From positions 1-64,000 of the forward strand of contig JADZGB010000040.1 in the NCBI GenBank assembly GCA_020854105.1: a stretch of 64,000 nucleotides of DNA, read 5' to 3'. Shown piece after piece: positions 1-64,000 of the stretch. The notes below the pieces were generated by a model. It did no database searches. It saw nothing but the letters and a program-made list of their open reading frames with translations, and was not told the origin of the DNA. The stretch is from Burkholderiales bacterium. Lineage in GTDB: Bacteria > Pseudomonadota > Gammaproteobacteria > Burkholderiales > SHXO01. The first letter of the stretch is position 1. The number at the start of each line of letters is the position of its first letter. The position numbers were made by a program, and so were the translations under genes.

Positions 1-112
1 GCCTTCTCGGCGCGCAGCGCCCCTGGATCGATCCGTCCGGACACCAAAGTTCATCCAAAAAGCTCGCTGAAACGATCGCCGCTCTCGCATTGCGACGAAT
101 TTCAACAGCCTG

Positions 113-2054
<1,942 letters not shown>

Positions 2055-2137
2055 CAGTCACCTCAATGACTTTCAACAAAAGTTGGCTGGTTGGGTATTG
2101 CGGGTATTGCTGGTGCCACTGCACCAACCGCGCGTAG

Positions 2138-2165
2138 GTATGGGCGCGGTGACCGGGCTTTCAAG
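2138..2165 (-). promoter_or_regulatory. Sigma-32-type heat-shock promoter of groES-groEL
   Basis: On the minus strand a CTTGAAA -35 element is followed, after a 14-bp gap, by CCCATAC. This matches the RpoH consensus (CTTGAAA, about 13-14 bp, CCCCATnT). It points into groES. No CIRCE inverted repeat (TTAGCACTC-N9-GAGTGCTAA) is seen in the 230-bp upstream region, which argues for activation by sigma-32 rather than repression by HrcA at this locus. Confidence 0.7.
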
Positions 2166-2285
2166 ACCCCCGGGCAGTTTTTTTCTGGAACGTGCGCGGA
2201 CGCGCCGGCCCGCCGACTTCGCGGCGCGCCTGCGGCAATTCCTGCGTGCCCTGCCGTACTGGCCCAGCGCTGACGGGTGCCCGCG

Positions 2286-3401
2286 TCAGCGCTCCAGTAG
2301 GTCCTGGCCTTCACCCAGGCGCGGGTAGGCGAGCTCGCTGCGCGGGTCGCGCAGGTGCCCGGCGATGGGCACGCTCACGGCGGGCAGGGCATCGCAGTCC
2401 TCCGCGACCACGCTGCGGCTCAGCGCGCCGCGGGCCGCGAACTGCGGATCGGCGAGCGCTTCCTCCAGCGTCTTCACCAGATTGCAGCACACGTCCCGGC
2501 CGGCAAGGATCTCGTTCCATTGCGCAGCGGTGCGCTGCCCGATCAGGCGCGCGACCTGCGTGATCGTCGCCAGTGGATCGCGCCGGTCGTCGCGCAGCGC
2601 CGGCGGCAGGCCGATCGCCTCGCAGAAGTTCGCCCAGAACCTGTCCTCGAGCGGCGCCGCGGCCAGGTGGCGGCCGTCCGCGGTTCGGTAGATCTGGTAG
2701 CGCGGGCTGCCGCCGCTCAGCTGCTCGGCGCCGGGCTTCGGCCAGCCGCCATCGCTGGCGCCGTTGCCGATGCCCCAGAACAGAAAAGGCAGCAGGCCGT
2801 CGGTCATGGCGATATCGAGATAGGTGCCCTGGCCGGTCCGGTCGCGCGCGCGCAGCGCCAGCAGGATGTTCATCACCGCCGGATAGGCGCCGCCGGCGAT
2901 GTCCGCGATCAGGGCCGACGGTACCACCGGGGCGCCGTCGCTTCCCGCGGAGATGCCGAGAAGACCGGCGTCGGCCTGGTAGTTGAGGTCGTGCGCGGCG
3001 ACCTGCGCCTTGGGCCCGCCCTGGCCGTATCCGGTGATCGAGCAGTAGACGATGCGCGGGTTGATCGCCCTGACCTGTTCGTAGCCCAGCCCCAGGCGCG
3101 TCATCACGCCCGGGCGGAACTGCTCGACCAGCACGTCCGCGCTCTCCAGCAGCGGCTGCAGCGCCTCCAGGGAGGCCGGCTGCTTCAGGTCGAGCGCGAT
3201 GCTGCGCTTGCCGCGATTGAGCATGGCGAAATGTGCGCTGGCATCGCCGAAGGCGGGACGGTAGTGGCGCATCTCCTCGCCGCTGCCGGGCCGTTCGATC
3301 TTGATCACCTCGGCGCCGGCCTCTGCCAGCAGCAGGGTGGCCATGGGACCGGGAAGGAGGGTGCTGAAGTCGAGGACGCGCAGGTCCGAGAGAGGAAGCA
3401 T
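2286..3401 (-). CDS. CaiB/BaiF family III CoA-transferase, alpha-methylacyl-CoA racemase-like
   Basis: Family III CoA-transferase/racemase of 371 residues, acting on acyl-CoA in the cytosol. The N-terminus LSDLRVLDFSTLLPGP and the Rossmann-like LLAEAGAEVIKIERPG segment are typical. AHDLNY and LIADIAGG carry a His and an Asp at the positions of the racemase catalytic pair, and the stretch around GTYLDIAMTDG is also racemase-like. This favours alpha-methylacyl-CoA racemase over a true transferase, but the substrate cannot be told from sequence. It is a single gene on the minus strand, divergent from the EAL gene across 125 bp. Confidence 0.85.
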   Translation of the reverse strand: MLPLSDLRVLDFSTLLPGPMATLLLAEAGAEVIKIERPGSGEEMRHYRPAFGDASAHFAMLNRGKRSIALDLKQPASLEALQPLLESADVLVEQFRPGVMTRLGLGYEQVRAINPRIVYCSITGYGQGGPKAQVAAHDLNYQADAGLLGISAGSDGAPVVPSALIADIAGGAYPAVMNILLALRARDRTGQGTYLDIAMTDGLLPFLFWGIGNGASDGGWPKPGAEQLSGGSPRYQIYRTADGRHLAAAPLEDRFWANFCEAIGLPPALRDDRRDPLATITQVARLIGQRTAAQWNEILAGRDVCCNLVKTLEEALADPQFAARGALSRSVVAEDCDALPAVSVPIAGHLRDPRSELAYPRLGEGQDLLER

Positions 3402-3526
3402 GTCAGATCCGAATCGGTGAATCCTCGGATTCTAGTCGCACACCGCCACGTCTCAAGTCGGGGCGCGGCAGGACGAAAACGCCGGTAGGCCCTGGACAGC
3501 CGACGTCCGGGGAGAACGAGGGAGAC

Positions 3527-4360
3527 ATGCAGCACACCGGCGTCCTGGAGACCCCATCCAACGAATCTGGCAGCGATTCCCGGCCCCTCGCCATCGAGGA
3601 CGTGTGGCGGGGGATCGAGAATCAGCAGTTCCTGCCGCATTTCCAGCCCAAGGTATCGCTGCGCGGGATGGAACTGAAGGGCATGGAGGCGCTGATCCGC
3701 TGGCAGCACCCGCAGCGCGGACTGCTCACCGCCGGCAGCTTCCTGCCGCTGATCACCGACAACTTTCTGTTCGACGACCTGGCCTTCGTGATGCTGGAAC
3801 GGTCCGTCGGCCAGTGCCGGCGCTGGCTCGACGATGGGCTTCAGGTGCCTGTCTCGGTCAATCTGACCCCCGATCTGCTGCGCGATGGGCGGCTGACCGG
3901 GCGCATTCAGGCGACGATGGCCCGCGCCGCGGTGCCGGCCGAGTACATCACCATCGAAGTCGCCGAAGCGGCGGTGGCGCAGAAGTCCGACGCGATCCTG
4001 GAGACGCTGCTCGCGCTGCGCGTGGCCGGATTCGGCGTGGCGGTGGACGACTACGGTACCGGCCGCTGCGACCGGGAGCAGCTCGAACGCATTCCGGCGA
4101 GCGAACTCAAGATCGATCGCATGATGCTCGCCGGCGCTGCGCGCGATGCCGCGCTCAAGGCGCAACTGCAGGCGAGCGTGGAGCTGGCGCGTGATCTGAA
4201 CTTCACCGCGGTCGCCGAAGGCATCGAGACGCGCGAGGAGTGGGATCTGGTCAACGAGCTGGGCTGTGACATGGCGCAGGGCTGGTTCATCGCCCACGCC
4301 ATGCCCGGTGAGGACCTGGCGGACTGGCTGCTCGCCTGGAACGCCGACCCTTTCCTGTAG
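3527..4360 (+). CDS. EAL-domain protein, probable c-di-GMP phosphodiesterase
   Basis: A 277-residue stand-alone EAL domain with a short unrelated N-terminus, and no GGDEF, PAS or receiver domain. The expected active-site positions look intact: the EAL motif in MEALIRW (about residue 53), Asn in VNLTPDLL, Glu in IEVAEAA, the paired aspartates in DDYGTG, Lys in ELKIDR, Glu in AEGIET and Gln in QGWF. It is therefore probably an active hydrolase of cyclic di-GMP rather than a degenerate effector. The start follows a GAGGGAG ribosome site. It converges on mak with only 15 bp between the stop codons. Confidence 0.88.
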   Translation: MQHTGVLETPSNESGSDSRPLAIEDVWRGIENQQFLPHFQPKVSLRGMELKGMEALIRWQHPQRGLLTAGSFLPLITDNFLFDDLAFVMLERSVGQCRRWLDDGLQVPVSVNLTPDLLRDGRLTGRIQATMARAAVPAEYITIEVAEAAVAQKSDAILETLLALRVAGFGVAVDDYGTGRCDREQLERIPASELKIDRMMLAGAARDAALKAQLQASVELARDLNFTAVAEGIETREEWDLVNELGCDMAQGWFIAHAMPGEDLADWLLAWNADPFL

Positions 4361-4375
4361 CGCTGCGGGCGGCCC

Positions 4376-5275
4376 TCAGCCGAGCCAGGCTGCCCCGCGC
4401 ACGCCGCTGGAATCGCCGTGAGCGTTGCGCAGCAGCGGGGTATCGACGCGATCGCAGAACACCCACTCGCCCCACAGCCGGGGCACGGTCTGGTACCAGC
4501 GGTCGACCCTCGACAATCCGCCGCCGAGCACGATCGCGTCCGGGTCGAGGATGTTGATGACGTGAGCCAGGGCGCGCGCCAGCCGCTGCTCGTAGCGCTC
4601 GACGCTCGCCAGGCTGCACAGTTCTCCGCCCGCGGCCGCCTCGACGATCTCGGGCGGGTCAAGCAGCACGCCGGTCACGGCAAAGTGATCGCGCGCGAGT
4701 CCGGGGCCGGAGAGAAAGGTCTCGATGCAGCCGCTGCGGCCGCAATAGCAGGCCGCGCCCGGCCGCTCTTCGCGCAGCGGCCAGGGCAGGGGATTGTGTC
4801 CCCATTCCCCGGCGATGCGGTTCGGGCCGCTCAGCAGCCTGCCGTCGACCACGATGCCGCCCCCCACACCGGTGCCGAGGATCACGCCGAACACGACGCG
4901 ACATCCCGCACCCGCGCCGTCGACCGCCTCGGACAGGGCAAAGCAGTTGGCATCGTTCTCGATGCGCACCTCGCGTCCCAGGCGATGCACGAGATCGTGC
5001 AGCAGCGGCCTGCCGTTGAGCCAGGTCGAATTCGAGTTGCGCAGCAGACCGCTGGCCGGCGAGATCGCGCCCGGGGTGCCGATGCCCACGCTCGCACGCG
5101 CGCCCAGCTGCGCTTCGGCCTCTCGCACCAGCGTCGCGATCATGTCGAGCGTGGCCGCGTAGTCGCCCTGCGGCGAGGCCACGCGCCGGCGCAGCAACTG
5201 GCTGCCCTGCGCGTCCAGTGCGATGATCTCCGTCTTGGTGCCGCCCAGATCGATGCCGATGCGTACCATCGTCAT
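4376..5275 (-). CDS. mak: Fructokinase, ROK family
   Basis: ATP-dependent sugar kinase of the ROK family, resembling E. coli Mak along its length. Visible features are the phosphate-binding IGIDLGGTKTE, NANSTWLN-like NSNSTWLNG, the catalytic IENDANCFA, GTGVGGG, GEWGHNPLPW, the zinc site CYCGRSGCIE and the C-terminal GDSSGVRGAAWL. I start at the ATG at 5275 (another lies at 5269), giving 299 residues against about 302 in E. coli. The longer track ORF simply reads through the upstream tandem repeat. It is divergent from the DUF898 gene. Confidence 0.9.
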   Translation of the reverse strand: MTMVRIGIDLGGTKTEIIALDAQGSQLLRRRVASPQGDYAATLDMIATLVREAEAQLGARASVGIGTPGAISPASGLLRNSNSTWLNGRPLLHDLVHRLGREVRIENDANCFALSEAVDGAGAGCRVVFGVILGTGVGGGIVVDGRLLSGPNRIAGEWGHNPLPWPLREERPGAACYCGRSGCIETFLSGPGLARDHFAVTGVLLDPPEIVEAAAGGELCSLASVERYEQRLARALAHVINILDPDAIVLGGGLSRVDRWYQTVPRLWGEWVFCDRVDTPLLRNAHGDSSGVRGAAWLG

Positions 5276-5349
5276 GTGTCGTTCGTCACAGGGTGGTGCC
5301 GGTGTGGCGTGCGTGCGCCAGGCGGGCGGGCGCGCCATGGCAAGTGCAT

Positions 5350-5415
5350 CCCCCGGCAAGACATCCCCCGGCAAGACATCCCCCGGCAAGACATTCCCCG
5401 GCAAGACATTCCCCG
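5350..5415. repeat. 15-bp tandem repeat, four copies plus a partial
   Basis: Four head-to-tail copies of CCCCCGGCAAGACAT (the fourth begins with T) and a partial fifth unit. They lie in the 155-bp region between the divergent starts of mak and the DUF898 gene and end 16 bp before the latter's ATG. The unit is a multiple of three, so long ORFs run through it on both strands. I regard it as non-coding because homology on both sides begins outside the array. Confidence 0.92.
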
Positions 5416-5430
5416 CATCGGAAGCCGTAC

Positions 5431-6480
5431 ATGATGGAACCCCTGTCCGCCCCGCAGCAGCTGACCCGCGCCGACTTCGAGTTTACCGGGTCGGGAGGCG
5501 AGTACTTCCGCATCTGGATCGTCAACATCGCGCTGACCGTGCTGACCCTGGGCGTGTACTCGGCCTGGGCCAAGGTGCGCCGTCTGCAGTACTTCTACCG
5601 CAACACGCGGGTGGCGGATGCGAGTTTCGACTACCACGGCAGGCCGCTGGCGATCCTGAAGGGCCGCGTCGTGGCGGTGGCGCTGCTGTTTCTGTACAAC
5701 CTCGCGCTGGAATTCCAGTCGCTGCTGGCACTGGTCATCGCCGTGCCGGTCGTGCCGGTCCTGCCCTGGCTGCTGCGCCAGTCGCTGCGCTTCCGCCTGC
5801 ACTACTCGAGCTGGCGCGGCCTGCGCTTCGCCTTCCACGGCGGCACCGCAGGCGCCTATCGCGTGTTCATGCTCTGGCCGATTCTGTCCTTCGCGAGTTT
5901 CTACCTGCTCGGACCCATGTGGCATCAGCGCCTCAAGCGCTATCAGCATGGCAATGCCGCATTCGGCGCCACGCCGTTCGCGATCTCGGCTGGCGTGGGC
6001 GCCTTCTACCGACCCTACCTGGTGGCACTCGGCGGCCTGATCCTGCTGACTGTCGTGGCACTGCCAGCGGCCCTGGCGCTCACTGCGGGCGTGCGGGCCG
6101 GCTACGCGAGGCAGTTCATGACCGCCTTCGGCGTGCTCGGCGTACTGGGGGCGGGCTTCATGGTCCTGATCGGTCCCTACCTCATGTCGCGCATCCAGAA
6201 CCTGGTGTGGAACACGACCACGCTGGGGCCGCACCGGTTCCGGTGCAGGCTGCGGGCGCGCAGCCTGGCATGGATCGGCGGCACCAACCTGCTGCTCATC
6301 GTTCTCACCCTGGGTCTGTACCTGCCCTTCGCCGCAGTGCGGCTGGCCCGCTACCGCGCTTCGTGCACGAGCCTGCTGCCGGGCAGCGCTCTGGACGAGT
6401 TCGTCGCCAGCGAGAAGGCAGGTGTCGCGGCGCTGGGCGAGGAACTGGGCGAATTGCTCGACATCGACATCTCGCTGTGA
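5431..6480 (+). CDS. DUF898 (YjgN-like) inner-membrane protein
   Basis: Multi-pass membrane protein of 349 residues with the hallmark DUF898 opening FEFTGSGGEYFRIWIVNI, followed by LTLGVYSAWAKVRRLQYFYRNT. A similar segment recurs near the C-terminus (NLLLIVLTLGLYLPFAAVR), as is usual for the family. About six hydrophobic segments are visible. The function of the family is unknown. The ATG at 5431 (or 5434) directly precedes the conserved region. The stop codon overlaps the GTG start of the M48 peptidase gene, so the two are translationally coupled. Confidence 0.85.
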   Translation: MMEPLSAPQQLTRADFEFTGSGGEYFRIWIVNIALTVLTLGVYSAWAKVRRLQYFYRNTRVADASFDYHGRPLAILKGRVVAVALLFLYNLALEFQSLLALVIAVPVVPVLPWLLRQSLRFRLHYSSWRGLRFAFHGGTAGAYRVFMLWPILSFASFYLLGPMWHQRLKRYQHGNAAFGATPFAISAGVGAFYRPYLVALGGLILLTVVALPAALALTAGVRAGYARQFMTAFGVLGVLGAGFMVLIGPYLMSRIQNLVWNTTTLGPHRFRCRLRARSLAWIGGTNLLLIVLTLGLYLPFAAVRLARYRASCTSLLPGSALDEFVASEKAGVAALGEELGELLDIDISL

Positions 6481-7601
6481 CACCGCCGCTGCACGGCGTC
6501 TACTTCGACGGACGTACCTCGGCTCGCCGGCCGGTGACGCTCACGCTACACGCGCGCGGCGTGCTCTCGCTCGAGGGCGAGGGCATCTCACGCCAGGTGC
6601 CGCTGACGCAGGTGGAGGTGGCGGAGGCGATGGGCAGCGCGCCGCGGCGCCTGCTGTTCGCCGACGGTGCGGTGTGCGAGGTGGCGCTGCAGACGGGACT
6701 GGACGCCTTTCTGGACGCCGCGGGGCGGCGCGAATCGCTGGTGGTGCGCGCGCAGGCACGGTGGCGCTGGGCGCTCGCCGCGGCGTTGCTGCTCCTCGCG
6801 GTAGTCGGGGCAGGATACCGCTGGGGATTGCCCTGGGCCGCCGCGCAGATCGCGGCGCGGTTGCCCGATGCCGTGGTGGAATCGGTGTCGGCCCAGACGC
6901 TGAAGGGCCTGGAGCAGTTGCTGTTCGAGCCGACCCGGCTGCCGCAGGAGCGGCGCGAGCGCATCGCGCAGGCGTTCGCACGGATGAAGCCGCCGGGGGC
7001 GCAGCGCGTGCCTCACGAGGTGCTGTTCCGCTCGGCCCCCGCAATCGGTGCGAACGCCCTCGCGCTGCCCGACGGTACGGTGGTGGTCACCGACCAGCTG
7101 GTCGACCTCGCCAATGGGGACGAATCGGTGCTCGCGGTGCTGGCGCACGAACTCGGGCACGTACACGAGCGCCACGGCCTGCGCCTGATGGTGGAAAGCT
7201 CCATCGTCGGCTTCGTCCTCGCGTGGTATCTCGGCGATCTGTCGAGCATCGCGGCGGTATTGCCGGCGGCGCTGCTGCAGGCGCGCTACTCGCGGGAACA
7301 CGAACGTGCCGCAGACGCGTACGCCGCGCGCATGCTGTCAGCCAATGGGCGGTCGCCGGGCTCGCTCGCCGACATGCTCGAGAAGATCGAGGCCAGTCGC
7401 GGGGCCCGGATCAGCGGCGAGGACGGGATCAGCGGCGAGGACGGGACCAGCGGCGAGGACGGGACCAGCGGCGAGGACGGGACCAGCGGCGAGGACGGGA
7501 CCAGCGGCGAGGACAGGACAGGCGGCGGGGACGTGAAGGACTACCTGGCATCGCACCCGGCCACGCGCGAGCGCATCCGGGCGTTGCGGGGCGCGCGCTG
7601 A
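6477..7601 (+). CDS. M48-family membrane metallopeptidase
   Basis: Zinc metallopeptidase of 374 residues. A roughly 95-residue N-terminal region precedes a transmembrane helix (LAAALLLLAVVGAGYRWGL). The catalytic domain then carries HELGH (zinc ligands and catalytic Glu) and EHERAADAYA with the third ligand. The GTG start overlaps the previous stop (GTGA). A six-unit 18-bp tandem repeat encodes (I/T)SGEDG repeats near residues 312-347, after the active site and just before the C-terminal conserved SHPATRERI. Repeat number would change linker length without breaking the frame. The domain architecture suggests membrane protein quality control, which is inference. Confidence 0.85.
   Translation: MTPPLHGVYFDGRTSARRPVTLTLHARGVLSLEGEGISRQVPLTQVEVAEAMGSAPRRLLFADGAVCEVALQTGLDAFLDAAGRRESLVVRAQARWRWALAAALLLLAVVGAGYRWGLPWAAAQIAARLPDAVVESVSAQTLKGLEQLLFEPTRLPQERRERIAQAFARMKPPGAQRVPHEVLFRSAPAIGANALALPDGTVVVTDQLVDLANGDESVLAVLAHELGHVHERHGLRLMVESSIVGFVLAWYLGDLSSIAAVLPAALLQARYSREHERAADAYAARMLSANGRSPGSLADMLEKIEASRGARISGEDGISGEDGTSGEDGTSGEDGTSGEDGTSGEDRTGGGDVKDYLASHPATRERIRALRGAR
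7410..7535 (+). repeat. 18-bp in-frame tandem repeat inside the M48 peptidase gene
   Basis: Six near-identical copies of A(T/C)CAGCGGCGAGGACGGG and a degenerate seventh. They are in frame and encode SGEDG(I/T) units, a hydrophilic acidic linker. The first two units use ATC, the next four ACC and the sixth has one change, a pattern typical of recent slippage expansion. Confidence 0.92.
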
Positions 7602-7611
7602 GCGGGCGCGC

Positions 7612-8415
7612 TTACGCTGCCGTGAGCAGGGTCTCGATCATGCGCAGCAGCGCACTGCGCTCCTGGCCCGAGATCGGCTCGGCGATGCGCGCGGCTGCCA
7701 CCGGCGGCATCCACTCTGCCAGTGTCTGCGCCGGCTCGGGCAGGATCTCGCGGTAGCGCTGCAGGAACAGGTCGACGAACTGCGCGCGCAACGCATCGAA
7801 GGCCGCACGCCGCGGGTTCGCGCCCGTAGCCAGGCGCGCGTAGTTGAGCAGCAGGCAGGTGCGTGCCAGATCCGCGGCGGGGCAGCCGGCAGTGGCGTCG
7901 AACCAGTCGATCAGGCGCGGGCCGTCGGCCGTGAGGATCACATTGCCCGGGTGCAGGTCGCCGTGACAGACCATGCGCTGGTCCGGCAGGTCGCGCAGGA
8001 TCTGCACCACGCCGGGCTTGACGCGCGCGGGCAGCGGGCCGAGCTGCACCCGGCGGGTCATGTGCTCGCGCTGCGGGGGCAGCGCCTCACACGGCAGCTG
8101 ATGCAGGCTCGCCTGCAGGCGAGCCAGCTCGGCGGCGAACTCTTCCATGCGCTCCGGGTGCGCGCAGACGGCATCGAGCATCAGCGCTCCGTCGAGCTTC
8201 TCGAACACCACGCCGGGGCGTCCGCCGACCTTCACCACGTCGAACACCTGTGCGGCCGGCGCACCGGCTTCGCGTGCGGCGCGCGTGCGCGCTGCTTCAC
8301 GTTCGGCCGCGTCCATCGTGGCGCCTTCCCAGTAGAGCTTCACCACCCGTGCGCCTTCCCAGGCGAACAGCTCGGCGGTCCCGCCCGCGGCGAGACGAGG
8401 TCCAAGATCGGTCAT
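7612..8415 (-). CDS. Phosphotransferase, APH (aminoglycoside phosphotransferase-like) family
   Basis: Small kinase-fold protein of 267 residues. The catalytic-loop signature HGDLHPGNV and the downstream metal-binding segment LIDWFDAT are clear, and the N-lobe contains VVKLYW with a likely ATP-contacting lysine. The substrate is unknown; in this family the fold also phosphorylates sugars, choline and homoserine. I start at the ATG at 8415. The track ORF extends 71 residues further into a cupin-like fragment with no linker homology. It is convergent with the M48 gene upstream and divergent from the CHASE2 gene. Confidence 0.75.
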   Translation of the reverse strand: MTDLGPRLAAGGTAELFAWEGARVVKLYWEGATMDAAEREAARTRAAREAGAPAAQVFDVVKVGGRPGVVFEKLDGALMLDAVCAHPERMEEFAAELARLQASLHQLPCEALPPQREHMTRRVQLGPLPARVKPGVVQILRDLPDQRMVCHGDLHPGNVILTADGPRLIDWFDATAGCPAADLARTCLLLNYARLATGANPRRAAFDALRAQFVDLFLQRYREILPEPAQTLAEWMPPVAAARIAEPISGQERSALLRMIETLLTAA

Positions 8416-8489
8416 GCGAGATATTCGGCGAGTGGCATCGTATCTGCCGTGCGATGATGGCGTGCGGACGGAGGTCCGCTGCATTCGCC

Positions 8490-8685
8490 ACTGTGCAGCG
8501 CAGCTTTCGTGCCAGTCGAATCCGGCGCCGATGCAGTGCGCGCTGCCGGGCGGAATCAGCACCGTGTCGCCGGTGCGGACCGGGAAGGACGTGTCGCCCA
8601 GCGTCATCCGGCCCTCGCCGGCGGTCACGGCGATGGCGCGGGCCGGCCCGCGTCCCGCTGATAGAATCGAGCGCCTACGATGAGT
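8490..8685 (-). pseudogene. Possible cupin remnant
   Basis: In frame with and upstream of the APH gene, about 60 codons read like the C-terminal half of a single-domain cupin: AIAVTAGEGRMTLGD, then GDTVLIPPGSAH, which fits the cupin motif G(X)5PXG(X)2H. The first cupin motif and any good start codon are missing, because a stop occurs at 8686 inside the divergent CHASE2 gene. It could be a decayed gene end left by rearrangement, or chance similarity. Confidence 0.35.
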
Positions 8686-10404
8686 CTACGAGTCGCCATC
8701 CTGCGTGCCTACACCGGGGCCTTTCGCGCTGCCTCCGGTTTCCTCGCGCGCCGTCTGCGCAGCAATTTCTATCTGTATCTCGCCGGGCTGTTCTCGCTGT
8801 TCGCGCTGTTCGACGTGCTGGTGCTGCACCAGGTCGTGGACATGCGCCAGCGCTCCTACGACCTGGTCATCAAGAATCGCATCGTCAAGCCTGCCGCCGA
8901 TCCCGATATCGTGATCGTCGATATCGACGAGCGCAGCCTGGCGGCGATGGCCCCGGAGTACGGGCGCTGGCCGTGGCCGCGCCAGGTGCTCGCGGAGTTC
9001 GTCGAGAACGCCGCACGGCAGGGGCCCAGCGCCATCGTGCTCGACGTGCTGTTCAGCGATCCCGATGTCTTCAATCCCGACAGCGATGCCTACTTCAACG
9101 AGGTGATCGCGGCCACGCCCGGCGTGTTCTTTCCGTATCTGCGCCTGCCGCAGAAGAACGATGCGCTGAGCGAGCTGGCGCCGCAGGCGATTCCCGGCGC
9201 GGTGAGGACCCCGCTCGCACGGGAGGGCGCCACCGTTGCCGTCGTGCTGCCGCATTTTCCGGCCGCGCTGCAGGCGGGACGGCTGGGCACCTTCAACGTC
9301 GAACCCGATGCCGACGGCGTGGTGCGACGCTACCCCGTGTGGCTGGATGCATACGGGTGGCAGTTGCCGTCGCTGCCGCTGGTGGTGGGGCAGGCGCTGG
9401 GCCACCCGGCACCGGCGCGCCAGAGCATCCTGCTCAACTGGCGCGGCAAGCCATTCAGCTACCGCTACGCGAGTTTCAGCGACGTGTACCTGGACATGCT
9501 GAACAGCGACCGGAAGCGTCCGCCCGAGGAGTTCAAGGGGAAGATCGTCCTGGTCGGTTCGACCGCGGCCGGGCTCGGCGACATCAAGGGCACCTCGATC
9601 GACCGCCAGTTCCCCGGCGTGGAGATCCTCGCCACCGCGATCGACAACATCCGCCATGATGACTTCATCCGCGTGCCGACCAGCCGCTGGCCCTACTTCC
9701 TGGTGGCGATGGCGATCCTGTGGGCAACCGCGATCGCCTTCTACCGCAACGTCGAGCCGGACCTGTTCGCGCGCGTGTTCGGGCTGTCGCAGATCGGCCT
9801 GCTGGTGCTGTCCTACCTGTCCATCAACTTCACCAACTTCTTCTTCAATCTGACCGGGCCGGTGTTCCTGGCCTTCGTCTACTTCTCCATCGCCAAGGTC
9901 TACGCGCTGGCGACCGCGCGCGCGCTCGAGCGCAATCCGGTCGCCGAGAGCCTGCGTGGCGTGGGCAGCCACCAGGCAGCCATGGCCGTCGTGCAGATCG
10001 CGGGGCGCGACGACACGTCCACCGCGATCTTCATGCGTGCGTTGAAGAAGGCCGTGGAGCGCCACGGCAAGGTGCCCAAGGACGTCGAGGTGATCAAGGG
10101 CAAGCAGCGCGGGGTATTCGGCTTGCTGGAGAGCACGCTGGTGGTGTCGTGGGTGCACGTACGCGACGATGTGAAGCAGGCAGAAGCCGTCGAGGCCGAT
10201 GTGGCCGCTCTCGGCCGCGACCTGGATCGTCTCGTCGCGGCGCACGCCATTGCCGGGGAGCGCCTCGCGTCGCTGCACGTGCACAGGCGCTCACTCGGCG
10301 GTGCCGCCGGACGCGTGCTGCCGGGGGAGTGGCGCCTTCTGTTCGGCGAAGCACTCGCAGCGGCCGAAGCGCGGGCGCAGACACAGCAAGGAGAACGGAC
10401 ATGA
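8680..10404 (+). CDS. CHASE2-domain transmembrane sensor protein without a recognised output domain
   Basis: A 574-residue membrane protein. After an N-terminal helix (about residues 29-50), the extracytoplasmic CHASE2 domain contains DPDIVIVDIDERSL, RWPWPRQVLAE, SAIVLDVLFSD and the late motif GKIVLVGSTAAGL. Three hydrophobic helices follow at about 335-405. The final 160 residues, predicted cytoplasmic, show no GGDEF, cyclase or kinase motif that I can recognise. CHASE2 normally senses an unknown extracellular cue for such outputs. The stop overlaps the ATG of the SH3 gene (ATGA), so it is the first gene of a three-gene operon. Confidence 0.85.
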   Translation: MSLRVAILRAYTGAFRAASGFLARRLRSNFYLYLAGLFSLFALFDVLVLHQVVDMRQRSYDLVIKNRIVKPAADPDIVIVDIDERSLAAMAPEYGRWPWPRQVLAEFVENAARQGPSAIVLDVLFSDPDVFNPDSDAYFNEVIAATPGVFFPYLRLPQKNDALSELAPQAIPGAVRTPLAREGATVAVVLPHFPAALQAGRLGTFNVEPDADGVVRRYPVWLDAYGWQLPSLPLVVGQALGHPAPARQSILLNWRGKPFSYRYASFSDVYLDMLNSDRKRPPEEFKGKIVLVGSTAAGLGDIKGTSIDRQFPGVEILATAIDNIRHDDFIRVPTSRWPYFLVAMAILWATAIAFYRNVEPDLFARVFGLSQIGLLVLSYLSINFTNFFFNLTGPVFLAFVYFSIAKVYALATARALERNPVAESLRGVGSHQAAMAVVQIAGRDDTSTAIFMRALKKAVERHGKVPKDVEVIKGKQRGVFGLLESTLVVSWVHVRDDVKQAEAVEADVAALGRDLDRLVAAHAIAGERLASLHVHRRSLGGAAGRVLPGEWRLLFGEALAAAEARAQTQQGERT

Positions 10405-10925
10405 CCAGAGCAGGACGCGCGCTTGCCGCGCTGTGGCTGGCGGCGACACTGCTGCCCGGCTGGGCGGTGGCACAGGAGATCGGCACGGCGCTCAAGGCCG
10501 ACGAGATCCGGGCCGAGCCGTTCACGGATGCCAAGGCCATCGGCAGGATTGCCAAGGGCGACAAGGTAGAGATCCTGGCGCGCCAGAGCGGCTGGCTGCA
10601 GGTCAGATCCGGCGCCAGGAAGGGCTGGGTGCGCCTGCTCAGCGTCCGCAGGGGGCAGGGCGGCCAGACCAACGTGGCGCAGGAGGTGGGTAGCGTGGCC
10701 GGGGTTGCCACGGGCCGGACCGGCACCGGGCAGGTCGTGTCCACCACCGGCGTGCGCGGACTCGACGCGGAGGAACTCGAGGCCGCGAAGTTCGACGGCA
10801 AGCAGATCTCCAAGGCGGAATCGCTCGCTGTCTCCGCCGCGGACGCGCGCCGATTCGCCGGGGAGGCCGGGCTGGCGGCGCAGAGCATCAAGCTGCTGCC
10901 CGATCCGCGAGGAGGTGCCCGATGA
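10401..10925 (+). CDS. Exported SH3-domain protein
   Basis: A 174-residue protein with a Sec signal peptide (LAALWLAATLLPGWAVAQE). A bacterial SH3 domain follows at about residues 30-85 (IRAEPFTDAKAIGRIAKGD, GWLQVRSGARKGWV). The C-terminal half is of unrecognised type. Bacterial SH3 domains usually bind peptidoglycan or peptides in the periplasm. An AGGAG ribosome site precedes the ATG, which overlaps the CHASE2 stop. The gene ends in ATGA overlap with the M48 gene, so all three are co-translated. Confidence 0.8.
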   Translation: MTRAGRALAALWLAATLLPGWAVAQEIGTALKADEIRAEPFTDAKAIGRIAKGDKVEILARQSGWLQVRSGARKGWVRLLSVRRGQGGQTNVAQEVGSVAGVATGRTGTGQVVSTTGVRGLDAEELEAAKFDGKQISKAESLAVSAADARRFAGEAGLAAQSIKLLPDPRGGAR

Positions 10926-11866
10926 CTTCGACGAGGCTTCGCATCGTTGCAGTCCTGCTCGGGCTGGGCCTGTCGGCCGGCGCGGGCGCGATCGACCTGG
11001 ACGAACTGCGCAGGGCGATCGAGGGACCGAAGAAGGAGGATGCGCAGAAGGACAGGAAGCAGACGGACAGGACCAGGAAGGAACAGCCGGCGGCGAAAGG
11101 CACTGCGCCCGCGCCGCAGGCCGAACCCCGGAAGAAGGACAAGTTCGACCTCGGCAAGGTGCTGTCCGCGGTGCGCGAGATCAGCGTGGAGGAGGAAGTC
11201 GAGATCGGGCGGCAGATTTCGGGCAATCTGCTCGGGGCGGCACCGCTGGTCCGGGACGACGCGCTGCAGGCCTACGTCAACCGGGTCGGGCGCTGGATTG
11301 CCTCGCAGAGCGGACGCGCGGATCTGAAGTGGACCTTCGGCGTCATCGAGTCGCCCGACATCAACGCCTTCGCCGCGCCCGGCGGGTACGTGTTCATCAC
11401 CAGGGGACTGTATGCGCGTCTGCAGGACGAGGCCCAGCTGGCCGGCGTGCTCGCGCACGAGATCGCACACGTGCAGGAGAAGCACCATCTGAAGGTGCTG
11501 CAGAAGCAGCAGCTGATGAGTCTCGGCAGCGAGGCCCTGTCGCGCAAGATCGAGGGCGAGGAAGTGGTGCAGAAGCTGATCGGCAGCGGTGCCGAGATCC
11601 TGGCGCGCGGCCTGGACAAGGGCGCCGAGTTCGAGGCCGACCGCGTGGGCGTGGTGCTCGCCGCGCGCGCCGGCTACGATGCCTTCGGACTGCCGGTGGT
11701 GCTGCAGGACATCGGTGCACACACCCAGGATGCGAGCAGCGTCGCCCTGCTGTTCAAGACCCATCCGCACCCCGACGAGCGGCTGAACGCGCTGAGCGAG
11801 GCGATGAGCCAGCAATTCGACGACTTCAAGGGCAGGGCACCGCAGCGGCTGGTGAAGCTGCACTGA
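10922..11866 (+). CDS. Periplasmic M48-family metallopeptidase
   Basis: A 314-residue exported zinc peptidase with signal peptide (IVAVLLGLGLSAGAGA). A lysine-rich low-complexity linker runs over about residues 38-75. The M48 domain carries HEIAH (about residue 179) and EFEADRVG (about 239), with the adjacent conserved FAAPGGYVFITRGL and the C-terminal THPHPDERL. It resembles the BepA/LoiP-type assembly-quality proteases of the envelope, without BepA's TPR repeats. It closes the CHASE2-SH3-M48 operon and has a GGAGG ribosome site. Confidence 0.88.
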   Translation: MTSTRLRIVAVLLGLGLSAGAGAIDLDELRRAIEGPKKEDAQKDRKQTDRTRKEQPAAKGTAPAPQAEPRKKDKFDLGKVLSAVREISVEEEVEIGRQISGNLLGAAPLVRDDALQAYVNRVGRWIASQSGRADLKWTFGVIESPDINAFAAPGGYVFITRGLYARLQDEAQLAGVLAHEIAHVQEKHHLKVLQKQQLMSLGSEALSRKIEGEEVVQKLIGSGAEILARGLDKGAEFEADRVGVVLAARAGYDAFGLPVVLQDIGAHTQDASSVALLFKTHPHPDERLNALSEAMSQQFDDFKGRAPQRLVKLH

Positions 11867-11924
11867 ATGCTCCGGCCGGCCGGCGGCGGGCAGGCTGCCC
11901 TGCAAGCGAAAACAGCTTGGCTCA

Positions 11925-11941
11925 TGTCGGAACTGCTTACA
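11925..11941. promoter_or_regulatory. Distal copy of the PEP-CTERM upstream palindrome
   Basis: TGTCGGAACTGCTTACA matches the site at 12130 in 15 of 17 positions. It is about 270 bp from the sigma-54 promoter of the first PEP-CTERM gene, a distance at which an enhancer site can still act. Confidence 0.5.
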
Positions 11942-12129
11942 GCAGTCGCTCGAGGGAGACGCGACCCGAACATTCAAGCGACTCTCTATTTCTACGTGCA
12001 ATCAGATCGTTACGTTTCCTCACTGGAAACTGCGACAGGTGCGTGCGCGTATCGGCCGATCCAGCGGGAAGGTATACCTCATCCGTCTAGGGGAAAACCC
12101 GAGCTGCTCAGATCAGCTCGGGACGGGTA

Positions 12130-12146
12130 TGTCGGAAATTCTTACA
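12130..12146. promoter_or_regulatory. 17-bp palindrome upstream of PEP-CTERM gene 1
   Basis: TGTCGGAAATTCTTACA reads as TGTnnGAAnTTCnnACA, an imperfect palindrome suited to a dimeric activator. It lies about 60 bp upstream of a GG-N10-GC promoter. PEP-CTERM genes in beta- and gammaproteobacteria are known to be driven by RpoN with the NtrC-type regulator PrsR, so this is a candidate PrsR enhancer site. That assignment is inference. Confidence 0.65.
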
Positions 12147-12196
12147 GTGCACTTCGCAGACGGAAAATTTAGTAATAGAAACAAATAGTTACAAGA

Positions 12197-12213
12197 TGGT
12201 CCGGCCTATGCTT
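12197..12213 (+). promoter_or_regulatory. Sigma-54 (-24/-12) promoter of PEP-CTERM gene 1
   Basis: TGGTCCGGCCTATGCTT contains the invariant GG, exactly ten intervening bases, and GC. It lies about 50 bp upstream of the start codon. Confidence 0.6.
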
Positions 12214-12260
12214 TGGCGGATGTCACCGGAAATACCCTCGGTGCATCCTCTGGGAGAACA

Positions 12261-13229
12261 ATGATGAGAAAGCTTCTTTTGGCCATGGCACTGGCAGCTG
12301 CACTGCCCGCGCATGCCTTGACCATCGACGTGATCACGGCGCCCGATACCAACGCCACTGCGGCAACCAAGCTGACCGATGCGGTGCTGGCAGCGAACAG
12401 CGGTATCAACGTGGTGAGTTCCACCTTCGTCGGCGACATCGCGACGAGTTCCACGAATCCGAATTCCGGGCAGTCGGGTACGTACACGGGCTTCAATCTC
12501 GTGTCGAACAGCGGTGGGCCGACTCTCTCGCTTCCGAACGGCATCGTGCTGACCTCGGGCAGCGCGAACATTCCGTTCACGAACACCAATTCGTCCTGGG
12601 AAGGCCATTTTCCGACCAGCGCCGGGACTGCCGCCGATCCGGAGGTGGAAGCGCTTCTGGCGGCTGCGAGTGCGCCGAGTTCCGTTACGAACGACGTGAA
12701 CTCGCTCGTCATCGAGTTCACGGTCGCGGCCGGGATCACGTCCGTTTCCGCGAACTTCGTATTTGGCAGCGACGAGTTTCCGGATCAGGGCGTGACCGAT
12801 TTCTTCATGTTCATCGTCGATGGCGTGAACTACGCGAAATTCCCGGATGGCAGCCTGGTGTCCTTCGTGGTCGGTCAGAATGCCGCGAACTTCCTCAACA
12901 ACGGCAACGGTTCGCCCGGCCAGTACCCGCTGGAGTTCGACGGCGTGTCGCTCGCGCTCGGTGTGGTCGGTATCCTCGATCCCAACAAGACCACGCACAC
13001 TCTCAAGATCGTGACCGGCGACACGGCCGACACGATCTACGACAGCGGCGTGTTCATCGGCGGCCTGACCAGCGGCACGGCTACCGGCGGTGGCGGCATC
13101 TGCGGCGGCGTGGGGCAGCCTGCGTGTCCGGGTGGTGATGACGACGGCGAAGTGCCGGAGCCGGGCATCCTCGCACTGCTGGGTCTGGCCGGCCTGGGTC
13201 TGGGCCTGAGCCGTCGCCGCAGGATCTGA
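12261..13229 (+). CDS. PEP-CTERM surface protein with choice-of-anchor L domain
   Basis: A 322-residue exported protein. The signal peptide (KLLLAMALAAALPAHA) is followed by a domain typical of the choice-of-anchor L family: NGIVLTSGSA, VFGSDEFPDQ, FFMFIVDGVNYA and YDSGVFIGG. A Gly/Asp-rich linker then leads to the sorting signal VPEPGILALLGLAGLGLG and an arginine cluster. The PEP-CTERM tail is recognised by exosortase EpsH/XrtA-type enzymes, which are not in this window. The likely location is the outer surface or extracellular matrix. GGGAG precedes the ATG at 12261; the TTG-started extension overlaps the sigma-54 promoter and is rejected. Confidence 0.9.
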   Translation: MMRKLLLAMALAAALPAHALTIDVITAPDTNATAATKLTDAVLAANSGINVVSSTFVGDIATSSTNPNSGQSGTYTGFNLVSNSGGPTLSLPNGIVLTSGSANIPFTNTNSSWEGHFPTSAGTAADPEVEALLAAASAPSSVTNDVNSLVIEFTVAAGITSVSANFVFGSDEFPDQGVTDFFMFIVDGVNYAKFPDGSLVSFVVGQNAANFLNNGNGSPGQYPLEFDGVSLALGVVGILDPNKTTHTLKIVTGDTADTIYDSGVFIGGLTSGTATGGGGICGGVGQPACPGGDDDGEVPEPGILALLGLAGLGLGLSRRRRI

Positions 13230-13254
13230 TCGTTCGCAGTCCGGCAGCATCCGA

Positions 13255-13284
13255 CGGGGCCGCAATCGCGGCCCCGTTCGTTTT
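13255..13284 (+). terminator. Rho-independent terminator after PEP-CTERM gene 1
   Basis: A perfect 9-bp stem CGGGGCCGC / GCGGCCCCG with a 4-base AATC loop, followed by TTCGTTTT. The same stem and loop recur after PEP-CTERM gene 2. Confidence 0.85.
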
Positions 13285-13319
13285 ATGCGAATGCTATTCG
13301 TGCGCCAGGAGAATACCCG

Positions 13320-13336
13320 AGTCGACAATTCTTACA
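13320..13336. promoter_or_regulatory. 17-bp palindrome upstream of PEP-CTERM gene 2
   Basis: AGTCGACAATTCTTACA matches the site before gene 1 in 14 of 17 positions, including the entire right half AATTCTTACA. It lies about 74 bp upstream of a strong -24/-12 element. Confidence 0.6.
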
Positions 13337-13400
13337 GCGATCTTCCGTCCGATCGAGGTTCGTGACAGCAAGTCACTGACGCGAATCGAGAAAACGCCGC

Positions 13401-13417
13401 TGGCATGAAGCCTGCAA
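13401..13417 (+). promoter_or_regulatory. Sigma-54 (-24/-12) promoter of PEP-CTERM gene 2
   Basis: TGGCATGAAGCCTGCAA is very close to the consensus TGGCACG-N4-TTGCA, with exact GG-N10-GC spacing. It is 49 bp upstream of the ATG. Confidence 0.8.
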
Positions 13418-13465
13418 CCGGGAGAGCGCGCCTTCGTCGATACGCGCATCATCAGGAGACCAAGA

Positions 13466-14347
13466 ATGAAACTCGCATGGAAGTTCCTCGCCACGGCGGC
13501 CACGCTGGCAGGCCTGTACTCGAGCACCTCGAACGCAGCGGTCATCGCGGTCGTGGGCGATCGCTTCGAACTCGACATCATTGCGGCGGAGTTCCAGACC
13601 TACGGCGACACGGTCATCCGCTACAACGTCGGCTGGAGCCTGCTCAGCGATGCCGAGCTGGACACGGCGTTCGCCTCCGATGTCATCTGGGAAGGAGACA
13701 TTTTCAGCGGCATCTCCGCAGGCGTCCAGACGCGCATGGTCAACTTCGTGAACTCGAACAAGGGGCTGATGCTTACCGCGGAGCGTCCCTGCTGCGAGCC
13801 GCACAACGACGGCGTCGAGGCGGTCGGACGTGCGCTCACCGGCGACAACGGCCTGCTGGTCGGTGACCTCGGTTTCGATATCTTCGGCCATGCCTTCTCC
13901 AACAGCCCGACCACCATCCTGACCAGCCCGAACGACATCCGCGGTCAAGCGGCCCAGCACAATGGCCCGGGGCGCGTGCAGCCCACCGGAGGCGTGAACA
14001 GCGATGCCTGCTTCACGGCCTCGGGAGCGACGCTGGACGTCTGCACTGCAGCAGCATGGGGACCCGATGTCCTGCTGGACGAGGTGGGCCGGCTGATCAT
14101 CTACGGCGACATCAACAGCCAGCCATCGCTGGTGAACAACTTCGACGGGGACCAGTTCGAGAACATGCGCACCTTCCTGCTGACCGGCTTCACCGGCGGG
14201 GGCGGCGTGTGTGAAACCAATCCCAACCTGCCCGGATGCGACAACGGCGGCGGCGACAACGGCGGTGAAGTGCCGGAACCGGGCATGCTCGCGCTGCTCG
14301 GATTGGCCGGCCTGGGCCTGGGCCTGATCCGTCGTCGCAGGGTCTGA
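13466..14347 (+). CDS. PEP-CTERM sorting-domain protein, ectodomain unrecognised
   Basis: A 293-residue exported protein with a signal peptide ending near TSNAA. The mature part begins VIAVVGDRFELDIIAAEFQ and contains SDVIWEGDIF and NKGLMLTAERPCCEPHN. The alternating strand-helix pattern is reminiscent of a flavodoxin/GATase-like fold, but I cannot assign a family. Several cysteines occur, including an adjacent pair. A Gly/Asn linker leads to VPEPGMLALLGLAGLGLG and an RRRR tail, nearly the same as in gene 1. CAGGAG precedes the ATG. Regulation is likely shared with gene 1 (palindrome plus sigma-54 promoter). Confidence 0.85.
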   Translation: MKLAWKFLATAATLAGLYSSTSNAAVIAVVGDRFELDIIAAEFQTYGDTVIRYNVGWSLLSDAELDTAFASDVIWEGDIFSGISAGVQTRMVNFVNSNKGLMLTAERPCCEPHNDGVEAVGRALTGDNGLLVGDLGFDIFGHAFSNSPTTILTSPNDIRGQAAQHNGPGRVQPTGGVNSDACFTASGATLDVCTAAAWGPDVLLDEVGRLIIYGDINSQPSLVNNFDGDQFENMRTFLLTGFTGGGGVCETNPNLPGCDNGGGDNGGEVPEPGMLALLGLAGLGLGLIRRRRV

Positions 14348-14390
14348 TCCGCGCGGGGGCGCAGAAGTACGCAAGCACGCAAGCACCCGA

Positions 14391-14421
14391 CGGGGCCGCA
14401 ATCGCGGCCCCGTTTGTTTTT
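14391..14421 (+). terminator. Rho-independent terminator after PEP-CTERM gene 2
   Basis: The same CGGGGCCGC-AATC-GCGGCCCCG hairpin as after gene 1, with a TTTGTTTTT tail. About 36 bp around it are almost identical between the two genes. Confidence 0.87.
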
Positions 14422-14517
14422 GCGCCGGCCTGAGGCGCGATGAGGAACGCGATCTGTCGGATGTGGGAGTTTGCTGGCTATACTCCGTCCTGCACGGTCC
14501 GCTCATGCATCGTCGCC

Positions 14518-15102
14518 ATGTCCAAGATCCTCGCCTTCGCCGGCAGCACGCGTACGCAGTCCTGGAACGGGAAGCTGATCCGCGTTGCGGTGGATTCGCT
14601 CCATCGCCATGGCATCGAGGCCAGGCTCATCGATCTGCGCGAGTTTCCCATGCCGCTCTATGACGGCGATCTCGAGGCGGGGCAGGGAGTACCGGAGCCG
14701 GCGCGAGCGCTCAAGCGGCTGATGGTGGCGCATGACGGGTTCCTCATTGCCTGCCCGGAGTACAACAGTTCGATCACCGCAGTGCTGAAGAACGCGATCG
14801 ACTGGGTGTCGCGTCCGCAGAAGGAGGATTCCACTTCCGCGTTCCGCGGCAAGGTCGTCTCCCTGCTCGCGGCTTCTCCCGGAAACCTGGGCGGAATTCG
14901 TGGTCTGTTCACCGTTCGGCAGATCCTCTCGGTGCTCGGCTGCATCGTCCTGCCCACTCAGTTCGGACTGGCGCGCGCGCACGAGGCCTTCGACGACAAC
15001 GGCCGTCTGGTCGAGCCTACCCATCAGAAGGCGGTGGATGCAGTCGTGTCCGAGCTTGGTAATGTGGCCAGCCGTCTGCACGCGGAGGATTCCAGGCAGT
15101 GA
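14518..15102 (+). CDS. NADPH-dependent FMN reductase family protein
   Basis: Flavodoxin-fold oxidoreductase of 194 residues. The FMN phosphate-binding start ILAFAGSTRTQSWNGKLI, the family signature PEYNSSITAVLKNAIDW and the later GNLGGIRG support the family call. It is probably a cytosolic NAD(P)H:quinone or FMN reductase; members reduce quinones, azo dyes or chromate, and the physiological substrate is unknown here. I start at the ATG at 14518, which gives the canonical N-terminus. A TATACT -10-like element lies 34 bp upstream. Confidence 0.87.
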   Translation: MSKILAFAGSTRTQSWNGKLIRVAVDSLHRHGIEARLIDLREFPMPLYDGDLEAGQGVPEPARALKRLMVAHDGFLIACPEYNSSITAVLKNAIDWVSRPQKEDSTSAFRGKVVSLLAASPGNLGGIRGLFTVRQILSVLGCIVLPTQFGLARAHEAFDDNGRLVEPTHQKAVDAVVSELGNVASRLHAEDSRQ

Positions 15103-15207
15103 ACCGGCCGGGCCAGCGGCAACAGGCGAATCGACAGCCGTGATAGCAGCAGGGGCGACAGGTATCGGGCTTGCTGGATCCGTGGGCGACCTATGCGGGG
15201 AGGGGCG

Positions 15208-15819
15208 ATGTACGAAGGGACCGATGCGCAGCATGAGCGGTACGACACTTCGGCAAATGCGTGGATGTTCTTCCGCCGCTTCCTGCGACACCCGTCGACC
15301 GTCGCCTCCGTCCTGCCGAGTTCGCGCTACCTGACGCGCCGGCTGGCCGATGTCGCCCGCATGGGACATCTGCGCACCGTGGTGGAGCTTGGACCCGGCA
15401 CGGGCTGCACCACCCGTGCGCTGTTGCGCGTGATGGGGCGCGATGCGCGCCTGCTCGCGATCGATCTGGACGAGACCTTCGTCGAGAATCTGCGCGGTGA
15501 ACGTGACGATCGCCTGATCGTGCATCACGGCAGCGCCGAGCGCCTGAACGAGATCGTACAGGTGCACGGAATGCCTTCGCCGGATCTGGTGGTGTCGGGT
15601 ATACCATTCTCCACCATGCCGGCGGAATGCGGCCGGCGCATCGCGCAGCAGGTATGGGCGGCGCTCGCGCCCGGCGGACGCTTCCTGGCCTACCAGCTGC
15701 GCGGCCACGTGGCGCGGTTTGCAGCGGAATGGATGGGTCGTCCCGAGGTGCGCATGGAAGTGCGCAACGTCCCGCCCATGCGCATCTATTGCTGGAGCAA
15801 GCCGGCTGCATCGGCTTGA
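15208..15819 (+). CDS. Class I SAM-dependent methyltransferase, phospholipid N-methyltransferase-like
   Basis: A 203-residue Rossmann-fold methyltransferase. VVELGPGTGCTTRAL is the SAM-binding motif I, LLAIDLDETFV is motif II, and VVSGIPFSTMP matches the post-motif seen in PmtA/rRNA-adenine-methyltransferase-like lipid enzymes. The N-terminal FFRRFLRHPSTVASVLPSSRYL is also typical of the PmtA-like group. The likely role is methylation of phosphatidylethanolamine or a related lipid, but the substrate is not certain. The ATG at 15208 is chosen for its GGGAGG ribosome site, 15 bp inside the track ORF. Confidence 0.75.
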   Translation: MYEGTDAQHERYDTSANAWMFFRRFLRHPSTVASVLPSSRYLTRRLADVARMGHLRTVVELGPGTGCTTRALLRVMGRDARLLAIDLDETFVENLRGERDDRLIVHHGSAERLNEIVQVHGMPSPDLVVSGIPFSTMPAECGRRIAQQVWAALAPGGRFLAYQLRGHVARFAAEWMGRPEVRMEVRNVPPMRIYCWSKPAASA

Positions 15820-15869
15820 GCGGATCGCCTTCCATGCCGGTTGGCGCCGCGCAACCTCGAGGAGAATTC

Positions 15870-16280
15870 ATGCACCGCATCTGCGCGATCGTCGCCGCCA
15901 TGTGCCTGCCCCTGTGCGCGCTGGCGCAGGCGCAGTGGGTCGAGGTCGGTGCGGACACCGAGGCAAGGTATTATGTCGACAGCGGCTCCATCGAAGTGGA
16001 CGGTGAGACGGCGCGCTTCCGCAAGCGCGGCGTGTACACGAACCCGCTCACCGACAATTTCAGCGGCCGGCCCGTGCTGTTCAAGGAGACCGTCGGCACG
16101 GTCGAGGTCGACTGCGCACGGCGCATCAACCGGGTGACGTCGATCGACATGATCGGAGTCGACGGTGAAGTGGTGTGGTCGTCGGGCAAGATGTCCAAGC
16201 GCATGTGGGAGGACGTGAAGAACAACACCCACGGCGCACAGACCTTCGACTACGTGTGCAGGAGCACGAACAAGTCCTGA
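15870..16280 (+). CDS. Small secreted surface-adhesin-E-like protein
   Basis: A 136-residue exported protein with a signal peptide (AIVAAMCLPLCALAQ). The mature part has the pattern WVEVGADTEARYYVD, a beta-rich body and a C-terminal FDYVC, as in the surface-adhesin protein E family of small betaproteobacterial secreted proteins. The two cysteines (in VEVDCARR and DYVCRS) could form a disulfide. The ribosome site is GGAG. Function is unproven, and a role in adhesion is only the family label. Confidence 0.65.
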   Translation: MHRICAIVAAMCLPLCALAQAQWVEVGADTEARYYVDSGSIEVDGETARFRKRGVYTNPLTDNFSGRPVLFKETVGTVEVDCARRINRVTSIDMIGVDGEVVWSSGKMSKRMWEDVKNNTHGAQTFDYVCRSTNKS

Positions 16281-16302
16281 CAGGAACTCCATCTCGGCAC
16301 AT

Positions 16303-16334
16303 CGTCATCCCGGCGAAAGCCGGCGGGATCCGGC
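16303..16334. repeat. REP-like extragenic palindrome
   Basis: CGTCATCCCGGCGAAAGCCGG followed by CGGGATCCGGC. It contains the common dispersed bacterial palindrome type GTCATCCCGGCGAAAGCCGGGATCC, interrupted here by an extra CGG. It sits right at the truncated 5' end of the TPR fragment. Confidence 0.6.
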
Positions 16335-16371
16335 AAAAAAAAACAGACAAACGCCCTTAAGTCTGCGCTGA

Positions 16372-16794
16372 GCCACGGCCTCGGCCGAGGCGTGGTTCCA
16401 GCGCGCATGGGAGGCCGAGCCCGCCGACCCGGACACGGCGATCGAGGGCTATCGCGAGGCGCTGCGCGTCGATCCGGGCCATGCCGCCGCAAGCGTCAAT
16501 CTCGGTCGCCTGCTGCACGAGTCCGACCAGCTGAAGCAGGCCGAGGAGACGTATCGCGCAGCCCTGGGACATCACCCTCAGAATGAATTGCTGCTGTTCA
16601 ACCTCGGCGTCCTGCTCGAGGATCTGGGCCGTGTCGACGAGGCGGCAGCCGAGTACCGTGCCGCGCTGCGCAGCCAGTCGGGTTTCGCCGACTGCCATTA
16701 CAACCTCGCCCTGCTGTGCGAGAGCACGGGCAACAAGCTCGGGGCGATCCGCCATCTGCGCGAGTACCGTCGACTGGTTGCACGCGAGGGCTGA
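16372..16794 (+). pseudogene. C-terminal fragment of a MerR-TPR regulator gene
   Basis: The frame is open from a TGA at 16369 to the stop at 16794 and has no suitable upstream start. It reads SAEAWFQRAWEAE, AIEGYREALRVDP, SVNLGRLLHESDQ, LLFNLGVLLEDLGR and CHYNLALLCESTG: three to four tetratricopeptide repeats matching the C-terminus of a betaproteobacterial MerR-type HTH protein with TPRs. The DNA-binding N-terminal half is absent, replaced by a REP-like palindrome and an A-rich run. The track shows only the last 68 codons. It could still be translated from an internal ATG (16588), but it is most likely a truncated gene. Confidence 0.6.
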
Positions 16795-16907
16795 GTCGCG
16801 GCCTTGCCGGCAGCGGCCGGCGCGCCGAGCCCGGGACGAAGGCTGATTCGCGGTGCCTGGCACGAGCATCCGTGAAGGCGAAGCCGGCGCCGCGTGTACG
16901 CGCACAG

Positions 16908-16958
16908 GGCGCAGCGGAGGACAGAGCGCAGCGGGGGACAGGGCGCAGCGGGGGACAG
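16908..16958. repeat. 17-bp tandem repeat, three copies, upstream of the alpha-2-macroglobulin gene
   Basis: Three adjacent copies of (G/A)GCGCAGCGG(A/G)GGACAG. The array ends two bases before a TAAGAT -10-like hexamer at 16961 and so occupies the -35 region. It is 36 bp upstream of the start codon. Confidence 0.9.
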
Positions 16959-16960
16959 GC

Positions 16961-16966
16961 TAAGAT
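16961..16966 (+). promoter_or_regulatory. Candidate -10 hexamer before the alpha-2-macroglobulin gene
   Basis: TAAGAT lies 28 bp before the ATG. No good -35 hexamer is visible because the tandem repeat fills that position. This is a weak call based on one element. Confidence 0.3.
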
Positions 16967-16994
16967 AGCGGCGCCGTCCCATCCCGGAGGTCGC

Positions 16995-19900
16995 ATGCCG
17001 TTGTCCCACGCTGCCGCGCGCGCGCGCGCCCTGGCCGCCGTCCTGCTGCTGTGCGCGGCCGCACCCGGCCGCGCGGCCGAGGTCGAGTCGTTTTCCCCGG
17101 AAGGTACGGTCAAGGCAGTGCGGCAGGTGACCGCGCGCTTCAGCGAGCCCATGGTGTCCTTCGGGGATCCGCGTCAGAGCGATCCGTTCGACGTCGACTG
17201 CCCGCTGCCCGGCACCGGGCGCTGGGCGGACCACCGCAACTGGGTGTACGACTTCCCGCGCGATCTGCCGGCCGGTGTGCAGTGCAGCTTCGTGCTGCGC
17301 AGCGACCTGCGCAGCCTGGCCGGGGAGGGCGTCGATGCGGCGCGCTTCGCGTTCTCGACGGGCGGCCCGGCCATCCTGGAGAGCCTGCCCTACGAGCAGT
17401 CGCAGATCGAGGAGGAGCAGGCGTTCGTGCTCGCGCTGGATGCCTTCGCCGACAGCCCTGGCATCCTCGAGCACGCCTGGTGCGATGCCCAGGGCATCGA
17501 GGAGCGCATCGGTGTGCGGCTGGTCGAGGACGAGGATCGCGCGCGCATCCTGGACAGCCAGCGCTCCTTCGTCGACCGGCTGCTGCAGGCGCGCGCGCAG
17601 GCTGGCGAACTGGGCGATCTTCCACGGGCCGGCAAGGATGCCGCTTCGCTGCGCGCCGCTGCGCTGGAGCGCCTGCCCCTGGTGGTGCTGCGCTGTGCGC
17701 GCCGCCTGCCGCCCGAGAGCGTGGTGCGGCTGGTGTGGGGCGAGGGCATCCGGTCGGCCTCCGGCGTGCCCAGCGACGCAGACCAGATCCTCGAGTACAG
17801 GGTGCGCCCGCCGTTCACCGCGAGCTTCTCCTGTCAGCGCACGGCACGCGACGGCGGCTGCCTGCCCTTCCTGTCGATGTCGCTCGAACTGTCTGCGCCG
17901 ATTTCCCGCGCCGCTGCCCGCAAGACGATCCTGCGTGGACCGGACAGGGTACGTGCGCCGCGCCTGCCGGAACCGGACAACGACGGCGAGTCGATCACCT
18001 CGCTCGAGTTCGACGGTCCGTTTCCGGAGAACGCGCAGTTCAGGCTGGAGATCCCCGGGGACCTGCGCGACGATGCGGGGCGGCGTCTGTCGAACCAGAA
18101 GCGCTTTCCGCTCACCGTGAAGACCGCCGCCGCGCCGCCGCTCGCCAAGTTCCCTGCGCGCTTCGGCATCATCGAGTCGAAGGCGGCCGGCGTGCTGCCG
18201 GTGACGCTGCGCAACGTCGAATCCAGGGTGGGCGGACGCGTGCTCGGCTTCGGTGACGGCAAGGCGATTCCCGGCGGCGTGCTGCGTGTGGGCAATGCCG
18301 ATGCGCGCACCATCGTGCGGTGGATGCGCGCGGTGCAGGCTCACCAGGACGTGGAGTGGCTCGAAGGCGAGGACGGGGAGCGCGGCCGGGTGTTCGCCGC
18401 CGAGCGTTCGATCCTGAGCGGGGCGAAGGGCGTGCGCCGCATCGACGTGCCCAAGGCGGTGGGCGCGAAGACCTTCGAGGTGGTTGGCATTCCACTGCGT
18501 CAGCCGGGCTTCTACGTGGTGGAACTGGCCAGCCCCAGGCTCGGCGCGGCACTGCTCACCGGTTCGCACGAGGGCGCCACGGGCGGCGAGGTGTATCACG
18601 TCTCTACCGCTGCGCTGGTGACCAATCTGTCGGTGCACTTCAAGCAGGGCCGCGAGTCGTCGCTGGTATGGGTGACCGCGCTCGACACCGGCAGGCCGGT
18701 TGCGGGCGCACGGGTCTCGGTGCAGGACTGCGGCGGCAGGCAGTACTGGAAGGGAACCACCGACGCGCGCGGCATCGCGCGCAGCAGCGTCGCGCTGCCC
18801 AAGCGCGACGCGCTGCCGGGCTGCCTGGGGGAATGGGATCGGCAGTACATCGTCATGGCCGCACGCGGCGGCGATGCGAGCTTCGTCCTGTCGGACTGGA
18901 ACGAGGGGATCTCGCGCTGGCGCTTCAACGTGCCGGCCGGCAGCTACGACGGCCCGTACGTGGTCACCACGGTGTTCGACCGCACGCTGGTGCGGGCTGG
19001 CGAGACGGTGCACATGAAGCACCTGTACCGCCACCAGGCGGGCAGCGGCCTGCGCAACGTGGATGCCTCGCGCCTACCCGGGAAGGTCAGAATCGAGCAC
19101 GAGGGCAGCGAGGAGGTGTACGAGCTGCCGGTCAAGTGGGAGGGCGCAAGTGCGGTTGGCGACTGGCAGGTGCCGAAGGACGCGAAGACCGGCACCTGGC
19201 GCGTGCTGGTCGAGGACACGCTGACGGGCGAGCCGCGCACGCGGCAGGCCGGCAGCTTCCGAGTCGAGGAGTTCCGCGTACCGCTCATGCGCGCCTCCCT
19301 GGAGGCGCCGGAGCGGCCGCAGGTGCAGGCACGCGAGATCCCGGTCGGCGTGCAGGTGAGCTACCTGGCCGGCGGCGGAGCGGCCCACGCGCCAGTGGTG
19401 CTGCGCGGTCTGATGCGTCCACGTACAGTGCGCTTCGAGGACCATGCGGACTTCGCCTTTCTCGGCGGCGCCGTGCGCGAGGGCGTGCAGGAGACGCACC
19501 GCTACGACTGGCTGCGCGAGGAGTTCGGCCTGAAGGAGGACGCGCAGGACGGGACGGGCGCGGCATCGGACACGGACAGCCGCACGTTGAGGACGCGCCG
19601 GTTCGAGCTCGACGATGGCGGCGGCGCCAGGGTCACGCTGGGCGATCTGCCCGCCTACGACACGCCGCAGGAACTGGTGGCGGAACTCGAGTATCGCGAT
19701 CCCAATGGCGAGACGCTCACGGCGGCGACCCGCATCCCCCTTTGGCCGTCGGACGTCGTCCTCGGCATCAAGGCCGACGGCTGGGCCCGGTCCGCGGACA
19801 AGGGCGTGCATCTGCGCGCCGTCGCACTGGACCTGCAGGGCAGGCCGAAGGCCGGCGTGGCGGTGGCCTTCACCCTGTTCGAACGGCGCACCTACGCGCA

Positions 19901-22817
19901 CCGCAAGCGCCTGCTGGGTGGCTTCTACGCCTACGAGAGCGGTGTCGAGGTGGCGCGCGTGCGCACCGTGTGCGAAGGCACCAGCGACGACAGGGGCCTG
20001 GTCGAGTGCCGATTCCAGTCCCCGGTGTCCGGTGAGGTGCTGGTGGAGGCGAGTACGCGCGACGTCGAGGGGCGCCCGGCCGCGACCAGTACCAGCGTGT
20101 GGGTGGCGGGCGAGGGCGAATGGTGGTTCGACACCACCAACGACGATCGCATGGACCTGATTCCCGAGCGCAGGCGCTACGAGCCGGGCGAGCGTGCCCG
20201 CCTGCAGGTGCGCATGCCGTTCCGCCAGGCCACTGCACTGGTCACGATCGAGCGCGAGGGCGTGCTGGATGCCTTCGTCACATCGCTCTCGGGCAAGTCG
20301 CCGGTGGTCGAGGTGCCGCTTCAGGGCAGCCACGCGCCCAACGTGTTCGTCTCCGTGCTGGCGGTGCGCGGGCGGGTGGACGCGGTGCCGCCCACGGCCC
20401 TGGTGGACCTCGGCAAGCCGGCCTTCCGCATGGGCATCGCGGAAGTGAAGGTCGGCTGGCGCGCGTTCGAACTGGACGTGAACGTGACCACCGACAGGCA
20501 GGTGTACCGCGTGCGGGACAAGGCCCGGGTCAGCGTGCAGGTCAAGCGTGCTGCCGGCGGTACCGCGCTGCCCAAGGGCAGCGAGGTGGTGCTGGTGGCG
20601 GTGGACGAGGGCCTGCTCGAACTGTCCGCCAACGACAGCTGGGACCTTCTCTCGCGCATGATGCAGCGGCGCGGCCTGGAGGTGGACACCGCCACCGCCT
20701 CGATGCAGGTGGTGGGCAAGCGCCACTACGGGCGCAAGGCGCGCGCGGCAGGCGGCGGCGGCGGGCGCCAGACCGCGCGCGAGCTGTTCGACACGCTGCT
20801 GTTCTGGAAGGCGCGCGTGAAGCTCGATGCGCAGGGGCGCGCGAGCGCCGAGGTGCCGCTGAACGATTCGCTCACCTCGTTCCGCATCGTGGCAGTGGCC
20901 ACCGGCGGGGCGGCCCTGTTCGGCACCGGCCACACCAGCATCCGCTCCACCCGCGAGCTGATGCTGTTCTCCGGCCTGCCCCCGCTGGTGCGCGAGCAGG
21001 ACGACCTGCGCGCGCTGTTCACCCTGCGCAATGCCTCCGATGCGGTGCTGGAGGCGAACGTCGGTGCGCGCGTGACACCCGACCAGGGCAAGGCGCAGTC
21101 CCTGCCGGCGCAGAGTATTCGGCTGGAGCCCGGTGCCTCGCAGGAAGTGAGCTGGCGTTATCGGGTGCCGGTCGGCGCCGGCAGCGCACGCTGGGAGGTG
21201 TCGGCCCAGGCAACGACCGCGGACGGGCTGGCCGTGCAGGATGCGCTGAAGGTCTCGCAGCAGGTGATCGCCGCCGTGCCGGTGCGCACGCTGCAGGCGA
21301 CGCTGGCGCAGGTCGACCGCAGCCTGGAGATTCCGGTGCAGATGCCCGAGGGCGCACTGCCCGGTCGCGGCGGCATCCAGGCCAGCGTGCAGGCGCGGCT
21401 GGCCGGCGATCTGCCCGGGGTGCAGGCGTACATGCGCGCCTATCCGTACACCTGTCTGGAGCAGCAGGCATCGCGTGCGCTCGCGCTGCGCGAGCGCAGG
21501 CAGTGGGACGCGGTGATGGCGCTGCTGCCCACGTACCTCGATCGCGACGGCTTCGTCAAGTACTTCACCGTCATGCGCGAGGGCAGCGATGCGCTCACCG
21601 CCTACCTGCTGAGCGTGGCGGACGAAGCGCAGTGGGAGATCCCGGAGCCGGCGCGAACGCGCATGCAATCGGCGCTGGAGCGCTTCGTCGCCGGCCAGGT
21701 GGTGCGCGACTCCGGCTGGGCGGCGCCCGACCTGTCCCTGCGCAAGGTCGCCGCGCTGCAGGCCCTTGCGCGCGGGGGGCGGCAGACGCAGGACAACGAC
21801 CTGGCGTCGATATCGGTCGACCCGAAACTGTGGCCGACCTCGGCGCTCATCGACTGGCTGGATCTGCTCAAGCGCAGCCCGCAGCTGTCGGCGCGCGACT
21901 CGCGTCTGCGCGAAGCCTCGGGGCTGCTGCGCGCTCGCCTGAACTTTCAGGGCAGCACGATGAGCTTCTCCACCGAGGGCCAGGACGCGCTGTGGTGGCT
22001 GATGGTCTCCGGCGACGTGAACGCCAACCGCCTGCTGCTCAGCGCGGTCGATATGCCGGAGTGGCGCGAGGACATCGGCCGGCTGGTGCGCGGCGCGCTC
22101 GGCCGCCAGCAGCGTGGACACTGGGACACCACGGTGGCCAATGCCTGGGGCGTGATCGCGCTGGACCGGTTCGGCGCGGCGTTCGAGACCACGCCCGTGG
22201 ACGGCAGCACGCACGCCACCCTGGGCGGGCAGGCGCGCAGGAGCGACTGGGACAAGGCGCCGCAGGGGGCGAACTGGTCCTTTGCCTGGCCGGAGGAGAA
22301 GGGTAGCCTGATGCTCGCCCACGAAGGCCAGGGCAGGCCGTGGGCGAGCGTGCGCAGTCTGGCCGCGCTGCCGCTCGACAAGCCGCTGTTCACCGGCTAT
22401 CGCATCGAGCGCAGGATCGTGCCGGTGGAACAGAAGGAGAAGGGCCGCTGGTCGCGCGGGGACGTGCTGCGCGTGCGGCTGGAACTCCAGGCGCAGTCGG
22501 ACATGACCTGGGTGGTGGTGAACGATCCGATTCCTGCCGGCGCGAGCGTGCTCGGTACCGGGCTGGGGCGTGACGCGCAGATCGCCACGCAGGGCGAACG
22601 GCGCGAAGGCTGGGTCTGGCCCGCATTCGAGGAACGCAGGTTCGACTCCTTCCGCGCCTATTACCGCTTCGTACCCAAGGGCACCTGGACCCTGGAGTAC
22701 ACGGTGCGCCTGAACAATCCGGGCGAGTTCTCGCTGCCGCCCACGCGCGTGGAGGCCCTGTATGCGCCGGAGATGTTCGGGGAGCTGCCGCTGGGCAGGA
22801 TGGTCGTGGGCCCCTGA
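16995..22817 (+). CDS. yfhM: Bacterial alpha-2-macroglobulin with thioester site (YfhM-like)
   Basis: Very large (1,940 residues) exported protease-trap protein. The signal peptide is Sec type (ALAAVLLLCAAAPGRAA). The N-terminal Ig-like MG domains include VESFSPEGTVKAVRQVTARFSEPM. The bait/ANA-type region and macroglobulin core include LVRAGETVHMKHLYR, SLTSFRIVAVATGG and LMLFSGLPPLVREQDD. The thioester motif CLEQ is intact (YTCLEQQASRAL), so it can trap proteases covalently, as E. coli ECAM/YfhM does. The start at 16995 follows GGAGG. In many bacteria this gene is directly followed by pbpC; here four unrelated genes intervene. It lacks a clear lipobox, unlike the E. coli lipoprotein. Confidence 0.93.
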   Translation: MPLSHAAARARALAAVLLLCAAAPGRAAEVESFSPEGTVKAVRQVTARFSEPMVSFGDPRQSDPFDVDCPLPGTGRWADHRNWVYDFPRDLPAGVQCSFVLRSDLRSLAGEGVDAARFAFSTGGPAILESLPYEQSQIEEEQAFVLALDAFADSPGILEHAWCDAQGIEERIGVRLVEDEDRARILDSQRSFVDRLLQARAQAGELGDLPRAGKDAASLRAAALERLPLVVLRCARRLPPESVVRLVWGEGIRSASGVPSDADQILEYRVRPPFTASFSCQRTARDGGCLPFLSMSLELSAPISRAAARKTILRGPDRVRAPRLPEPDNDGESITSLEFDGPFPENAQFRLEIPGDLRDDAGRRLSNQKRFPLTVKTAAAPPLAKFPARFGIIESKAAGVLPVTLRNVESRVGGRVLGFGDGKAIPGGVLRVGNADARTIVRWMRAVQAHQDVEWLEGEDGERGRVFAAERSILSGAKGVRRIDVPKAVGAKTFEVVGIPLRQPGFYVVELASPRLGAALLTGSHEGATGGEVYHVSTAALVTNLSVHFKQGRESSLVWVTALDTGRPVAGARVSVQDCGGRQYWKGTTDARGIARSSVALPKRDALPGCLGEWDRQYIVMAARGGDASFVLSDWNEGISRWRFNVPAGSYDGPYVVTTVFDRTLVRAGETVHMKHLYRHQAGSGLRNVDASRLPGKVRIEHEGSEEVYELPVKWEGASAVGDWQVPKDAKTGTWRVLVEDTLTGEPRTRQAGSFRVEEFRVPLMRASLEAPERPQVQAREIPVGVQVSYLAGGGAAHAPVVLRGLMRPRTVRFEDHADFAFLGGAVREGVQETHRYDWLREEFGLKEDAQDGTGAASDTDSRTLRTRRFELDDGGGARVTLGDLPAYDTPQELVAELEYRDPNGETLTAATRIPLWPSDVVLGIKADGWARSADKGVHLRAVALDLQGRPKAGVAVAFTLFERRTYAHRKRLLGGFYAYESGVEVARVRTVCEGTSDDRGLVECRFQSPVSGEVLVEASTRDVEGRPAATSTSVWVAGEGEWWFDTTNDDRMDLIPERRRYEPGERARLQVRMPFRQATALVTIEREGVLDAFVTSLSGKSPVVEVPLQGSHAPNVFVSVLAVRGRVDAVPPTALVDLGKPAFRMGIAEVKVGWRAFELDVNVTTDRQVYRVRDKARVSVQVKRAAGGTALPKGSEVVLVAVDEGLLELSANDSWDLLSRMMQRRGLEVDTATASMQVVGKRHYGRKARAAGGGGGRQTARELFDTLLFWKARVKLDAQGRASAEVPLNDSLTSFRIVAVATGGAALFGTGHTSIRSTRELMLFSGLPPLVREQDDLRALFTLRNASDAVLEANVGARVTPDQGKAQSLPAQSIRLEPGASQEVSWRYRVPVGAGSARWEVSAQATTADGLAVQDALKVSQQVIAAVPVRTLQATLAQVDRSLEIPVQMPEGALPGRGGIQASVQARLAGDLPGVQAYMRAYPYTCLEQQASRALALRERRQWDAVMALLPTYLDRDGFVKYFTVMREGSDALTAYLLSVADEAQWEIPEPARTRMQSALERFVAGQVVRDSGWAAPDLSLRKVAALQALARGGRQTQDNDLASISVDPKLWPTSALIDWLDLLKRSPQLSARDSRLREASGLLRARLNFQGSTMSFSTEGQDALWWLMVSGDVNANRLLLSAVDMPEWREDIGRLVRGALGRQQRGHWDTTVANAWGVIALDRFGAAFETTPVDGSTHATLGGQARRSDWDKAPQGANWSFAWPEEKGSLMLAHEGQGRPWASVRSLAALPLDKPLFTGYRIERRIVPVEQKEKGRWSRGDVLRVRLELQAQSDMTWVVVNDPIPAGASVLGTGLGRDAQIATQGERREGWVWPAFEERRFDSFRAYYRFVPKGTWTLEYTVRLNNPGEFSLPPTRVEALYAPEMFGELPLGRMVVGP

Positions 22818-22852
22818 CGTCTTCCCGGTGTGTGGTTGGCGTGGCATATGGC

Positions 22853-22881
22853 TTGAATATGCCCTGCCCGGCGTGCAGAAT
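22853..22881 (+). promoter_or_regulatory. Sigma-70 promoter for the inserted four-gene block
   Basis: TTGAAT, a 17-bp spacer, then CAGAAT. It lies in the 172-bp gap after the macroglobulin gene and would give the following genes their own promoter. Confidence 0.5.
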
Positions 22882-22989
22882 GTCGCGGGCATGCCACGGA
22901 TTGCACGCTTCCCGGCGAAGCTCGCATTGCCGCATGGCCGGGTGCACCCACCGGGCATGTCCTCATGAAGACCCCTCGATATCCTGGGC

Positions 22990-24363
22990 ATGAGATCCTC
23001 CCTGCGCCGACTGGTTGCCTGGGCACTCCTCCCGATCGGCGTCCCGGGTGCGCTGGCTGCGCCGACGTTGGGCGAGCGGCTGGCGGGCGTCGAGGCCGCG
23101 GTGGAGAAGCACGGGGCGAGCTTCGCGGCCCGGCCGACGCGGCATGCGCGGCTCGCGTGGCTGTTCATCGACGCCGACGCCCTGCCCGATGCGCTGGTCG
23201 TCGTGAAGAAGGAGGCGAGCGACTGCGCCGTCCATTTCGCCTCACCGACCGCGCACTGCATGGGCTTTGTCCTGCGAGGACAGCCGGACGGCAGCTTCGT
23301 CCCCATGGCCGTGTTTCCCTACGCCGGACAGATCATGCATTTCGGGCGCAGAGGTGGGAGCGGTCGGGTCCTCCTGCACACGGACCGCAACCAGGCCAAC
23401 CCGGTCTACGACCGTTACGCCATCGTCGAAGGGGTCTACCGGCTCGAGCAGCAGGTCCTGCCGCCGCGCGAGGTTGACGAGCGGTCCTATCTCGCGCTGT
23501 CCGACCGCTCCATGGACAGGCTGGCCGACCAGCGGTACGCGCTGGCCAGCTTTCCCGCCAACGAGCACGCAGCCCTGTCCCCGATGCGGCTGCATCTGGA
23601 CGGGGTGAACGCCCGGTTCCGGCTGCGATTCGTCGACAAGGACGCGAGCCAGGTGAAGGCGGATTTCGCGAAGGCGGCGACCGAGGTGTCCGGCACGATG
23701 ATCCGGGATCTCGCCAGCATCGTGCAGAAGCTGGGATGGACCAACCAGCTCGATGTCCGATTGTGGGTCTGCGGCGACTGGATGGTGCCGCGCCGCTTCT
23801 GGGAGGTCGAGGGCGACCAGATCGGCGACGTGGGAACGTGCCTGGATCCGGTTGTGTACTGGACCGATGGGGACTGGGCCGGCGTGCTGAAGACCTCGAG
23901 GCAGGGCGCCTTCGACGCGATGCGCGTGCGCCTGTTCCAGGACATCGGAATTGCCTTCCTGCTGCGCGGAGAGCATTCTTCCACGCAGCGCATCGCACGG
24001 CTCAAGCAGGAGAGCAGCACCGGAAGCGCGCGCAGGCAGATCATCGAGCACGGCAGTGCGCTGGGGACGCTGTTCGCTGTGGGCTTTGGATCGTTGAAGG
24101 CGCAGACACTGATCAGGACTCAGGAGGACTGGGAGCGGCTGATCGAAGTCTGGTTCGCCGTGATCGAGCACAAGGGATTCGGCTACCCCGGGCCGACCCC
24201 CGAACTCGAGGCATTCATCGAGGAGCTGCACTGGCGGAGCCAGGGCATGTCGTGTGCGCTGGAAGTCCTCTCGAGCAAGGCAGGCGCGCCGGGCTCGAGC
24301 TCCGGGAAGTGTCCGAGCGGCCTCGAAGAGGCGCTGCGGTCTTTCGTCGCCTACGCCTGGTGA
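22990..24363 (+). CDS. Exported protein of unknown function
   Basis: A 457-residue protein with an N-terminal signal peptide (RLVAWALLPIGVPGALAAP). I do not recognise a family. Visible features include a beta-rich N-terminal part (ARLAWLFIDADALPDALVVVKK, VFPYAGQIMHF), a Cys pair around residues 80-93, a further pair near WVCGDWMVP and VGTCLDP, and a C-terminal pair (MSCALEV, SGKCPSG). This suggests an oxidised periplasmic protein. It is the first of four consecutive exported proteins between the macroglobulin gene and pbpC. The next gene begins within a few bases. Confidence 0.75.
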   Translation: MRSSLRRLVAWALLPIGVPGALAAPTLGERLAGVEAAVEKHGASFAARPTRHARLAWLFIDADALPDALVVVKKEASDCAVHFASPTAHCMGFVLRGQPDGSFVPMAVFPYAGQIMHFGRRGGSGRVLLHTDRNQANPVYDRYAIVEGVYRLEQQVLPPREVDERSYLALSDRSMDRLADQRYALASFPANEHAALSPMRLHLDGVNARFRLRFVDKDASQVKADFAKAATEVSGTMIRDLASIVQKLGWTNQLDVRLWVCGDWMVPRRFWEVEGDQIGDVGTCLDPVVYWTDGDWAGVLKTSRQGAFDAMRVRLFQDIGIAFLLRGEHSSTQRIARLKQESSTGSARRQIIEHGSALGTLFAVGFGSLKAQTLIRTQEDWERLIEVWFAVIEHKGFGYPGPTPELEAFIEELHWRSQGMSCALEVLSSKAGAPGSSSGKCPSGLEEALRSFVAYAW

Positions 24364-24371
24364 TCCTGTCG

Positions 24372-25526
24372 ATGTCACGCTCTGCCCTGTTCGTGTTCTG
24401 CATCCTCCTGGCGGCCCTCGGCAGCGGCTGCTCGACGGCCAGGCTCACCGGCACGGCGTACTCCGTGACATACCGTCCCGCAGAGAACGAGCTCGCGCAG
24501 CTGGGCGATGTCGGACAGATGATCGGCGTGACCAGCCGCAGGCGTGCACCCGCCCGTGCAGCAGATCCCGCGCATGGGCAGCGCCTGCTCCTCGTGGACG
24601 GCAGGTCGAATGCGGCACTCGCGACGGCGGATTATGACGGCGCCGCCAAGTGGTATTTCTTCCAGCTGCCCATGAACGTCGCCCTGCCCGACACAGGGAA
24701 GCTGTGCCTGTCCCTGAGAACGGCATCGGGTACGCCCATCCCGCTGCGCGACGAGGCCAGGGAGGACGATGGCTACGAATTCCGCCACCCGATCTGGGAG
24801 TCCGAGCTGCGGCGCGCTGCGGAACTGCGCGCGGACAGGTCGGAGCGCGCCCGCCTGGAGGACGAGCAGATCCTCGCCAAGGCCGAACTCGATGCGATCG
24901 AGGCAAGGTACGGCGCGCGCGTCGTTGCGGGCAGCGAACCCTGTCCGCTGGCACGGGCAGCCGCGGTGCCTGCCCGGCCGGCTTCAGCGCTCGACGAGCG
25001 TGCAGCGCGTGATGCCGCACCGGGCCTGTGCGCACTGCAATGGGAGCAAGTGCTGAATGCCCCGGCGGAGGCGCTGTACCGGGACGCCGGGCGCATCGCG
25101 GACTGGGGCGGCCGTGCGGCCGCGAAGCCGCACGCAGCCGCCTTCCCCGGCCTGAGGATCGTGCTGGGCGGGGGAGACCTCGAACTGGCCCGCAATGCCG
25201 CGGTCGGCGGACCGCTCGTGCTGCAGCACCAGAAAGGGCTGCAGGTATTCGATGCGGGAGATCGGGCGTGTCAGGCGGAAGTCATGCGGATGGCCCGCGA
25301 CGCGACCGCGGCCTGGGAGCAGCGGGTGGGGGATCTCGGGAGCGCGCCCGAGCGCTCGCGCAAGCGCTGCGAGACCGACATCGCCAAGGCGCCGGAACTC
25401 AGGAGAAGGATTCAGCAGGCGCAGGCTGGAGAACGCGCCCTGGGACAGCGCATCGCATCGCTGGAGAAGGCTGAGCCCGATGCCCACGCCGGGAGCGATC
25501 TGGGGCAGAAGGGTTGCGCGCAGTAG
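24372..25526 (+). CDS. Putative lipoprotein of unknown function
   Basis: A 384-residue protein whose signal sequence ends in a lipobox (AALGSGCST), predicting lipidation at Cys. The N-terminal mature half contains RLLLVDGRSNAALATADYDG and VALPDTGKLCLSL. A long charged helical segment (ELRRAAELRADRSERARLE, about residues 140-180) looks like coiled coil, and a second occurs near the C-terminus (ELRRRIQQAQAGERALG). No known family was recognised. A GTG 12 bp upstream, overlapping the previous stop, is an alternative start. Close spacing to both neighbours suggests co-transcription. Confidence 0.75.
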   Translation: MSRSALFVFCILLAALGSGCSTARLTGTAYSVTYRPAENELAQLGDVGQMIGVTSRRRAPARAADPAHGQRLLLVDGRSNAALATADYDGAAKWYFFQLPMNVALPDTGKLCLSLRTASGTPIPLRDEAREDDGYEFRHPIWESELRRAAELRADRSERARLEDEQILAKAELDAIEARYGARVVAGSEPCPLARAAAVPARPASALDERAARDAAPGLCALQWEQVLNAPAEALYRDAGRIADWGGRAAAKPHAAAFPGLRIVLGGGDLELARNAAVGGPLVLQHQKGLQVFDAGDRACQAEVMRMARDATAAWEQRVGDLGSAPERSRKRCETDIAKAPELRRRIQQAQAGERALGQRIASLEKAEPDAHAGSDLGQKGCAQ

Positions 25527-25561
25527 TGCCGGGTGCCACGACAACAAGGGAGAAGCAGAAC

Positions 25562-26221
25562 GTGAGCGCGAGAAGGACGATCTGCATGGCGGCCGCCGTC
25601 ATGCTCGGGGTCAGCTCGACCGGCTGCGAGACGGTGCAGCAGCAGCTGGGCAGGATCGGGGATGCGGGATACGTCATGTCCTGCGCGACCGGCGCCGTCG
25701 CGGGTGGCCTCGTCGGTGCGGTGGTATCGGGAACCGGCGACAAGGGCAAGCTGCTCGCGGCCGCGGCCGCGGGCTGCGCCATCGGACTGGCGGCCACCGC
25801 GGTCGGGAAGATGCTCAACGCCCGGCAACGCGAGAAGCACGAGGAGAGCGTGCAGCGCACCGCCAAGCGCCAGGCGAAGGAGCTGGAAGCCTACTCGCAG
25901 ACCGAGCGGCGCTACGAGCAGATGCCCGTACCAGCCTCGGACACGGAGCAGGCTGCGCGCGAGCAGCGTCGGGACGAGGAGCTCGCGCAGATCAGGCGCC
26001 GCTACGAGGAGCCCGACACGCAGGATCTCGGAGAGGGCGCATCGTCTACCGTGACCCCGGTGTTTCCGGCGGGCGTGGGGGAGTCGGACCAGTTGACCTG
26101 CTTCGACCAGAACGTGATGGTCGAGACGCCGACGGGCCGGGCCACCCAGGTGCAGACGATGTGCCGCAAGAAGGGGACCGACGAGTATGTCCGCGCCGAA
26201 GTGCGCGAAGGCGCAGCCTGA
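25562..26221 (+). CDS. Putative lipoprotein with glycine-zipper-like segment
   Basis: A 219-residue protein starting at a GTG (25562) after GGGAG. The signal peptide ends in the lipobox VSSTGCETV. Next comes a glycine/alanine-rich hydrophobic stretch (GAVAGGLVGAVVSGTGD, AAAAGCAIGLAATAVG), similar to glycine-zipper outer-membrane lipoproteins. A charged helical segment and a C-terminal domain with conserved-looking Cys residues (LTCFDQNVM, TMCRKKG) follow. The exact function is unknown. Its 3' end overlaps the next gene by about 35 bp if that gene's first start is used. Confidence 0.7.
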   Translation: MSARRTICMAAAVMLGVSSTGCETVQQQLGRIGDAGYVMSCATGAVAGGLVGAVVSGTGDKGKLLAAAAAGCAIGLAATAVGKMLNARQREKHEESVQRTAKRQAKELEAYSQTERRYEQMPVPASDTEQAAREQRRDEELAQIRRRYEEPDTQDLGEGASSTVTPVFPAGVGESDQLTCFDQNVMVETPTGRATQVQTMCRKKGTDEYVRAEVREGAA

Positions 26222-27401
26222 TCGGGCTGCAGTGCGTGCGCACGTGACGAGCGTGCCGCGGTTGCCGCGCGCCGTGCCGGCCCGTTCCGCCGGCCGTGCC
26301 GGATGCTGGCATCGTGCGATCGGGCCGCTGCTCGCCGTGCTGTTCCTGCTGTGTGCCCATGCCGCCACGGCGATGGAGTTCAAGTGCGTACCGGTGGGCA
26401 ATCAGCCGGTTCTGCATGTGCGGGACGTGCCCCGATCGGCGCAGCGCGCCGGCGAGGGCGTGGTGGCGGAGGATGTCGAGCGCCTGAAGCGTCAGTTGCC
26501 GCAGTGCCGCGCCAGGGCGCCGGGTACGCCGATCGTCGATCTGCATTCGGGCGGGGGCAACCTGGATGCGGGAATTGCCATGGGGAAGTATCTCCTGTCG
26601 CAGGGCGTGCACACGCGGGTGAGTGCGGGCGCATCGTGCATCAGCGCGTGCACGTTCATCTTCCTCGGCGGCCGTTATCGTGAGGTGATGGACGGCGGCA
26701 GCTTCGAGCCGCACGGGTTTTCTGCCTGGAGGTTCGACCATCTGCTCGACGCATCCATGCCGGCCTACGCGCTCTACTACAGGTGGATCGCGCGCTGCCC
26801 CATCTGCAAGCGCCTGTGCCGCCACCTGCCGGCCATTTCCCCCGTGGCGTCCGACGCCAGCGAGTACTGCCTGTCGATCGCACCCGACGCGCGCGGAGAA
26901 CTGACATTGCCGGGCGCGGCTCCGGGTGCCGGGGGCAGACAGCCTGCCCCCGGCGACGAGCGCAAGTACGGCCTCATCGTCGATCTGGGCAATTATCTTT
27001 CGACGGCGATGATGGAACTCGAACGCGACGTGGCGCTGCGCCATCTTCGCGACGGCAACCTGGACGGGCTGCAGGACGAGTATTACGTGCGCTGGGTCGC
27101 CGGCAGCTTCGCGAGCGCGGTCCATCGCTACGCGGGCGAGGAGCCACCCGATGGCACTCCGGCGGGGAGGATCGCCGAACTGGACTCCGACCTCGCCGTG
27201 ATCGTTTCCCATGTGGTGGAAAGCGCTCGGAACGGCGCTCGCGATATCGCGGACTTCCTGCGCGAGCACGAACGCCACGAGCGCATCGACCGGCTGGCGC
27301 TGGCGAAGCTGATGTTCAGCACCAGCATCATCTACACGCGCCCGCTCACCAGCAAGGAGATGTGCAGAGCCGGCATCGTGACCATCGCCATCGACTGCTA
27401 G
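26187..27401 (+). CDS. Exported ClpP/crotonase-like protein
   Basis: A 404-residue protein. A hydrophobic segment at about residues 45-62 (AIGPLLAVLFLLCAHAATA) is the likely signal or anchor, so the true start may be later than the ORF start. The core has IVDLHSGGGNLDAGIAMG followed by VSAGASCISACTFIFLGG. This pattern of a glycine-rich turn and a Ser/Cys-containing segment is seen in periplasmic ClpP/SppA-like serine-hydrolase folds. A His in FEPHGFS may complete a dyad. Cys-rich ARCPICKRLCRH is unusual. It overlaps the lipoprotein gene upstream and is the last of the four interposed genes. Confidence 0.7.
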   Translation: MSAPKCAKAQPDRAAVRAHVTSVPRLPRAVPARSAGRAGCWHRAIGPLLAVLFLLCAHAATAMEFKCVPVGNQPVLHVRDVPRSAQRAGEGVVAEDVERLKRQLPQCRARAPGTPIVDLHSGGGNLDAGIAMGKYLLSQGVHTRVSAGASCISACTFIFLGGRYREVMDGGSFEPHGFSAWRFDHLLDASMPAYALYYRWIARCPICKRLCRHLPAISPVASDASEYCLSIAPDARGELTLPGAAPGAGGRQPAPGDERKYGLIVDLGNYLSTAMMELERDVALRHLRDGNLDGLQDEYYVRWVAGSFASAVHRYAGEEPPDGTPAGRIAELDSDLAVIVSHVVESARNGARDIADFLREHERHERIDRLALAKLMFSTSIIYTRPLTSKEMCRAGIVTIAIDC

Positions 27402-27471
27402 GCGACGGGCGGAAACGCCGGATCCGCGCGCTGCGTGCCCATCCCGGTCCATCGTGCCGACAAGGCATGAG

Positions 27472-27556
27472 GTTGCTGGTACCACCGGGTTGCTGGTACC
27501 GCCGGGTTGCTGGTACCGCCGGGTCGCTGGTACCGCCGGCTGGCTGGTACCATCGG
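27472..27556. repeat. 17-bp tandem repeat, five copies, at the 5' end of pbpC
   Basis: Five consecutive 17-bp units of consensus GTTGCTGGTACCGCCGG, each containing the palindrome GGTACC. Seventeen is not a multiple of three, so the array shifts reading frame with each unit, yet has no stop in any frame. It ends at the GTG (27556) that I propose as the pbpC start. Confidence 0.93.
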
Positions 27557-29757
27557 TGTTCGCGCGGCGAGGCGCGCGCACCGGCGATTCTCATACCTTG
27601 CTCTTCTCGACCCGCTCACTGTTCGGCATCGTCTGTCTGGCGCCAGCGCTCGCGCTCGCGCTGCCCGGCTACGAGCAGGTGCGCGGGCAGCACCTGAGCA
27701 GTGAAGCCGTCCTGCTCGACCGCCACGGGCAGCTCCTGCACGAGATGCGAGTGGACATGCTTGGCCGCCGCCTCGATTGGGCCACACTCGACCAGGTCTC
27801 GCCCAGCTTCCTGCGCGCCGTGGTGCGCGCCGAGGACAAGCGCTTCTACGAGCACGACGGAGTGGACTGGCTGGCACTCACCGACGCGGTGATCGACGGC
27901 ATGTTCTCGGATCGCCCGCGCGGGGCCAGCACCCTGTCGATGCAGGTGGCGGCCATGCTCGAGCAGAGCCTGAGGGCGCGCAAGGCGCACCGCACGGTCG
28001 GACAGAAGTGGGACCAGATCCAGGCGGCGCGCCAGCTCGAGCGCCACTGGAGCAAGCGCCAGATCCTGGAGGCGTATCTGAACCTCTCCACCTTCCGCGG
28101 AGAGGTGCAGGGCATCGGCGCGGCGGCGCGCGCACTATTCGGCAAGGACGCGAGCGGCCTGGACGAGCGCGAGTCGCTGCTGCTGGCCGTGCTGCTGCGC
28201 GGGCCCAACGCCAAACCCGACGTGGTGGCGAAGCGCGCCTGTGCCCTCGCCGTCACCATGCAGGCGGCAACCGCGTGCGAGGCGCTCGAGGCCCTGGCGC
28301 GCACGCAACTCGTGGGGGTGCCGGATATCGCCCCGCGTGCCACGCTCGCACCGCACGTTGCGCGGCAGCTGCTGAGCAAGGACAGGCGGCGCGCGGTCAC
28401 CACCCTGGACGCCGGAATCCAGGCGCTCGCCCTGGAGGCCGCCGAGCGCCAGCTGTCCGCCTTGTCCGGGCGCAACGTCGCCAACGCCGCCGTGCTGGTG
28501 CTGGACAACCGCAGTGCGGAGGTCCTGGCCTACGTCGGCAACGCCGGGACGGCGCCCACCGGCCGCTACGTCGACGGCGTGCGCGCTGCGCGCCAGGCCG
28601 GCTCCACCCTCAAGCCCTTCCTCTACGAACTGGCGATCGGGCAGCGCCTGCTCACCGCAGCCTCGCTGCTGGACGATTCGGCGGTCAACATCGTCACGCC
28701 CGGCGGCCTGTACGTGCCGCAGAACTACGACCGCAGCTTCAAGGGGCTGGTCAGCCTGCGCACGGCGCTGGCCGCTTCCCTGAACGTGCCGGCCGTGCGC
28801 ACGCTCACGCTGATGGGGCTGGACCTGCTGGTCGATCGCCTGCGTGCGGTCGGCTTCACCTCGCTGCGCCAGGACGGCGACTACTACGGCTACTCGCTCG
28901 CGCTGGGATCGCCCGAGGTCACGCTGTGGGAACTGGCCGGCGCCTATCGCACGCTCGCCGCCGGCGGCCTGCGGCGCAATCCGACGCTCGTGCCCGGGGC
29001 CGGCGAGCGCGGCGCACGGGTGCTGGATGCGGGCGCGGCGTCCATCGTCACCGACATCCTCTCGGACCGCAGCGCGCGCAGCACCACCTTCGGCCTGGAC
29101 AATCCGCTCGCCCCGCGCCATTGGGCGGCGGTGAAAACGGGCACCAGCAAGGACATGCGCGACAACTGGTGCGTGGGCTTCACCTCCCACTACACCGTGG
29201 CGGTATGGGTGGGCAACTTCGACGGCAGTCCGATGTGGGATGTCTCCGGCATCAGCGGGGCTGCGCCGCTGTGGCTGGAGCTGGTGAACGCGCTGCACCG
29301 CAATCTGCCCAGCACGCCGCCTGCCCTCCCAGGCGGGGTGGAGCGCGTGCACGTGGTGTTCGAGGGCGTGCCCGAACCCGAGCGCGAGGAACTGTTCCTG
29401 AGCGGCACGGAGGCCGCGCGCGTCGTCTACAAGGCCGGGGCAGCGGCCGCGCAGGCGCGCATCGTGTACCCTGCCGACGGCCAGATCGTCGCACTCGATT
29501 CCGACATTCCCGCCCACCTGCAACGCATGCGTTTTCGCGCGCAGGGCGGCGAGCGGCAGCGGCTGCACTGGCGCCTGAACGATCGGCCGGCACCCGACGA
29601 CGGGCTGTGGGAGCCGGCTCCCGGGCAGTGGTCGCTCTCGCTCGTGGACGAGGCGGGCATGCTGCGCGACCAGATCCGATTCGAGGTGCGCGGCAGCGCA
29701 GTCGACGGTGCCGGGCGGGCATCCGTCGACTCCGGCGAGTTTACCGGTCACCCCTGA
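27556..29757 (+). CDS. pbpC: Penicillin-binding protein 1C
   Basis: Bifunctional class A murein synthase of about 733 residues, anchored by an N-terminal helix (LFGIVCLAPALALALPG). The GT51 glycosyltransferase domain has AEDKRFYEHDGVDW, RGASTLSMQVAAML and EAYLNLSTFRGEVQGI. The transpeptidase domain has SxxK in GSTLKP, SLN in AASLNVP and KTGTS, so all catalytic motifs are intact. The C-terminal 90 residues fit the BiPBP_C domain. The partner of the alpha-2-macroglobulin in periplasmic defence and repair. The start is uncertain: GTG 27556 or TTG 27598. The ATG-started track ORF (27454) would translate the frame-shifting 17-bp repeat and is unlikely. Confidence 0.9.
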   Translation: MFARRGARTGDSHTLLFSTRSLFGIVCLAPALALALPGYEQVRGQHLSSEAVLLDRHGQLLHEMRVDMLGRRLDWATLDQVSPSFLRAVVRAEDKRFYEHDGVDWLALTDAVIDGMFSDRPRGASTLSMQVAAMLEQSLRARKAHRTVGQKWDQIQAARQLERHWSKRQILEAYLNLSTFRGEVQGIGAAARALFGKDASGLDERESLLLAVLLRGPNAKPDVVAKRACALAVTMQAATACEALEALARTQLVGVPDIAPRATLAPHVARQLLSKDRRRAVTTLDAGIQALALEAAERQLSALSGRNVANAAVLVLDNRSAEVLAYVGNAGTAPTGRYVDGVRAARQAGSTLKPFLYELAIGQRLLTAASLLDDSAVNIVTPGGLYVPQNYDRSFKGLVSLRTALAASLNVPAVRTLTLMGLDLLVDRLRAVGFTSLRQDGDYYGYSLALGSPEVTLWELAGAYRTLAAGGLRRNPTLVPGAGERGARVLDAGAASIVTDILSDRSARSTTFGLDNPLAPRHWAAVKTGTSKDMRDNWCVGFTSHYTVAVWVGNFDGSPMWDVSGISGAAPLWLELVNALHRNLPSTPPALPGGVERVHVVFEGVPEPEREELFLSGTEAARVVYKAGAAAAQARIVYPADGQIVALDSDIPAHLQRMRFRAQGGERQRLHWRLNDRPAPDDGLWEPAPGQWSLSLVDEAGMLRDQIRFEVRGSAVDGAGRASVDSGEFTGHP

Positions 29758-29777
29758 CAGACTACCGCGAGGCCCCC

Positions 29778-30206
29778 ATGAAGCACGTCATCGTCGGCTC
29801 GATCCTGCTCTGCGCGCTGCTGGGCGCCTCTTCCGGCTGGACCGGGGACAAGCCGCAAGCGATCGAGATCCCGGTCAGGAAGCAGGGCGGCATCGAATAC
29901 GTCTCCGGCGGCTCGACCGACGCCGAGAAGAAGGCCATGCACAAGGTCGCCAACAGGTACCCGATGCAACTGGTGTTCACCGGTCCGGATCCGACACGGG
30001 AACTGGAGGGGGTGAAGATCACGGTCATCGACCTGCGCGGCGACCGGATCATCGACGCGGTGTCGGCGGGCCCCTGGTTCTACTTCAACCCGCCATCGGG
30101 GCGCTACACGATGAAGGCGCAGTACGCGGGCGAGAGCGTCGAGCGCACCGTCGACCTGGTGGGGCGCCGCTACATCGTCCTGGAGTTCCACTTCGACGGC
30201 GGCTGA
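29778..30206 (+). CDS. Small exported carboxypeptidase-regulatory-like protein
   Basis: A 142-residue protein with an N-terminal signal sequence (IVGSILLCALLGASSG). The mature part is predicted beta-sandwich. VKITVIDLRGDRIIDAVSAGP, FYFNPPSGRYTMKAQYAGE and YIVLEFHF follow the pattern of carboxypeptidase-regulatory-like domains of secreted proteins. It begins 20 bp after pbpC, so it is probably co-transcribed and envelope-located. No catalytic residues are evident. Confidence 0.65.
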   Translation: MKHVIVGSILLCALLGASSGWTGDKPQAIEIPVRKQGGIEYVSGGSTDAEKKAMHKVANRYPMQLVFTGPDPTRELEGVKITVIDLRGDRIIDAVSAGPWFYFNPPSGRYTMKAQYAGESVERTVDLVGRRYIVLEFHFDGG

Positions 30207-30369
30207 GCGCGGCCGCTGCCATGGTTCCGGGCGGGCAGTCGGAATCCTCCATCGGGTCATGAAGTTGGCAGCGCCGGGCCAAGGCGCTGCTACAATCGCG
30301 CGCTGCTGTCCGACAGACCTCAACCGCCATAAAGCCATAAAGCCACAAACCACAAAGGGGAGGAAATCC

Positions 30370-31746
30370 ATGGCAAATGCCGTAGCTTCCGCGCAGTTCG
30401 AGAAGGCGACCTTCGACAAGGTCGCCTGGCGGCTGATACCGTTTCTGTTCCTGTGCTACATCGTCGCGTTTCTCGACCGCGTGAACGTCGGCTTCGCCAA
30501 GCTGCAGATGGCGCCCGACCTGCAGTTCAGCGACGTGGTCTACGGCTTCGGCGCGGGGGTCTTCTTCATCGGCTACTTCATCTTCGAGGTGCCGAGCAAC
30601 GTCATCCTCGAGCGCGTGGGCGCGCGCATGTGGATCGCGCGCATCATGATCACCTGGGGGATCATCTCGTCGCTGTTCATGTTCACCGGCGACATCCAGT
30701 GGGGCTCGGTCGCCGCGACGTTCAACTGCACCGACGCCGAGTTCACCTTCTACGTGCTGCGCTTCCTACTCGGTGTGGCCGAAGCGGGCTTCTTCCCCGG
30801 CATCATCCTGTACGTGACCTACTGGTTCCCCGGGCCACGGCGGGCCAAGATGATCGCGCTGTTCATGACCGCGATCGCCATCTCCAACGTGATCGGCTCG
30901 CCGATGTCGGGCGCGATCATGCAGTACATGGACGGCTACAACGGCTGGCGCGGCTGGCAGTGGATGTTCCTGCTCGAGGGCATTCCCTCGGTGATCATGG
31001 GAATCCTCGTGCTGCTGCTGCTGCCCAACGGTCCGCGCAAGGCCAAGTGGCTCACGCGCGAGGAGCAGGACCTGATCGTCAACGCGGTGCAGGCCGACGA
31101 AGCCTCGAAGAAGGACCTGGGCCAGCGCCACAGCTTCGCGGACGCGTTCAAGGACGCGCGCGTGTGGGCGCTGGCGGTGGTCTACTTCTGCGGCGTGGTG
31201 TGCTTCTACGCGGTCAACTTCTGGATGCCGACCATCATCCAGGAACTGGGCGTGGACAAGCAGGACTTCCTCAAGGTCGGCCTGATCAGCATGATCCCGT
31301 GGGGCGTGGCCGCCATCACCATGGTCTACTGGGGTGCGCACTCCGACCGTACCGGCGAGCGGCGCTGGCACGTTGCCTCGGGCCTGATCCTTGGCATCGC
31401 CGGCCTCCTGGTGCTGGCGTCGGTGGGGCACGCACCCATTCCCTCGATCATCGCGCTGACCATGGTGACGGTGGGGTTGCTGGCGTGGGTGGCGACGTTC
31501 TGGTCCCTGCCCACGGCATTCCTGTCGGGGACCGCGGCGGCAGCGGGCATCGCCTGGATCAACTCGGTCGGCAACCTGGGCGGGCACTTCGGGCCAGATC
31601 TGATCGGCCGTATCCGCGCCGCCAGCGGCGGGGCCAACGAGACGGCGTTCTTCGTGCTGGCCGCAGTGGCCGCGGTCGGCGTGCTGATCGTGATCTTCCT
31701 GCCCAAGACGCAGTCGTCCAAGGCCACGACGACCGCGCCGCACTGA
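30370..31746 (+). CDS. MFS transporter, anion:cation symporter (ACS) family
   Basis: A 458-residue inner-membrane permease with about 12 hydrophobic segments. The ACS signature near helix 1 (YIVAFLDRVNVGFAKLQM), GYFIFEVPSNVILERVGAR in helix 2, and GVAEAGFFPGIILYVTYWFP in helix 4 are those of the tartrate/phthalate/hexuronate transporters. The substrate is likely an organic acid anion, but nothing nearby identifies it. The ATG at 30370 follows GGGGAGGA; the longer track start is not homologous. A TACAAT -10-like element lies at 30291. The gene appears to stand alone. Confidence 0.88.
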   Translation: MANAVASAQFEKATFDKVAWRLIPFLFLCYIVAFLDRVNVGFAKLQMAPDLQFSDVVYGFGAGVFFIGYFIFEVPSNVILERVGARMWIARIMITWGIISSLFMFTGDIQWGSVAATFNCTDAEFTFYVLRFLLGVAEAGFFPGIILYVTYWFPGPRRAKMIALFMTAIAISNVIGSPMSGAIMQYMDGYNGWRGWQWMFLLEGIPSVIMGILVLLLLPNGPRKAKWLTREEQDLIVNAVQADEASKKDLGQRHSFADAFKDARVWALAVVYFCGVVCFYAVNFWMPTIIQELGVDKQDFLKVGLISMIPWGVAAITMVYWGAHSDRTGERRWHVASGLILGIAGLLVLASVGHAPIPSIIALTMVTVGLLAWVATFWSLPTAFLSGTAAAAGIAWINSVGNLGGHFGPDLIGRIRAASGGANETAFFVLAAVAAVGVLIVIFLPKTQSSKATTTAPH

Positions 31747-31796
31747 CCGGAGCAGCCACGGCCGGTCGCCTCGTGCGACCGGCCGGTCTGCCCGCC

Positions 31797-31810
31797 TTGA
31801 CCTGGGTCAA
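31797..31810. promoter_or_regulatory. FNR-type box before ccoI
   Basis: TTGACCTGGGTCAA, a TTGAC-N4-GTCAA palindrome. A TACCAT -10-like hexamer at 31832 puts the predicted transcription start about 41 bp from the box centre, the position used by Fnr as a class II activator. Confidence 0.75.
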
Positions 31811-31854
31811 CAGGGCTGCGCTCGCGCCGAATACCATGCACGCGTCCGGAAGTC

Positions 31855-34419
31855 GTGCGAGGGCAGGGAAGTTCATTGAGTGCGATCGGCGATAACAGCC
31901 AGGATTGCTATCACTGCGGGCTGCCGGTGCCTGCCGGGAGTTCGTTCCGGGCGGTGATCGGCGGCGAGAGCCGCGCGATGTGCTGTGCCGGCTGCCAGGC
32001 CGTGGCGCAGACCATCGCGGGCGAGAACCTGGACGGCTACTACAGGAGCCGCACCGCGTTCGCGCCCGCCAGTGGCGACGGGGCGGAAGAGCTCGAACGC
32101 CTGCGCCTGTACGATCTGGACAGCGTACAGGCCGACTTCGTGCGTCGCGAGGGCGACATGCGCGAGGTGCAGCTGCTGCTCGAGGGCATCACCTGTTCGG
32201 CCTGCGTGTGGCTGAACGAGCAGCACCTGTCGCGCATGCCCGGGGTGCTGCTGGCGGAAGTCAACTACACCACGCACCGGGCCCTGGTGCGCTGGAACGC
32301 GACGCGGGTCCGGCTCTCGGAGATCCTCGAGGCAGTGCGCGCGATCGGCTATCGCGCCTTCCCGGCCACCGCGGCCGGCGCCGAGCAGGCGCGCCGCCGC
32401 GAGAACCGCAGCGCGCTGTGGCGCGTGTTCGTCGCCGGGTTCGGCATGATGCAGGTCATGATGTACGCGGTGCCGGAGTACCTGGCGGGCGATGGCACGA
32501 TGACGCCGGACATCGAGCGCCTCATGCGCATCGCCAGCTTCGTGCTCACCGTGCCGGTGGTGTTCTATTCGGCCGGCCTCTTCTTCCGGGGCGCGCTGCG
32601 CGACCTGCGCGCGCACCGTCTGGGCATGGACGTGCCCGTCGCACTGGGCATCGCGGTGAGTTTCGTCGCCAGCGTGATCGCCACCTTTGGTGAAGGCGGC
32701 GCGGTGTACTACGACTCCATCACCATGTTCGTGTTCTTCCTTCTCGGCGGGCGCTACCTGGAGATGCGCGCGCGCCAGAAGGCGGTCGCCAGCCTCGAGT
32801 ACCTGGACCGTGCGCTGCCCCTGGGCGCCCATCGCCTGAGCGCCTACCCTGCGAGCCACGAGACGGAGGAAATCCCCGCGGTGGCGCTGCGTGCGGGCGA
32901 TCTCGTCCTGATCAAGCCGGGCGAAGTGATTCCCGCCGACGGGGTGCTGGTGTCGGGCGAGACCGAGACCGACGAAGCGCTGCTCACCGGCGAGAGCCTG
33001 CCCGTGCTCAAGCGTGCCGGCGCAGCCCTGGTGGCCGGAGCGGTCAACCGGCTCAGTCCGGTGGTGATGCGGGTCGAGCGGGTCGGAGAGGGCACGCGTG
33101 CCTCCCACATCCGCCGGCTCACCGAGCGCGCGGCCGGACAGCGTCCGCCGATCGTGGAGATCACCGACCGCATCGCGGGGTGGTTCATCGCGGCCGTCCT
33201 GCTGATCGCTGCAGGTGCGACCCTCTACTGGCTGCAGGCGGACCCCGGGCGCGCGCTCTGGATCGGAGTGGCCGTGCTGGTCGTGACCTGTCCGTGTGCG
33301 CTGTCCCTGGCCACGCCCACCGCGCTCGCGGTCTCGGTCGGTACCCTGGCGCGGCGCGGCGTGGTGGTGACGCGCGTGCACGCGATCGAGGCGCTCGAGC
33401 GCGTGACGCACGTGGTGCTGGACAAGACCGGAACCCTGACGCAGGGGCGTCTGTCGCTCGCCGCGAGCGCGCTCGCACCGGGCGTCCCGGCCGAGCACGC
33501 GCTGAGTATCGCCGCCGCGCTCGAGCGCGGATCCGAGCATCCGATCGCGCAGGCCATCCTGCAGGCGGCAGAGCACCTCGGTGTATCGATCCGCGCCGCG
33601 GCGCAACTGCGCGCGATACCGGGCGCGGGCATGGAAGGCGTGGTGGACGGCATCCGCTACCGGCTCGGCAGCCGCCGCTACGTGGCGCAGATTGCCGGCG
33701 TGCTTCCGGCGACGGACGATGCCGGTGACGGCACCTCCGCGGTCTGGCTGGGCAGCGAGGGATGCTGGCTGGCGCGCTTCAATCTGCGCGATGCGCTGCG
33801 GCCCGAAGCGCGCGAAGTGGTGCAGGCGCTGCGGGCGCGCGGCAAGCGGGTTCTCGTGCTGAGCGGCGACGAGCCCACGGCGGTCGGCGCCCTGGCCCGC
33901 AGCCTGGGCATCGACGAGTTCGAGGGCGCGATGACGCCCGAGGGCAAGCAGGCACGGGTGCGTGCCCTGCAGGAGGCCGGCGCGGTGGTGGCGATGGTCG
34001 GCGATGGGGTCAACGACGCCCCCGTGCTGGCGCAGGCGCAGCTGTCGGTCGCGATGGGTTCGGGCGCCGTGGTATCGCAGGCCCAGTCGGACCTGGTGCT
34101 GCTGTCGGGACGCCTGGGCGGCCTGCTCGATGCGCTCGCGATCTCGCGCCGCACCCTGCGCGTGGTGCGCGAGAACCTGTGGTGGGCGACCCTGTACAAC
34201 GTGATCGCCCTCCCCCTGGCGGTGGCAGGCTACGTCACGCCGTGGATGGCCGGCATCGGCATGGCGGGCAGCTCGCTGCTGGTGGTGCTCAATGCGCTGC
34301 GTCTGATCGAAACGCGGGAGCGGCGGGAGGAGGGCCCGGCGGGCACGCAGCGGGGACGCACCGTTGCGGCAGCGCACCCCGCCGGCGCCGGCCCGGCCCC
34401 CGGTCCCGGGGCGCTGTAG
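31855..34419 (+). CDS. ccoI: Cation-transporting P-type ATPase for cbb3 oxidase assembly (CcoI/FixI/CopA2)
   Basis: A P1B-type ATPase of about 854 residues that exports copper to the periplasm for cytochrome cbb3 assembly. The N-terminal cysteine-rich metal-binding domain (CYHCGLPVP, CCAGCQAV) is typical of FixI/CcoI, and is followed by an HMA domain with GITCSACVW. The membrane copper motif is CPC (VTCPCALSLATP). Other landmarks are the phosphorylation site DKTGTLTQG, GSEHPIAQA and GDGVNDAPVLA. The start is GTG 31855, or TTG 31876, which has a better ribosome site. ccoS follows 4 bp after the stop. Confidence 0.92.
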   Translation: MRGQGSSLSAIGDNSQDCYHCGLPVPAGSSFRAVIGGESRAMCCAGCQAVAQTIAGENLDGYYRSRTAFAPASGDGAEELERLRLYDLDSVQADFVRREGDMREVQLLLEGITCSACVWLNEQHLSRMPGVLLAEVNYTTHRALVRWNATRVRLSEILEAVRAIGYRAFPATAAGAEQARRRENRSALWRVFVAGFGMMQVMMYAVPEYLAGDGTMTPDIERLMRIASFVLTVPVVFYSAGLFFRGALRDLRAHRLGMDVPVALGIAVSFVASVIATFGEGGAVYYDSITMFVFFLLGGRYLEMRARQKAVASLEYLDRALPLGAHRLSAYPASHETEEIPAVALRAGDLVLIKPGEVIPADGVLVSGETETDEALLTGESLPVLKRAGAALVAGAVNRLSPVVMRVERVGEGTRASHIRRLTERAAGQRPPIVEITDRIAGWFIAAVLLIAAGATLYWLQADPGRALWIGVAVLVVTCPCALSLATPTALAVSVGTLARRGVVVTRVHAIEALERVTHVVLDKTGTLTQGRLSLAASALAPGVPAEHALSIAAALERGSEHPIAQAILQAAEHLGVSIRAAAQLRAIPGAGMEGVVDGIRYRLGSRRYVAQIAGVLPATDDAGDGTSAVWLGSEGCWLARFNLRDALRPEAREVVQALRARGKRVLVLSGDEPTAVGALARSLGIDEFEGAMTPEGKQARVRALQEAGAVVAMVGDGVNDAPVLAQAQLSVAMGSGAVVSQAQSDLVLLSGRLGGLLDALAISRRTLRVVRENLWWATLYNVIALPLAVAGYVTPWMAGIGMAGSSLLVVLNALRLIETRERREEGPAGTQRGRTVAAAHPAGAGPAPGPGAL

Positions 34420-34423
34420 CAGC

Positions 34424-34561
34424 ATGGACATCCTCTATCTGCTCATCCCGCTGAGCGTGGTGCTGGTCTTCCTGATCGGTGCGCTGTTCTGGTGGTCCGT
34501 GCGCAGCGGGCAGTTCGACGACCTCGAAGGCCCGGGTCACCGCATTCTCGACGACGACTAG
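34424..34561 (+). CDS. ccoS: cbb3 oxidase maturation protein CcoS
   Basis: A 45-residue single-pass membrane protein (MDILYLLIPLSVVLVFLIG) with the conserved FFWW-like ALFWWSVRSGQFDDLEGPGHRIL segment that defines CcoS. It is required for cofactor insertion into the CcoN subunit. It lies 4 bp after ccoI and 156 bp before ccoN, the classic ccoI-ccoS-ccoNOQP arrangement. It is too short for many automated callers. Confidence 0.95.
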   Translation: MDILYLLIPLSVVLVFLIGALFWWSVRSGQFDDLEGPGHRILDDD

Positions 34562-34602
34562 CAGGTCGGCGCCCCGCAAAGCACGTCGTTTCTACACCCG
34601 TT

Positions 34603-34616
34603 TTGATCTACGTCAA
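34603..34616. promoter_or_regulatory. FNR-type box before ccoN
   Basis: TTGATCTACGTCAA matches TTGAT-N4-ATCAA in all but one position. A TAGCAT -10-like element at 34638 places the start site about 41 bp from the box centre. This fits oxygen-limited induction of the oxidase operon. Confidence 0.85.
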
Positions 34617-34717
34617 TCGCACTGCAACACGGATCTTTAGCATCCGCATAGCCCCGCATCAGGCCCGGAGGGACGTGCCTGTCGCGGGTCGCCTGGTCCA
34701 AACATTGGGAGAAAAAA

Positions 34718-36190
34718 TTGTCCGCACAGGCCGCAGCATTCAACACCAGTTTCCCAGCTGGCGCCGGTACGACCACCTACAACTACACGGTGGTACGCCA
34801 GTTCGCCATCATGACCCTGGTGTGGGGCATCGTAGGCATGCTGGTGGGGGTGATCATCGCCGCCCAGCTGATGTTCCCTGATCTGACCTACGGGATTCCC
34901 TGGCTGTCGTACGGACGGCTGCGGCCATTGCACACCAACGCGGTGATCTTCGCCTTCGGCGGATCGGCGCTGTTCGCCACCAGCTACTACGTCGTCCAGC
35001 GCACCTGTCACGCGCGGCTGTTCGCCGGGCCTCTGGCGGCCTTCACCTTCTGGGGCTGGCAGCTCGTCATCGTCGGAGCGGCCATCACGCTGCCGCTGGG
35101 AATCACGACGTCGAAGGAGTACGCCGAACTCGAGTGGCCGCTCGACGTCCTCATCACTCTGGTATGGGTGTCGTACGCGGTGGTCTTCTTCGGCACCATC
35201 GCCAAGCGCAAGACCTCGCATATCTACGTCGCCAACTGGTTCTTCGGCGGCTTCATCCTGACCGTGGCGCTGCTGCACCTGGTCAACAGCGCCGCCATCC
35301 CCGCGACGCCGTGGAAATCCTATTCCGCCTACGCCGGCGCACAGGACGCGATGGTGCAGTGGTGGTACGGCCACAACGCGGTGGGCTTCTTCCTGACCGC
35401 CGGTTTCCTGGGAATGATGTACTACTTCGTGCCCAAGCAGGCCGACCGCCCGGTGTACAGCTACCGCCTGTCGGTGGTGCACTTCTGGGCGCTGATCTTC
35501 ACCTACATGTGGGCCGGTCCGCACCACCTGCACTACACCGCGCTGCCCGACTGGGCGCAGTCGCTGGGCATGGCGTTCTCGCTGATCCTGCTGGCGCCCT
35601 CGTGGGGCGGCATGATCAACGGCATCATGACCCTGTCCGGCGCGTGGCACAAACTGCGCACCGATCCGATCCTGAAGTTCCTCATCGTGTCGCTGTCCTT
35701 CTACGGCATGTCGACGTTCGAAGGGCCGATGATGTCGATCAAGACGGTCAACTCCCTCTCGCACTACACCGACTGGACCATCGGTCACGTGCACGCGGGG
35801 GCGCTCGGCTGGGTGGCGATGATCACCATCGGCAGCCTCTACTTCATGATCCCGCGCCTGTTCGGCCGAAGCGAGATGTATAGCACGAAGCTGGTCACCA
35901 CCCACTTCTGGGTGGCCACCATCGGCGTGGTGCTCTACATCGCGGCCATGTGGATCGCGGGCGTCATGCAGGGCCTGATGTGGCGTGCGGTCAACCCCGA
36001 CGACGGCACGCTGACCTATACCTTCGTGGAGAGCGTCAAGTCCACCTATCCCTTCTACGCCATCCGTCTGCTCGGCGGCGTGATGTTCCTGGGCGGCATG
36101 CTGATCATGGCCTACAACACGTACAAGACGGTGGCGAGCGGCAAGGCGGTCGACGCACCGGTCCTGCAACCGGCCCCTGCGCACGCCTGA
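34718..36190 (+). CDS. ccoN: Cytochrome cbb3 oxidase subunit I
   Basis: Catalytic heme-copper oxidase subunit of 490 residues with 12 predicted helices. Heme and CuB ligands are visible: His in [10 protein letters not shown] (heme b), [11 protein letters not shown] (CuB), AGPHHLHY (CuB pair) and [11 protein letters not shown] (heme b and b3). It reduces oxygen to water at high affinity and pumps protons. Translation starts at a TTG (34718) after GGGAG. It is first of the ccoNOQP operon and is not fused to ccoO, which follows after 25 bp. Confidence 0.97.
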
Positions 36191-36215
36191 GCCCACGGTC
36201 AAGGAGAACGACGAA

Positions 36216-36839
36216 ATGGCAGTACAGACATCCGGGCACGAGTATCTCGAGAAGAACCTGACCCCGCTCGTCATCCTGATCATCCTGGTGGTGAGCGTGG
36301 CCGGGCTGGTGGAGATCGTGCCGCTCTTCTTCCAGCGCAGCACCACCGAGCCGGTGCAGGGCCTGACGCCCTATCCGGCGCTGCAGCTGGTCGGACGCGA
36401 CATCTACATCCGGGAGGGCTGCAACAACTGCCACTCCCAGATGATCCGGCCCTTCCGTGCCGAGACGGAACGCTACGGCCACTACTCCGTCGCGGGCGAA
36501 TTCGTCTACGACCGGCCGTTCCTCTGGGGGAGCAAGCGCACCGGGCCCGACCTGCACCGCGTGGGCGGCAGGTACAGCGACGAATGGCACCGCCTGCATC
36601 TGATGCAGCCGCGCGACGTGGTGCCCGAGTCCAACATGCCCGCCTATCCCTGGCTGGCAAAGAGTTCCGTGGCGGACGATCCGATCGAGGCGAAGATGAA
36701 CGCGCTGCGTACGGTGGGCGTGCCGTACACCGACGAAGACGTGGCGGGTGCGAAGGCCGCGCTGGAAGGCAAGACCGAGATGGACGCGGTGATTGCCTAC
36801 CTGCAGGGCCTGGGTACCGCGCTCCAGGGAGTGAAGTGA
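36216..36839 (+). CDS. ccoO: Cytochrome cbb3 oxidase subunit II (mono-heme c)
   Basis: A 207-residue membrane-anchored c-type cytochrome. One N-terminal helix ([22 protein letters not shown]) precedes a periplasmic domain with heme-binding CNNCH (about residue 69) and the axial methionine region ([11 protein letters not shown]). It passes electrons from CcoP to CcoN. AAGGAGAACGAC precedes the ATG, and ccoQ begins 2 bp after the stop. Confidence 0.97.
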
Positions 36840-36841
36840 CC

Positions 36842-37030
36842 ATGGATGTCAACGATCTGCGGGCCCTGTGGACCCTGCTGAGCTTTCTCGTCTTCGCCGG
36901 CATCGCGGTGTGGGCGTACAGCTCCTGGCCGAAGCAGCGATTCGAGGCGGCGGCACGCCTGCCTCTGGACGACGATCAGCCCCTTGCGCACGCTCAGCCG
37001 GCGCGAGCACACACCATGACGGAGAAGTAG
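36842..37030 (+). CDS. ccoQ: Cytochrome cbb3 oxidase subunit CcoQ
   Basis: A 62-residue single-helix protein. The sequence DLRALWTLLSFLVFAGIAVWAYS followed by a basic/aromatic SWPKQRFEAAARLPLDDD is typical of CcoQ, which stabilises the oxidase complex. It sits between ccoO (2 bp) and ccoP (1 bp), which fixes its identity despite the short length. Confidence 0.92.
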   Translation: MDVNDLRALWTLLSFLVFAGIAVWAYSSWPKQRFEAAARLPLDDDQPLAHAQPARAHTMTEK

Positions 37031-37031
37031 C

Positions 37032-37934
37032 GTGAACGAGTTCACGAGCGGATTCTGGAGTGCCTACATCACGGTGATCACCATCGCCAGCATCCTCGGC
37101 TGCGGCCTGCTGCTGTGGAAGCTGTCCACCAAACGCCTCTCCCCGGGACAGAAGGCGGACGTGATGGGCCACGTCTGGGACGAGAATCTCGAGGAGTACA
37201 ACAACCCGCTGCCGCGCTGGTGGATGTGGCTGTTCTGGATCACCCTGGTGTTCGCGGCGGTCTACCTGGTGCTGTACCCCGGCCTGGGCAGCTACGCCGG
37301 GGTGCTGAACTGGTCGTCCACCGGCCAGTGGGAGAAGGAGCAGGCGCGCGCGGCGGAGCGCTTCGAACCGAAGTTCGCGCAATACGCCTCCATGGACATC
37401 CCTGCCGTCGCGGCCGATCCCGCGGCGCGCGAGATGGGCCAGCGCATGTTCCTCAACTACTGTGCACAGTGCCACGCCTCCGACGCGCGCGGTGGGCGCG
37501 GCTTTCCGAATCTGGCCGACAAGGACTGGCTCTACGGCGGTACACCCGAGGCCATCGTGGCCACCATCACCCAGGGGCGTACGGGCATCATGCCGCCCTG
37601 GCCGCAGCTGGGCGAGGAGGGGATCGGCAACGTGACCCACTACGTCCTGCAGATGGGCGGCCGCACGCACGACGGCATCAAGGCCGTTCAGGGCAAGGAC
37701 GTCTACGCCGCCAACTGCGCGGCCTGCCACGGCGCCGACGGAACCGGCAATCCCGCGCTGGGCGCGCCGAACCTGACCGACGAAACCTGGCTGTACGGCG
37801 GCGGGGAAAGCACGATCGTGGAGAGCATCACCAGGGGTCGCAACGGTCACATGCCGGCCTGGGGTCAGTTCCTGGGGCCGAACAAGACCCATCTGCTGGC
37901 CGCCTACGTCTACGGGCTGTCCCAAGGAAAGTAG
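37032..37934 (+). CDS. ccoP: Cytochrome cbb3 oxidase subunit III (di-heme c)
   Basis: A 300-residue protein that starts at a GTG one base after ccoQ. An N-terminal helix and a second helix (MWLFWITLVFAAVYLVLYPGLG, preceded by NNPLPRWW) anchor two cytochrome c domains with CAQCH (about residue 148) and CAACH (about residue 233). Axial methionines lie in IMPPWPQ and HMPAWGQ. It is the electron entry point from soluble cytochromes c. It closes the ccoNOQP operon; the following 219 bp are non-coding and lead to ccoG. Confidence 0.96.
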   Translation: MNEFTSGFWSAYITVITIASILGCGLLLWKLSTKRLSPGQKADVMGHVWDENLEEYNNPLPRWWMWLFWITLVFAAVYLVLYPGLGSYAGVLNWSSTGQWEKEQARAAERFEPKFAQYASMDIPAVAADPAAREMGQRMFLNYCAQCHASDARGGRGFPNLADKDWLYGGTPEAIVATITQGRTGIMPPWPQLGEEGIGNVTHYVLQMGGRTHDGIKAVQGKDVYAANCAACHGADGTGNPALGAPNLTDETWLYGGGESTIVESITRGRNGHMPAWGQFLGPNKTHLLAAYVYGLSQGK

Positions 37935-38153
37935 GCCGCCAGGCAGGGGCCGGAGGCGGGCGCCGCCTCTCTCCCCCCTGCCTGCATCGTGATACCGATC
38001 GGCAGACGCGGCGTGTGCGGCGCGCCGGCGTCCGACCGGATACCATCGTGACTCCGGTCGCCGACGTGGCATGCGCAGGGCGCCAGTCCGCGATTTCGTG
38101 ACATCATTTCCGGCCGCATCTTCCGGTCCCCAGCCACAGCTCCGGCCTCGAGC

Positions 38154-39599
38154 ATGAACGACGTCAACAAAGCGGCGGTGCCGTCTCGCAAGCCCGTCGA
38201 AGTCGCGGAACAGGCGCTCTACGAGATCCGCAAGAAGATCTACCCGCGTGCGGTCACCGGCAAGTTCGCCTCGCTGCGCTGGCTGTTCGTGTGGCTCACG
38301 CAGATCGTCTTCTACGGGTTCCCCTGGCTGGTCTGGAACGACCGGCAGGCCGTGCTGTTCGATCTGGCCGCGCGCAAGTTCTACATCTTCGGCCTGGTAT
38401 TCTGGCCCCAGGACATCGTCTATCTGACCGCGCTGCTGATCATCTCGGCCTACTCGCTGTTCCTGTTCACCGCGGTGGCGGGGCGGGTGTGGTGTGGCTA
38501 CGCCTGTCCGCAGACCGTCTACACCGAGATGTTCCTGTGGATCGAGCACAGGGTGGAGGGGGACCGCACTGCCCGCATGCGGCTCGACAAGGAGGCCAAC
38601 GGTACCCGCAAGATTCGCCTCAAGCTCACCAAGCATGCGCTGTGGATCGCGCTGGCATTGTGGACCGGCTTCACCTTCGTGGGCTACTTCACGCCTATCA
38701 AGCCGCTGTTCCAGGACGTGGTGAACTTCAGCGCCGGGGGCTGGGCGACGTTCTGGATCCTGTTCTACGGCTTCGCCACCTACGGCAACGCCGGCTGGAT
38801 GCGCGAGCAGGTGTGCAAGTACATGTGCCCCTACGCGCGTTTCCAGGGCGTGATGTTCGATCCGGATACGCTCATCATCACCTACGACACGCAGCGCGGC
38901 GAGCCGCGCGGTTCGCGCAACAGGAGCGCCGACTACCGGGCGAAGGGCCTCGGCGACTGCGTGGACTGCGGCATCTGCGTGCAGGTGTGCCCGACCGGGA
39001 TAGACATCCGCGACGGCCTGCAGTACGAGTGCATCGGGTGCGGAGCCTGCATCGACGGCTGCAATCAGGTCATGGCGAAGATGGGCTATCCCAAGGGCCT
39101 GATCCGCTATTCGACCGAGAACGCGCTCAGGACCCAGATGAACAGCCAGCAGATCGCGCGCCGCGCGGCCAGGCCGCGCATCCTGGTATACAGCGGCATC
39201 CTGATGGCGGTGGTCGTGATCGCCATGGTGACGCTGTATCATCGCATCCCGGTCAAGGTGGACGTGATCCGCGACCGGGCCAATACCCTGCGCGGCATGG
39301 ACGAGCCCGTGGTCGAGAACGTGTATCGCCTGCAGATCATGAATACCGACGAACTGCCGCGCCAGATCACCATTCGGGTCTCGGGCCTGGAGGGCATGAC
39401 CATCGAATCGGAGGCGCAGCCGCTCGAGATCCGTGGTGCGACCAACCGGGTGGTTCCGGTGCGGGTGAAGGTGCAGCGCGCCGGGGTAGAGCCCGGTTCG
39501 CACCGCATCGACTTCACGGTGGAGGCACGCGAGTCCGCGCCAGGCAGCCAGGCCGAACCCATCGTGATCCACGAGAAGGCATCCTTCGTCCTTCATTAG
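38154..39599 (+). CDS. ccoG: cbb3 oxidase accessory protein CcoG (polyferredoxin, cupric reductase type)
   Basis: A 481-residue membrane polyferredoxin. Hydrophobic helices flank AGRVWCGYACPQTVYTE and EQVCKYMCPYARFQG. Two [4Fe-4S] motifs are CVDCGICVQVCPTGID and CIGCGACIDGCNQVM. The C-terminal periplasmic Ig-like domain begins after the last helix (VYSGILMAVVVIAMVTLYH). CcoG reduces Cu(II) to supply copper for cbb3 assembly. It is followed 20 bp later by fixH. Confidence 0.95.
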   Translation: MNDVNKAAVPSRKPVEVAEQALYEIRKKIYPRAVTGKFASLRWLFVWLTQIVFYGFPWLVWNDRQAVLFDLAARKFYIFGLVFWPQDIVYLTALLIISAYSLFLFTAVAGRVWCGYACPQTVYTEMFLWIEHRVEGDRTARMRLDKEANGTRKIRLKLTKHALWIALALWTGFTFVGYFTPIKPLFQDVVNFSAGGWATFWILFYGFATYGNAGWMREQVCKYMCPYARFQGVMFDPDTLIITYDTQRGEPRGSRNRSADYRAKGLGDCVDCGICVQVCPTGIDIRDGLQYECIGCGACIDGCNQVMAKMGYPKGLIRYSTENALRTQMNSQQIARRAARPRILVYSGILMAVVVIAMVTLYHRIPVKVDVIRDRANTLRGMDEPVVENVYRLQIMNTDELPRQITIRVSGLEGMTIESEAQPLEIRGATNRVVPVRVKVQRAGVEPGSHRIDFTVEARESAPGSQAEPIVIHEKASFVLH

Positions 39600-39619
39600 C
39601 CGACCGACGAGCACATCGA

Positions 39620-40132
39620 ATGACACGCGCCACTACCGGAACGCTGTCCAGACCCTGGTATCGCGAGCCCTGGCCCTGGCTGTTGATGGTCGCCCCGGGC
39701 TCGGCGGTCATCGGCGGCCTCGTCACCGCATGGCTGGCGATCACGCACGTCGATCCGCTGGTTGTCGACAACTACTACAAGGAGGGCCTCGCCATCAACC
39801 AGGTCCTCGACCGCGACCGCGAGGCACGGCGCGCCGGCTATCGCGCGCAGATCCTGTTCAGCCAGGACGGCACACAGGTGCGCGTGCATCTGACCGGCGC
39901 TGCCCGCCTGCCCGCCTCGCTGCGGCTGCGTCTGGTCCATCCCACGCGCGCGGAACGGGATGCCGAGGCGCTTCTTGCCGGCACCCAGGCCGGCTGGTAC
40001 GAGGGTGCGCTGAGCATCGCGCCCGCGCCCCGCTGGACCATCCGGCTGGAGGGAGAGCAGCGGGAGTGGCGGCTCAGCGGCGAGTGGCGTCCGGCCGAAG
40101 GGGGCGAAGTCCTCCTGCTTCCCCGCGCGTAG
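39620..40132 (+). CDS. fixH: FixH-family cbb3 oxidase assembly protein (CcoH)
   Basis: A 170-residue protein with one N-terminal helix (PWLLMVAPGSAVIGGLVTAWLAI). The family signature DPLVVDNYYKEGLAINQ follows, then a periplasmic domain of about 100 residues. FixH/CcoH stabilises the assembling cbb3 complex. It is placed directly after ccoG, as in most proteobacterial cco clusters. The ATG at 39620 is inside a longer track frame. Confidence 0.93.
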   Translation: MTRATTGTLSRPWYREPWPWLLMVAPGSAVIGGLVTAWLAITHVDPLVVDNYYKEGLAINQVLDRDREARRAGYRAQILFSQDGTQVRVHLTGAARLPASLRLRLVHPTRAERDAEALLAGTQAGWYEGALSIAPAPRWTIRLEGEQREWRLSGEWRPAEGGEVLLLPRA

Positions 40133-40186
40133 TCCCCACCCACAGAGCCGGGCTACCGGCCGCACTGCACCAGGCAGGAGAAGCGC

Positions 40187-40492
40187 ATGGATGGAAGGAA
40201 ACTGATCCAGATCCTGTGGCCGGCATTCGTCATCGCGGGTGCCGCCGAGGCCGTGTTTTTCACCGTCTTCGATCCGCGGGATCTGCGCCTGTACGGTGAG
40301 CCGCTGGAGGCTTCCCGCACCGCCATCTACTCGGTGGGATTCTTCGCGCTCTGGCTGGTCGCGGCCGCCTCGAGCGCGCTCACCATCTTCTTCCAGCGCA
40401 CCGCGGCCGAGATCAACCGCTGCCCGATTCCCGATGCGCGCGACCGTCCGGTCGGCTGTCCCAGGCGCGCCGACGGCGGCACCTGCAGCTGA
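40187..40492 (+). CDS. Small membrane protein of the cco cluster
   Basis: A 101-residue protein with two predicted helices (ILWPAFVIAGAAEAVFFTVF and AIYSVGFFALWLVAAASSALTIFF). Between them, DPRDLRLYGEPLEASRTA is likely periplasmic, and the C-terminal tail carries two Cys residues and a basic patch. Similar small proteins of unknown function often follow fixH in betaproteobacteria. An AGGAGAAGCG ribosome site precedes the ATG. Its role in oxidase assembly is inferred from position only. Confidence 0.75.
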   Translation: MDGRKLIQILWPAFVIAGAAEAVFFTVFDPRDLRLYGEPLEASRTAIYSVGFFALWLVAAASSALTIFFQRTAAEINRCPIPDARDRPVGCPRRADGGTCS

Positions 40493-40570
40493 TTCGGCCA
40501 GGATTCCGGAACCCGCACGCCAGCTCTGCCCGCTCGTCGGCGGGCCCCTCGTAGCGCATTCCATCCGTAT

Positions 40571-40584
40571 GTGACCGGCGTCAC
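40571..40584. promoter_or_regulatory. Crp/Fnr-family box (GTGAC-N4-GTCAC) before the RND/SQR operon
   Basis: GTGACCGGCGTCAC, within the longer TGTGA-N6-TCACA palindrome. A TAGCAT -10-like hexamer at 40608 puts the start about 42 bp from the centre. The half-site is GTGA, not the TTGA expected for Fnr. Confidence 0.65.
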
Positions 40585-40673
40585 ATCTCACGGTGATGCG
40601 CTTTGCTTAGCATCAAGGCTGCCCTGCCTGTTCACGGGTAAGGTGAGTGTGTCGAACCATACGGGGCCGGACG

Positions 40674-41708
40674 ATGCTGAAGAGGATCGCGCACGCGCTG
40701 TGGCTGCTGATGCCGGCTGCCGCGGCGGCACAGGGGTTTCCCACCGCTGCGGTGGAATACCGCGCGGTGGACCAGACCTATGCCACCGAGGCGGTGGTCG
40801 AGGCAGTGCGCCAGTCCACCATCTCGGCGCAGGTGATCGGACGCATCGTCGAGCTGCGGGTGGACGTAGGCGATCCGGTGAAGGCCGGACAGGTCATCGC
40901 GCGCATCGACGAGCGCGAAGCCGCGCAGGCAGTGGCCACGACCCAGGCGCGGGTGGCCCAGGCGCGTGCGAACGTCGAGAACGCCCGCCTGGCCCTCGAG
41001 CGCGCGCGCCGGCTGCTCGAGAGCAAGTTCGTGAGCCAGGCCGCAGTCGACAGTGCGGAGGCCGAGTTCAAGGCCGCGCAGGCGCAGCTGCTGGCGGCAC
41101 AGGCAACCGCGGGCCAGGCCACGGTGAGCAAGGGGCACAGCACGGTGATCGCGCCCTTCTCGGGGGTCGTCTCGGCCCGCCACGTCGAGCTTGGCGAGAT
41201 GGCCGCCCCCGGCAAGCCGCTGTTCACCGCATTCGACCCGGCGGACATGCGCGTCATCGCCGAGGTGCCCCAATCGCAGATCGCCCGCATCAAGGCCACG
41301 GGACGCGCCAGCGTCGAGATTCCCTCCACCGGACAGTGGCTGAAGGTGGCGACCGTGACCATTCTTCCCTCGGCCGATCCGCGCACGCACTCCAACCAGG
41401 TCCGTCTCGACCTGGACAAGGACAGCAAGGGCGTATACCCGGGCGTGTACGCGCGCGCGCACTTCGCCGTGGGCAGTGCGCGCAAGCTCGTGGTTCCGTC
41501 GCAGGCCGTCATCCGTCGCAGCGAAGTCGTGGGCGTGTACGTGATCGATGACAAGGGCAAGCCGCGCTTTCGCCAGTTGCGTCTGGGCGAAGCGGCTGGC
41601 GAGGGCTATCGGGAGGTTCTGGCAGGGGTGGCGCCGGGCGAGAAGGTCGCTCTGGAGCCGGTGAAGGCAGGCATGGCAAGCCCGGTCGACCGTGCGGGCG
41701 GCTCGTGA
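40674..41708 (+). CDS. RND efflux periplasmic adaptor (membrane fusion protein)
   Basis: A 344-residue exported adaptor of the HlyD/AcrA type. The signal peptide (ALWLLMPAAAAAQG) is followed by the lipoyl half-motif VEAVRQSTISAQVIGRIVELRVDVGDPVKAGQ, an alpha-helical hairpin (about residues 85-145) and the second lipoyl half VIAPFSGVVSARHVELGEMAAPG. The C-terminal beta-barrel and membrane-proximal domains follow. It is the first gene of an operon with SQR and the RND pump. I start at the ATG at 40674; the earlier GTG lies upstream of the signal peptide without homology. Confidence 0.88.
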   Translation: MLKRIAHALWLLMPAAAAAQGFPTAAVEYRAVDQTYATEAVVEAVRQSTISAQVIGRIVELRVDVGDPVKAGQVIARIDEREAAQAVATTQARVAQARANVENARLALERARRLLESKFVSQAAVDSAEAEFKAAQAQLLAAQATAGQATVSKGHSTVIAPFSGVVSARHVELGEMAAPGKPLFTAFDPADMRVIAEVPQSQIARIKATGRASVEIPSTGQWLKVATVTILPSADPRTHSNQVRLDLDKDSKGVYPGVYARAHFAVGSARKLVVPSQAVIRRSEVVGVYVIDDKGKPRFRQLRLGEAAGEGYREVLAGVAPGEKVALEPVKAGMASPVDRAGGS

Positions 41709-41727
41709 CACAACCAGGAGGAACGCT

Positions 41728-43005
41728 ATGGCACATATCGTCATTCTCGGCGCCGGCATCGGCGGCGTCTCCATGGCCTACGACATGCGCAAGCATGCGC
41801 GCAGGGAAGACAGGATCACCGTGATCTCGAACGTGGACTACTTCCATTTCGTGCCGTCCAATCCGTGGATCGCCGTGAACTGGCGCAAGCGCGACGACAT
41901 CGCCTTTCCCATCGCGCCGTATCTGCAGCGCAAGGACGTCGACTTCATCCCGGTCGGCGCCACCCGGGTGCAGCCGGGCGAGAACCGGGTCGAGCTGGCG
42001 GACGGACGCTCCGTGGCATACGACTTCCTGGTCGTGGCCACCGGACCGAAGCTCGCCTTCGAGGAGATCGAGGGGCTGGGGCCGCAGGGTCATACGCAGT
42101 CGATCTGCCACGTCGATCATGCGGTGGATGCGGCGCAGCGCTGGGACAGCTTCGTGCAGGATCCGGGTCCGATCGTCGTCGGCGCGGTGCAGGGAGCGTC
42201 CTGTTTCGGCCCGGCGTACGAGTTCGCGATGATCATGGACACCGACCTTCGCCGGCGCAAGCTTCGCGACAGGGTACCCATGACCTACGTCACGTCCGAA
42301 CCCTATATCGGCCACCTGGGCCTGGGCGGCGTCGGGGACTCCAAGGGCCTGCTCGAGTCCGCCATGCGCGAGCGGGACATCAAGTGGATCACCAATGCGA
42401 AGGTGACAGCCGTCGAAGCCGGGAAGATGCACGTCACGGAATTCGACGAGATGGGCAAGGAGAAGCGCACGCACGAGCTGCCGTTCAAGTACTCGATGAT
42501 GCTGCCGGCCTTCAAGGGCATCGATGCCGTGTCCGGCATCGAGGGCCTCACCAACCCGCGCGGCTTCATCGTGATCGACCAGCACCAGCGCAATCCGAAG
42601 TTCAGCAACATCTACGCGGTCGGCGTATGCGTGGCGATCCCACCGGTCGAGCAGACGCCCGTCCCGACCGGTGCGCCCAAGACCGGCTACATGATCGAGT
42701 CGATGGTCCAGGCCACGGCCGAGAACATCCGCGCGGTGCTCGACGGCGGGGAGCCCATCGCGAAGGCCTCCTGGAACGCGATCTGTCTGGCCGACTTCGG
42801 TGACAGTGGGGTCGCCTTCGTCGCGCTGCCGCAGATTCCGCCGCGCAACGTGAACTGGTTCGCGGAAGGCAAGTGGGTGCACCTGGCCAAGATCGCCTTC
42901 GAGCGCTACTTCATACGCAAGATGAAGAAGGGCACGACCGAACCGGTGTACGAGAAGCTGGTGCTGCATATGCTGGGCATCAAGAAGCTCAAGGACATCG
43001 CGTAG
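41728..43005 (+). CDS. sqr: Sulfide:quinone oxidoreductase-type flavoprotein
   Basis: A 425-residue FAD protein starting MAHIVILGAGIGG (dinucleotide-binding fold). The three redox cysteines of sulfide:quinone reductases appear at the expected spacing: C127 in SICHVD, C159 in QGASCFGPAYEF and C353 in WNAICLADFG. The FAD/quinone-site segment PVPTGAPKTG and an amphipathic C-terminus (HMLGIKKLKDIA) for membrane binding are also present. It would oxidise sulfide to polysulfide or persulfide and reduce quinone. AGGAGG precedes the ATG. Unusually, it is sandwiched between the RND adaptor and pump genes. Confidence 0.85.
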   Translation: MAHIVILGAGIGGVSMAYDMRKHARREDRITVISNVDYFHFVPSNPWIAVNWRKRDDIAFPIAPYLQRKDVDFIPVGATRVQPGENRVELADGRSVAYDFLVVATGPKLAFEEIEGLGPQGHTQSICHVDHAVDAAQRWDSFVQDPGPIVVGAVQGASCFGPAYEFAMIMDTDLRRRKLRDRVPMTYVTSEPYIGHLGLGGVGDSKGLLESAMRERDIKWITNAKVTAVEAGKMHVTEFDEMGKEKRTHELPFKYSMMLPAFKGIDAVSGIEGLTNPRGFIVIDQHQRNPKFSNIYAVGVCVAIPPVEQTPVPTGAPKTGYMIESMVQATAENIRAVLDGGEPIAKASWNAICLADFGDSGVAFVALPQIPPRNVNWFAEGKWVHLAKIAFERYFIRKMKKGTTEPVYEKLVLHMLGIKKLKDIA

Positions 43006-43012
43006 CGCCGGC

Positions 43013-46000
43013 ATGGGCATCTCGGGACGCATCGCACGCTACTCCCAGGACGCGCAGCTCACCCCGCTGCTCGCCCTGGTGCTGTTTCTCCTGGGCGTGT
43101 TCGCGGTCCTCGTCACGCCGAAGGAGGAGGAGCCGCAGATCAACGTGACGATGGCGAACGTGTTCGTTCCTTTCCCCGGCGCCTCCGTGCAGGACGTCGA
43201 GAGCATGGTGAGCACGCCGGCCGAGCAGGTGATCTCCCGCATCGCCGGCATCGAGCACGTGTACTCGGTGTCCAGGCCGGGGATGGCGGTGCTCACCGCG
43301 CAGTTCGAGGTGGGTGTGCCGCACGAGCGCGCACTGGTGCTGCTGTACGACACCATCTTCTCGCACCGCGACTGGATCTCGCCCAACCTCGGCGTGGGCG
43401 AGCCGATCATCAAGCCCAAGGGCATCGACGACGTGCCGATCGTCACGCTCACGCTGTGGACGGACGATGCCTCGCGCGGCGCCTTCGACCTGGAGCGCGT
43501 CGGGCACGCCATGGAGAGCGAACTCAAGCGCGTGCCGGGAACGCGCGACGTGAGCACCATCGGCGGGCCGGGCCACGTCGTGCGCGTGCTGGTCGAACCG
43601 GAGCGCATGACCGCGTATCGCGTGACGATGCAGGACATCCGCGACGCGTTGCAGGTGTCCAACGCGTCGCAGCCCTCGGGTGCGGTGGTGCGCGACAACC
43701 GCGAAATCCTGGTGGAGACCGGACAGTACGTCAGCGGTGCCCGTGACGTGGCGGACCTGGTGGTGGGGGTGCAGGAGGGGCGGCCGATCTACCTGCGCGA
43801 CGTCGCGCGGGTGGTGGATGGACCGGACCAGCCGAGCCGCTACGTATGGACCGGAATCGGACCCGCCTACGGTGCCGATGCCGCAGCGGGCGGCGAGCAC
43901 CCTGCGGTCACGCTCGCGATCTCGAAGAAGCCCGGGGAGAACGCACCGGCAGTGGCCCGGCGCGTGCTGGAGGCGGCGCACGGCATGCGCGGCACCGTCA
44001 TCCCGGAGGGCGTGAACATGACGGTCACGCGCAACTACGGAGCGACGGCTGCCGACAAGGCAAGCAAGCTCATCCAGAAGCTGGTCTTCGCCACCCTGTC
44101 GGTGGTGGTGCTGGTGTTCGTCACGCTCGGGCGGCGCGAGGCGCTCATCGTCGGTCTGGCCGTGGTGCTGACGCTGGCGGCGACACTGTTCGCGTCCTGG
44201 GCCTGGGGCTTCACCCTCAACCGCGTCTCCCTGTTCGCGCTCATCTTCTCCATCGGCATCCTGGTGGACGACGCGATCGTGGTGGTGGAGAACATCCATC
44301 GCCATCGCCAGATGAGCGGCGAGCCGCTGCTCGCCATCATCCCGAGGGCCGTGGACGAAGTGGGGGGGCCGACCATCCTCGCCACCTTCACCGTCATTGC
44401 CGCGCTGCTGCCGATGGCCTTCGTGACCGGCCTGATGGGGCCGTACATGAGCCCCATCCCGATCAATGCGAGCATGGGCATGCTGATCTCGCTCGCGGTG
44501 GCCTTCACCGTCACGCCCTGGCTCGCCTACGGGCTCGCCTCGCACGCACCGGCGCACGCACACGTGCCCAGCCGGCTGGATGCGCGGCTGTCCAGCCTGT
44601 TCACGCACATCATGCAGCCCTTCCTGCGTGGCAGGGCAGGCGGTCGCAATCGCCTGTTCCTGCTGCTCGGCGTGCTCGCCGCCATCCTCGTCGCCGTATC
44701 GCTGGCGGCAGTGCAGCTCGTCGTGCTCAAGATGCTGCCCTTCGACAACAAGTCCGAGTTCCAGGTGGTCCTGGACATGCCGGTGGGTACGCCGCTGGAG
44801 ACGACCGGCGCGGTGCTGCGCGAGATGGGGGCGGTGCTGCAGCAGGTGCCCGAGGTGACCGACTACCAGGCATATGCGGGCACTGCCAGTCCGATCAACT
44901 TCAACGGCCTGGTACGCCAGTACTACCTGCGCGAGAGCCCGGAGCTGGGAGACATCCAGGTCAATCTCGCGGGCCAGCATGCGCGCGAGCGGCAGAGCCA
45001 CGAGATCGCGCAGGCGGTGCGCGCTCGGCTGGAGGCGATCGGCAGGGCGCATGGCGGCGACGTGATGGTGGTCGAGGTGCCGCCCGGGCCGCCGGTGCTC
45101 TCGCCCATCGTGGCCGAGATCTACGGACCCGACTACGAGGGCCAGCTTCGGGTGGCCAGGCAGGTGCGCGCGCAGTTCGAGGCCACGCCCGACATCGTCG
45201 CCATCGACGACACGGTGGACGCGCGTTCGCCGCGCCTGCTGCTGCGGGTGTTGCAGGGCAAGGCCGCGCTCGCCGGCGTGGCGCAGAAGGACGTCGTCGA
45301 GACGGTGCGCGCGGGCCTGTCCGGCGAGTACGTCACGCCCGTGCACAGCGGCGAGGCGAAGTACGAGATTCCCGTGCGGCTCACGCTGCCGCCCGAGCGG
45401 CAGAGCAGCGCGGACGAGTTGCTCAAGCTCACCGTGCGCGGCAACTCCGGTGAGCTGGTGCCGCTCGCGGAGCTGGTGCACGTGGAGACCAGCAGCCGCG
45501 AACGCACCATCCATCACAAGGATCTGCTTCCCGTGGTCTACGTGATGGGCGACATGGCGGGCGAGCTGGACAGCCCCCTCTACGGCATGTTCGCCATCCG
45601 CGGGACGCTGCGCGGAATGCGGCTCGGCGAAGGCGGCAGCCTGGCCGAGTATTTCATCAGCCAGCCCCTGGACCGCTACCGGAGCTACAGCTTCAAGTGG
45701 GACGGCGAGTGGCAGGTGACCTACGAGACCTTCCGCGACATGGGGATCGCCTACGGCGTCGGCCTCATTCTCATCTACCTCCTAGTGGTCGCGCAGTTCG
45801 GTTCGTATCTGACGCCCTTGATCATCATGGCGCCGATTCCGCTGACCATCATCGGTGTGATGCCGGGGCACGCCCTGCTGGGCGCGCAGTTCACCGCGAC
45901 CTCGATGATCGGCATGATCGCGCTCGCCGGCATCATCGTGCGCAATTCCATCCTGCTCGTCGATTTCGTGAATCAGGAAGTGGAGCGCGGCGTGGACCTG

Positions 46001-46279
46001 CAGGAGGCGGTGATCGGTGCGGCCGCCGCACGCGCCAAGCCGATCGTGCTCACCGGGCTGGCGGCCATGCTCGGCGCGATGTTCATCCTCGACGACCCGA
46101 TCTTCAACGGGCTGGCCGTGTCGCTGATCTTCGGCATCCTGGCGTCCACGCTGCTCACGCTGGTGGTCATCCCGGTGCTCTACTACGTCGCGTTGTGGCG
46201 CAAGCCCCGGCCCAGGACCGGCGAGGCCGGCACCGGTGCCGATCCGGTTTCGCACGCGCCGCCGGCGCAGGGTGTGTGA
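43013..46279 (+). CDS. RND efflux pump, inner-membrane permease
   Basis: A 1,088-residue AcrB-family proton antiporter with 12 helices and two large periplasmic loops. Landmarks are the N-terminal porter segment VFVPFPGASVQDVESMVSTPAEQ, helix 4 with the proton-relay pair GILVDDAIVVVENIH, and GRREALIVG. The C-terminal repeat includes ATSMIGMIALAGIIVRNSILLVDF. It starts 8 bp after sqr. No outer-membrane factor gene is next to it. The substrate is unknown; operon context suggests a sulfur or redox-related compound (inference). Confidence 0.9.
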   Translation: MGISGRIARYSQDAQLTPLLALVLFLLGVFAVLVTPKEEEPQINVTMANVFVPFPGASVQDVESMVSTPAEQVISRIAGIEHVYSVSRPGMAVLTAQFEVGVPHERALVLLYDTIFSHRDWISPNLGVGEPIIKPKGIDDVPIVTLTLWTDDASRGAFDLERVGHAMESELKRVPGTRDVSTIGGPGHVVRVLVEPERMTAYRVTMQDIRDALQVSNASQPSGAVVRDNREILVETGQYVSGARDVADLVVGVQEGRPIYLRDVARVVDGPDQPSRYVWTGIGPAYGADAAAGGEHPAVTLAISKKPGENAPAVARRVLEAAHGMRGTVIPEGVNMTVTRNYGATAADKASKLIQKLVFATLSVVVLVFVTLGRREALIVGLAVVLTLAATLFASWAWGFTLNRVSLFALIFSIGILVDDAIVVVENIHRHRQMSGEPLLAIIPRAVDEVGGPTILATFTVIAALLPMAFVTGLMGPYMSPIPINASMGMLISLAVAFTVTPWLAYGLASHAPAHAHVPSRLDARLSSLFTHIMQPFLRGRAGGRNRLFLLLGVLAAILVAVSLAAVQLVVLKMLPFDNKSEFQVVLDMPVGTPLETTGAVLREMGAVLQQVPEVTDYQAYAGTASPINFNGLVRQYYLRESPELGDIQVNLAGQHARERQSHEIAQAVRARLEAIGRAHGGDVMVVEVPPGPPVLSPIVAEIYGPDYEGQLRVARQVRAQFEATPDIVAIDDTVDARSPRLLLRVLQGKAALAGVAQKDVVETVRAGLSGEYVTPVHSGEAKYEIPVRLTLPPERQSSADELLKLTVRGNSGELVPLAELVHVETSSRERTIHHKDLLPVVYVMGDMAGELDSPLYGMFAIRGTLRGMRLGEGGSLAEYFISQPLDRYRSYSFKWDGEWQVTYETFRDMGIAYGVGLILIYLLVVAQFGSYLTPLIIMAPIPLTIIGVMPGHALLGAQFTATSMIGMIALAGIIVRNSILLVDFVNQEVERGVDLQEAVIGAAAARAKPIVLTGLAAMLGAMFILDDPIFNGLAVSLIFGILASTLLTLVVIPVLYYVALWRKPRPRTGEAGTGADPVSHAPPAQGV

Positions 46280-46289
46280 CGAAGGTCAC
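46276..46289. promoter_or_regulatory. Crp/Fnr-family box (GTGAC-N4-GTCAC) before the DUF2892 gene
   Basis: GTGACGAAGGTCAC overlaps the stop codon of the RND gene. A TAGAGT -10-like hexamer at 46312 gives a predicted start 41.5 bp from the box centre. It has the same half-sites as the box at 40571. Confidence 0.6.
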
Positions 46290-46362
46290 CGACCCGCGCG
46301 GCGCGCGCGCCTAGAGTAGGGCCATGTCCAGCGCACCGATGCGCACCGATGGGAGCATCCAC

Positions 46363-46593
46363 ATGACCGTAGACAACATCGTACACGCCGTCGCCGGCAC
46401 GTTCATCCTGCTGTCGCTCGCGCTCGGCGTCCAGGACAGCCCGCTGTTCGTGAATGCGAACTTCCTGTGGTTCACCGCGTTCGTCGGTGCGAACCTGCTC
46501 CAGAGCGGGTTCACCAAGTGGTGCCTGATGGCCACGATCCTGCGCAAGCTGGGCGTGCCGGAGACGCGCCAGCAGGTGCTGCTGCGCGGCTGA
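46363..46593 (+). CDS. DUF2892 (YgaP-type) small membrane protein
   Basis: A 76-residue protein with two hydrophobic segments. MTVDNIVHAVAGTFILLSLALG and FTAFVGANLLQSGFTKWCLMATILRKLGV match the DUF2892 family, which also forms the membrane tail of the rhodanese YgaP. The cysteine in KWCLM is typical of the family. It often accompanies sulfur-oxidation genes, which fits the preceding sqr operon. GGGAG precedes the ATG at 46363; the 13-residue longer start is possible. Confidence 0.78.
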   Translation: MTVDNIVHAVAGTFILLSLALGVQDSPLFVNANFLWFTAFVGANLLQSGFTKWCLMATILRKLGVPETRQQVLLRG

Positions 46594-46700
46594 TCGAGGC
46601 GCGAGCCGGCAGGGGCGGGCCTGCTGTCGGCACGTGGCGTCTTCGTGTCGGTATGAGACCGCCGGCTGCCGCCGTGCGGGTCGCGGCGGCCCGCCAGCTC

Positions 46701-46723
46701 CCCCGCCAACTAGCTAGGCGGGG
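46701..46723. terminator. Hairpin between the DUF2892 gene and fnr
   Basis: CCCCGCC, a 9-base loop, then GGCGGGG. It covers the stop codon of fnr and lies in a convergent gap. There is no T-run, so termination is uncertain. Confidence 0.35.
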
Positions 46724-47469
46724 CCCTTGCCTACCAGTTCGCGCAGGCCGCCGGCATTGATGATCCGGACGTTCTTCTGCTGGACCGCGATCAGCCCCTC
46801 TTCCTGGAACCGGGAGAACACGCGGCTCACCGTTTCCAGCTTCAGCCCCAGATAGCTGCCGATCTCTTCGCGCGTCATGCGCAGGTTGAACTCGCTGGGC
46901 GAGTAGCCGCGCGTCTGCAGACGCTGCGACAGATTGAGCAGGAAGGCCGCCAGGCGTTCCTCGGCACGCATGCTCCCGAGCAGCATCATCACGCCGTGCT
47001 CGCGCACGATCTCGCGGCTCATCACCTTGTGGAAATGGTGCTGCAGCGCTTCCATCTCGCGGCTCAGGCTCTCCAGCCGGTCGAACGGAATCACGCACAC
47101 CTCGCTGTCCTCGAGTGCGACCGCGTCGCAGGTGTGCTTCTCCGTGCCGATGCCGTCCATCCCCATCAGCTCGCCTGCCATGTGGAAGCCGGTCACCTGC
47201 TCGCGTCCGTCCTCGAGCAGCAGCTTGGTCTTGAAGAAGCCGGTGCGGGCCGCGTAGAGCGAATCGAAGCTCTCGCCGACGCGGAACAGGTATTCGCCGC
47301 GCTTGACGGGCCGGCGGGTGAATACCAGCTCGTCGAGCTTGTCCATCTCTTCCTCCCTCAGATCCACCGGGAGGCACAGCTCGCGCAGGCTGCAGCTGGA
47401 GCAGGCAGTCTTCAGACGCGAGAGATTGACATCGGGAACGATCTTGAAGGCGGTCATCTTGGAGGACAT
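46714..47469 (-). CDS. fnr: Fnr-type oxygen-responsive transcription regulator
   Basis: A 251-residue Crp/Fnr-family regulator with the iron-sulfur type of N-terminus: CSSCSLRELC, plus a fourth Cys in KHTCDAV, as needed for an oxygen-labile [4Fe-4S] cluster. The recognition helix LETVSRVFSRF carries the E--SR residues that read TTGAT half-sites, and boxes of that kind occur at three promoters in this window. It activates microaerobic respiration genes. Start choice: ATG 47469; a GTG nine bases upstream and an ATG at 47457 are alternatives. It is divergent from hemN. Confidence 0.93.
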   Translation of the reverse strand: MSSKMTAFKIVPDVNLSRLKTACSSCSLRELCLPVDLREEEMDKLDELVFTRRPVKRGEYLFRVGESFDSLYAARTGFFKTKLLLEDGREQVTGFHMAGELMGMDGIGTEKHTCDAVALEDSEVCVIPFDRLESLSREMEALQHHFHKVMSREIVREHGVMMLLGSMRAEERLAAFLLNLSQRLQTRGYSPSEFNLRMTREEIGSYLGLKLETVSRVFSRFQEEGLIAVQQKNVRIINAGGLRELVGKGPA

Positions 47470-47490
47470 CGATTGCACCCGCTATGGCCT

Positions 47491-47504
47491 TTGATCCACG
47501 TCAA
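47491..47504. promoter_or_regulatory. FNR-type box between fnr and hemN
   Basis: TTGATCCACGTCAA lies 57 bp upstream of the hemN start and 22 bp from the fnr start. Its position suits activation of hemN. Occupancy there would also block fnr transcription, giving autoregulation (inference). Confidence 0.8.
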
Positions 47505-47560
47505 TTCACAGCCGGGCCCGGAATGGCACAGTGGCACGCATGGAAGGAGCAGGCCCATCT

Positions 47561-48955
47561 ATGCAGCAGAATCCGTCCGGTCCGCCGGTTTCCGTCGAGC
47601 TGCTGAAGCGGTTCGACGTGAGCGGACCTCGCTATACGTCGTATCCCACCGCCGATCGCCTGATCGAGGCCTTCACCGCTTCGACGTACGAGGGCTGGCT
47701 GCGCAAGCGCTTCATGGCCGGCCTTCCCAGGCCCATCTCATTATATTTCCACATCCCGTTCTGCGAAAGCATTTGCTACTACTGCGGGTGCAACAAGGTC
47801 ATCACCAAGGACCACGGCCGTTCCGCCCGCTATGTGAAGTACCTGCAGAAGGAAATGCAGCTCGTGCGCGGCCTGCTGTCCGGATCGCGCTCGGTGGTGC
47901 AGATGCACTGGGGGGGCGGCACGCCGAACTTCCTGGACGGGCAGGAGATGCAGGAGCTGGTCCACGGCATCCGGGAGAACTTCACCCTCGAGGCACGCGG
48001 GGAGTTCTCCATCGAACTCGATCCACGCACGGTCAAGCCCGGCTATGTCGAGCGGCTGGGACAGCTGGGGTTCAACCGGGTGAGCCTGGGCGTCCAGGAC
48101 TTCGACCCCGCCGTGCAGAAGGCCATCAACCGGATCCAGAGCGAGGCGCAGACCCTGGGGGTCATCCACGCCGCCCGCGAATCGGGCTTCCGGTCGGTGA
48201 ACGTGGACCTGATCTACGGCCTGCCGAAGCAGAACGTCATCGGTTTCAACCGTACCCTCGAGCGCGTGGTCGAGGCCGGCCCCGACCGCATCGCGCTGTA
48301 CAACTATGCACACCTGCCCACGGTGTTCAAGCCGCAGCGGCGGATTGCCGAGGCCGACCTGCCCACCCCCGACGCCAAGCTGCAGCTGCTCTCGCTCGCC
48401 ATCAGGCGCCTGACTGCCGCCGGCTACGTCTACGTCGGCATGGATCATTTCGCCAAGCCCGAGGACGACCTGGCGGTCGCGCAGCGTCAGGGACGTCTGC
48501 ACCGCAATTTCCAGGGCTATTCGACGCACGCCGACACCGATCTCATCGCCTTCGGCATCTCGGCCATCAGCCAGGTGGGGCCGACCTACAGCCAGAACGT
48601 GAAGACGCTGGACGAATACTATTTCCAGCTGGACCAGGGCGTTCTGCCAGTCATGCGCGGGATCGAGGTCACCGCCGACGACCTGCTGCGCCGGGCGCTG
48701 ATCCAGGCGCTGATGTGCCACTTCGAGGTGCCGATCCAGTCGCTGGAGGTCGCGCACCTGATCGACTTCCGCAAGTACTTCGCGGCCGAACTCGACGATC
48801 TGAAGGCCCTGCGCGAGGCCGGGCTGGTGGAGCTGAGCGAGGAGTACCTTACCGTCACCCCGCTCGGGCGCTACTTCATCCGCAACATCTGCATGGTATT
48901 CGACCGCTATCTGCGCGAGGGCAGGGAGCGCGCGCGCTACTCCAAGGCCGTGTAG
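47561..48955 (+). CDS. hemN: Oxygen-independent coproporphyrinogen III dehydrogenase
   Basis: A radical-SAM enzyme of heme synthesis, 464 residues. The Fe-S cluster motif CESICYYCGC is the HemN form of CxxxCxxC followed by a fourth Cys. SGPRYTSYPTADR, GGGTPNFLD, and GVQDFDPAVQKAINRIQ are conserved HemN segments. It converts coproporphyrinogen III to protoporphyrinogen IX without oxygen. I start at the ATG at 47561, which aligns with the family; an in-frame GTG at 47531 is possible. It is controlled by the FNR box upstream and supplies heme for the oxidase. Confidence 0.95.
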   Translation: MQQNPSGPPVSVELLKRFDVSGPRYTSYPTADRLIEAFTASTYEGWLRKRFMAGLPRPISLYFHIPFCESICYYCGCNKVITKDHGRSARYVKYLQKEMQLVRGLLSGSRSVVQMHWGGGTPNFLDGQEMQELVHGIRENFTLEARGEFSIELDPRTVKPGYVERLGQLGFNRVSLGVQDFDPAVQKAINRIQSEAQTLGVIHAARESGFRSVNVDLIYGLPKQNVIGFNRTLERVVEAGPDRIALYNYAHLPTVFKPQRRIAEADLPTPDAKLQLLSLAIRRLTAAGYVYVGMDHFAKPEDDLAVAQRQGRLHRNFQGYSTHADTDLIAFGISAISQVGPTYSQNVKTLDEYYFQLDQGVLPVMRGIEVTADDLLRRALIQALMCHFEVPIQSLEVAHLIDFRKYFAAELDDLKALREAGLVELSEEYLTVTPLGRYFIRNICMVFDRYLREGRERARYSKAV

Positions 48956-48968
48956 GCTTCGGCCTGTC

Positions 48969-49667
48969 ATGACCTTAACCATCTTCGGCGCGGTCTTCCT
49001 CACCGGCCTGCTGGGCGGTGTTCACTGCGCGGGCATGTGCGGCGGTATCGTCGCCGCCCTGTCCGGGCAGGCGGGCGGCCGCCGCTGGAGCCTGCACCTG
49101 GGCTACAGCGCCGGACGCGTGACCTCCTATGCGGTGGCAGGCGCGATCGTCGGTGCCGCAGGCAGCATCGGGCTGCTGTTCGACGGCGTGCTCCCGGTGC
49201 AGATGGCGCTCTACGTGCTGGCCAACGTGCTGCTCATCGGCCTGGGGCTCTACCTGGCGGGTGTGTCCCGCGTGGTGGCCCGCTTCGAACGGCTGGGTCT
49301 CGCCCTCTGGCAGCGCCTGCAGCCGCTCACGCGACACCTGCTGCCGGCGGACACCTTGCCCCTGGCGATCGGGCTCGGTCTGCTGTGGGGCTGGATACCG
49401 TGCGGCCTGGTCTATGCCATCCTGGGGACGGCCCTGCTGGCGGGGAACCCCCTGGACGGGGCTGCCATCATGCTGGCATTCGGCCTCGGCACGGTTCCCA
49501 ATCTGTTGCTCGCCGGCCTCGCCCTGCGCAAGTTCACCGGCGTGACACGCGCGCGCCCGGTGCGGATGGCGGCAGGCGGACTGGTGCTGGGCTTCGGCGT
49601 CTACGGCCTTGCCAACGCCGCCACGCTCACCGGGCACATCCGCAACGGTCTGCTCTGCCTGACCTGA
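48969..49667 (+). CDS. TauE/SafE-type (COG2836) membrane protein linked to cbb3 biogenesis
   Basis: A 232-residue membrane protein with about six helices. The family hallmarks are GLLGGVHCAGMCGGIVAAL near the N-terminus and LGLLWGWIPCGLVYAILGTA in the second half. The paired Cys/Pro motifs resemble DsbD/CcdA-type and copper-handling proteins. In betaproteobacteria this gene regularly lies by hemN and the cco genes, and a role in metal or redox supply for oxidase assembly is suspected. It begins 13 bp after hemN. Confidence 0.8.
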   Translation: MTLTIFGAVFLTGLLGGVHCAGMCGGIVAALSGQAGGRRWSLHLGYSAGRVTSYAVAGAIVGAAGSIGLLFDGVLPVQMALYVLANVLLIGLGLYLAGVSRVVARFERLGLALWQRLQPLTRHLLPADTLPLAIGLGLLWGWIPCGLVYAILGTALLAGNPLDGAAIMLAFGLGTVPNLLLAGLALRKFTGVTRARPVRMAAGGLVLGFGVYGLANAATLTGHIRNGLLCLT

Positions 49668-49711
49668 GGCCTTCCGACGGACGCCTGTCGTTCCCGCGGG
49701 CGCCAGTCGCC

Positions 49712-49741
49712 TTGTCCGGCTCTCGGCTTTGCCCGTATAAT
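49712..49741 (+). promoter_or_regulatory. Sigma-70 promoter of the rpsF operon
   Basis: TTGTCC, an 18-bp spacer and a perfect TATAAT. It lies about 80 bp upstream of rpsF. Confidence 0.75.
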
Positions 49742-49750
49742 CCGCGGCTT

Positions 49751-49767
49751 CCTTCGATCCGCGAAGG
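49751..49767 (+). promoter_or_regulatory. Leader hairpin of rpsF, candidate S6:S18 binding site
   Basis: CCTTCG-ATCCG-CGAAGG forms a 6-bp stem whose loop holds CCG, the trinucleotide conserved in S6:S18-binding rpsF leaders. Autoregulation by the S6:S18 complex is known in other bacteria; this instance is inference. Confidence 0.4.
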
Positions 49768-49823
49768 ATTTCCTTGCTCCATCGGCTCGCATCCGGGGGG
49801 CTGCCAACCCACAAGGAGATTGA

Positions 49824-50231
49824 ATGCGACATTACGAGATCGTTTTCATCGTCCATCCCGACCAGAGCGAGCAGGTGCCCGCGATGGTGGAGCGCTACCG
49901 CGGGATGATCGCCGGCCGCAACGGCCAGATCCACCGCCTCGAGGACTGGGGTCGCCGCCAGCTGGCCTATCAGATCCAGAAGATGCACAAGGCGCACTAC
50001 GTGTTGATGAACATCGAGTGCGACCAGGAGACACTGGACGAGCTCGATCACGCCTTCCGCTTCAACGACGCGGTGCTGCGCCACCTGATCGTGCACAAGA
50101 CGGCGGCAGTGACCGAGGCCTCGCCGATGATGCGCGCGGAACGGCCGAAGCCGGCCGGCGACCGCGAGCGTGGCGAGGCCCCCACCCCTGGCGCTGCCCC
50201 TGCCCCAGCCCCGGCACCCAGCGCGGCGTAA
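49824..50231 (+). CDS. rpsF: 30S ribosomal protein S6
   Basis: A 135-residue small-subunit protein. [47 protein letters not shown] and [11 protein letters not shown] are the conserved S6 blocks. The C-terminal extension, rich in Pro and Ala ([14 protein letters not shown]-like), is disordered and typical of many proteobacterial S6 proteins. The ribosome site AAGGAG precedes the ATG. It leads the rpsF-priB-rpsR-rplI operon. Confidence 0.97.
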
Positions 50232-50246
50232 GGGACGCGGAGGGCA

Positions 50247-50564
50247 TTGGCTGACGGGGGCAGTCCGCACGGACACAACCGGGTGGCCCTGACCGGGCAG
50301 ATCGTGGCGCGCGACACCCTGCGCTACACGCCCGCCGGGATCCCGGCACTGGATCTGACGCTCGAACACGAGTCGGTCCAGAGCGAAGGACAGCTGCCCC
50401 GCACGGTGAAGGCCACGCTCGATGCGGTGGCGATCGGTGAACTGGCACGCGGCCTGGACCGGCTGGAGCCGGGACGAACCGTCACCGTCATCGGCTTCCT
50501 GGCCAATCGCAGCCGCCGCAGCACCCACGTGATCCTGCACATCAACGAATTCGAAACGCACTAG
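50247..50564 (+). CDS. priB: Primosomal replication protein N (PriB)
   Basis: A 105-residue single OB-fold DNA-binding protein (SSB-like). [33 protein letters not shown] and [25 protein letters not shown] are characteristic, and its position between rpsF and rpsR confirms the call. It helps restart stalled replication with PriA and DnaT. Translation begins at a TTG after GGAGGG. Confidence 0.93.
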
Positions 50565-50578
50565 AGGACGACATCGAC

Positions 50579-50854
50579 ATGGCATTCGGACGAGGCAAGC
50601 CCAAGGACAAGCGCCGCGACGACCGCGCGAACCGCCCGCTGTTCAAGCGCCGCAAGTTCTGCCGCTTCACTGCGGAGAAGATCCAGGAGATCGACTACAA
50701 GGACGTCGAGCTGCTCAAGGATTTCATCAACGAGAATGGCAAGATCATTCCGGCGCGCATTACCGGCACGAAGGCGCATTACCAGCGCCAGCTGTCGGCC
50801 GCGGTCAAGCGCGCGCGCTATCTGGCCCTTCTTCCCTATACCGACGTACACTGA
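50579..50854 (+). CDS. rpsR: 30S ribosomal protein S18
   Basis: A 91-residue basic protein, partner of S6 on the ribosome platform. [42 protein letters not shown] is the canonical core, ending [18 protein letters not shown]. It lies 14 bp after priB and 12 bp before rplI. Confidence 0.97.
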
Positions 50855-50866
50855 GGGAGCGCCACG

Positions 50867-51313
50867 ATGCAGATCATTCTCCTGGAGAAGGTGGCCAACC
50901 TCGGGCAGCTTGGCGACATCGTCAAGGTCAAGGACGGCTACGCGCGCAACTTCCTGATCCCCACCGGCAAGGCGCGCCGCGCCACCGAGGCGAACATCGC
51001 CGAGTTCCAGCAGCGTCGCGAAGATCTCGAGCAGAAGCAGAACGAGATTCTCACGGCCGCGCAGGAGAAGGCCGCACGGCTCGAAGGCCTGGTGCTCCAG
51101 GTCGCGCAGAAAGCCGGCGTCGACGGCCGCCTGTTCGGTTCGGTCACCAGCAACGACGTCTCCGCGGCCCTCGAGGGCCAGGGCTTCGAGGTGGCGAAGG
51201 CTTCGGTGCGTCTGTCGCATGGCCCGCTCAAGCACATCGGCGAACACGAGGTCGGCCTCGACCTGCATACCGACGTCAAGGTGCAGATCAAGGTCATCGT
51301 CGTCGGCGAATGA
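50867..51313 (+). CDS. rplI: 50S ribosomal protein L9
   Basis: A 148-residue protein with the L9 N-terminal domain ([32 protein letters not shown]), a long connecting helix (about residues 40-75) and the C-terminal domain ([34 protein letters not shown]). It binds 23S rRNA at the base of L1. It is the last gene of the operon, before a strong terminator. Confidence 0.97.
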
Positions 51314-51347
51314 CCTCGGCGGCATGCGCCGCTGACCCGCGGTAAGG

Positions 51348-51372
51348 AGAGGGGCCTCGCGCCCCTCTTTTC
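51348..51372 (+). terminator. Rho-independent terminator after rplI
   Basis: An 8-bp stem AGAGGGGC / GCCCCTCT with loop CTCGC, followed by TTTTC. It separates the ribosomal operon from dnaB. Confidence 0.85.
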
Positions 51373-51387
51373 ATTGGGCGGCGAGAG

Positions 51388-51415
51388 TTGCGTCGCACCT
51401 CGCGCGCAGTAGAAT
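51388..51415 (+). promoter_or_regulatory. Sigma-70 promoter of dnaB
   Basis: TTGCGT, a 16-bp spacer and TAGAAT. Its predicted start site is downstream of the track ORF start at 51414, which supports the later ATG at 51480. Confidence 0.5.
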
Positions 51416-51479
51416 GCCTCGTCTTCACCCGGGACGCGACCGTCCGGTCCGTCCGCTTTCCGGCTCATCCACCCGGCGC

Positions 51480-53903
51480 ATGGCAATTTCGACCACTGAC
51501 ATCGAAGTCGAGTCCATCAAGGTACCGCCGCATTCGGTCGAGGCGGAGCAGTCCGTGCTCGGCGGCCTGCTGCTCGACAACAGCGCCTGGGATCGCGTCG
51601 CCGACATGATCGCAGAGGGCGATTTCTATCGCGCCGATCATCGCCAGATCTATCGCCACATCGTCAAGCTGATCGGGGCCGGCCGGCCGGCCGACGTGGT
51701 GACCGTGGCAGAGAGCCTGGACAGCACCAAGGATCTGGCGGCAGTGGGCGGGCTCGCCTATCTCACCGCGCTCGCCGCCGGCACGCCCTCGGCCACCAAC
51801 ATCCGCCGCTATGCCGAGATCGTGCGTGAACGCGCGATCCTGCGCCAGCTCGCCGCCGTCGCCACCGAGATCTCGGACAGCGCGTACAGTCCCATGGGGC
51901 GCGACGCGAGCCAGATCCTCGACGAGGCCGAATCCAGGGTCTTCGAGATCGCCGAGCAGGGCGCGCGCGGAAGCAAGGGCTTCCAGGACATGCCGTATCT
52001 GCTCACCCAGGTGGTCGAGCGCATCGACATGCTCTACAACCGCGGCGGCAACAACGACGTGACCGGCGTGCCGACGGGCTACATCGATCTCGACCGCATG
52101 ACATCGGGATTGCAGCCGGGGGAGCTGGTGATCGTGGCCGGAAGACCGTCGATGGGGAAGGCTCAGCCGCTCGACGCCAAGGTGAAGACCGTCGATGGCT
52201 GGAAGACGATGGGGGATCTGCGCTTCGGGGACGAGCTTGCGTCGATCGATGGCAAGCGTTCCCTGGTCAGCGGCGTGTTTCCGCAGGGTCGCCGGCAGGT
52301 CTACCGTGTCACTTTCTCGGACGGCCGCAGCACGAGATGCTGTGCCGAGCATCTGTGGAAGGTCCATTACCGGGAGTGGGAGGCGCCGAGGACGCTCGGC
52401 ACTGCTCGCCTGATCGAGATGCTCCAACGCCAGCGCTACAGGCACCGGCTGTGGGTCGATGCGGTGAGCGGGGACTTCGGCAGCCGCGAAGAACTGCCGG
52501 TTGCACCGTGGCTGTTGGGGGCATTGCTCGGGGATGGGCACCTGGACGGGGGCTCCGTCATGTTCTCGACCAGCGAGAACGAGATGCTGGCGCGGCTGGA
52601 GTGTGCGGCTGGTCCGGCTTATGCCGTGCGTGCGGCTGGCGGCTACGACTATCGGATCGCCCAACGTGGCGGGGCGCATCGGACCGGCATCCGGGGCGTG
52701 AGCCCCAACGGCATGAAGGAGGCCTTGCGCGGCCTCGGGCTATGGGGAGTGCGCAGCGAGGAGAAGTTCGTGCCCGCGCCCTATCTCCTGGCTTCGCGCG
52801 AGGTGCGGCTCGAGGTGCTGCGTGGATTGTTGGACACGGATGGCTGGGTGGAGCGGTGGGGCAGCATCCGTTTTTGCTCGATCAGCGAGCGACTCGCGCG
52901 CGATGTGGTGGCGTTGGTGCGCTCCCTGGGAGGATGGGCAACGATACGCAGCAGGCGGAGCACTTACACGTACAACGGTGAACGTCGCGAAGGGCGGACC
53001 GCCTACGTCTGCAATCTGCATCACGACGATCCGCGGTCGCTGTTCCATCTCTCATCCGAGCGGGCGCGTCTTCCCGAGCGACCGGAGCGCGCATGGCGAC
53101 CGGTAATCGTCTCCATCGAACCCGATGGCGAAGCCGATACGCAGTGCATTGCCGTCACCCATCCGAGCCGCCTCTATGTCACCGACGACTACGTGGTGAC
53201 GCACAACACCTCGCTCGCCATGAACATCGCCGAGCACGTCGCGCTCGAGGCGAAGCTGCCGGTGGGCGTGTTCTCGATGGAAATGGCGGGCACGCAGCTG
53301 GTGCTGCGCATGCTCGGCTCGGTGGGCAAGCTCGATCAGCACAAGCTGCGCACCGGGCGCCTGCACGACGAAGATTGGAAGCGCCTCACCGACGCGGTCG
53401 GACGCCTGAACGACGCCAACCTCCACGTTGACGAGACGCCCGCCCTCAATCCGCTCGAACTGCGTGCGCGGGCGCGACGCCTGCACCGGCAGTACAAGGG
53501 ACTCGGGCTGGTGGTGGTGGACTATCTGCAGCTGATGTCCTCGGCCTCGCAGGGCGAGAATCGCGCCACGGAGATCTCGGAGATCTCGCGCTCGCTCAAG
53601 AGCCTCGCCAAGGAACTCCACTGCCCGGTGATCGCGCTGTCGCAGCTCAACCGCAGCCTCGAACAGCGCCCGAACAAGCGGCCGGTGATGTCTGATCTGC
53701 GCGAATCCGGAGCGATCGAACAGGATGCAGACCTGATCCTGTTCATCTATCGCGACGAGGTGTACAACCCGGAGAGCCCGGACAAGGGCATCGCCGAGGT
53801 GATCATCGGCAAGCAGCGCAACGGTCCCATCGGCACCGTGCAACTCGCCTTCCTCGGCGAGTACACGCGCTTCGAGAACCTCGCCAACCCGAATCGCTAT
53901 TGA
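51480..53903 (+). CDS. dnaB: Replicative DNA helicase DnaB, intein-containing precursor
   Basis: An 807-codon precursor that should mature to a 458-residue hexameric helicase, about the usual size. The N-terminal domain (PPHSVEAEQSVLGGLLLDN) and linker precede the RecA-like motor with P-loop GRPSMGK and TSLAMN, which are separated here by an intein. The rest has GVFSMEM, VVVDYLQLM (Walker B), ALSQLNRSLEQRPNKRPVMSDLRESGAIEQDAD, and the C-terminal IGKQRNGPIGTV arginine-finger region. Splicing is needed to rebuild the ATP-binding site. The ATG at 51480 matches the family N-terminus and the promoter position. Confidence 0.96.
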   Translation: MAISTTDIEVESIKVPPHSVEAEQSVLGGLLLDNSAWDRVADMIAEGDFYRADHRQIYRHIVKLIGAGRPADVVTVAESLDSTKDLAAVGGLAYLTALAAGTPSATNIRRYAEIVRERAILRQLAAVATEISDSAYSPMGRDASQILDEAESRVFEIAEQGARGSKGFQDMPYLLTQVVERIDMLYNRGGNNDVTGVPTGYIDLDRMTSGLQPGELVIVAGRPSMGKAQPLDAKVKTVDGWKTMGDLRFGDELASIDGKRSLVSGVFPQGRRQVYRVTFSDGRSTRCCAEHLWKVHYREWEAPRTLGTARLIEMLQRQRYRHRLWVDAVSGDFGSREELPVAPWLLGALLGDGHLDGGSVMFSTSENEMLARLECAAGPAYAVRAAGGYDYRIAQRGGAHRTGIRGVSPNGMKEALRGLGLWGVRSEEKFVPAPYLLASREVRLEVLRGLLDTDGWVERWGSIRFCSISERLARDVVALVRSLGGWATIRSRRSTYTYNGERREGRTAYVCNLHHDDPRSLFHLSSERARLPERPERAWRPVIVSIEPDGEADTQCIAVTHPSRLYVTDDYVVTHNTSLAMNIAEHVALEAKLPVGVFSMEMAGTQLVLRMLGSVGKLDQHKLRTGRLHDEDWKRLTDAVGRLNDANLHVDETPALNPLELRARARRLHRQYKGLGLVVVDYLQLMSSASQGENRATEISEISRSLKSLAKELHCPVIALSQLNRSLEQRPNKRPVMSDLRESGAIEQDADLILFIYRDEVYNPESPDKGIAEVIIGKQRNGPIGTVQLAFLGEYTRFENLANPNRY
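52161..53207 (+). other. Class 3 intein with LAGLIDADG homing endonuclease in DnaB
   Basis: A 349-residue intein inserted after the Walker A lysine (SMGK|AQPLDAKV ... YVVTHN|TSLAM). It begins with Ala, not Cys or Ser, and carries the class 3 WCT signature: W66 in CCAEHLWKV (block B), C329 in TQCIAV (block F) and T347 in VTHN (block G), with the terminal Asn and a +1 Thr. The endonuclease half has both LAGLIDADG motifs with their acidic residues (LLGALLGDGHL and LRGLLDTDGWV), so homing activity is likely retained. Removing it leaves a normal-length DnaB in frame. Confidence 0.95.
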
Positions 53904-53916
53904 GCGGCCGCCGTAC

Positions 53917-54768
53917 TCAGGACGCCTTCGCCCACGGCCGCCAGGTGCCGGCATCCGCCGCCGTCCACAGGTCGAGCAGGGCGGCGTTGAACACGCCGAT
54001 TTCCTCCAGGTTGATGCTGTGGCCGCTGTTGGGCACGACGAGCAGCGCTGCGCCGCGGATGTTGCGCTTCATGAGCAGCCCCGGCTCCAGGCAGGGCGTG
54101 TCGTCGTCGCCGGTGACGATCAGGGTCGGCAACCCGATGCCGCGCATCTGCGCTTCCATGTCGTAGATGGTCGGGCGGCGCAGCTGGTAGCCGCGCATGG
54201 TCAGGGCCGAGCCGATGTTCGAGTGTTCGGCGAACTGGCGGCGGAACTCCTCGAAGCCGCGCGGATCCTTCCACAGCAGCGGCTGCCGGGTCGGTCCCTT
54301 GGCATACTCGGCGATGCCCGCTTCCATGCCCAGCTTTTCCATGCGCTCGGCAAGGTCGGCGGCAGTGGCGCGGAAGGCATCGCGGCTGAGCGGATCCGAA
54401 CCGTGCCCCGCACCGCAGATGGCGAGCGAGCGCGCGCGCCCGGGGAAGCGGATGCCGAAGTGCAGCGTCGCGTAACCGCCCATGGACAGGCCGCAGACGT
54501 GCGCCTTGTCGATGCCCAGGTGATCGAGTACCGCAATCGCGTCCTCCACCGCCTGCTCCTGGCCATACGCCTCGACGTCCTGCGGGACGTCCGACGGCGG
54601 GTAGCCGCGTGCGTTGTAGGTGATGCAGCGATAACGTCTGGCGAAGGCGCGCACCTGCGGTTCCCAGCTGCGCAGATCGCCGCCGAACTCGTGGATGAAC
54701 AGCACCGGGATGCCCGATCCGGTCTCCTCGTAGTACAGGCGTGCGCCGTCGGCCTGGGCATAGGGCAT
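53917..54768 (-). CDS. Alpha/beta-hydrolase fold protein
   Basis: A 283-residue hydrolase. The oxyanion region is LFIHEFGGDLRSW, the nucleophile elbow GLSMGGYATL, the acid probably Asp in VTGDDDTPC and the base His in PNSGHSINLE, so the Ser-Asp-His triad is complete. The order resembles 3-oxoadipate enol-lactonase and related esterases, but the substrate is not identifiable. It converges with dnaB and is divergent from the ABC binding-protein gene, with which it may be functionally linked. Confidence 0.87.
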   Translation of the reverse strand: MPYAQADGARLYYEETGSGIPVLFIHEFGGDLRSWEPQVRAFARRYRCITYNARGYPPSDVPQDVEAYGQEQAVEDAIAVLDHLGIDKAHVCGLSMGGYATLHFGIRFPGRARSLAICGAGHGSDPLSRDAFRATAADLAERMEKLGMEAGIAEYAKGPTRQPLLWKDPRGFEEFRRQFAEHSNIGSALTMRGYQLRRPTIYDMEAQMRGIGLPTLIVTGDDDTPCLEPGLLMKRNIRGAALLVVPNSGHSINLEEIGVFNAALLDLWTAADAGTWRPWAKAS

Positions 54769-54879
54769 CGATGCATCTCCTCTGACTCGTGGTTTGATCG
54801 ATGGTAGCCTAACGCCACTTTGGCCGCGCCGCGCGCTCCTCGTGACGGCGGATCATTCCCCTGTCGAATCCCCGAGACC

Positions 54880-56172
54880 ATGACCCGATTTCTCGTTCGT
54901 GCCATCCTTGCCCTGCTCGCTGCATCGGTAGCGCTCGCGCAGCCGGCCCTGGCCCAGCAGCGGCGCCCGCTCAAGATCGGCCTGGTCACCTTCCTGTCGG
55001 GGCCGGCCGCGGCGACCTTCGGAAAGTCTTCGCGCGGCGGTGCCGAGACGCTGGTGGCCGAACTCAACGCGGGCAGGGTGCCTGCACCCTATCAGCAGCG
55101 CGGCTTCGGCGGCACGCCCCTCGAACTCGTGGTGATCGACGAAGCCGGGGCGAGTACCAAGCAGGTCACCGAGTATCGCAACCTGGTGCAGAAGCAGCAG
55201 GTGGATTTCGTGGTCGGCTACATCTCGAGCGCCAACTGCCTGGCGGTCGCGCCGGTCGCCGATGAGCTGCAGAAGCTGACGATATTCTTCGATTGTGGAT
55301 CGCCGCGCCTGTTCGAGGAGAACCGCTACAAGCACGTGTTTCGCACGCGCGCGACCATGGTGATGGATGCGGTCGGCGCCGCCATGTATCTGGCGCAGAC
55401 GCGTCCCGACCTGAAGACCGTCGCCGGCATCAACCAGAACTATGCATATGGGCAGGACTCCTGGCGCGACTTCGAGGATGCGCTCGCGGTCCTCAAGCCC
55501 GAGGTGAAGATCGTAGGTTCGCACATGCCCAAATTCGGGGCCGGGCAATACGGTGCCGAGATCTCCGCCCTCGCGCAGGCGCGTCCGCAGGTGATCCACA
55601 GCAGCTTCTGGGGCAGCGACCTGGACAGCTTCCTCGTGCAGGCCGGCCCGCGCGGGCTGCTGCGCAACAGCCAGCTCGTGCTGGTCGCGGCCGAGCCCCA
55701 CCTGGAGCGCATGGCGGGCATCCTCCCCGACGGCACCATTCTCGGTGCGCGCGGACCCGTCGGCGTGTTCGCGCCCGACAATGCACTCAGCCGCTGGTTC
55801 AAGGTCGCGTATCGCAAGCGCATGGGCGGCGGGGATCCGGCCTACGTCGCCTACAGTCCGGTGCTGGCCATCCTGGGGCTCAAGTCGGCATACGAGAAGG
55901 CGCTGACGGCCAACGGCGGAAAGCGGCCGTCGCAGGACCAGATCATGGCCGCGCTCAAGGGATCAAGCTTCGACACGCCGGCGGGGCGGGTGGACATGGC
56001 GCGTGCCGATGGCCACCAGGCGATCCAGGGGACGGTCTACGGTACGACGAAGACCGTCAACGGCAGGATCACCATGGTCGACGTCAGGCACTATCCCGCG
56101 GAGGTGGTGCAGCCGCCCGAAGGCATGGCCAGCAGCGACTGGATCAGGTCGGGGATGAAGTCCGCCAGGTGA
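54880..56172 (+). CDS. ABC transporter substrate-binding protein, branched-chain amino acid type
   Basis: A 430-residue periplasmic binding protein (Peripla_BP_6/LivJ-like). The signal peptide (ILALLAASVALAQPALAQ) is followed by LKIGLVTFLSGPAAATFGKSS, LELVVIDEAGASTKQVTEYRNLV and VDFVVGYISSANCLAVAPVA. No permease or ATPase genes are adjacent, so it is an orphan here. In betaproteobacteria such orphans bind aromatic or carboxylic acids as well as amino acids. I start at ATG 54880, since the track's earlier start adds a non-homologous extension. Confidence 0.88.
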   Translation: MTRFLVRAILALLAASVALAQPALAQQRRPLKIGLVTFLSGPAAATFGKSSRGGAETLVAELNAGRVPAPYQQRGFGGTPLELVVIDEAGASTKQVTEYRNLVQKQQVDFVVGYISSANCLAVAPVADELQKLTIFFDCGSPRLFEENRYKHVFRTRATMVMDAVGAAMYLAQTRPDLKTVAGINQNYAYGQDSWRDFEDALAVLKPEVKIVGSHMPKFGAGQYGAEISALAQARPQVIHSSFWGSDLDSFLVQAGPRGLLRNSQLVLVAAEPHLERMAGILPDGTILGARGPVGVFAPDNALSRWFKVAYRKRMGGGDPAYVAYSPVLAILGLKSAYEKALTANGGKRPSQDQIMAALKGSSFDTPAGRVDMARADGHQAIQGTVYGTTKTVNGRITMVDVRHYPAEVVQPPEGMASSDWIRSGMKSAR

Positions 56173-56192
56173 CCTGGCCGGATGATCCGACG

Positions 56193-56221
56193 TTGACAAG
56201 ATAAATGAGAGTGCTTATCGT
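56193..56221 (+). promoter_or_regulatory. Promoter with overlapping Fur-type box before the TonB receptor
   Basis: A consensus TTGACA, a 17-bp spacer and TATCGT. The spacer and -10 are covered by GATAAATGAGAGTGCTTATC (56200-56219), a GATAA...TTATC palindrome resembling the Fur operator. Iron-replete repression of the whole operon is likely. Confidence 0.7.
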
Positions 56222-56315
56222 TTACCCATAAGTTCCAGCCAGCAAGTACCTGCCCAGCAATCGGCGGGTGGTAGCCAGCCATGTCGTCAACATTGTCGAA
56301 CCGAGGCTACCACCC

Positions 56316-58583
56316 GTGTCATACGTTCGTTTCCCCTTGGCCAGCCCTTTGCGCCTGTCGATCTGCATCGGTCTGGCGCTTTGCACCCCGAACGCGATCC
56401 TGCATGCGCAGGAAGTCGCGCAGGTCCGGGCGGTCGTAGTCACCGCCACGCGTACCGAGGCCGAGGCCGAGAAGGTGCCGGCGACGGTGACCAGCATCAC
56501 GCGCGAGGAGCTGGGACTGCGGCTGCCGGCCGACCTGTCGGAACTGTTCGAGGATGAGCCGGACGTGGCTGTCGGCCGCGACGCCCGGCGCTTTGGTGCG
56601 TCGCAACCGAACATCCGGGGCATCGAAGACAACCGCGTGGTGCAGATGGTCGACGGGGTGCGCCTGCCGAACTTCTACAACGGCGGTGGGCCCACCAATT
56701 TCACCATGAACGCCCCGCTGGGGCCCTCACTGGAGTTCCTGCGGCGCACGGAAATCCTCAGGGGACCGGCCTCCAGTCTCTACGGATCGGATGCGATCGG
56801 CGGTGTGGTGGGCTATCTCACGCTCGATCCCGGCGACCTGCTGCAGCCCGGGCGAAATGCGGGCGTGCGCGCGCGTCTCGGCTACAACACGGCCAACGCC
56901 GGTATCACCGGTGCGCTGCTCGGTGCCGGCGGCAGTGACAACGTGCGGCTGCTGTTCGGCTATTCGCACACCGAGGCCTCCGAGTTCGACAACAAGGGCG
57001 ACGCGGGCGGCACATCCTCCGTTCGCACCCGGCCCAATCCCGAGGACGTGCGCGACCGCGGCGTGATCGCGAAGGCGCTGCTAACGCCTTCTGCCCATCA
57101 TCGGATCGCGCTGACGATCGAGGGTCGCGAACGCGACGCGTCAATCGACGTATTGCGCCTGTCCTCATCGCTTCCGAAGGTCACCGCCACCACGGGCGAG
57201 GACGACGTCGAGCGCGTGCGCGGCACGCTGGAATGGCAGCATACGCCGCAGGGTGGCTGGTACGACCGCATGACTGCCCGTGCCTACCGGCAGACCAGCG
57301 AGACGCGCAACTTCAACGTGCAGACGCGCACCAACAGTTCAGCGACGTGCTCGGCTGCGGCGGGTGCGGGCAACGACTGCCGCATCGACCAGTACTTCTC
57401 CTTCGACCAAACGCTGACCGGCGGCAGCCTGCAACTGGAGAAGATGCTGGGCGAGCACCACGATGTCACCGGCGGCATCGACCTGTGGCGGCTGGAGACC
57501 GAAGAATCCCGCGATGCCAACGTGTTCAACCTGACCACGGGCACCACCAGCAAGACGCTGGCCGGCGACGTGTTCCCCTTGCGCGATTTCGCCCCTGGCT
57601 ACACCGACACGCTCGGGCTGTTCATCCAGGACGAGATCGTCGACCTGGCAGGCGGCAAGCTCACGGTGACGCCTGGCTTGCGCTTCGACGTGCGACGGCT
57701 CAGGCCGGAATCGGACGCGCTGTCGAACGCGGTGCTGGCGGCGATCGGCAAGCAGGCCGTGTCGCGGACCAACAACGCGCTGTCGCCCAAGCTGGGCGTC
57801 CTGTGGGCGTTCACGCCAACGTTCGCCGGCTACGGGCAGATCGTGCGCGGATTCCGGGCGCCCAACTACGAAGAGGTGAACGGGCATTTCCGCAACACCG
57901 CACAGAGCTACGCCATCAGCCCCAATCCGGACCTCGATCCGGAAACCAGCACCGGGGTGGAGCTGGGACTGCGGCTGACGCGCGAACGGCTGCGCGCGCA
58001 GATCGCCGCCTATGACAACCGCTACCGCAACTTCATCGACAGCGTGCGGCTGAACTGCCCCGACGATCCCAACTGCGTGAGCGGCATCGGTACCACCTTC
58101 ATGTCGGTCAACCTGACCAAGGTGCGCATCTACGGCGTGGAGGCACGCTTTGCCTGGGAGTGGGCGCCGGGCTGGCGTCTGGACGGCGCCATCGCCTATG
58201 CCCATGGCGAGGACGAGAGCGCGGACCAGCCGCTGGATACCATCGAACCGACCCGCGCCTCGCTGGCACTGGTCCGCGATGCCGGTACCTGGGGCGGGGA
58301 GGCACGGCTGCGAGCGGCGGCAGGCGTCCGGCGCGTCAACGATTTCGACGGCACCACCTATTCGCCCTGGTTCCGTCCGCCGAGCTACGAGGTGCTGGAC
58401 CTGGCCGCGTGGGTCGCGCCGATCAAGAACATGCGCCTGTCGCTGGCGGTGAACAACGTGTTCGACTCCAAGTACTGGCTGTGGAGCGACATCCGCCTTG
58501 CCGACGCGCGCAATCCGCTCGGCGTGGACTTCTACTCGCAGCCGGGACGCAACATCTCCGCTTGGCTCGAGTACCTGTTCTGA
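56316..58583 (+). CDS. TonB-dependent outer-membrane receptor, hemoglobin/heme type (HmuR-like)
   Basis: An outer-membrane gated channel of about 755 residues. The signal peptide (LSICIGLALCTPNAILHAQ) is followed by a TonB-box-like VVVTATRTEAEAEKVPATV. The plug domain has PNIRGIEDNRVVQMVDGVRLPNFYNGG and FLRRTEILRGPASSLYGSDAIGGVVGY. The 22-strand barrel includes the hemoglobin-receptor-type YGQIVRGFRAPNYEEVNGHF and NPDLDPETSTGVELGL segments, and ends AWLEYLF with terminal Phe. Similarity of the plug and barrel motifs to the hemoglobin/transferrin group suggests heme uptake. GTG 56316 best fits the signal peptide; GTG 56268 is an alternative. Confidence 0.88.
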   Translation: MSYVRFPLASPLRLSICIGLALCTPNAILHAQEVAQVRAVVVTATRTEAEAEKVPATVTSITREELGLRLPADLSELFEDEPDVAVGRDARRFGASQPNIRGIEDNRVVQMVDGVRLPNFYNGGGPTNFTMNAPLGPSLEFLRRTEILRGPASSLYGSDAIGGVVGYLTLDPGDLLQPGRNAGVRARLGYNTANAGITGALLGAGGSDNVRLLFGYSHTEASEFDNKGDAGGTSSVRTRPNPEDVRDRGVIAKALLTPSAHHRIALTIEGRERDASIDVLRLSSSLPKVTATTGEDDVERVRGTLEWQHTPQGGWYDRMTARAYRQTSETRNFNVQTRTNSSATCSAAAGAGNDCRIDQYFSFDQTLTGGSLQLEKMLGEHHDVTGGIDLWRLETEESRDANVFNLTTGTTSKTLAGDVFPLRDFAPGYTDTLGLFIQDEIVDLAGGKLTVTPGLRFDVRRLRPESDALSNAVLAAIGKQAVSRTNNALSPKLGVLWAFTPTFAGYGQIVRGFRAPNYEEVNGHFRNTAQSYAISPNPDLDPETSTGVELGLRLTRERLRAQIAAYDNRYRNFIDSVRLNCPDDPNCVSGIGTTFMSVNLTKVRIYGVEARFAWEWAPGWRLDGAIAYAHGEDESADQPLDTIEPTRASLALVRDAGTWGGEARLRAAAGVRRVNDFDGTTYSPWFRPPSYEVLDLAAWVAPIKNMRLSLAVNNVFDSKYWLWSDIRLADARNPLGVDFYSQPGRNISAWLEYLF

Positions 58584-58588
58584 TCCGC

Positions 58589-61500
58589 ATGCGACCATCA
58601 TTCCCGATCCGGAAAGACATGCGCAGCGCCGCCCTCCGGGCAGTGCTGCCCAGCGGTTTGCGCCATGGTCTGGCAGAGGGTCTGTCCCGGGGGCTGCGCG
58701 GCACCCTGGCCGCGTTCGTCGCCCTGGTCCTCACGCTGGTCGCGCCCTGTACGCAGGCGCGCGACCTGCTCGTGCTCACCGCACCGCCGGTGCTGGCAGG
58801 CAAGTTCCACATTCTCGATGGCATCGCCAAGGGGCACGGCTGGCGCGTGCGCCATGTTTTCGCCGACCGCCTTTCCGGGGAGGAAGGCCCGCGCGTGTTC
58901 GAGGGCACCGACCTGGTGCTGCTCGACATTCCCTACGATCCGGTGGTCGAGGCCGTCGAGCGCAAGGTCGGCCCGGCATTGCGGCAGGCACGCGTGCCCT
59001 GGCTGGAGGTTCAGGCCGAACGCCACCAGGCCAGCGGCCTGGACGATGTACATGCGCAGGAACTATGGCGCTACTACGCCAACGGCGGCAAGCGCAACTT
59101 CGACAACTTCTTCCGCTATCTCGACGCGCGCGTGTTCGGGCAAACCGACGCCGCGGTCGCGGCGCCGGTGTTGTTTCCCGAAAGCGGCGTCTACCACCCG
59201 GACTACGACGGCGCGGTGTTCGGATCGGTGGCGGACTACTTCGCCTGGAAAGGCGTCGACGTGCAGGCGCGGCCGCCGGTGGTCGCGTTCGCCTTGCATC
59301 AGCACTACATCTCCTCGAACCTCACGCGTTTCATCGACGACACCATCCGTGCGATCGAGGCGCGCGGCGCGATCCCGCTGGCGTTCTACGTGCCGATGGA
59401 GGACGAGCGGGCGTTCGACAGCCTGCTGATGGTCGATGGCAAGCCGATGGCCGATGTCCTGATCAACAGCCAGATCATGCTGCGCTCGGACCTTCGCAAG
59501 GTCGAGTTCGAGCGTCTGGGCATCCCGGTGATCCAGGCCATGCCCTATCGCCGCGGCGACGTGGACGAATGGATGAAGGACGTCGCCGGGGTGCACGTGA
59601 TGGATGTGCCGTTCTATCTGGCGCAGTCGGAATTCGCCGGCGTGGTCGATGCGATGACCGCCGCCGCCACGCGCAAGCTCGACGGGCAGATCGTGTCGAT
59701 TCCCGGCCAGGTGGACGCGGTGGTGGCGAAGGCGCTGAACCTGGTCGCGCTGCAGCGCACGCGCAACCCCGACAAGCGCGTGGCGCTATTCTTCTGGAAC
59801 TATCCCGCCGGCGCGACCAATCTCGGCGCCTCCTATCTCAACGTGCCGCGCAGCCTGTCCGGCATGCTCGGCGCGATGCACGGCGCCGGCTACCAGGTTC
59901 AGCCGACGCCGGCCGACGCGCTGATCCCGCAGCTGCAGCGGCTGCTGCGGCCGTACTACCGCGACGGTGAACTGCAACGGCTGCTGGACGACGGGCTGGC
60001 CGCGACCTTGCCGCTCGCCCGCTACCGGGCCTGGTATGACCGCTTGCCCGCCGAGGTGCGCGATCGCATCGGCGCGCGCTGGGGCGAGCCGGAGAAATCC
60101 GAGATGGTGATGACGATCGGCGGCGAGCCGCAGTTCGTCATTCCGCGGCTGGCGCTCGGTCAGCTGGTGGCGATGCCCCAGCCGCCGCGCGGCGAGCGCC
60201 GAGACGACAGGGAGAAGGCGCTGTACCACGACACCTCGGTGCCGGTGAACCACTTCTACCTGGCGGTGTACCTGTGGGCACGCGAGGCGTTCGGCACGCA
60301 CGCGCTGGTACATCTCGGCACCCACGGCACGCAGGAGTGGATGCCCGGGAAGGAGCGCGGACTGTGGGTGGCCGACGACGCACTGCTGCCGGTCGCCGAC
60401 GTGCCGGTGATCTATCCCTACATCGTCGACGACGTGGGCGAGGCGGTGCAGGCCAAGCGCCGCGGCCGCGCGCTGACCCTGAGCCACCAGACCGCGCCGT
60501 TCGCGCCGGCCGGGCTGCACAACGAGCTCAACGGCCTGCACGCACTGGTGCACGAGTGGCAGAGCCTGACCGAGGGTCCGGTGCGCGACAAGACCCGCGA
60601 CCAGATCCTGGTGCAGGCACGCGAGCTCAACTTCGAGAAGGATCTGGGCGTGAGCGAAGCGGCGGCCCGGCGCGAGTTTCCGCCCTTCCTGCAGCGCCTG
60701 CACGACTGGCTGCACGAACTGGCGCTGGCCAATCAGCCGCAGGGCATGCATACCCTCGGTACGACGCAGGAGGACCGCTTCCGCATCGGCACCCTGCTGC
60801 AGATGCTCGGCCGCGAGTTCGTCGCGCTGGTCGATCCGGATCCTGACGAAGCCTTCGTCGACGACTATCGCAAGTTCACCGACTCCACGGCCTACCGCTT
60901 CCTGGCACGTCATCTGAGCGGCAACGAGGCGCTGCCGGCCGGCGCCGACGCGCGTCTGGGACCCATGCTGGAGCAGGCGCGCGTGCACTACGCCGCCCTG
61001 GATGCATCACCGGAGATGCGCGGGCTGCTGCTGGCGCTGGATGGCCGCCACGTCACGTCGGGCTATGGCGGTGACCCGATCCGCAACCCGGATTCGCTGC
61101 CGACCGGGCGCAACCTGTACGGGTTCGACCCGTCGCGGGTGCCGACCAAGGCGGCGTACGAGGCCGGACGCGAGGCGCTCGACAAGCTGATCGCCGCGCA
61201 TCGCGCCAGGCACGGCGCGCCGCCCACCAAGCTCGCCTTCACCCTGTGGTCGGTGGAGACCATGCGCCATTTCGGCGTGCTGGAGGCGCAGGCCCTGTAC
61301 GCGATGGGCGTGCGACCGAAGTGGAACCCCGGCGGGCAGGTGACCGGCGTCGAACTGATCCCGCGCGAGGAACTCGGGCGTTCGCGCATCGACGTGGTGC
61401 TCTCGGCCACCGGCCTGTATCGCGACCACTTTCCCAACGCGATCAAGCAGCTCGCCGACGCCGCCGTGCTCGCCGGCAAGGCGGAGGAAACCGACAACGC

Positions 61501-62647
61501 GGTGCGCGCCAGCACGGTGGCGCTGGCTGCGCGGCTCGAAGCTGCCGGCATCGAACCCGAGCGCGCGCGCGGACTCGCCACCACGCGCGTGTTCTCGAAC
61601 GAGTCCGGCGTATACGGCTCGGGCATCGAGGATGCCATCATGGCGTCGCAGACCTGGGAGAAGGAAGACAAGATCGCGCAGATGTACCTGAGCCGCATGC
61701 AGTACGCCTACGGCGCCGACATGCAGAGCTGGGGCACGCGGCTGCCCGAGGTGAACCTGTACGCGGAGAACCTCAAGGGCGTGCAGGGTGCGGTGCTGGC
61801 GCGCACCTCCAATCTCTACGGCATGCTGACTACCGACGACCCGTTCCAGTACCTGGGCGGAGTGTCGCTGGCGGTGCGTCACCTGACGGGAAAGAGCCCG
61901 GAGCTGTACATCTCGAACCTGCGCGAGAGCGACAATCCCAAGGCGGAGACCGCTGCGCAGTTCCTGGCCCGGGAGCTGCGCACGCGCCAGTTCCACCCCG
62001 GCTGGATCGAAGCCCTGCAGCGCGAAGGCTACTCGGGCGTCAACGAGATGCTCGACTCGATCAACAACTTCTGGGGCTGGCAGGTGACGGCACCCGACGT
62101 GGTGCGGGCCGACCAGTGGCAGGAGTTCGCCGACGTCTACGTCCGGGACAAGTACCAGCTGGGCCTGAAGGACTGGTTCGAGCGCAACAACCCGGCGGCC
62201 GCTGCGCAGATGATCGAGCGCATGCTCGAGGCGGTGCGCAAGGACTACTGGCAGGCGGATCCGGCTACCGTGCGCGAACTGGCGCAGCGCTACCGTGAGC
62301 TGGCCGCCCGTTTCGACGTGCGCACCGACAATGCGCGCTTCGAGCAGTTCGTCGCGCAGGCGGCCGGCTTCGGACTGGCCGCGCCGCAGACGCCTGCACC
62401 GCAGCCCAGTGCGCAGCCCGCTGCGGCCGGGGCCGCTGCCGAGCCGGCCCTGCCGCCGCCGCCCCCGCCGCCGGTGCAGGGCCTGAAGCTCACGCAGGTC
62501 GCGCAGCCGGTGATTGCACTGGTCGATGCCCTGCAGCGCGGCCTCGCGCTGGCTCTCCTGTTCATCGTGGTGGTGTTCGGCGGCCTCGCCGAGGCGCGCC
62601 GCGGTCCCCTGTTGCAGTTTCATCCAAGTCAAGGAAGATCGGTGTGA
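58589..62647 (+). CDS. Exported, membrane-tethered CobN-like chelatase (HmuS-like)
   Basis: A protein of about 1,350 residues homologous to the large CobN/BchH chelatase subunit. Landmarks are HGTQEWMPGKERGLW, IVDDVGEAVQAKRRG, GLHNELNGLHALVHEW, SNESGVYGSGIEDAIMASQTW and GTTQEDRFRIGTLLQMLG. Unlike cytosolic CobN, it has an N-terminal export signal (about residues 38-58, AFVALVLTLVAPCTQARD) and ends with a proline-rich stretch, a transmembrane helix (LALALLFIVVVFGGLA) and a short basic tail. No CobS/CobT AAA+ partner is nearby. This matches HmuS of heme-uptake operons, proposed to remove the metal from heme. ATG 58619, with GGAAAG upstream, is an alternative start. Confidence 0.85.
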   Translation: MRPSFPIRKDMRSAALRAVLPSGLRHGLAEGLSRGLRGTLAAFVALVLTLVAPCTQARDLLVLTAPPVLAGKFHILDGIAKGHGWRVRHVFADRLSGEEGPRVFEGTDLVLLDIPYDPVVEAVERKVGPALRQARVPWLEVQAERHQASGLDDVHAQELWRYYANGGKRNFDNFFRYLDARVFGQTDAAVAAPVLFPESGVYHPDYDGAVFGSVADYFAWKGVDVQARPPVVAFALHQHYISSNLTRFIDDTIRAIEARGAIPLAFYVPMEDERAFDSLLMVDGKPMADVLINSQIMLRSDLRKVEFERLGIPVIQAMPYRRGDVDEWMKDVAGVHVMDVPFYLAQSEFAGVVDAMTAAATRKLDGQIVSIPGQVDAVVAKALNLVALQRTRNPDKRVALFFWNYPAGATNLGASYLNVPRSLSGMLGAMHGAGYQVQPTPADALIPQLQRLLRPYYRDGELQRLLDDGLAATLPLARYRAWYDRLPAEVRDRIGARWGEPEKSEMVMTIGGEPQFVIPRLALGQLVAMPQPPRGERRDDREKALYHDTSVPVNHFYLAVYLWAREAFGTHALVHLGTHGTQEWMPGKERGLWVADDALLPVADVPVIYPYIVDDVGEAVQAKRRGRALTLSHQTAPFAPAGLHNELNGLHALVHEWQSLTEGPVRDKTRDQILVQARELNFEKDLGVSEAAARREFPPFLQRLHDWLHELALANQPQGMHTLGTTQEDRFRIGTLLQMLGREFVALVDPDPDEAFVDDYRKFTDSTAYRFLARHLSGNEALPAGADARLGPMLEQARVHYAALDASPEMRGLLLALDGRHVTSGYGGDPIRNPDSLPTGRNLYGFDPSRVPTKAAYEAGREALDKLIAAHRARHGAPPTKLAFTLWSVETMRHFGVLEAQALYAMGVRPKWNPGGQVTGVELIPREELGRSRIDVVLSATGLYRDHFPNAIKQLADAAVLAGKAEETDNAVRASTVALAARLEAAGIEPERARGLATTRVFSNESGVYGSGIEDAIMASQTWEKEDKIAQMYLSRMQYAYGADMQSWGTRLPEVNLYAENLKGVQGAVLARTSNLYGMLTTDDPFQYLGGVSLAVRHLTGKSPELYISNLRESDNPKAETAAQFLARELRTRQFHPGWIEALQREGYSGVNEMLDSINNFWGWQVTAPDVVRADQWQEFADVYVRDKYQLGLKDWFERNNPAAAAQMIERMLEAVRKDYWQADPATVRELAQRYRELAARFDVRTDNARFEQFVAQAAGFGLAAPQTPAPQPSAQPAAAGAAAEPALPPPPPPPVQGLKLTQVAQPVIALVDALQRGLALALLFIVVVFGGLAEARRGPLLQFHPSQGRSV

Positions 62648-63123
62648 GTGTTCTAGAAAGCTTCATGTTCCAGGTCGGACAGCTGTTCCTGATGCCGGTG
62701 CTGGTCGCGGTGTGCGTGTTGTTTCTCTATTCGTTCTGGCTGCTGGGCGGGTTCGCCGTGCAGGCCTGGAAGCGCAGGAGCGGTGGCGGCCGGCCGCTGC
62801 TCGACTACGCCGGCGTCAATCCCGCTGCGGACGAGGATGCCCTCGATCTGCATGCGCACAAGTTGCTGGAGCTGCCGCGCATCGTGGCCCGCATCGCGCC
62901 GATGCTGGGGCTGGTCGCCACCATGATTCCGATGGGCCCTGCCCTGATGGGACTGTCCGACGGCAATCTGGGCAAGGTCTCGCAGAACCTCACCATCGCC
63001 TTCGCCGCGGTGATCCTGGCGCTGATCGCGGCCAGCCTGGCCTACTGGGTGGTCAGCGTGCGCCGGCGCTGGCTGGCCGAGGAAATGCTCGCGGCGCGCG
63101 CGCGGGCCGGGTCGGCACGATGA
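62644..63123 (+). CDS. MotA/TolQ/ExbB-type proton channel protein
   Basis: A 159-residue inner-membrane protein with three helices: LFLMPVLVAVCVLFLYSFWLLGGF, RIVARIAPMLGLVATMIPMGPALMGL, and NLTIAFAAVILALIAASLAYWVV. The second and third match the conserved TolQ/ExbB/MotA core (LGLVATMIPMGPAL is close to the LGLLGTVxGM signature). The GTG start overlaps the stop of the CobN-like gene (GTGA). It would form the stator channel that couples the proton-motive force to the periplasmic partner. Confidence 0.87.
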   Translation: MSVLESFMFQVGQLFLMPVLVAVCVLFLYSFWLLGGFAVQAWKRRSGGGRPLLDYAGVNPAADEDALDLHAHKLLELPRIVARIAPMLGLVATMIPMGPALMGLSDGNLGKVSQNLTIAFAAVILALIAASLAYWVVSVRRRWLAEEMLAARARAGSAR

Positions 63124-63455
63124 GCCTGAAGCTGCTGCACGAGCCGGAGAGCGACGATCCGATCCTGTCGGTGGTCAACCTGATCGACCTGTTCATGGTG
63201 ATCATCGCCGCACTGCTCATCACCGTCGCCCAGAACCCGCTGCTCAATCCGTTCTCCAACCGCGACGTGACGGTGGTCATCGATGCCGGCAAGCCGACCA
63301 TGGAAATGTTGGTCAAGGAAGGCGAGAAGCTGGAGCGCTACAAGGCGAGCGGAAAGATGGGCAGCGGCGACGGTGTGCGCGCCGGCGTGGCCTATCGCCT
63401 GAAAGACGGCAGCATGATCTACGTGCCCGAGGCGGCGCAGCAGCAGGCTAGGTGA
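63120..63455 (+). CDS. DUF2149 protein, ExbD-like
   Basis: A 111-residue protein with one N-terminal helix carrying an acidic residue (ILSVVNLIDLFMVIIAALLITVA), as in ExbD/TolR/MotB where this Asp carries protons. A small periplasmic domain (VTVVIDAGKPTMEMLVKEGEKLERY, GVAYRLKDGSMIYVP) follows. The ATG overlaps the stop of the channel gene (ATGA). DUF2149 proteins accompany the MotA/TolQ/ExbB and CobN-like genes in hmu operons. The stator assignment is inference from topology and context. Confidence 0.82.
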   Translation: MSLKLLHEPESDDPILSVVNLIDLFMVIIAALLITVAQNPLLNPFSNRDVTVVIDAGKPTMEMLVKEGEKLERYKASGKMGSGDGVRAGVAYRLKDGSMIYVPEAAQQQAR

Positions 63456-63533
63456 TGTGCCGGGATGACCGCATCCGAATTGGCATTCGCCGGGATGGCG
63501 GGAATCACGAATCACCACTCACGAATCCCGACC
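63456..63533. repeat. Degenerate REP-like palindrome between the DUF2149 and phoH genes
   Basis: GCCGGGATGACCGCATCC, then ATTCGCCGGGATGGCGGGAATC, followed by two ACGAATC copies. It resembles the dispersed palindrome family that also occurs at 16303 and may terminate transcription from both sides. Confidence 0.4.
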
Positions 63534-64000
63534 TCAAAGCACCTCCGCCGCGTGATCCGCCAGGCGCGAGCGCTCGCCGCGCTGCAGGGTGATATGGCCG
63601 CTGTGGCTCCAGCCCTTGAAGCGGTCGACCACGTAGGTAAGGCCTGAACTGCCTTCGGTCAGGTAGGGCGTGTCGATCTGCGCGATGTTGCCCAGACACA
63701 CCACTTTAGTGCCGGGTCCGGCACGCGTGATCAGCGTCTTCATCTGCTTGGGCGTCAGGTTCTGCGCCTCGTCCAGGATCAGGAACTTGTTGATGAAGGT
63801 CCGCCCGCGCATGAAGTTGAGCGACTTCACCTTGATGCGCGAGCGGATCAGGTCGCGCGTGGCCGCGCGGCCCCATTCGCCGGCCTCGTCGTCGGTCTTG
63901 TTCAGCACGTCGAGGTTGTCTTCGAGGGCCCCCATCCAGGGCGTCATCTTCTCTTCCTCGGTGCCCGGCAGGAAGCCGATGTCCTCCCCGACGGGAACGG
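63534..64000 (-). CDS. PhoH-family ATPase, C-terminal part (cut by window end)
   Basis: The last 155 residues of a PhoH/PhoL-type P-loop ATPase. The visible conserved segments are GFLPGTEEEKMTPWMGALEDNL, the Walker B region FLILDEAQNLTPKQMKTLITR and VVCLGNIAQIDTPYLTEGSSGLTYVVDRF. The ATG at 63947 is internal. Reading continues in frame to the window edge, so the N-terminus (probably a PIN domain plus Walker A) lies outside. It is probably an RNA-associated ATPase/ribonuclease of the PIN-PhoH group. Confidence 0.92.
   Translation of the reverse strand, partial: VPVGEDIGFLPGTEEEKMTPWMGALEDNLDVLNKTDDEAGEWGRAATRDLIRSRIKVKSLNFMRGRTFINKFLILDEAQNLTPKQMKTLITRAGPGTKVVCLGNIAQIDTPYLTEGSSGLTYVVDRFKGWSHSGHITLQRGERSRLADHAAEVL

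Follow-up and report, generated by a model that had tools for sequence, protein, structure and literature searches.

A predicted periplasmic CobN/HmuS-type dechelatase with an inverted TonB-like tail and its possible coupling to an ExbB-like/DUF2149 motor

We identified a CobN/HmuS-type chelatase whose C-terminal tail resembles an inverted TonB and whose gene adjoins genes for an ExbB-like protein and a DUF2149 protein. The gene lies in a 64,000-nucleotide stretch of a Burkholderiales contig, which is referred to here as the window. The tail, a conserved motif within it, its linkage to motor genes, and a missing cobalamin pathway were all evident at the sequence level. The best explanation, which may well be right although we stop short of calling it probable, is that the motor acts on the membrane-tethered dechelatase through this tail.

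Operon organization

The first gene of the operon (56268..58583, + strand) coded for a TonB-dependent receptor of the heme/hemoglobin type, which matched TIGR01786 and TIGR01785 above cut-off and had PhuR (8the, E 3e-88) as its top PDB match. The chelatase gene followed (58589..62647, + strand). Its reading frame was open throughout (1352 aa), and the likelier start, as judged by eye from the sequence, was the ATG at 58619, with GGAAAGAC located just 5' of it. The third gene (62644..63123, + strand) coded for an ExbB/TolQ-like channel subunit of the HmuU type (PF01618, above cut-off) and shared 4 bases at its start with the cobN stop; the last gene (63120..63455, + strand) coded for a DUF2149 protein of the HmuV type (PF09919, 98.5 bits). 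The HmuY and HmuT genes were absent from the window operon, and operons with the receptor, ExbB-like, and DUF2149 genes but without HmuY and HmuT have been reported in 140 species (PMC10100974). When compared by description, the four-gene order and families matched those of PA1922-PA1925 in Pseudomonas aeruginosa, which consists of a Zur-regulated receptor, a CobN-like protein, a protein annotated as ExbB or ExbD, and a DUF2149 protein (PMC4542158, PMC9431628).

Family placement of the chelatase

The body of the chelatase matched the CobN/ChlH domain (PF02514, 1028 bits, residues 160-1227; 59066..62269, + strand), and its top PDB match was HmuS (9d26). The protein grouped with HmuS (support 0.96), apart from plain CobN, and by its sequence it is a deep sister of HmuS. 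A periplasmic, membrane-anchored CobN-like dechelatase in an ExbB/DUF2149 operon was already known in the form of HmuS (2023-2026), and helices at both ends of HmuS have been described as its membrane anchors in operons of this type (PMC10100974, PMC12583661, PMC13227078). Like the window protein, HmuS of the hmuYRSTUV operons in Bacteroidota (B. thetaiotaomicron and P. gingivalis) has a CobN fold, an N-terminal signal or transmembrane segment, a C-terminal transmembrane segment, and a periplasmic location (predicted for the window protein), and its gene adjoins those for a TonB-dependent receptor, an ExbB-like protein (HmuU), and a DUF2149 protein (HmuV). The GTHG sequence equivalent to the HmuS catalytic His538 (60317..60328, + strand) was retained in the window chelatase and in 59/60 non-HmuS family members. 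HmuS binds heme through Met79 and His254 at its head/neck interface, and the window protein had Ile at the position of His254 (His in 3/60 non-HmuS members). It also had Asp in place of His1209, the partner of the catalytic His538 (His in 20/60 non-HmuS members). Because neither His254 nor His1209 was kept, heme is uncertain as the substrate of the window enzyme. Iron from heme is the likely predicted product, with a substrate that we infer.

The h-region and cleavage site of an N-terminal signal sequence, identified by sequence and hydropathy (AAFVALVLTLVAPCTQA, with cleavage before RD; 58709..58759, + strand), would place the chelatase body in the periplasm, which is consistent with the location proposed in the initial annotation. 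The NCBIfam name (NF004644, cobaltochelatase subunit CobN) would instead suggest an ordinary cytosolic cobaltochelatase that serves vitamin B12 synthesis and whose tail is a product of sequence composition. We consider this very improbable, as the signal sequence and C-terminal helix were present and the protein clustered with HmuS rather than with plain CobN. Furthermore, profile searches of the complete source genome found no CobT or CbiC and only sub-cut-off matches to CobS, and the vitamin B12 CobN identity was rejected on these grounds. The CobN-CobST and ChlH-ChlID class I chelatases have a large-subunit fold in common with the window protein, but they are cytosolic, tailless, and driven by ATP via AAA+ partners.

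The C-terminal tail

C-terminal to the CobN domain, the window protein continued with an Ala/Pro-rich flexible linker starting at residue 1264 (62378..62452, + strand), a lineage-specific heptaproline (residues 1289-1295; 62453..62473, + strand), the sequence VQGLKLTQV (residues 1296-1304; 62474..62500, + strand), a transmembrane helix (about residues 1317-1337, KD 2.7; 62537..62599, + strand), and a basic, presumably cytoplasmic end (EARRGPLLQFHPSQGRSV; 62600..62644, + strand). This confirmed the order given in the initial annotation, which overlooked the conserved VQGLKLTQV between the prolines and the helix. The same annotation held that the tail was foreign to cytosolic chelatases, and a C-terminal transmembrane segment was indeed found in 0/50 plain CobN/ChlH controls. 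Homologs from the same type of operon were checked for absence of the tail, and 63/67 CobN-like proteins adjoining ExbB-like and DUF2149 genes carried the transmembrane segment. One genome (G255) had both kinds of CobN, and the tail was present only on the motor-adjoining copy (L101 versus L071).

Among the tailed loci, only 6, one of them the window, had a run of at least 4 prolines, and the heptaproline was therefore rejected as a conserved tail element. The conserved element was a juxtamembrane motif, [VI]xG[QM]x[LM]E(E/K)V, located 9-24 residues N-terminal of the helix (mostly 11-17 residues across the family; about 16 residues off the membrane in the window). The motif was observed in 51/63 unique linkers, compared to 0.48 expected from shuffled linkers, and a Gly inside the tail helix was invariant (56/56). 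The motif was missing from Bacteroidales HmuS, which also differs from the window protein in having no Pro-rich linker, and from one gammaproteobacterial branch, despite the presence of the helix and the motor.

In E. coli TonB, the D-box is an ExbD-binding, strand-like stretch flanked by prolines, and the SHLS helix motif of TonB and TolA docks on ExbB. The TonBs of the source genome displayed, outward from the membrane, a helix, a spacer of about 10 residues, a stretch of strand-like character with flanking Pro, and prolines, as in L168 (TM...PVMNVRLDPPPEVLPPPPPP); the window tail had this order in mirror image, which supported the earlier description of an inverted TonB layout. More broadly, the window protein and the TonB/TolA proteins of the ExbBD/TolQR systems share an outward order in which a single transmembrane helix is followed by a gap of about 10-16 residues, a strand-forming motif with flanking Pro, a linker rich in proline, and a folded periplasmic working domain. 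In TonB and TolA, 10-15 residues separate the helix from the D-box (PMC12905483), and the window tail matches a D-box-like strand motif 10-15 residues off the helix and beside a proline-rich linker as a layout only (PMC10907165, PMC12905483). Unlike TonB and TolA, the window protein has a reversed chain with a C-terminal anchor, an enzyme as its working domain, and no match to the TonB_C domain in a domain search. In addition, its tail helix (LALALLFIVVVFGGLA) contains no Ser or His and no SHLS motif, whereas several TonBs of the source genome carry SxxxH in the helix. The TonB likeness held for the layout and for the linkage to ExbB-type genes, but not for the proline run, which was dispensable across the family, or for the SHLS motif.

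The ExbB-like and DUF2149 proteins

The ExbB-like subunit had a MotA_ExbB domain and a three-helix fold, and its pore Thr93 was conserved in 69/69 sequences; the second pore Thr was mostly Val in this family. The model of the subunit had a pLDDT of 92, and its top PDB neighbors were all TolQ/ExbB. The DUF2149 protein had one transmembrane helix with an Asp (Asp23, 65/66) that aligned with the transmembrane Asp of the source genome's ExbDs. The likeness to ExbD was confined to this segment. The ExbD domain PF02472 was unmatched in the DUF2149 protein, and an ExbD fold of its periplasmic part was not supported, as neither Foldseek, run with a weak model (pTM 0.34), nor a PDB profile search returned ExbD. 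The alignments for the structure models consisted of rows from the window and the genome loci only.

DUF2149 was found at 18 loci in 17/399 genomes, the window included, and each of the 18 adjoined a CobN-like gene whose product has a C-terminal helix. A receptor gene was present at 55/68 loci carrying the trio. Canonical ExbB, ExbD, and TonB were encoded elsewhere in the source genome. Methanosarcina acetivorans had profile matches to DUF2149, MotA_ExbB, and CobN (genome-wide presence, not adjacency), and profile searches of this archaeon found no match for TBDR, TonB_C, or ExbD.

Possible coupling of the motor to the chelatase

In the mechanism that we propose, in which periplasmic location, motor contact, energy use, and substrate are all predictions, the operon would supply a heme/metallotetrapyrrole receptor, a tethered secreted dechelatase, and a private ExbB/ExbD-like proton motor formed by the ExbB-like and DUF2149 proteins. 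The C-terminus would hold the CobN/HmuS-type chelatase at the inner membrane, and the tail (Ala/Pro tether, strand-forming VQGLKLTQV, transmembrane helix, and basic cytoplasmic end) would be the coupling handle of the enzyme. The motif and helix would dock on the motor as the D-box and helix of TonB do on ExbD and ExbB, and proton flow would drive the conformational cycle by which the enzyme loads its substrate, distorts the ring, or releases the product. Cytosolic class I chelatases are energized by the AAA+ ATPases CobST and ChlID, which cannot work in the periplasm because it is ATP-free; the proton motor would take their place.

The tail-motor co-occurrence, the motif excess, the TonB-like spacing, and the DUF2149 transmembrane Asp count for a motor that works on the chelatase, as do the mirrored order and canonical Ton parts in the source genome and the lack of CobT, CbiC, and above-cut-off CobS. 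The lack of SxxxH in the tail helix, the restriction of the ExbD resemblance to one segment of DUF2149, and the tailed, motor-linked HmuS and gammaproteobacterial proteins without the motif count against it. So does the frequency of receptor genes at the trio loci, as a motor that works for the receptor would predict it.

In the HmuS papers found, the motor is assumed to serve the outer-membrane receptor, and the tail would then merely retain the dechelatase at the inner membrane while the ExbB-like and DUF2149 proteins, together with a TonB, energize the receptor of the operon (PMC10100974, PMC12583661). With NADH present and the motor absent, purified HmuS that lacks its transmembrane helices still removes the metal from heme in vitro (PMC12583661); the chemistry therefore does not strictly require the motor. 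We regard this simple anchoring as a real possibility but rather doubtful. The motif and the invariant helix Gly would be needless, the source genome already has complete Ton parts, and DUF2149 adjoined CobN at every locus found. Moreover, the presence of the three families in M. acetivorans without receptors, TonB, or ExbD favors a motor on the chelatase. It is unlikely that docking on the motor through the tail serves only to position the enzyme, with the motor powering import and the substrate passing directly from receptor to enzyme. Such channeling would explain at once why a receptor gene is linked, why the tail carries a D-box-like motif, and why the cistrons overlap by 4 bases, but it leaves unexplained the three proteins in an archaeon without an outer-membrane receptor.

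Returning to a motor that acts on the enzyme, we tentatively propose a wider class of PMF-driven chelatases, HmuS included, in which an ExbB/ExbD-type motor substitutes for an ATPase motor and directly works a periplasmic metal-removing enzyme via an inverted TonB-like tail with a D-box analogue. The archaeal genome suggests that such a class might not depend on outer-membrane transport. Acquisition of iron from heme by HmuS-type dechelatases has recently been proven, and the role of the ExbB-like and DUF2149 proteins in it has been assumed. Whether the motor serves the receptor or the enzyme is directly testable through the conserved D-box-like motif and helix Gly, which are inseparable from the genes of the motor. 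The 5:2 motor family has known jobs in flagella, Ton, Tol, gliding, and phage defense; a motor that served the enzyme would add a new one and would give class I chelatases a new source of energy.

Predicted regulation

The PA1922-PA1925 locus is under Zur/zinc control, whereas the window operon had a candidate Fur-like operator and a PhuR-like receptor, which would point to iron/heme. Zur control was rejected because there was no good Zur box at the window operon promoter. Riboswitch control was also rejected because Rfam gave no match in the window or in most related loci, among which cobalamin riboswitches were found in L140 only. The candidate operator, ATAAATGAGAGTGCTTATCGTTTAC (56201..56225, + strand), was a 13/19 match to the Fur consensus and the best in the whole window, and a TTGACA promoter element was located at 56193, ahead of the receptor gene. 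Similar Fur-like sites preceded the receptor gene in related loci L006 (ATAAATGAGAACTATTATC), L036, and L003.

The CobN-like protein carries a tail with a predicted membrane anchor

The CobN-like ORF (58589-62647) encodes 1352 residues. An ATG at 58619, ten codons into the ORF, has what we read as the superior ribosome site (GGAAAGAC), and residues ~38 to 57, GTLAAFVALVLTLVAPCTQA, with putative cleavage before RD, were read as a signal sequence. The PF02514 profile matched residues 160 to 1227. As the initial annotation had described, an Ala/Pro linker (from residue 1264) leads through seven prolines (1289 to 1295) to a hydrophobic helix (residues ~1317 to 1337) and a basic end; the sequence VQGLKLTQV (1296 to 1304) directly follows the prolines. 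Based on the signal sequence and the basic end, the body of the protein is most likely periplasmic and the C-terminus cytoplasmic.

The gene lies downstream of a TonB-dependent receptor gene (TIGR01786/TIGR01785 above cut-off; nearest solved relative, PhuR) and upstream of genes for an ExbB-like protein (PF01618) and a DUF2149 protein (PF09919). The CobN-like/ExbB-like and ExbB-like/DUF2149 junctions each have a four-base overlap (GTGA and ATGA). The operon promoter contains a candidate Fur-like site of weak-to-moderate match (13/19), which was the top match within the window, and comparable sites precede the receptor gene in three related loci (L006, L036, and L003).

The ExbB-like protein was all helical, with the first pore Thr in 69/69 sequences. 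Its model (pLDDT 92) had TolQ/ExbB as top PDB neighbors, but with E values of ~0.02 and TM-scores of 0.4 to 0.5. The transmembrane Asp of DUF2149 was invariant (65/66) and aligned with the Asp of the ExbD proteins of the window genome; profile and structure comparison, the latter with a weak model, returned no ExbD match for the periplasmic part. At residue 123 of the ExbB-like protein (62644-63123), the second pore Thr site of ExbB, Val was present in 58/69 sequences and Thr in Bacteroidota HmuU.

The tail helix accompanies the motor genes

A genome scan yielded 48 loci. In a search of 399 genomes of the phylum, DUF2149 occurred in 18 places in 17 genomes, including the window; a CobN-like gene adjoined every one of these places in the fetched loci, and none was found apart from such a gene in the sampled genomes. 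With a C-terminal helix defined as a 17-residue hydropathy of ≥1.3, 63 of the 67 CobN-like proteins encoded with both motor genes had one, so the tail is kept in homologues with the same motor genes. Three of the four negatives (L026, L031, and L039) were genes with a broken frame or an odd end; the fourth (L048) scored low, yet had a visible hydrophobic stretch. Where the locus had no motor genes, 3/53 readable proteins had the helix. In one of these loci (L015), the fetched stretch stops ~3.4 kb past the gene, and the motor genes of close relatives lie 2 to 6 kb downstream. The other two (L027 and L029) came from assemblies DT_9 and DT_7, which were also the source of the motor-bearing loci L045 and L022. 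The helix was found in 0/50 of the remaining plain CobN/ChlH proteins, in line with the initial view that the tail is foreign to cytosolic chelatases. The nominal Fisher value for the association was 3e-25, which is not a probability because the loci are akin. One sampled genome (G255) held both a plain protein (L071) and a tailed protein (L101).

A conserved motif precedes the helix

The initial annotation was right about the tail, and the case is even stronger than it put it, but the element that carries the case is a conserved motif rather than the proline run, as runs of at least four Pro occurred in only six loci. The motif, [VI]xG[QM]x[LM]E(E/K)V, was conserved 9 to 24 residues ahead of the helix in 57 tails (54 unique). 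It lay 8 to 25 residues from the helix in 51/63 unique linkers from loci with the CobN-like and both motor genes, versus 0.48 expected by shuffling. Because the search pattern itself fixes the first hydrophobic residue, G, and L/M, conservation is fairly judged from the shuffle control and from the residues that the pattern leaves free, namely, Q at 3 and E, E/K, and V at 6 to 8. A second Gly, within the helix and outside the pattern, was present in 56/56 sequences, although the alignment may favor lining up glycines; it usually had Gln or Glu four residues on.

The motif extended to Thermodesulfobacteriota (L140) and Cytophagales (L141). It was absent in three Bacteroidota HmuS proteins (L138, L139, and L143); HmuS is the periplasmic, membrane-anchored heme dechelatase of the hmuYRSTUV operon. 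Two of these, the Bacteroidales proteins L138 and L139, had a short G.V[LM]K stretch ahead of the helix, perhaps a degenerate remnant of the motif. The motif was also absent, with the helix kept, in L104, L108, L109, L112, and L114, a branch with CobN-like, ExbB-like, and strongly divergent DUF2149 proteins that possibly has another substrate or docking mode.

In Escherichia coli, ExbD dimers bind the D-box of TonB, alternating hydrophobic and hydrophilic residues between prolines, through strand addition (PMC10907165); in TonB and TolA, the D-box and the helix are 10 to 15 residues apart (PMC12905483). The TonB proteins of the window genome have a D-box-like stretch, for example, TM...PVMNVRLDPPPEVLPPPPPP in L168. 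The chelatase tail has its elements in the same order from the membrane, with the chain direction reversed. Because it lacks the SxxxH helix motif of TonB, the likeness is one of layout, not membership.

Whom the motor serves

Operons of this type are already known to encode a membrane-anchored periplasmic CobN-like enzyme. In the literature searched, we found no mention of the D-box-like motif or of its association with the motor genes, and no proposal that the motor acts on the enzyme. The HmuS papers assign the HmuU/HmuV motor to the receptor HmuR. A receptor gene was indeed present in 55/68 loci with the CobN-like and both motor genes, and HmuS without its helices is active in vitro with NADH (PMC12583661). 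However, the Methanosarcina acetivorans genome matched DUF2149, MotA_ExbB, and CobN (not necessarily adjacent) and had no match to a TonB-dependent receptor, TonB_C, or ExbD. In the sampled genomes, DUF2149 always stood next to a CobN-like gene, and matches in the window genome already number seven for ExbB-type proteins, four for ExbD, seven for TonB_C, and eleven for receptors. In L140 (Trichlorobacter plasmid, 2963-12945), a complete, separate TonB-ExbB-ExbD set adjoins the trio, directly 3' of the CobN gene. These observations speak against the published assignment, and we lean toward a motor that would work on the chelatase.

Substrate and family

The window genome (completeness 100) lacked CobT and CbiC and had no CobS above cut-off, which makes CobN a misleading database name. 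NCBIfam NF004644 (cobaltochelatase subunit CobN) spans this periplasmic family, tail included (window 58589-62647), and many entries under it are probably misnamed. In the tree, all motor-associated proteins, HmuS included, formed one clade (0.91), and the window protein grouped with HmuS (0.96). The catalytic GTHG His of HmuS was kept in 59/60 of the non-HmuS family. The heme ligand His254 was His in 3/60 of these members and Ile in the window protein, which has Asp at the His1209 position. Our best guess, a prediction we favor modestly, is that the window enzyme acts on heme iron.

The metal probably differs between family members because the neighbors vary. Two cobalamin riboswitches precede the receptor gene in L140. 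In L141 (Runella plasmid, 3317-11351), a receptor/membrane protein/ExbB-like/DUF2149/CobN cluster sits within hydrogenase maturation genes (hypABF and hypCDE), which suggests nickel. A related operon lies alongside NikR in L144, and another, PA1922-1925, is under Zur control. In L107, the GTHG histidine region of the CobN-like protein was lost, and the protein may be inactive or differently active. In L021, the CobN-like gene is separated from the motor genes by genes for a second receptor and for a large membrane protein resembling a PepSY-type iron reductase (11243-13012).

Elsewhere in the window, a DnaB helicase ORF (51414-53903, 829 aa) appears to contain an intein in the Walker A loop (GRPSMGK/AQPLDAKV...VTHN/TSLAMN).
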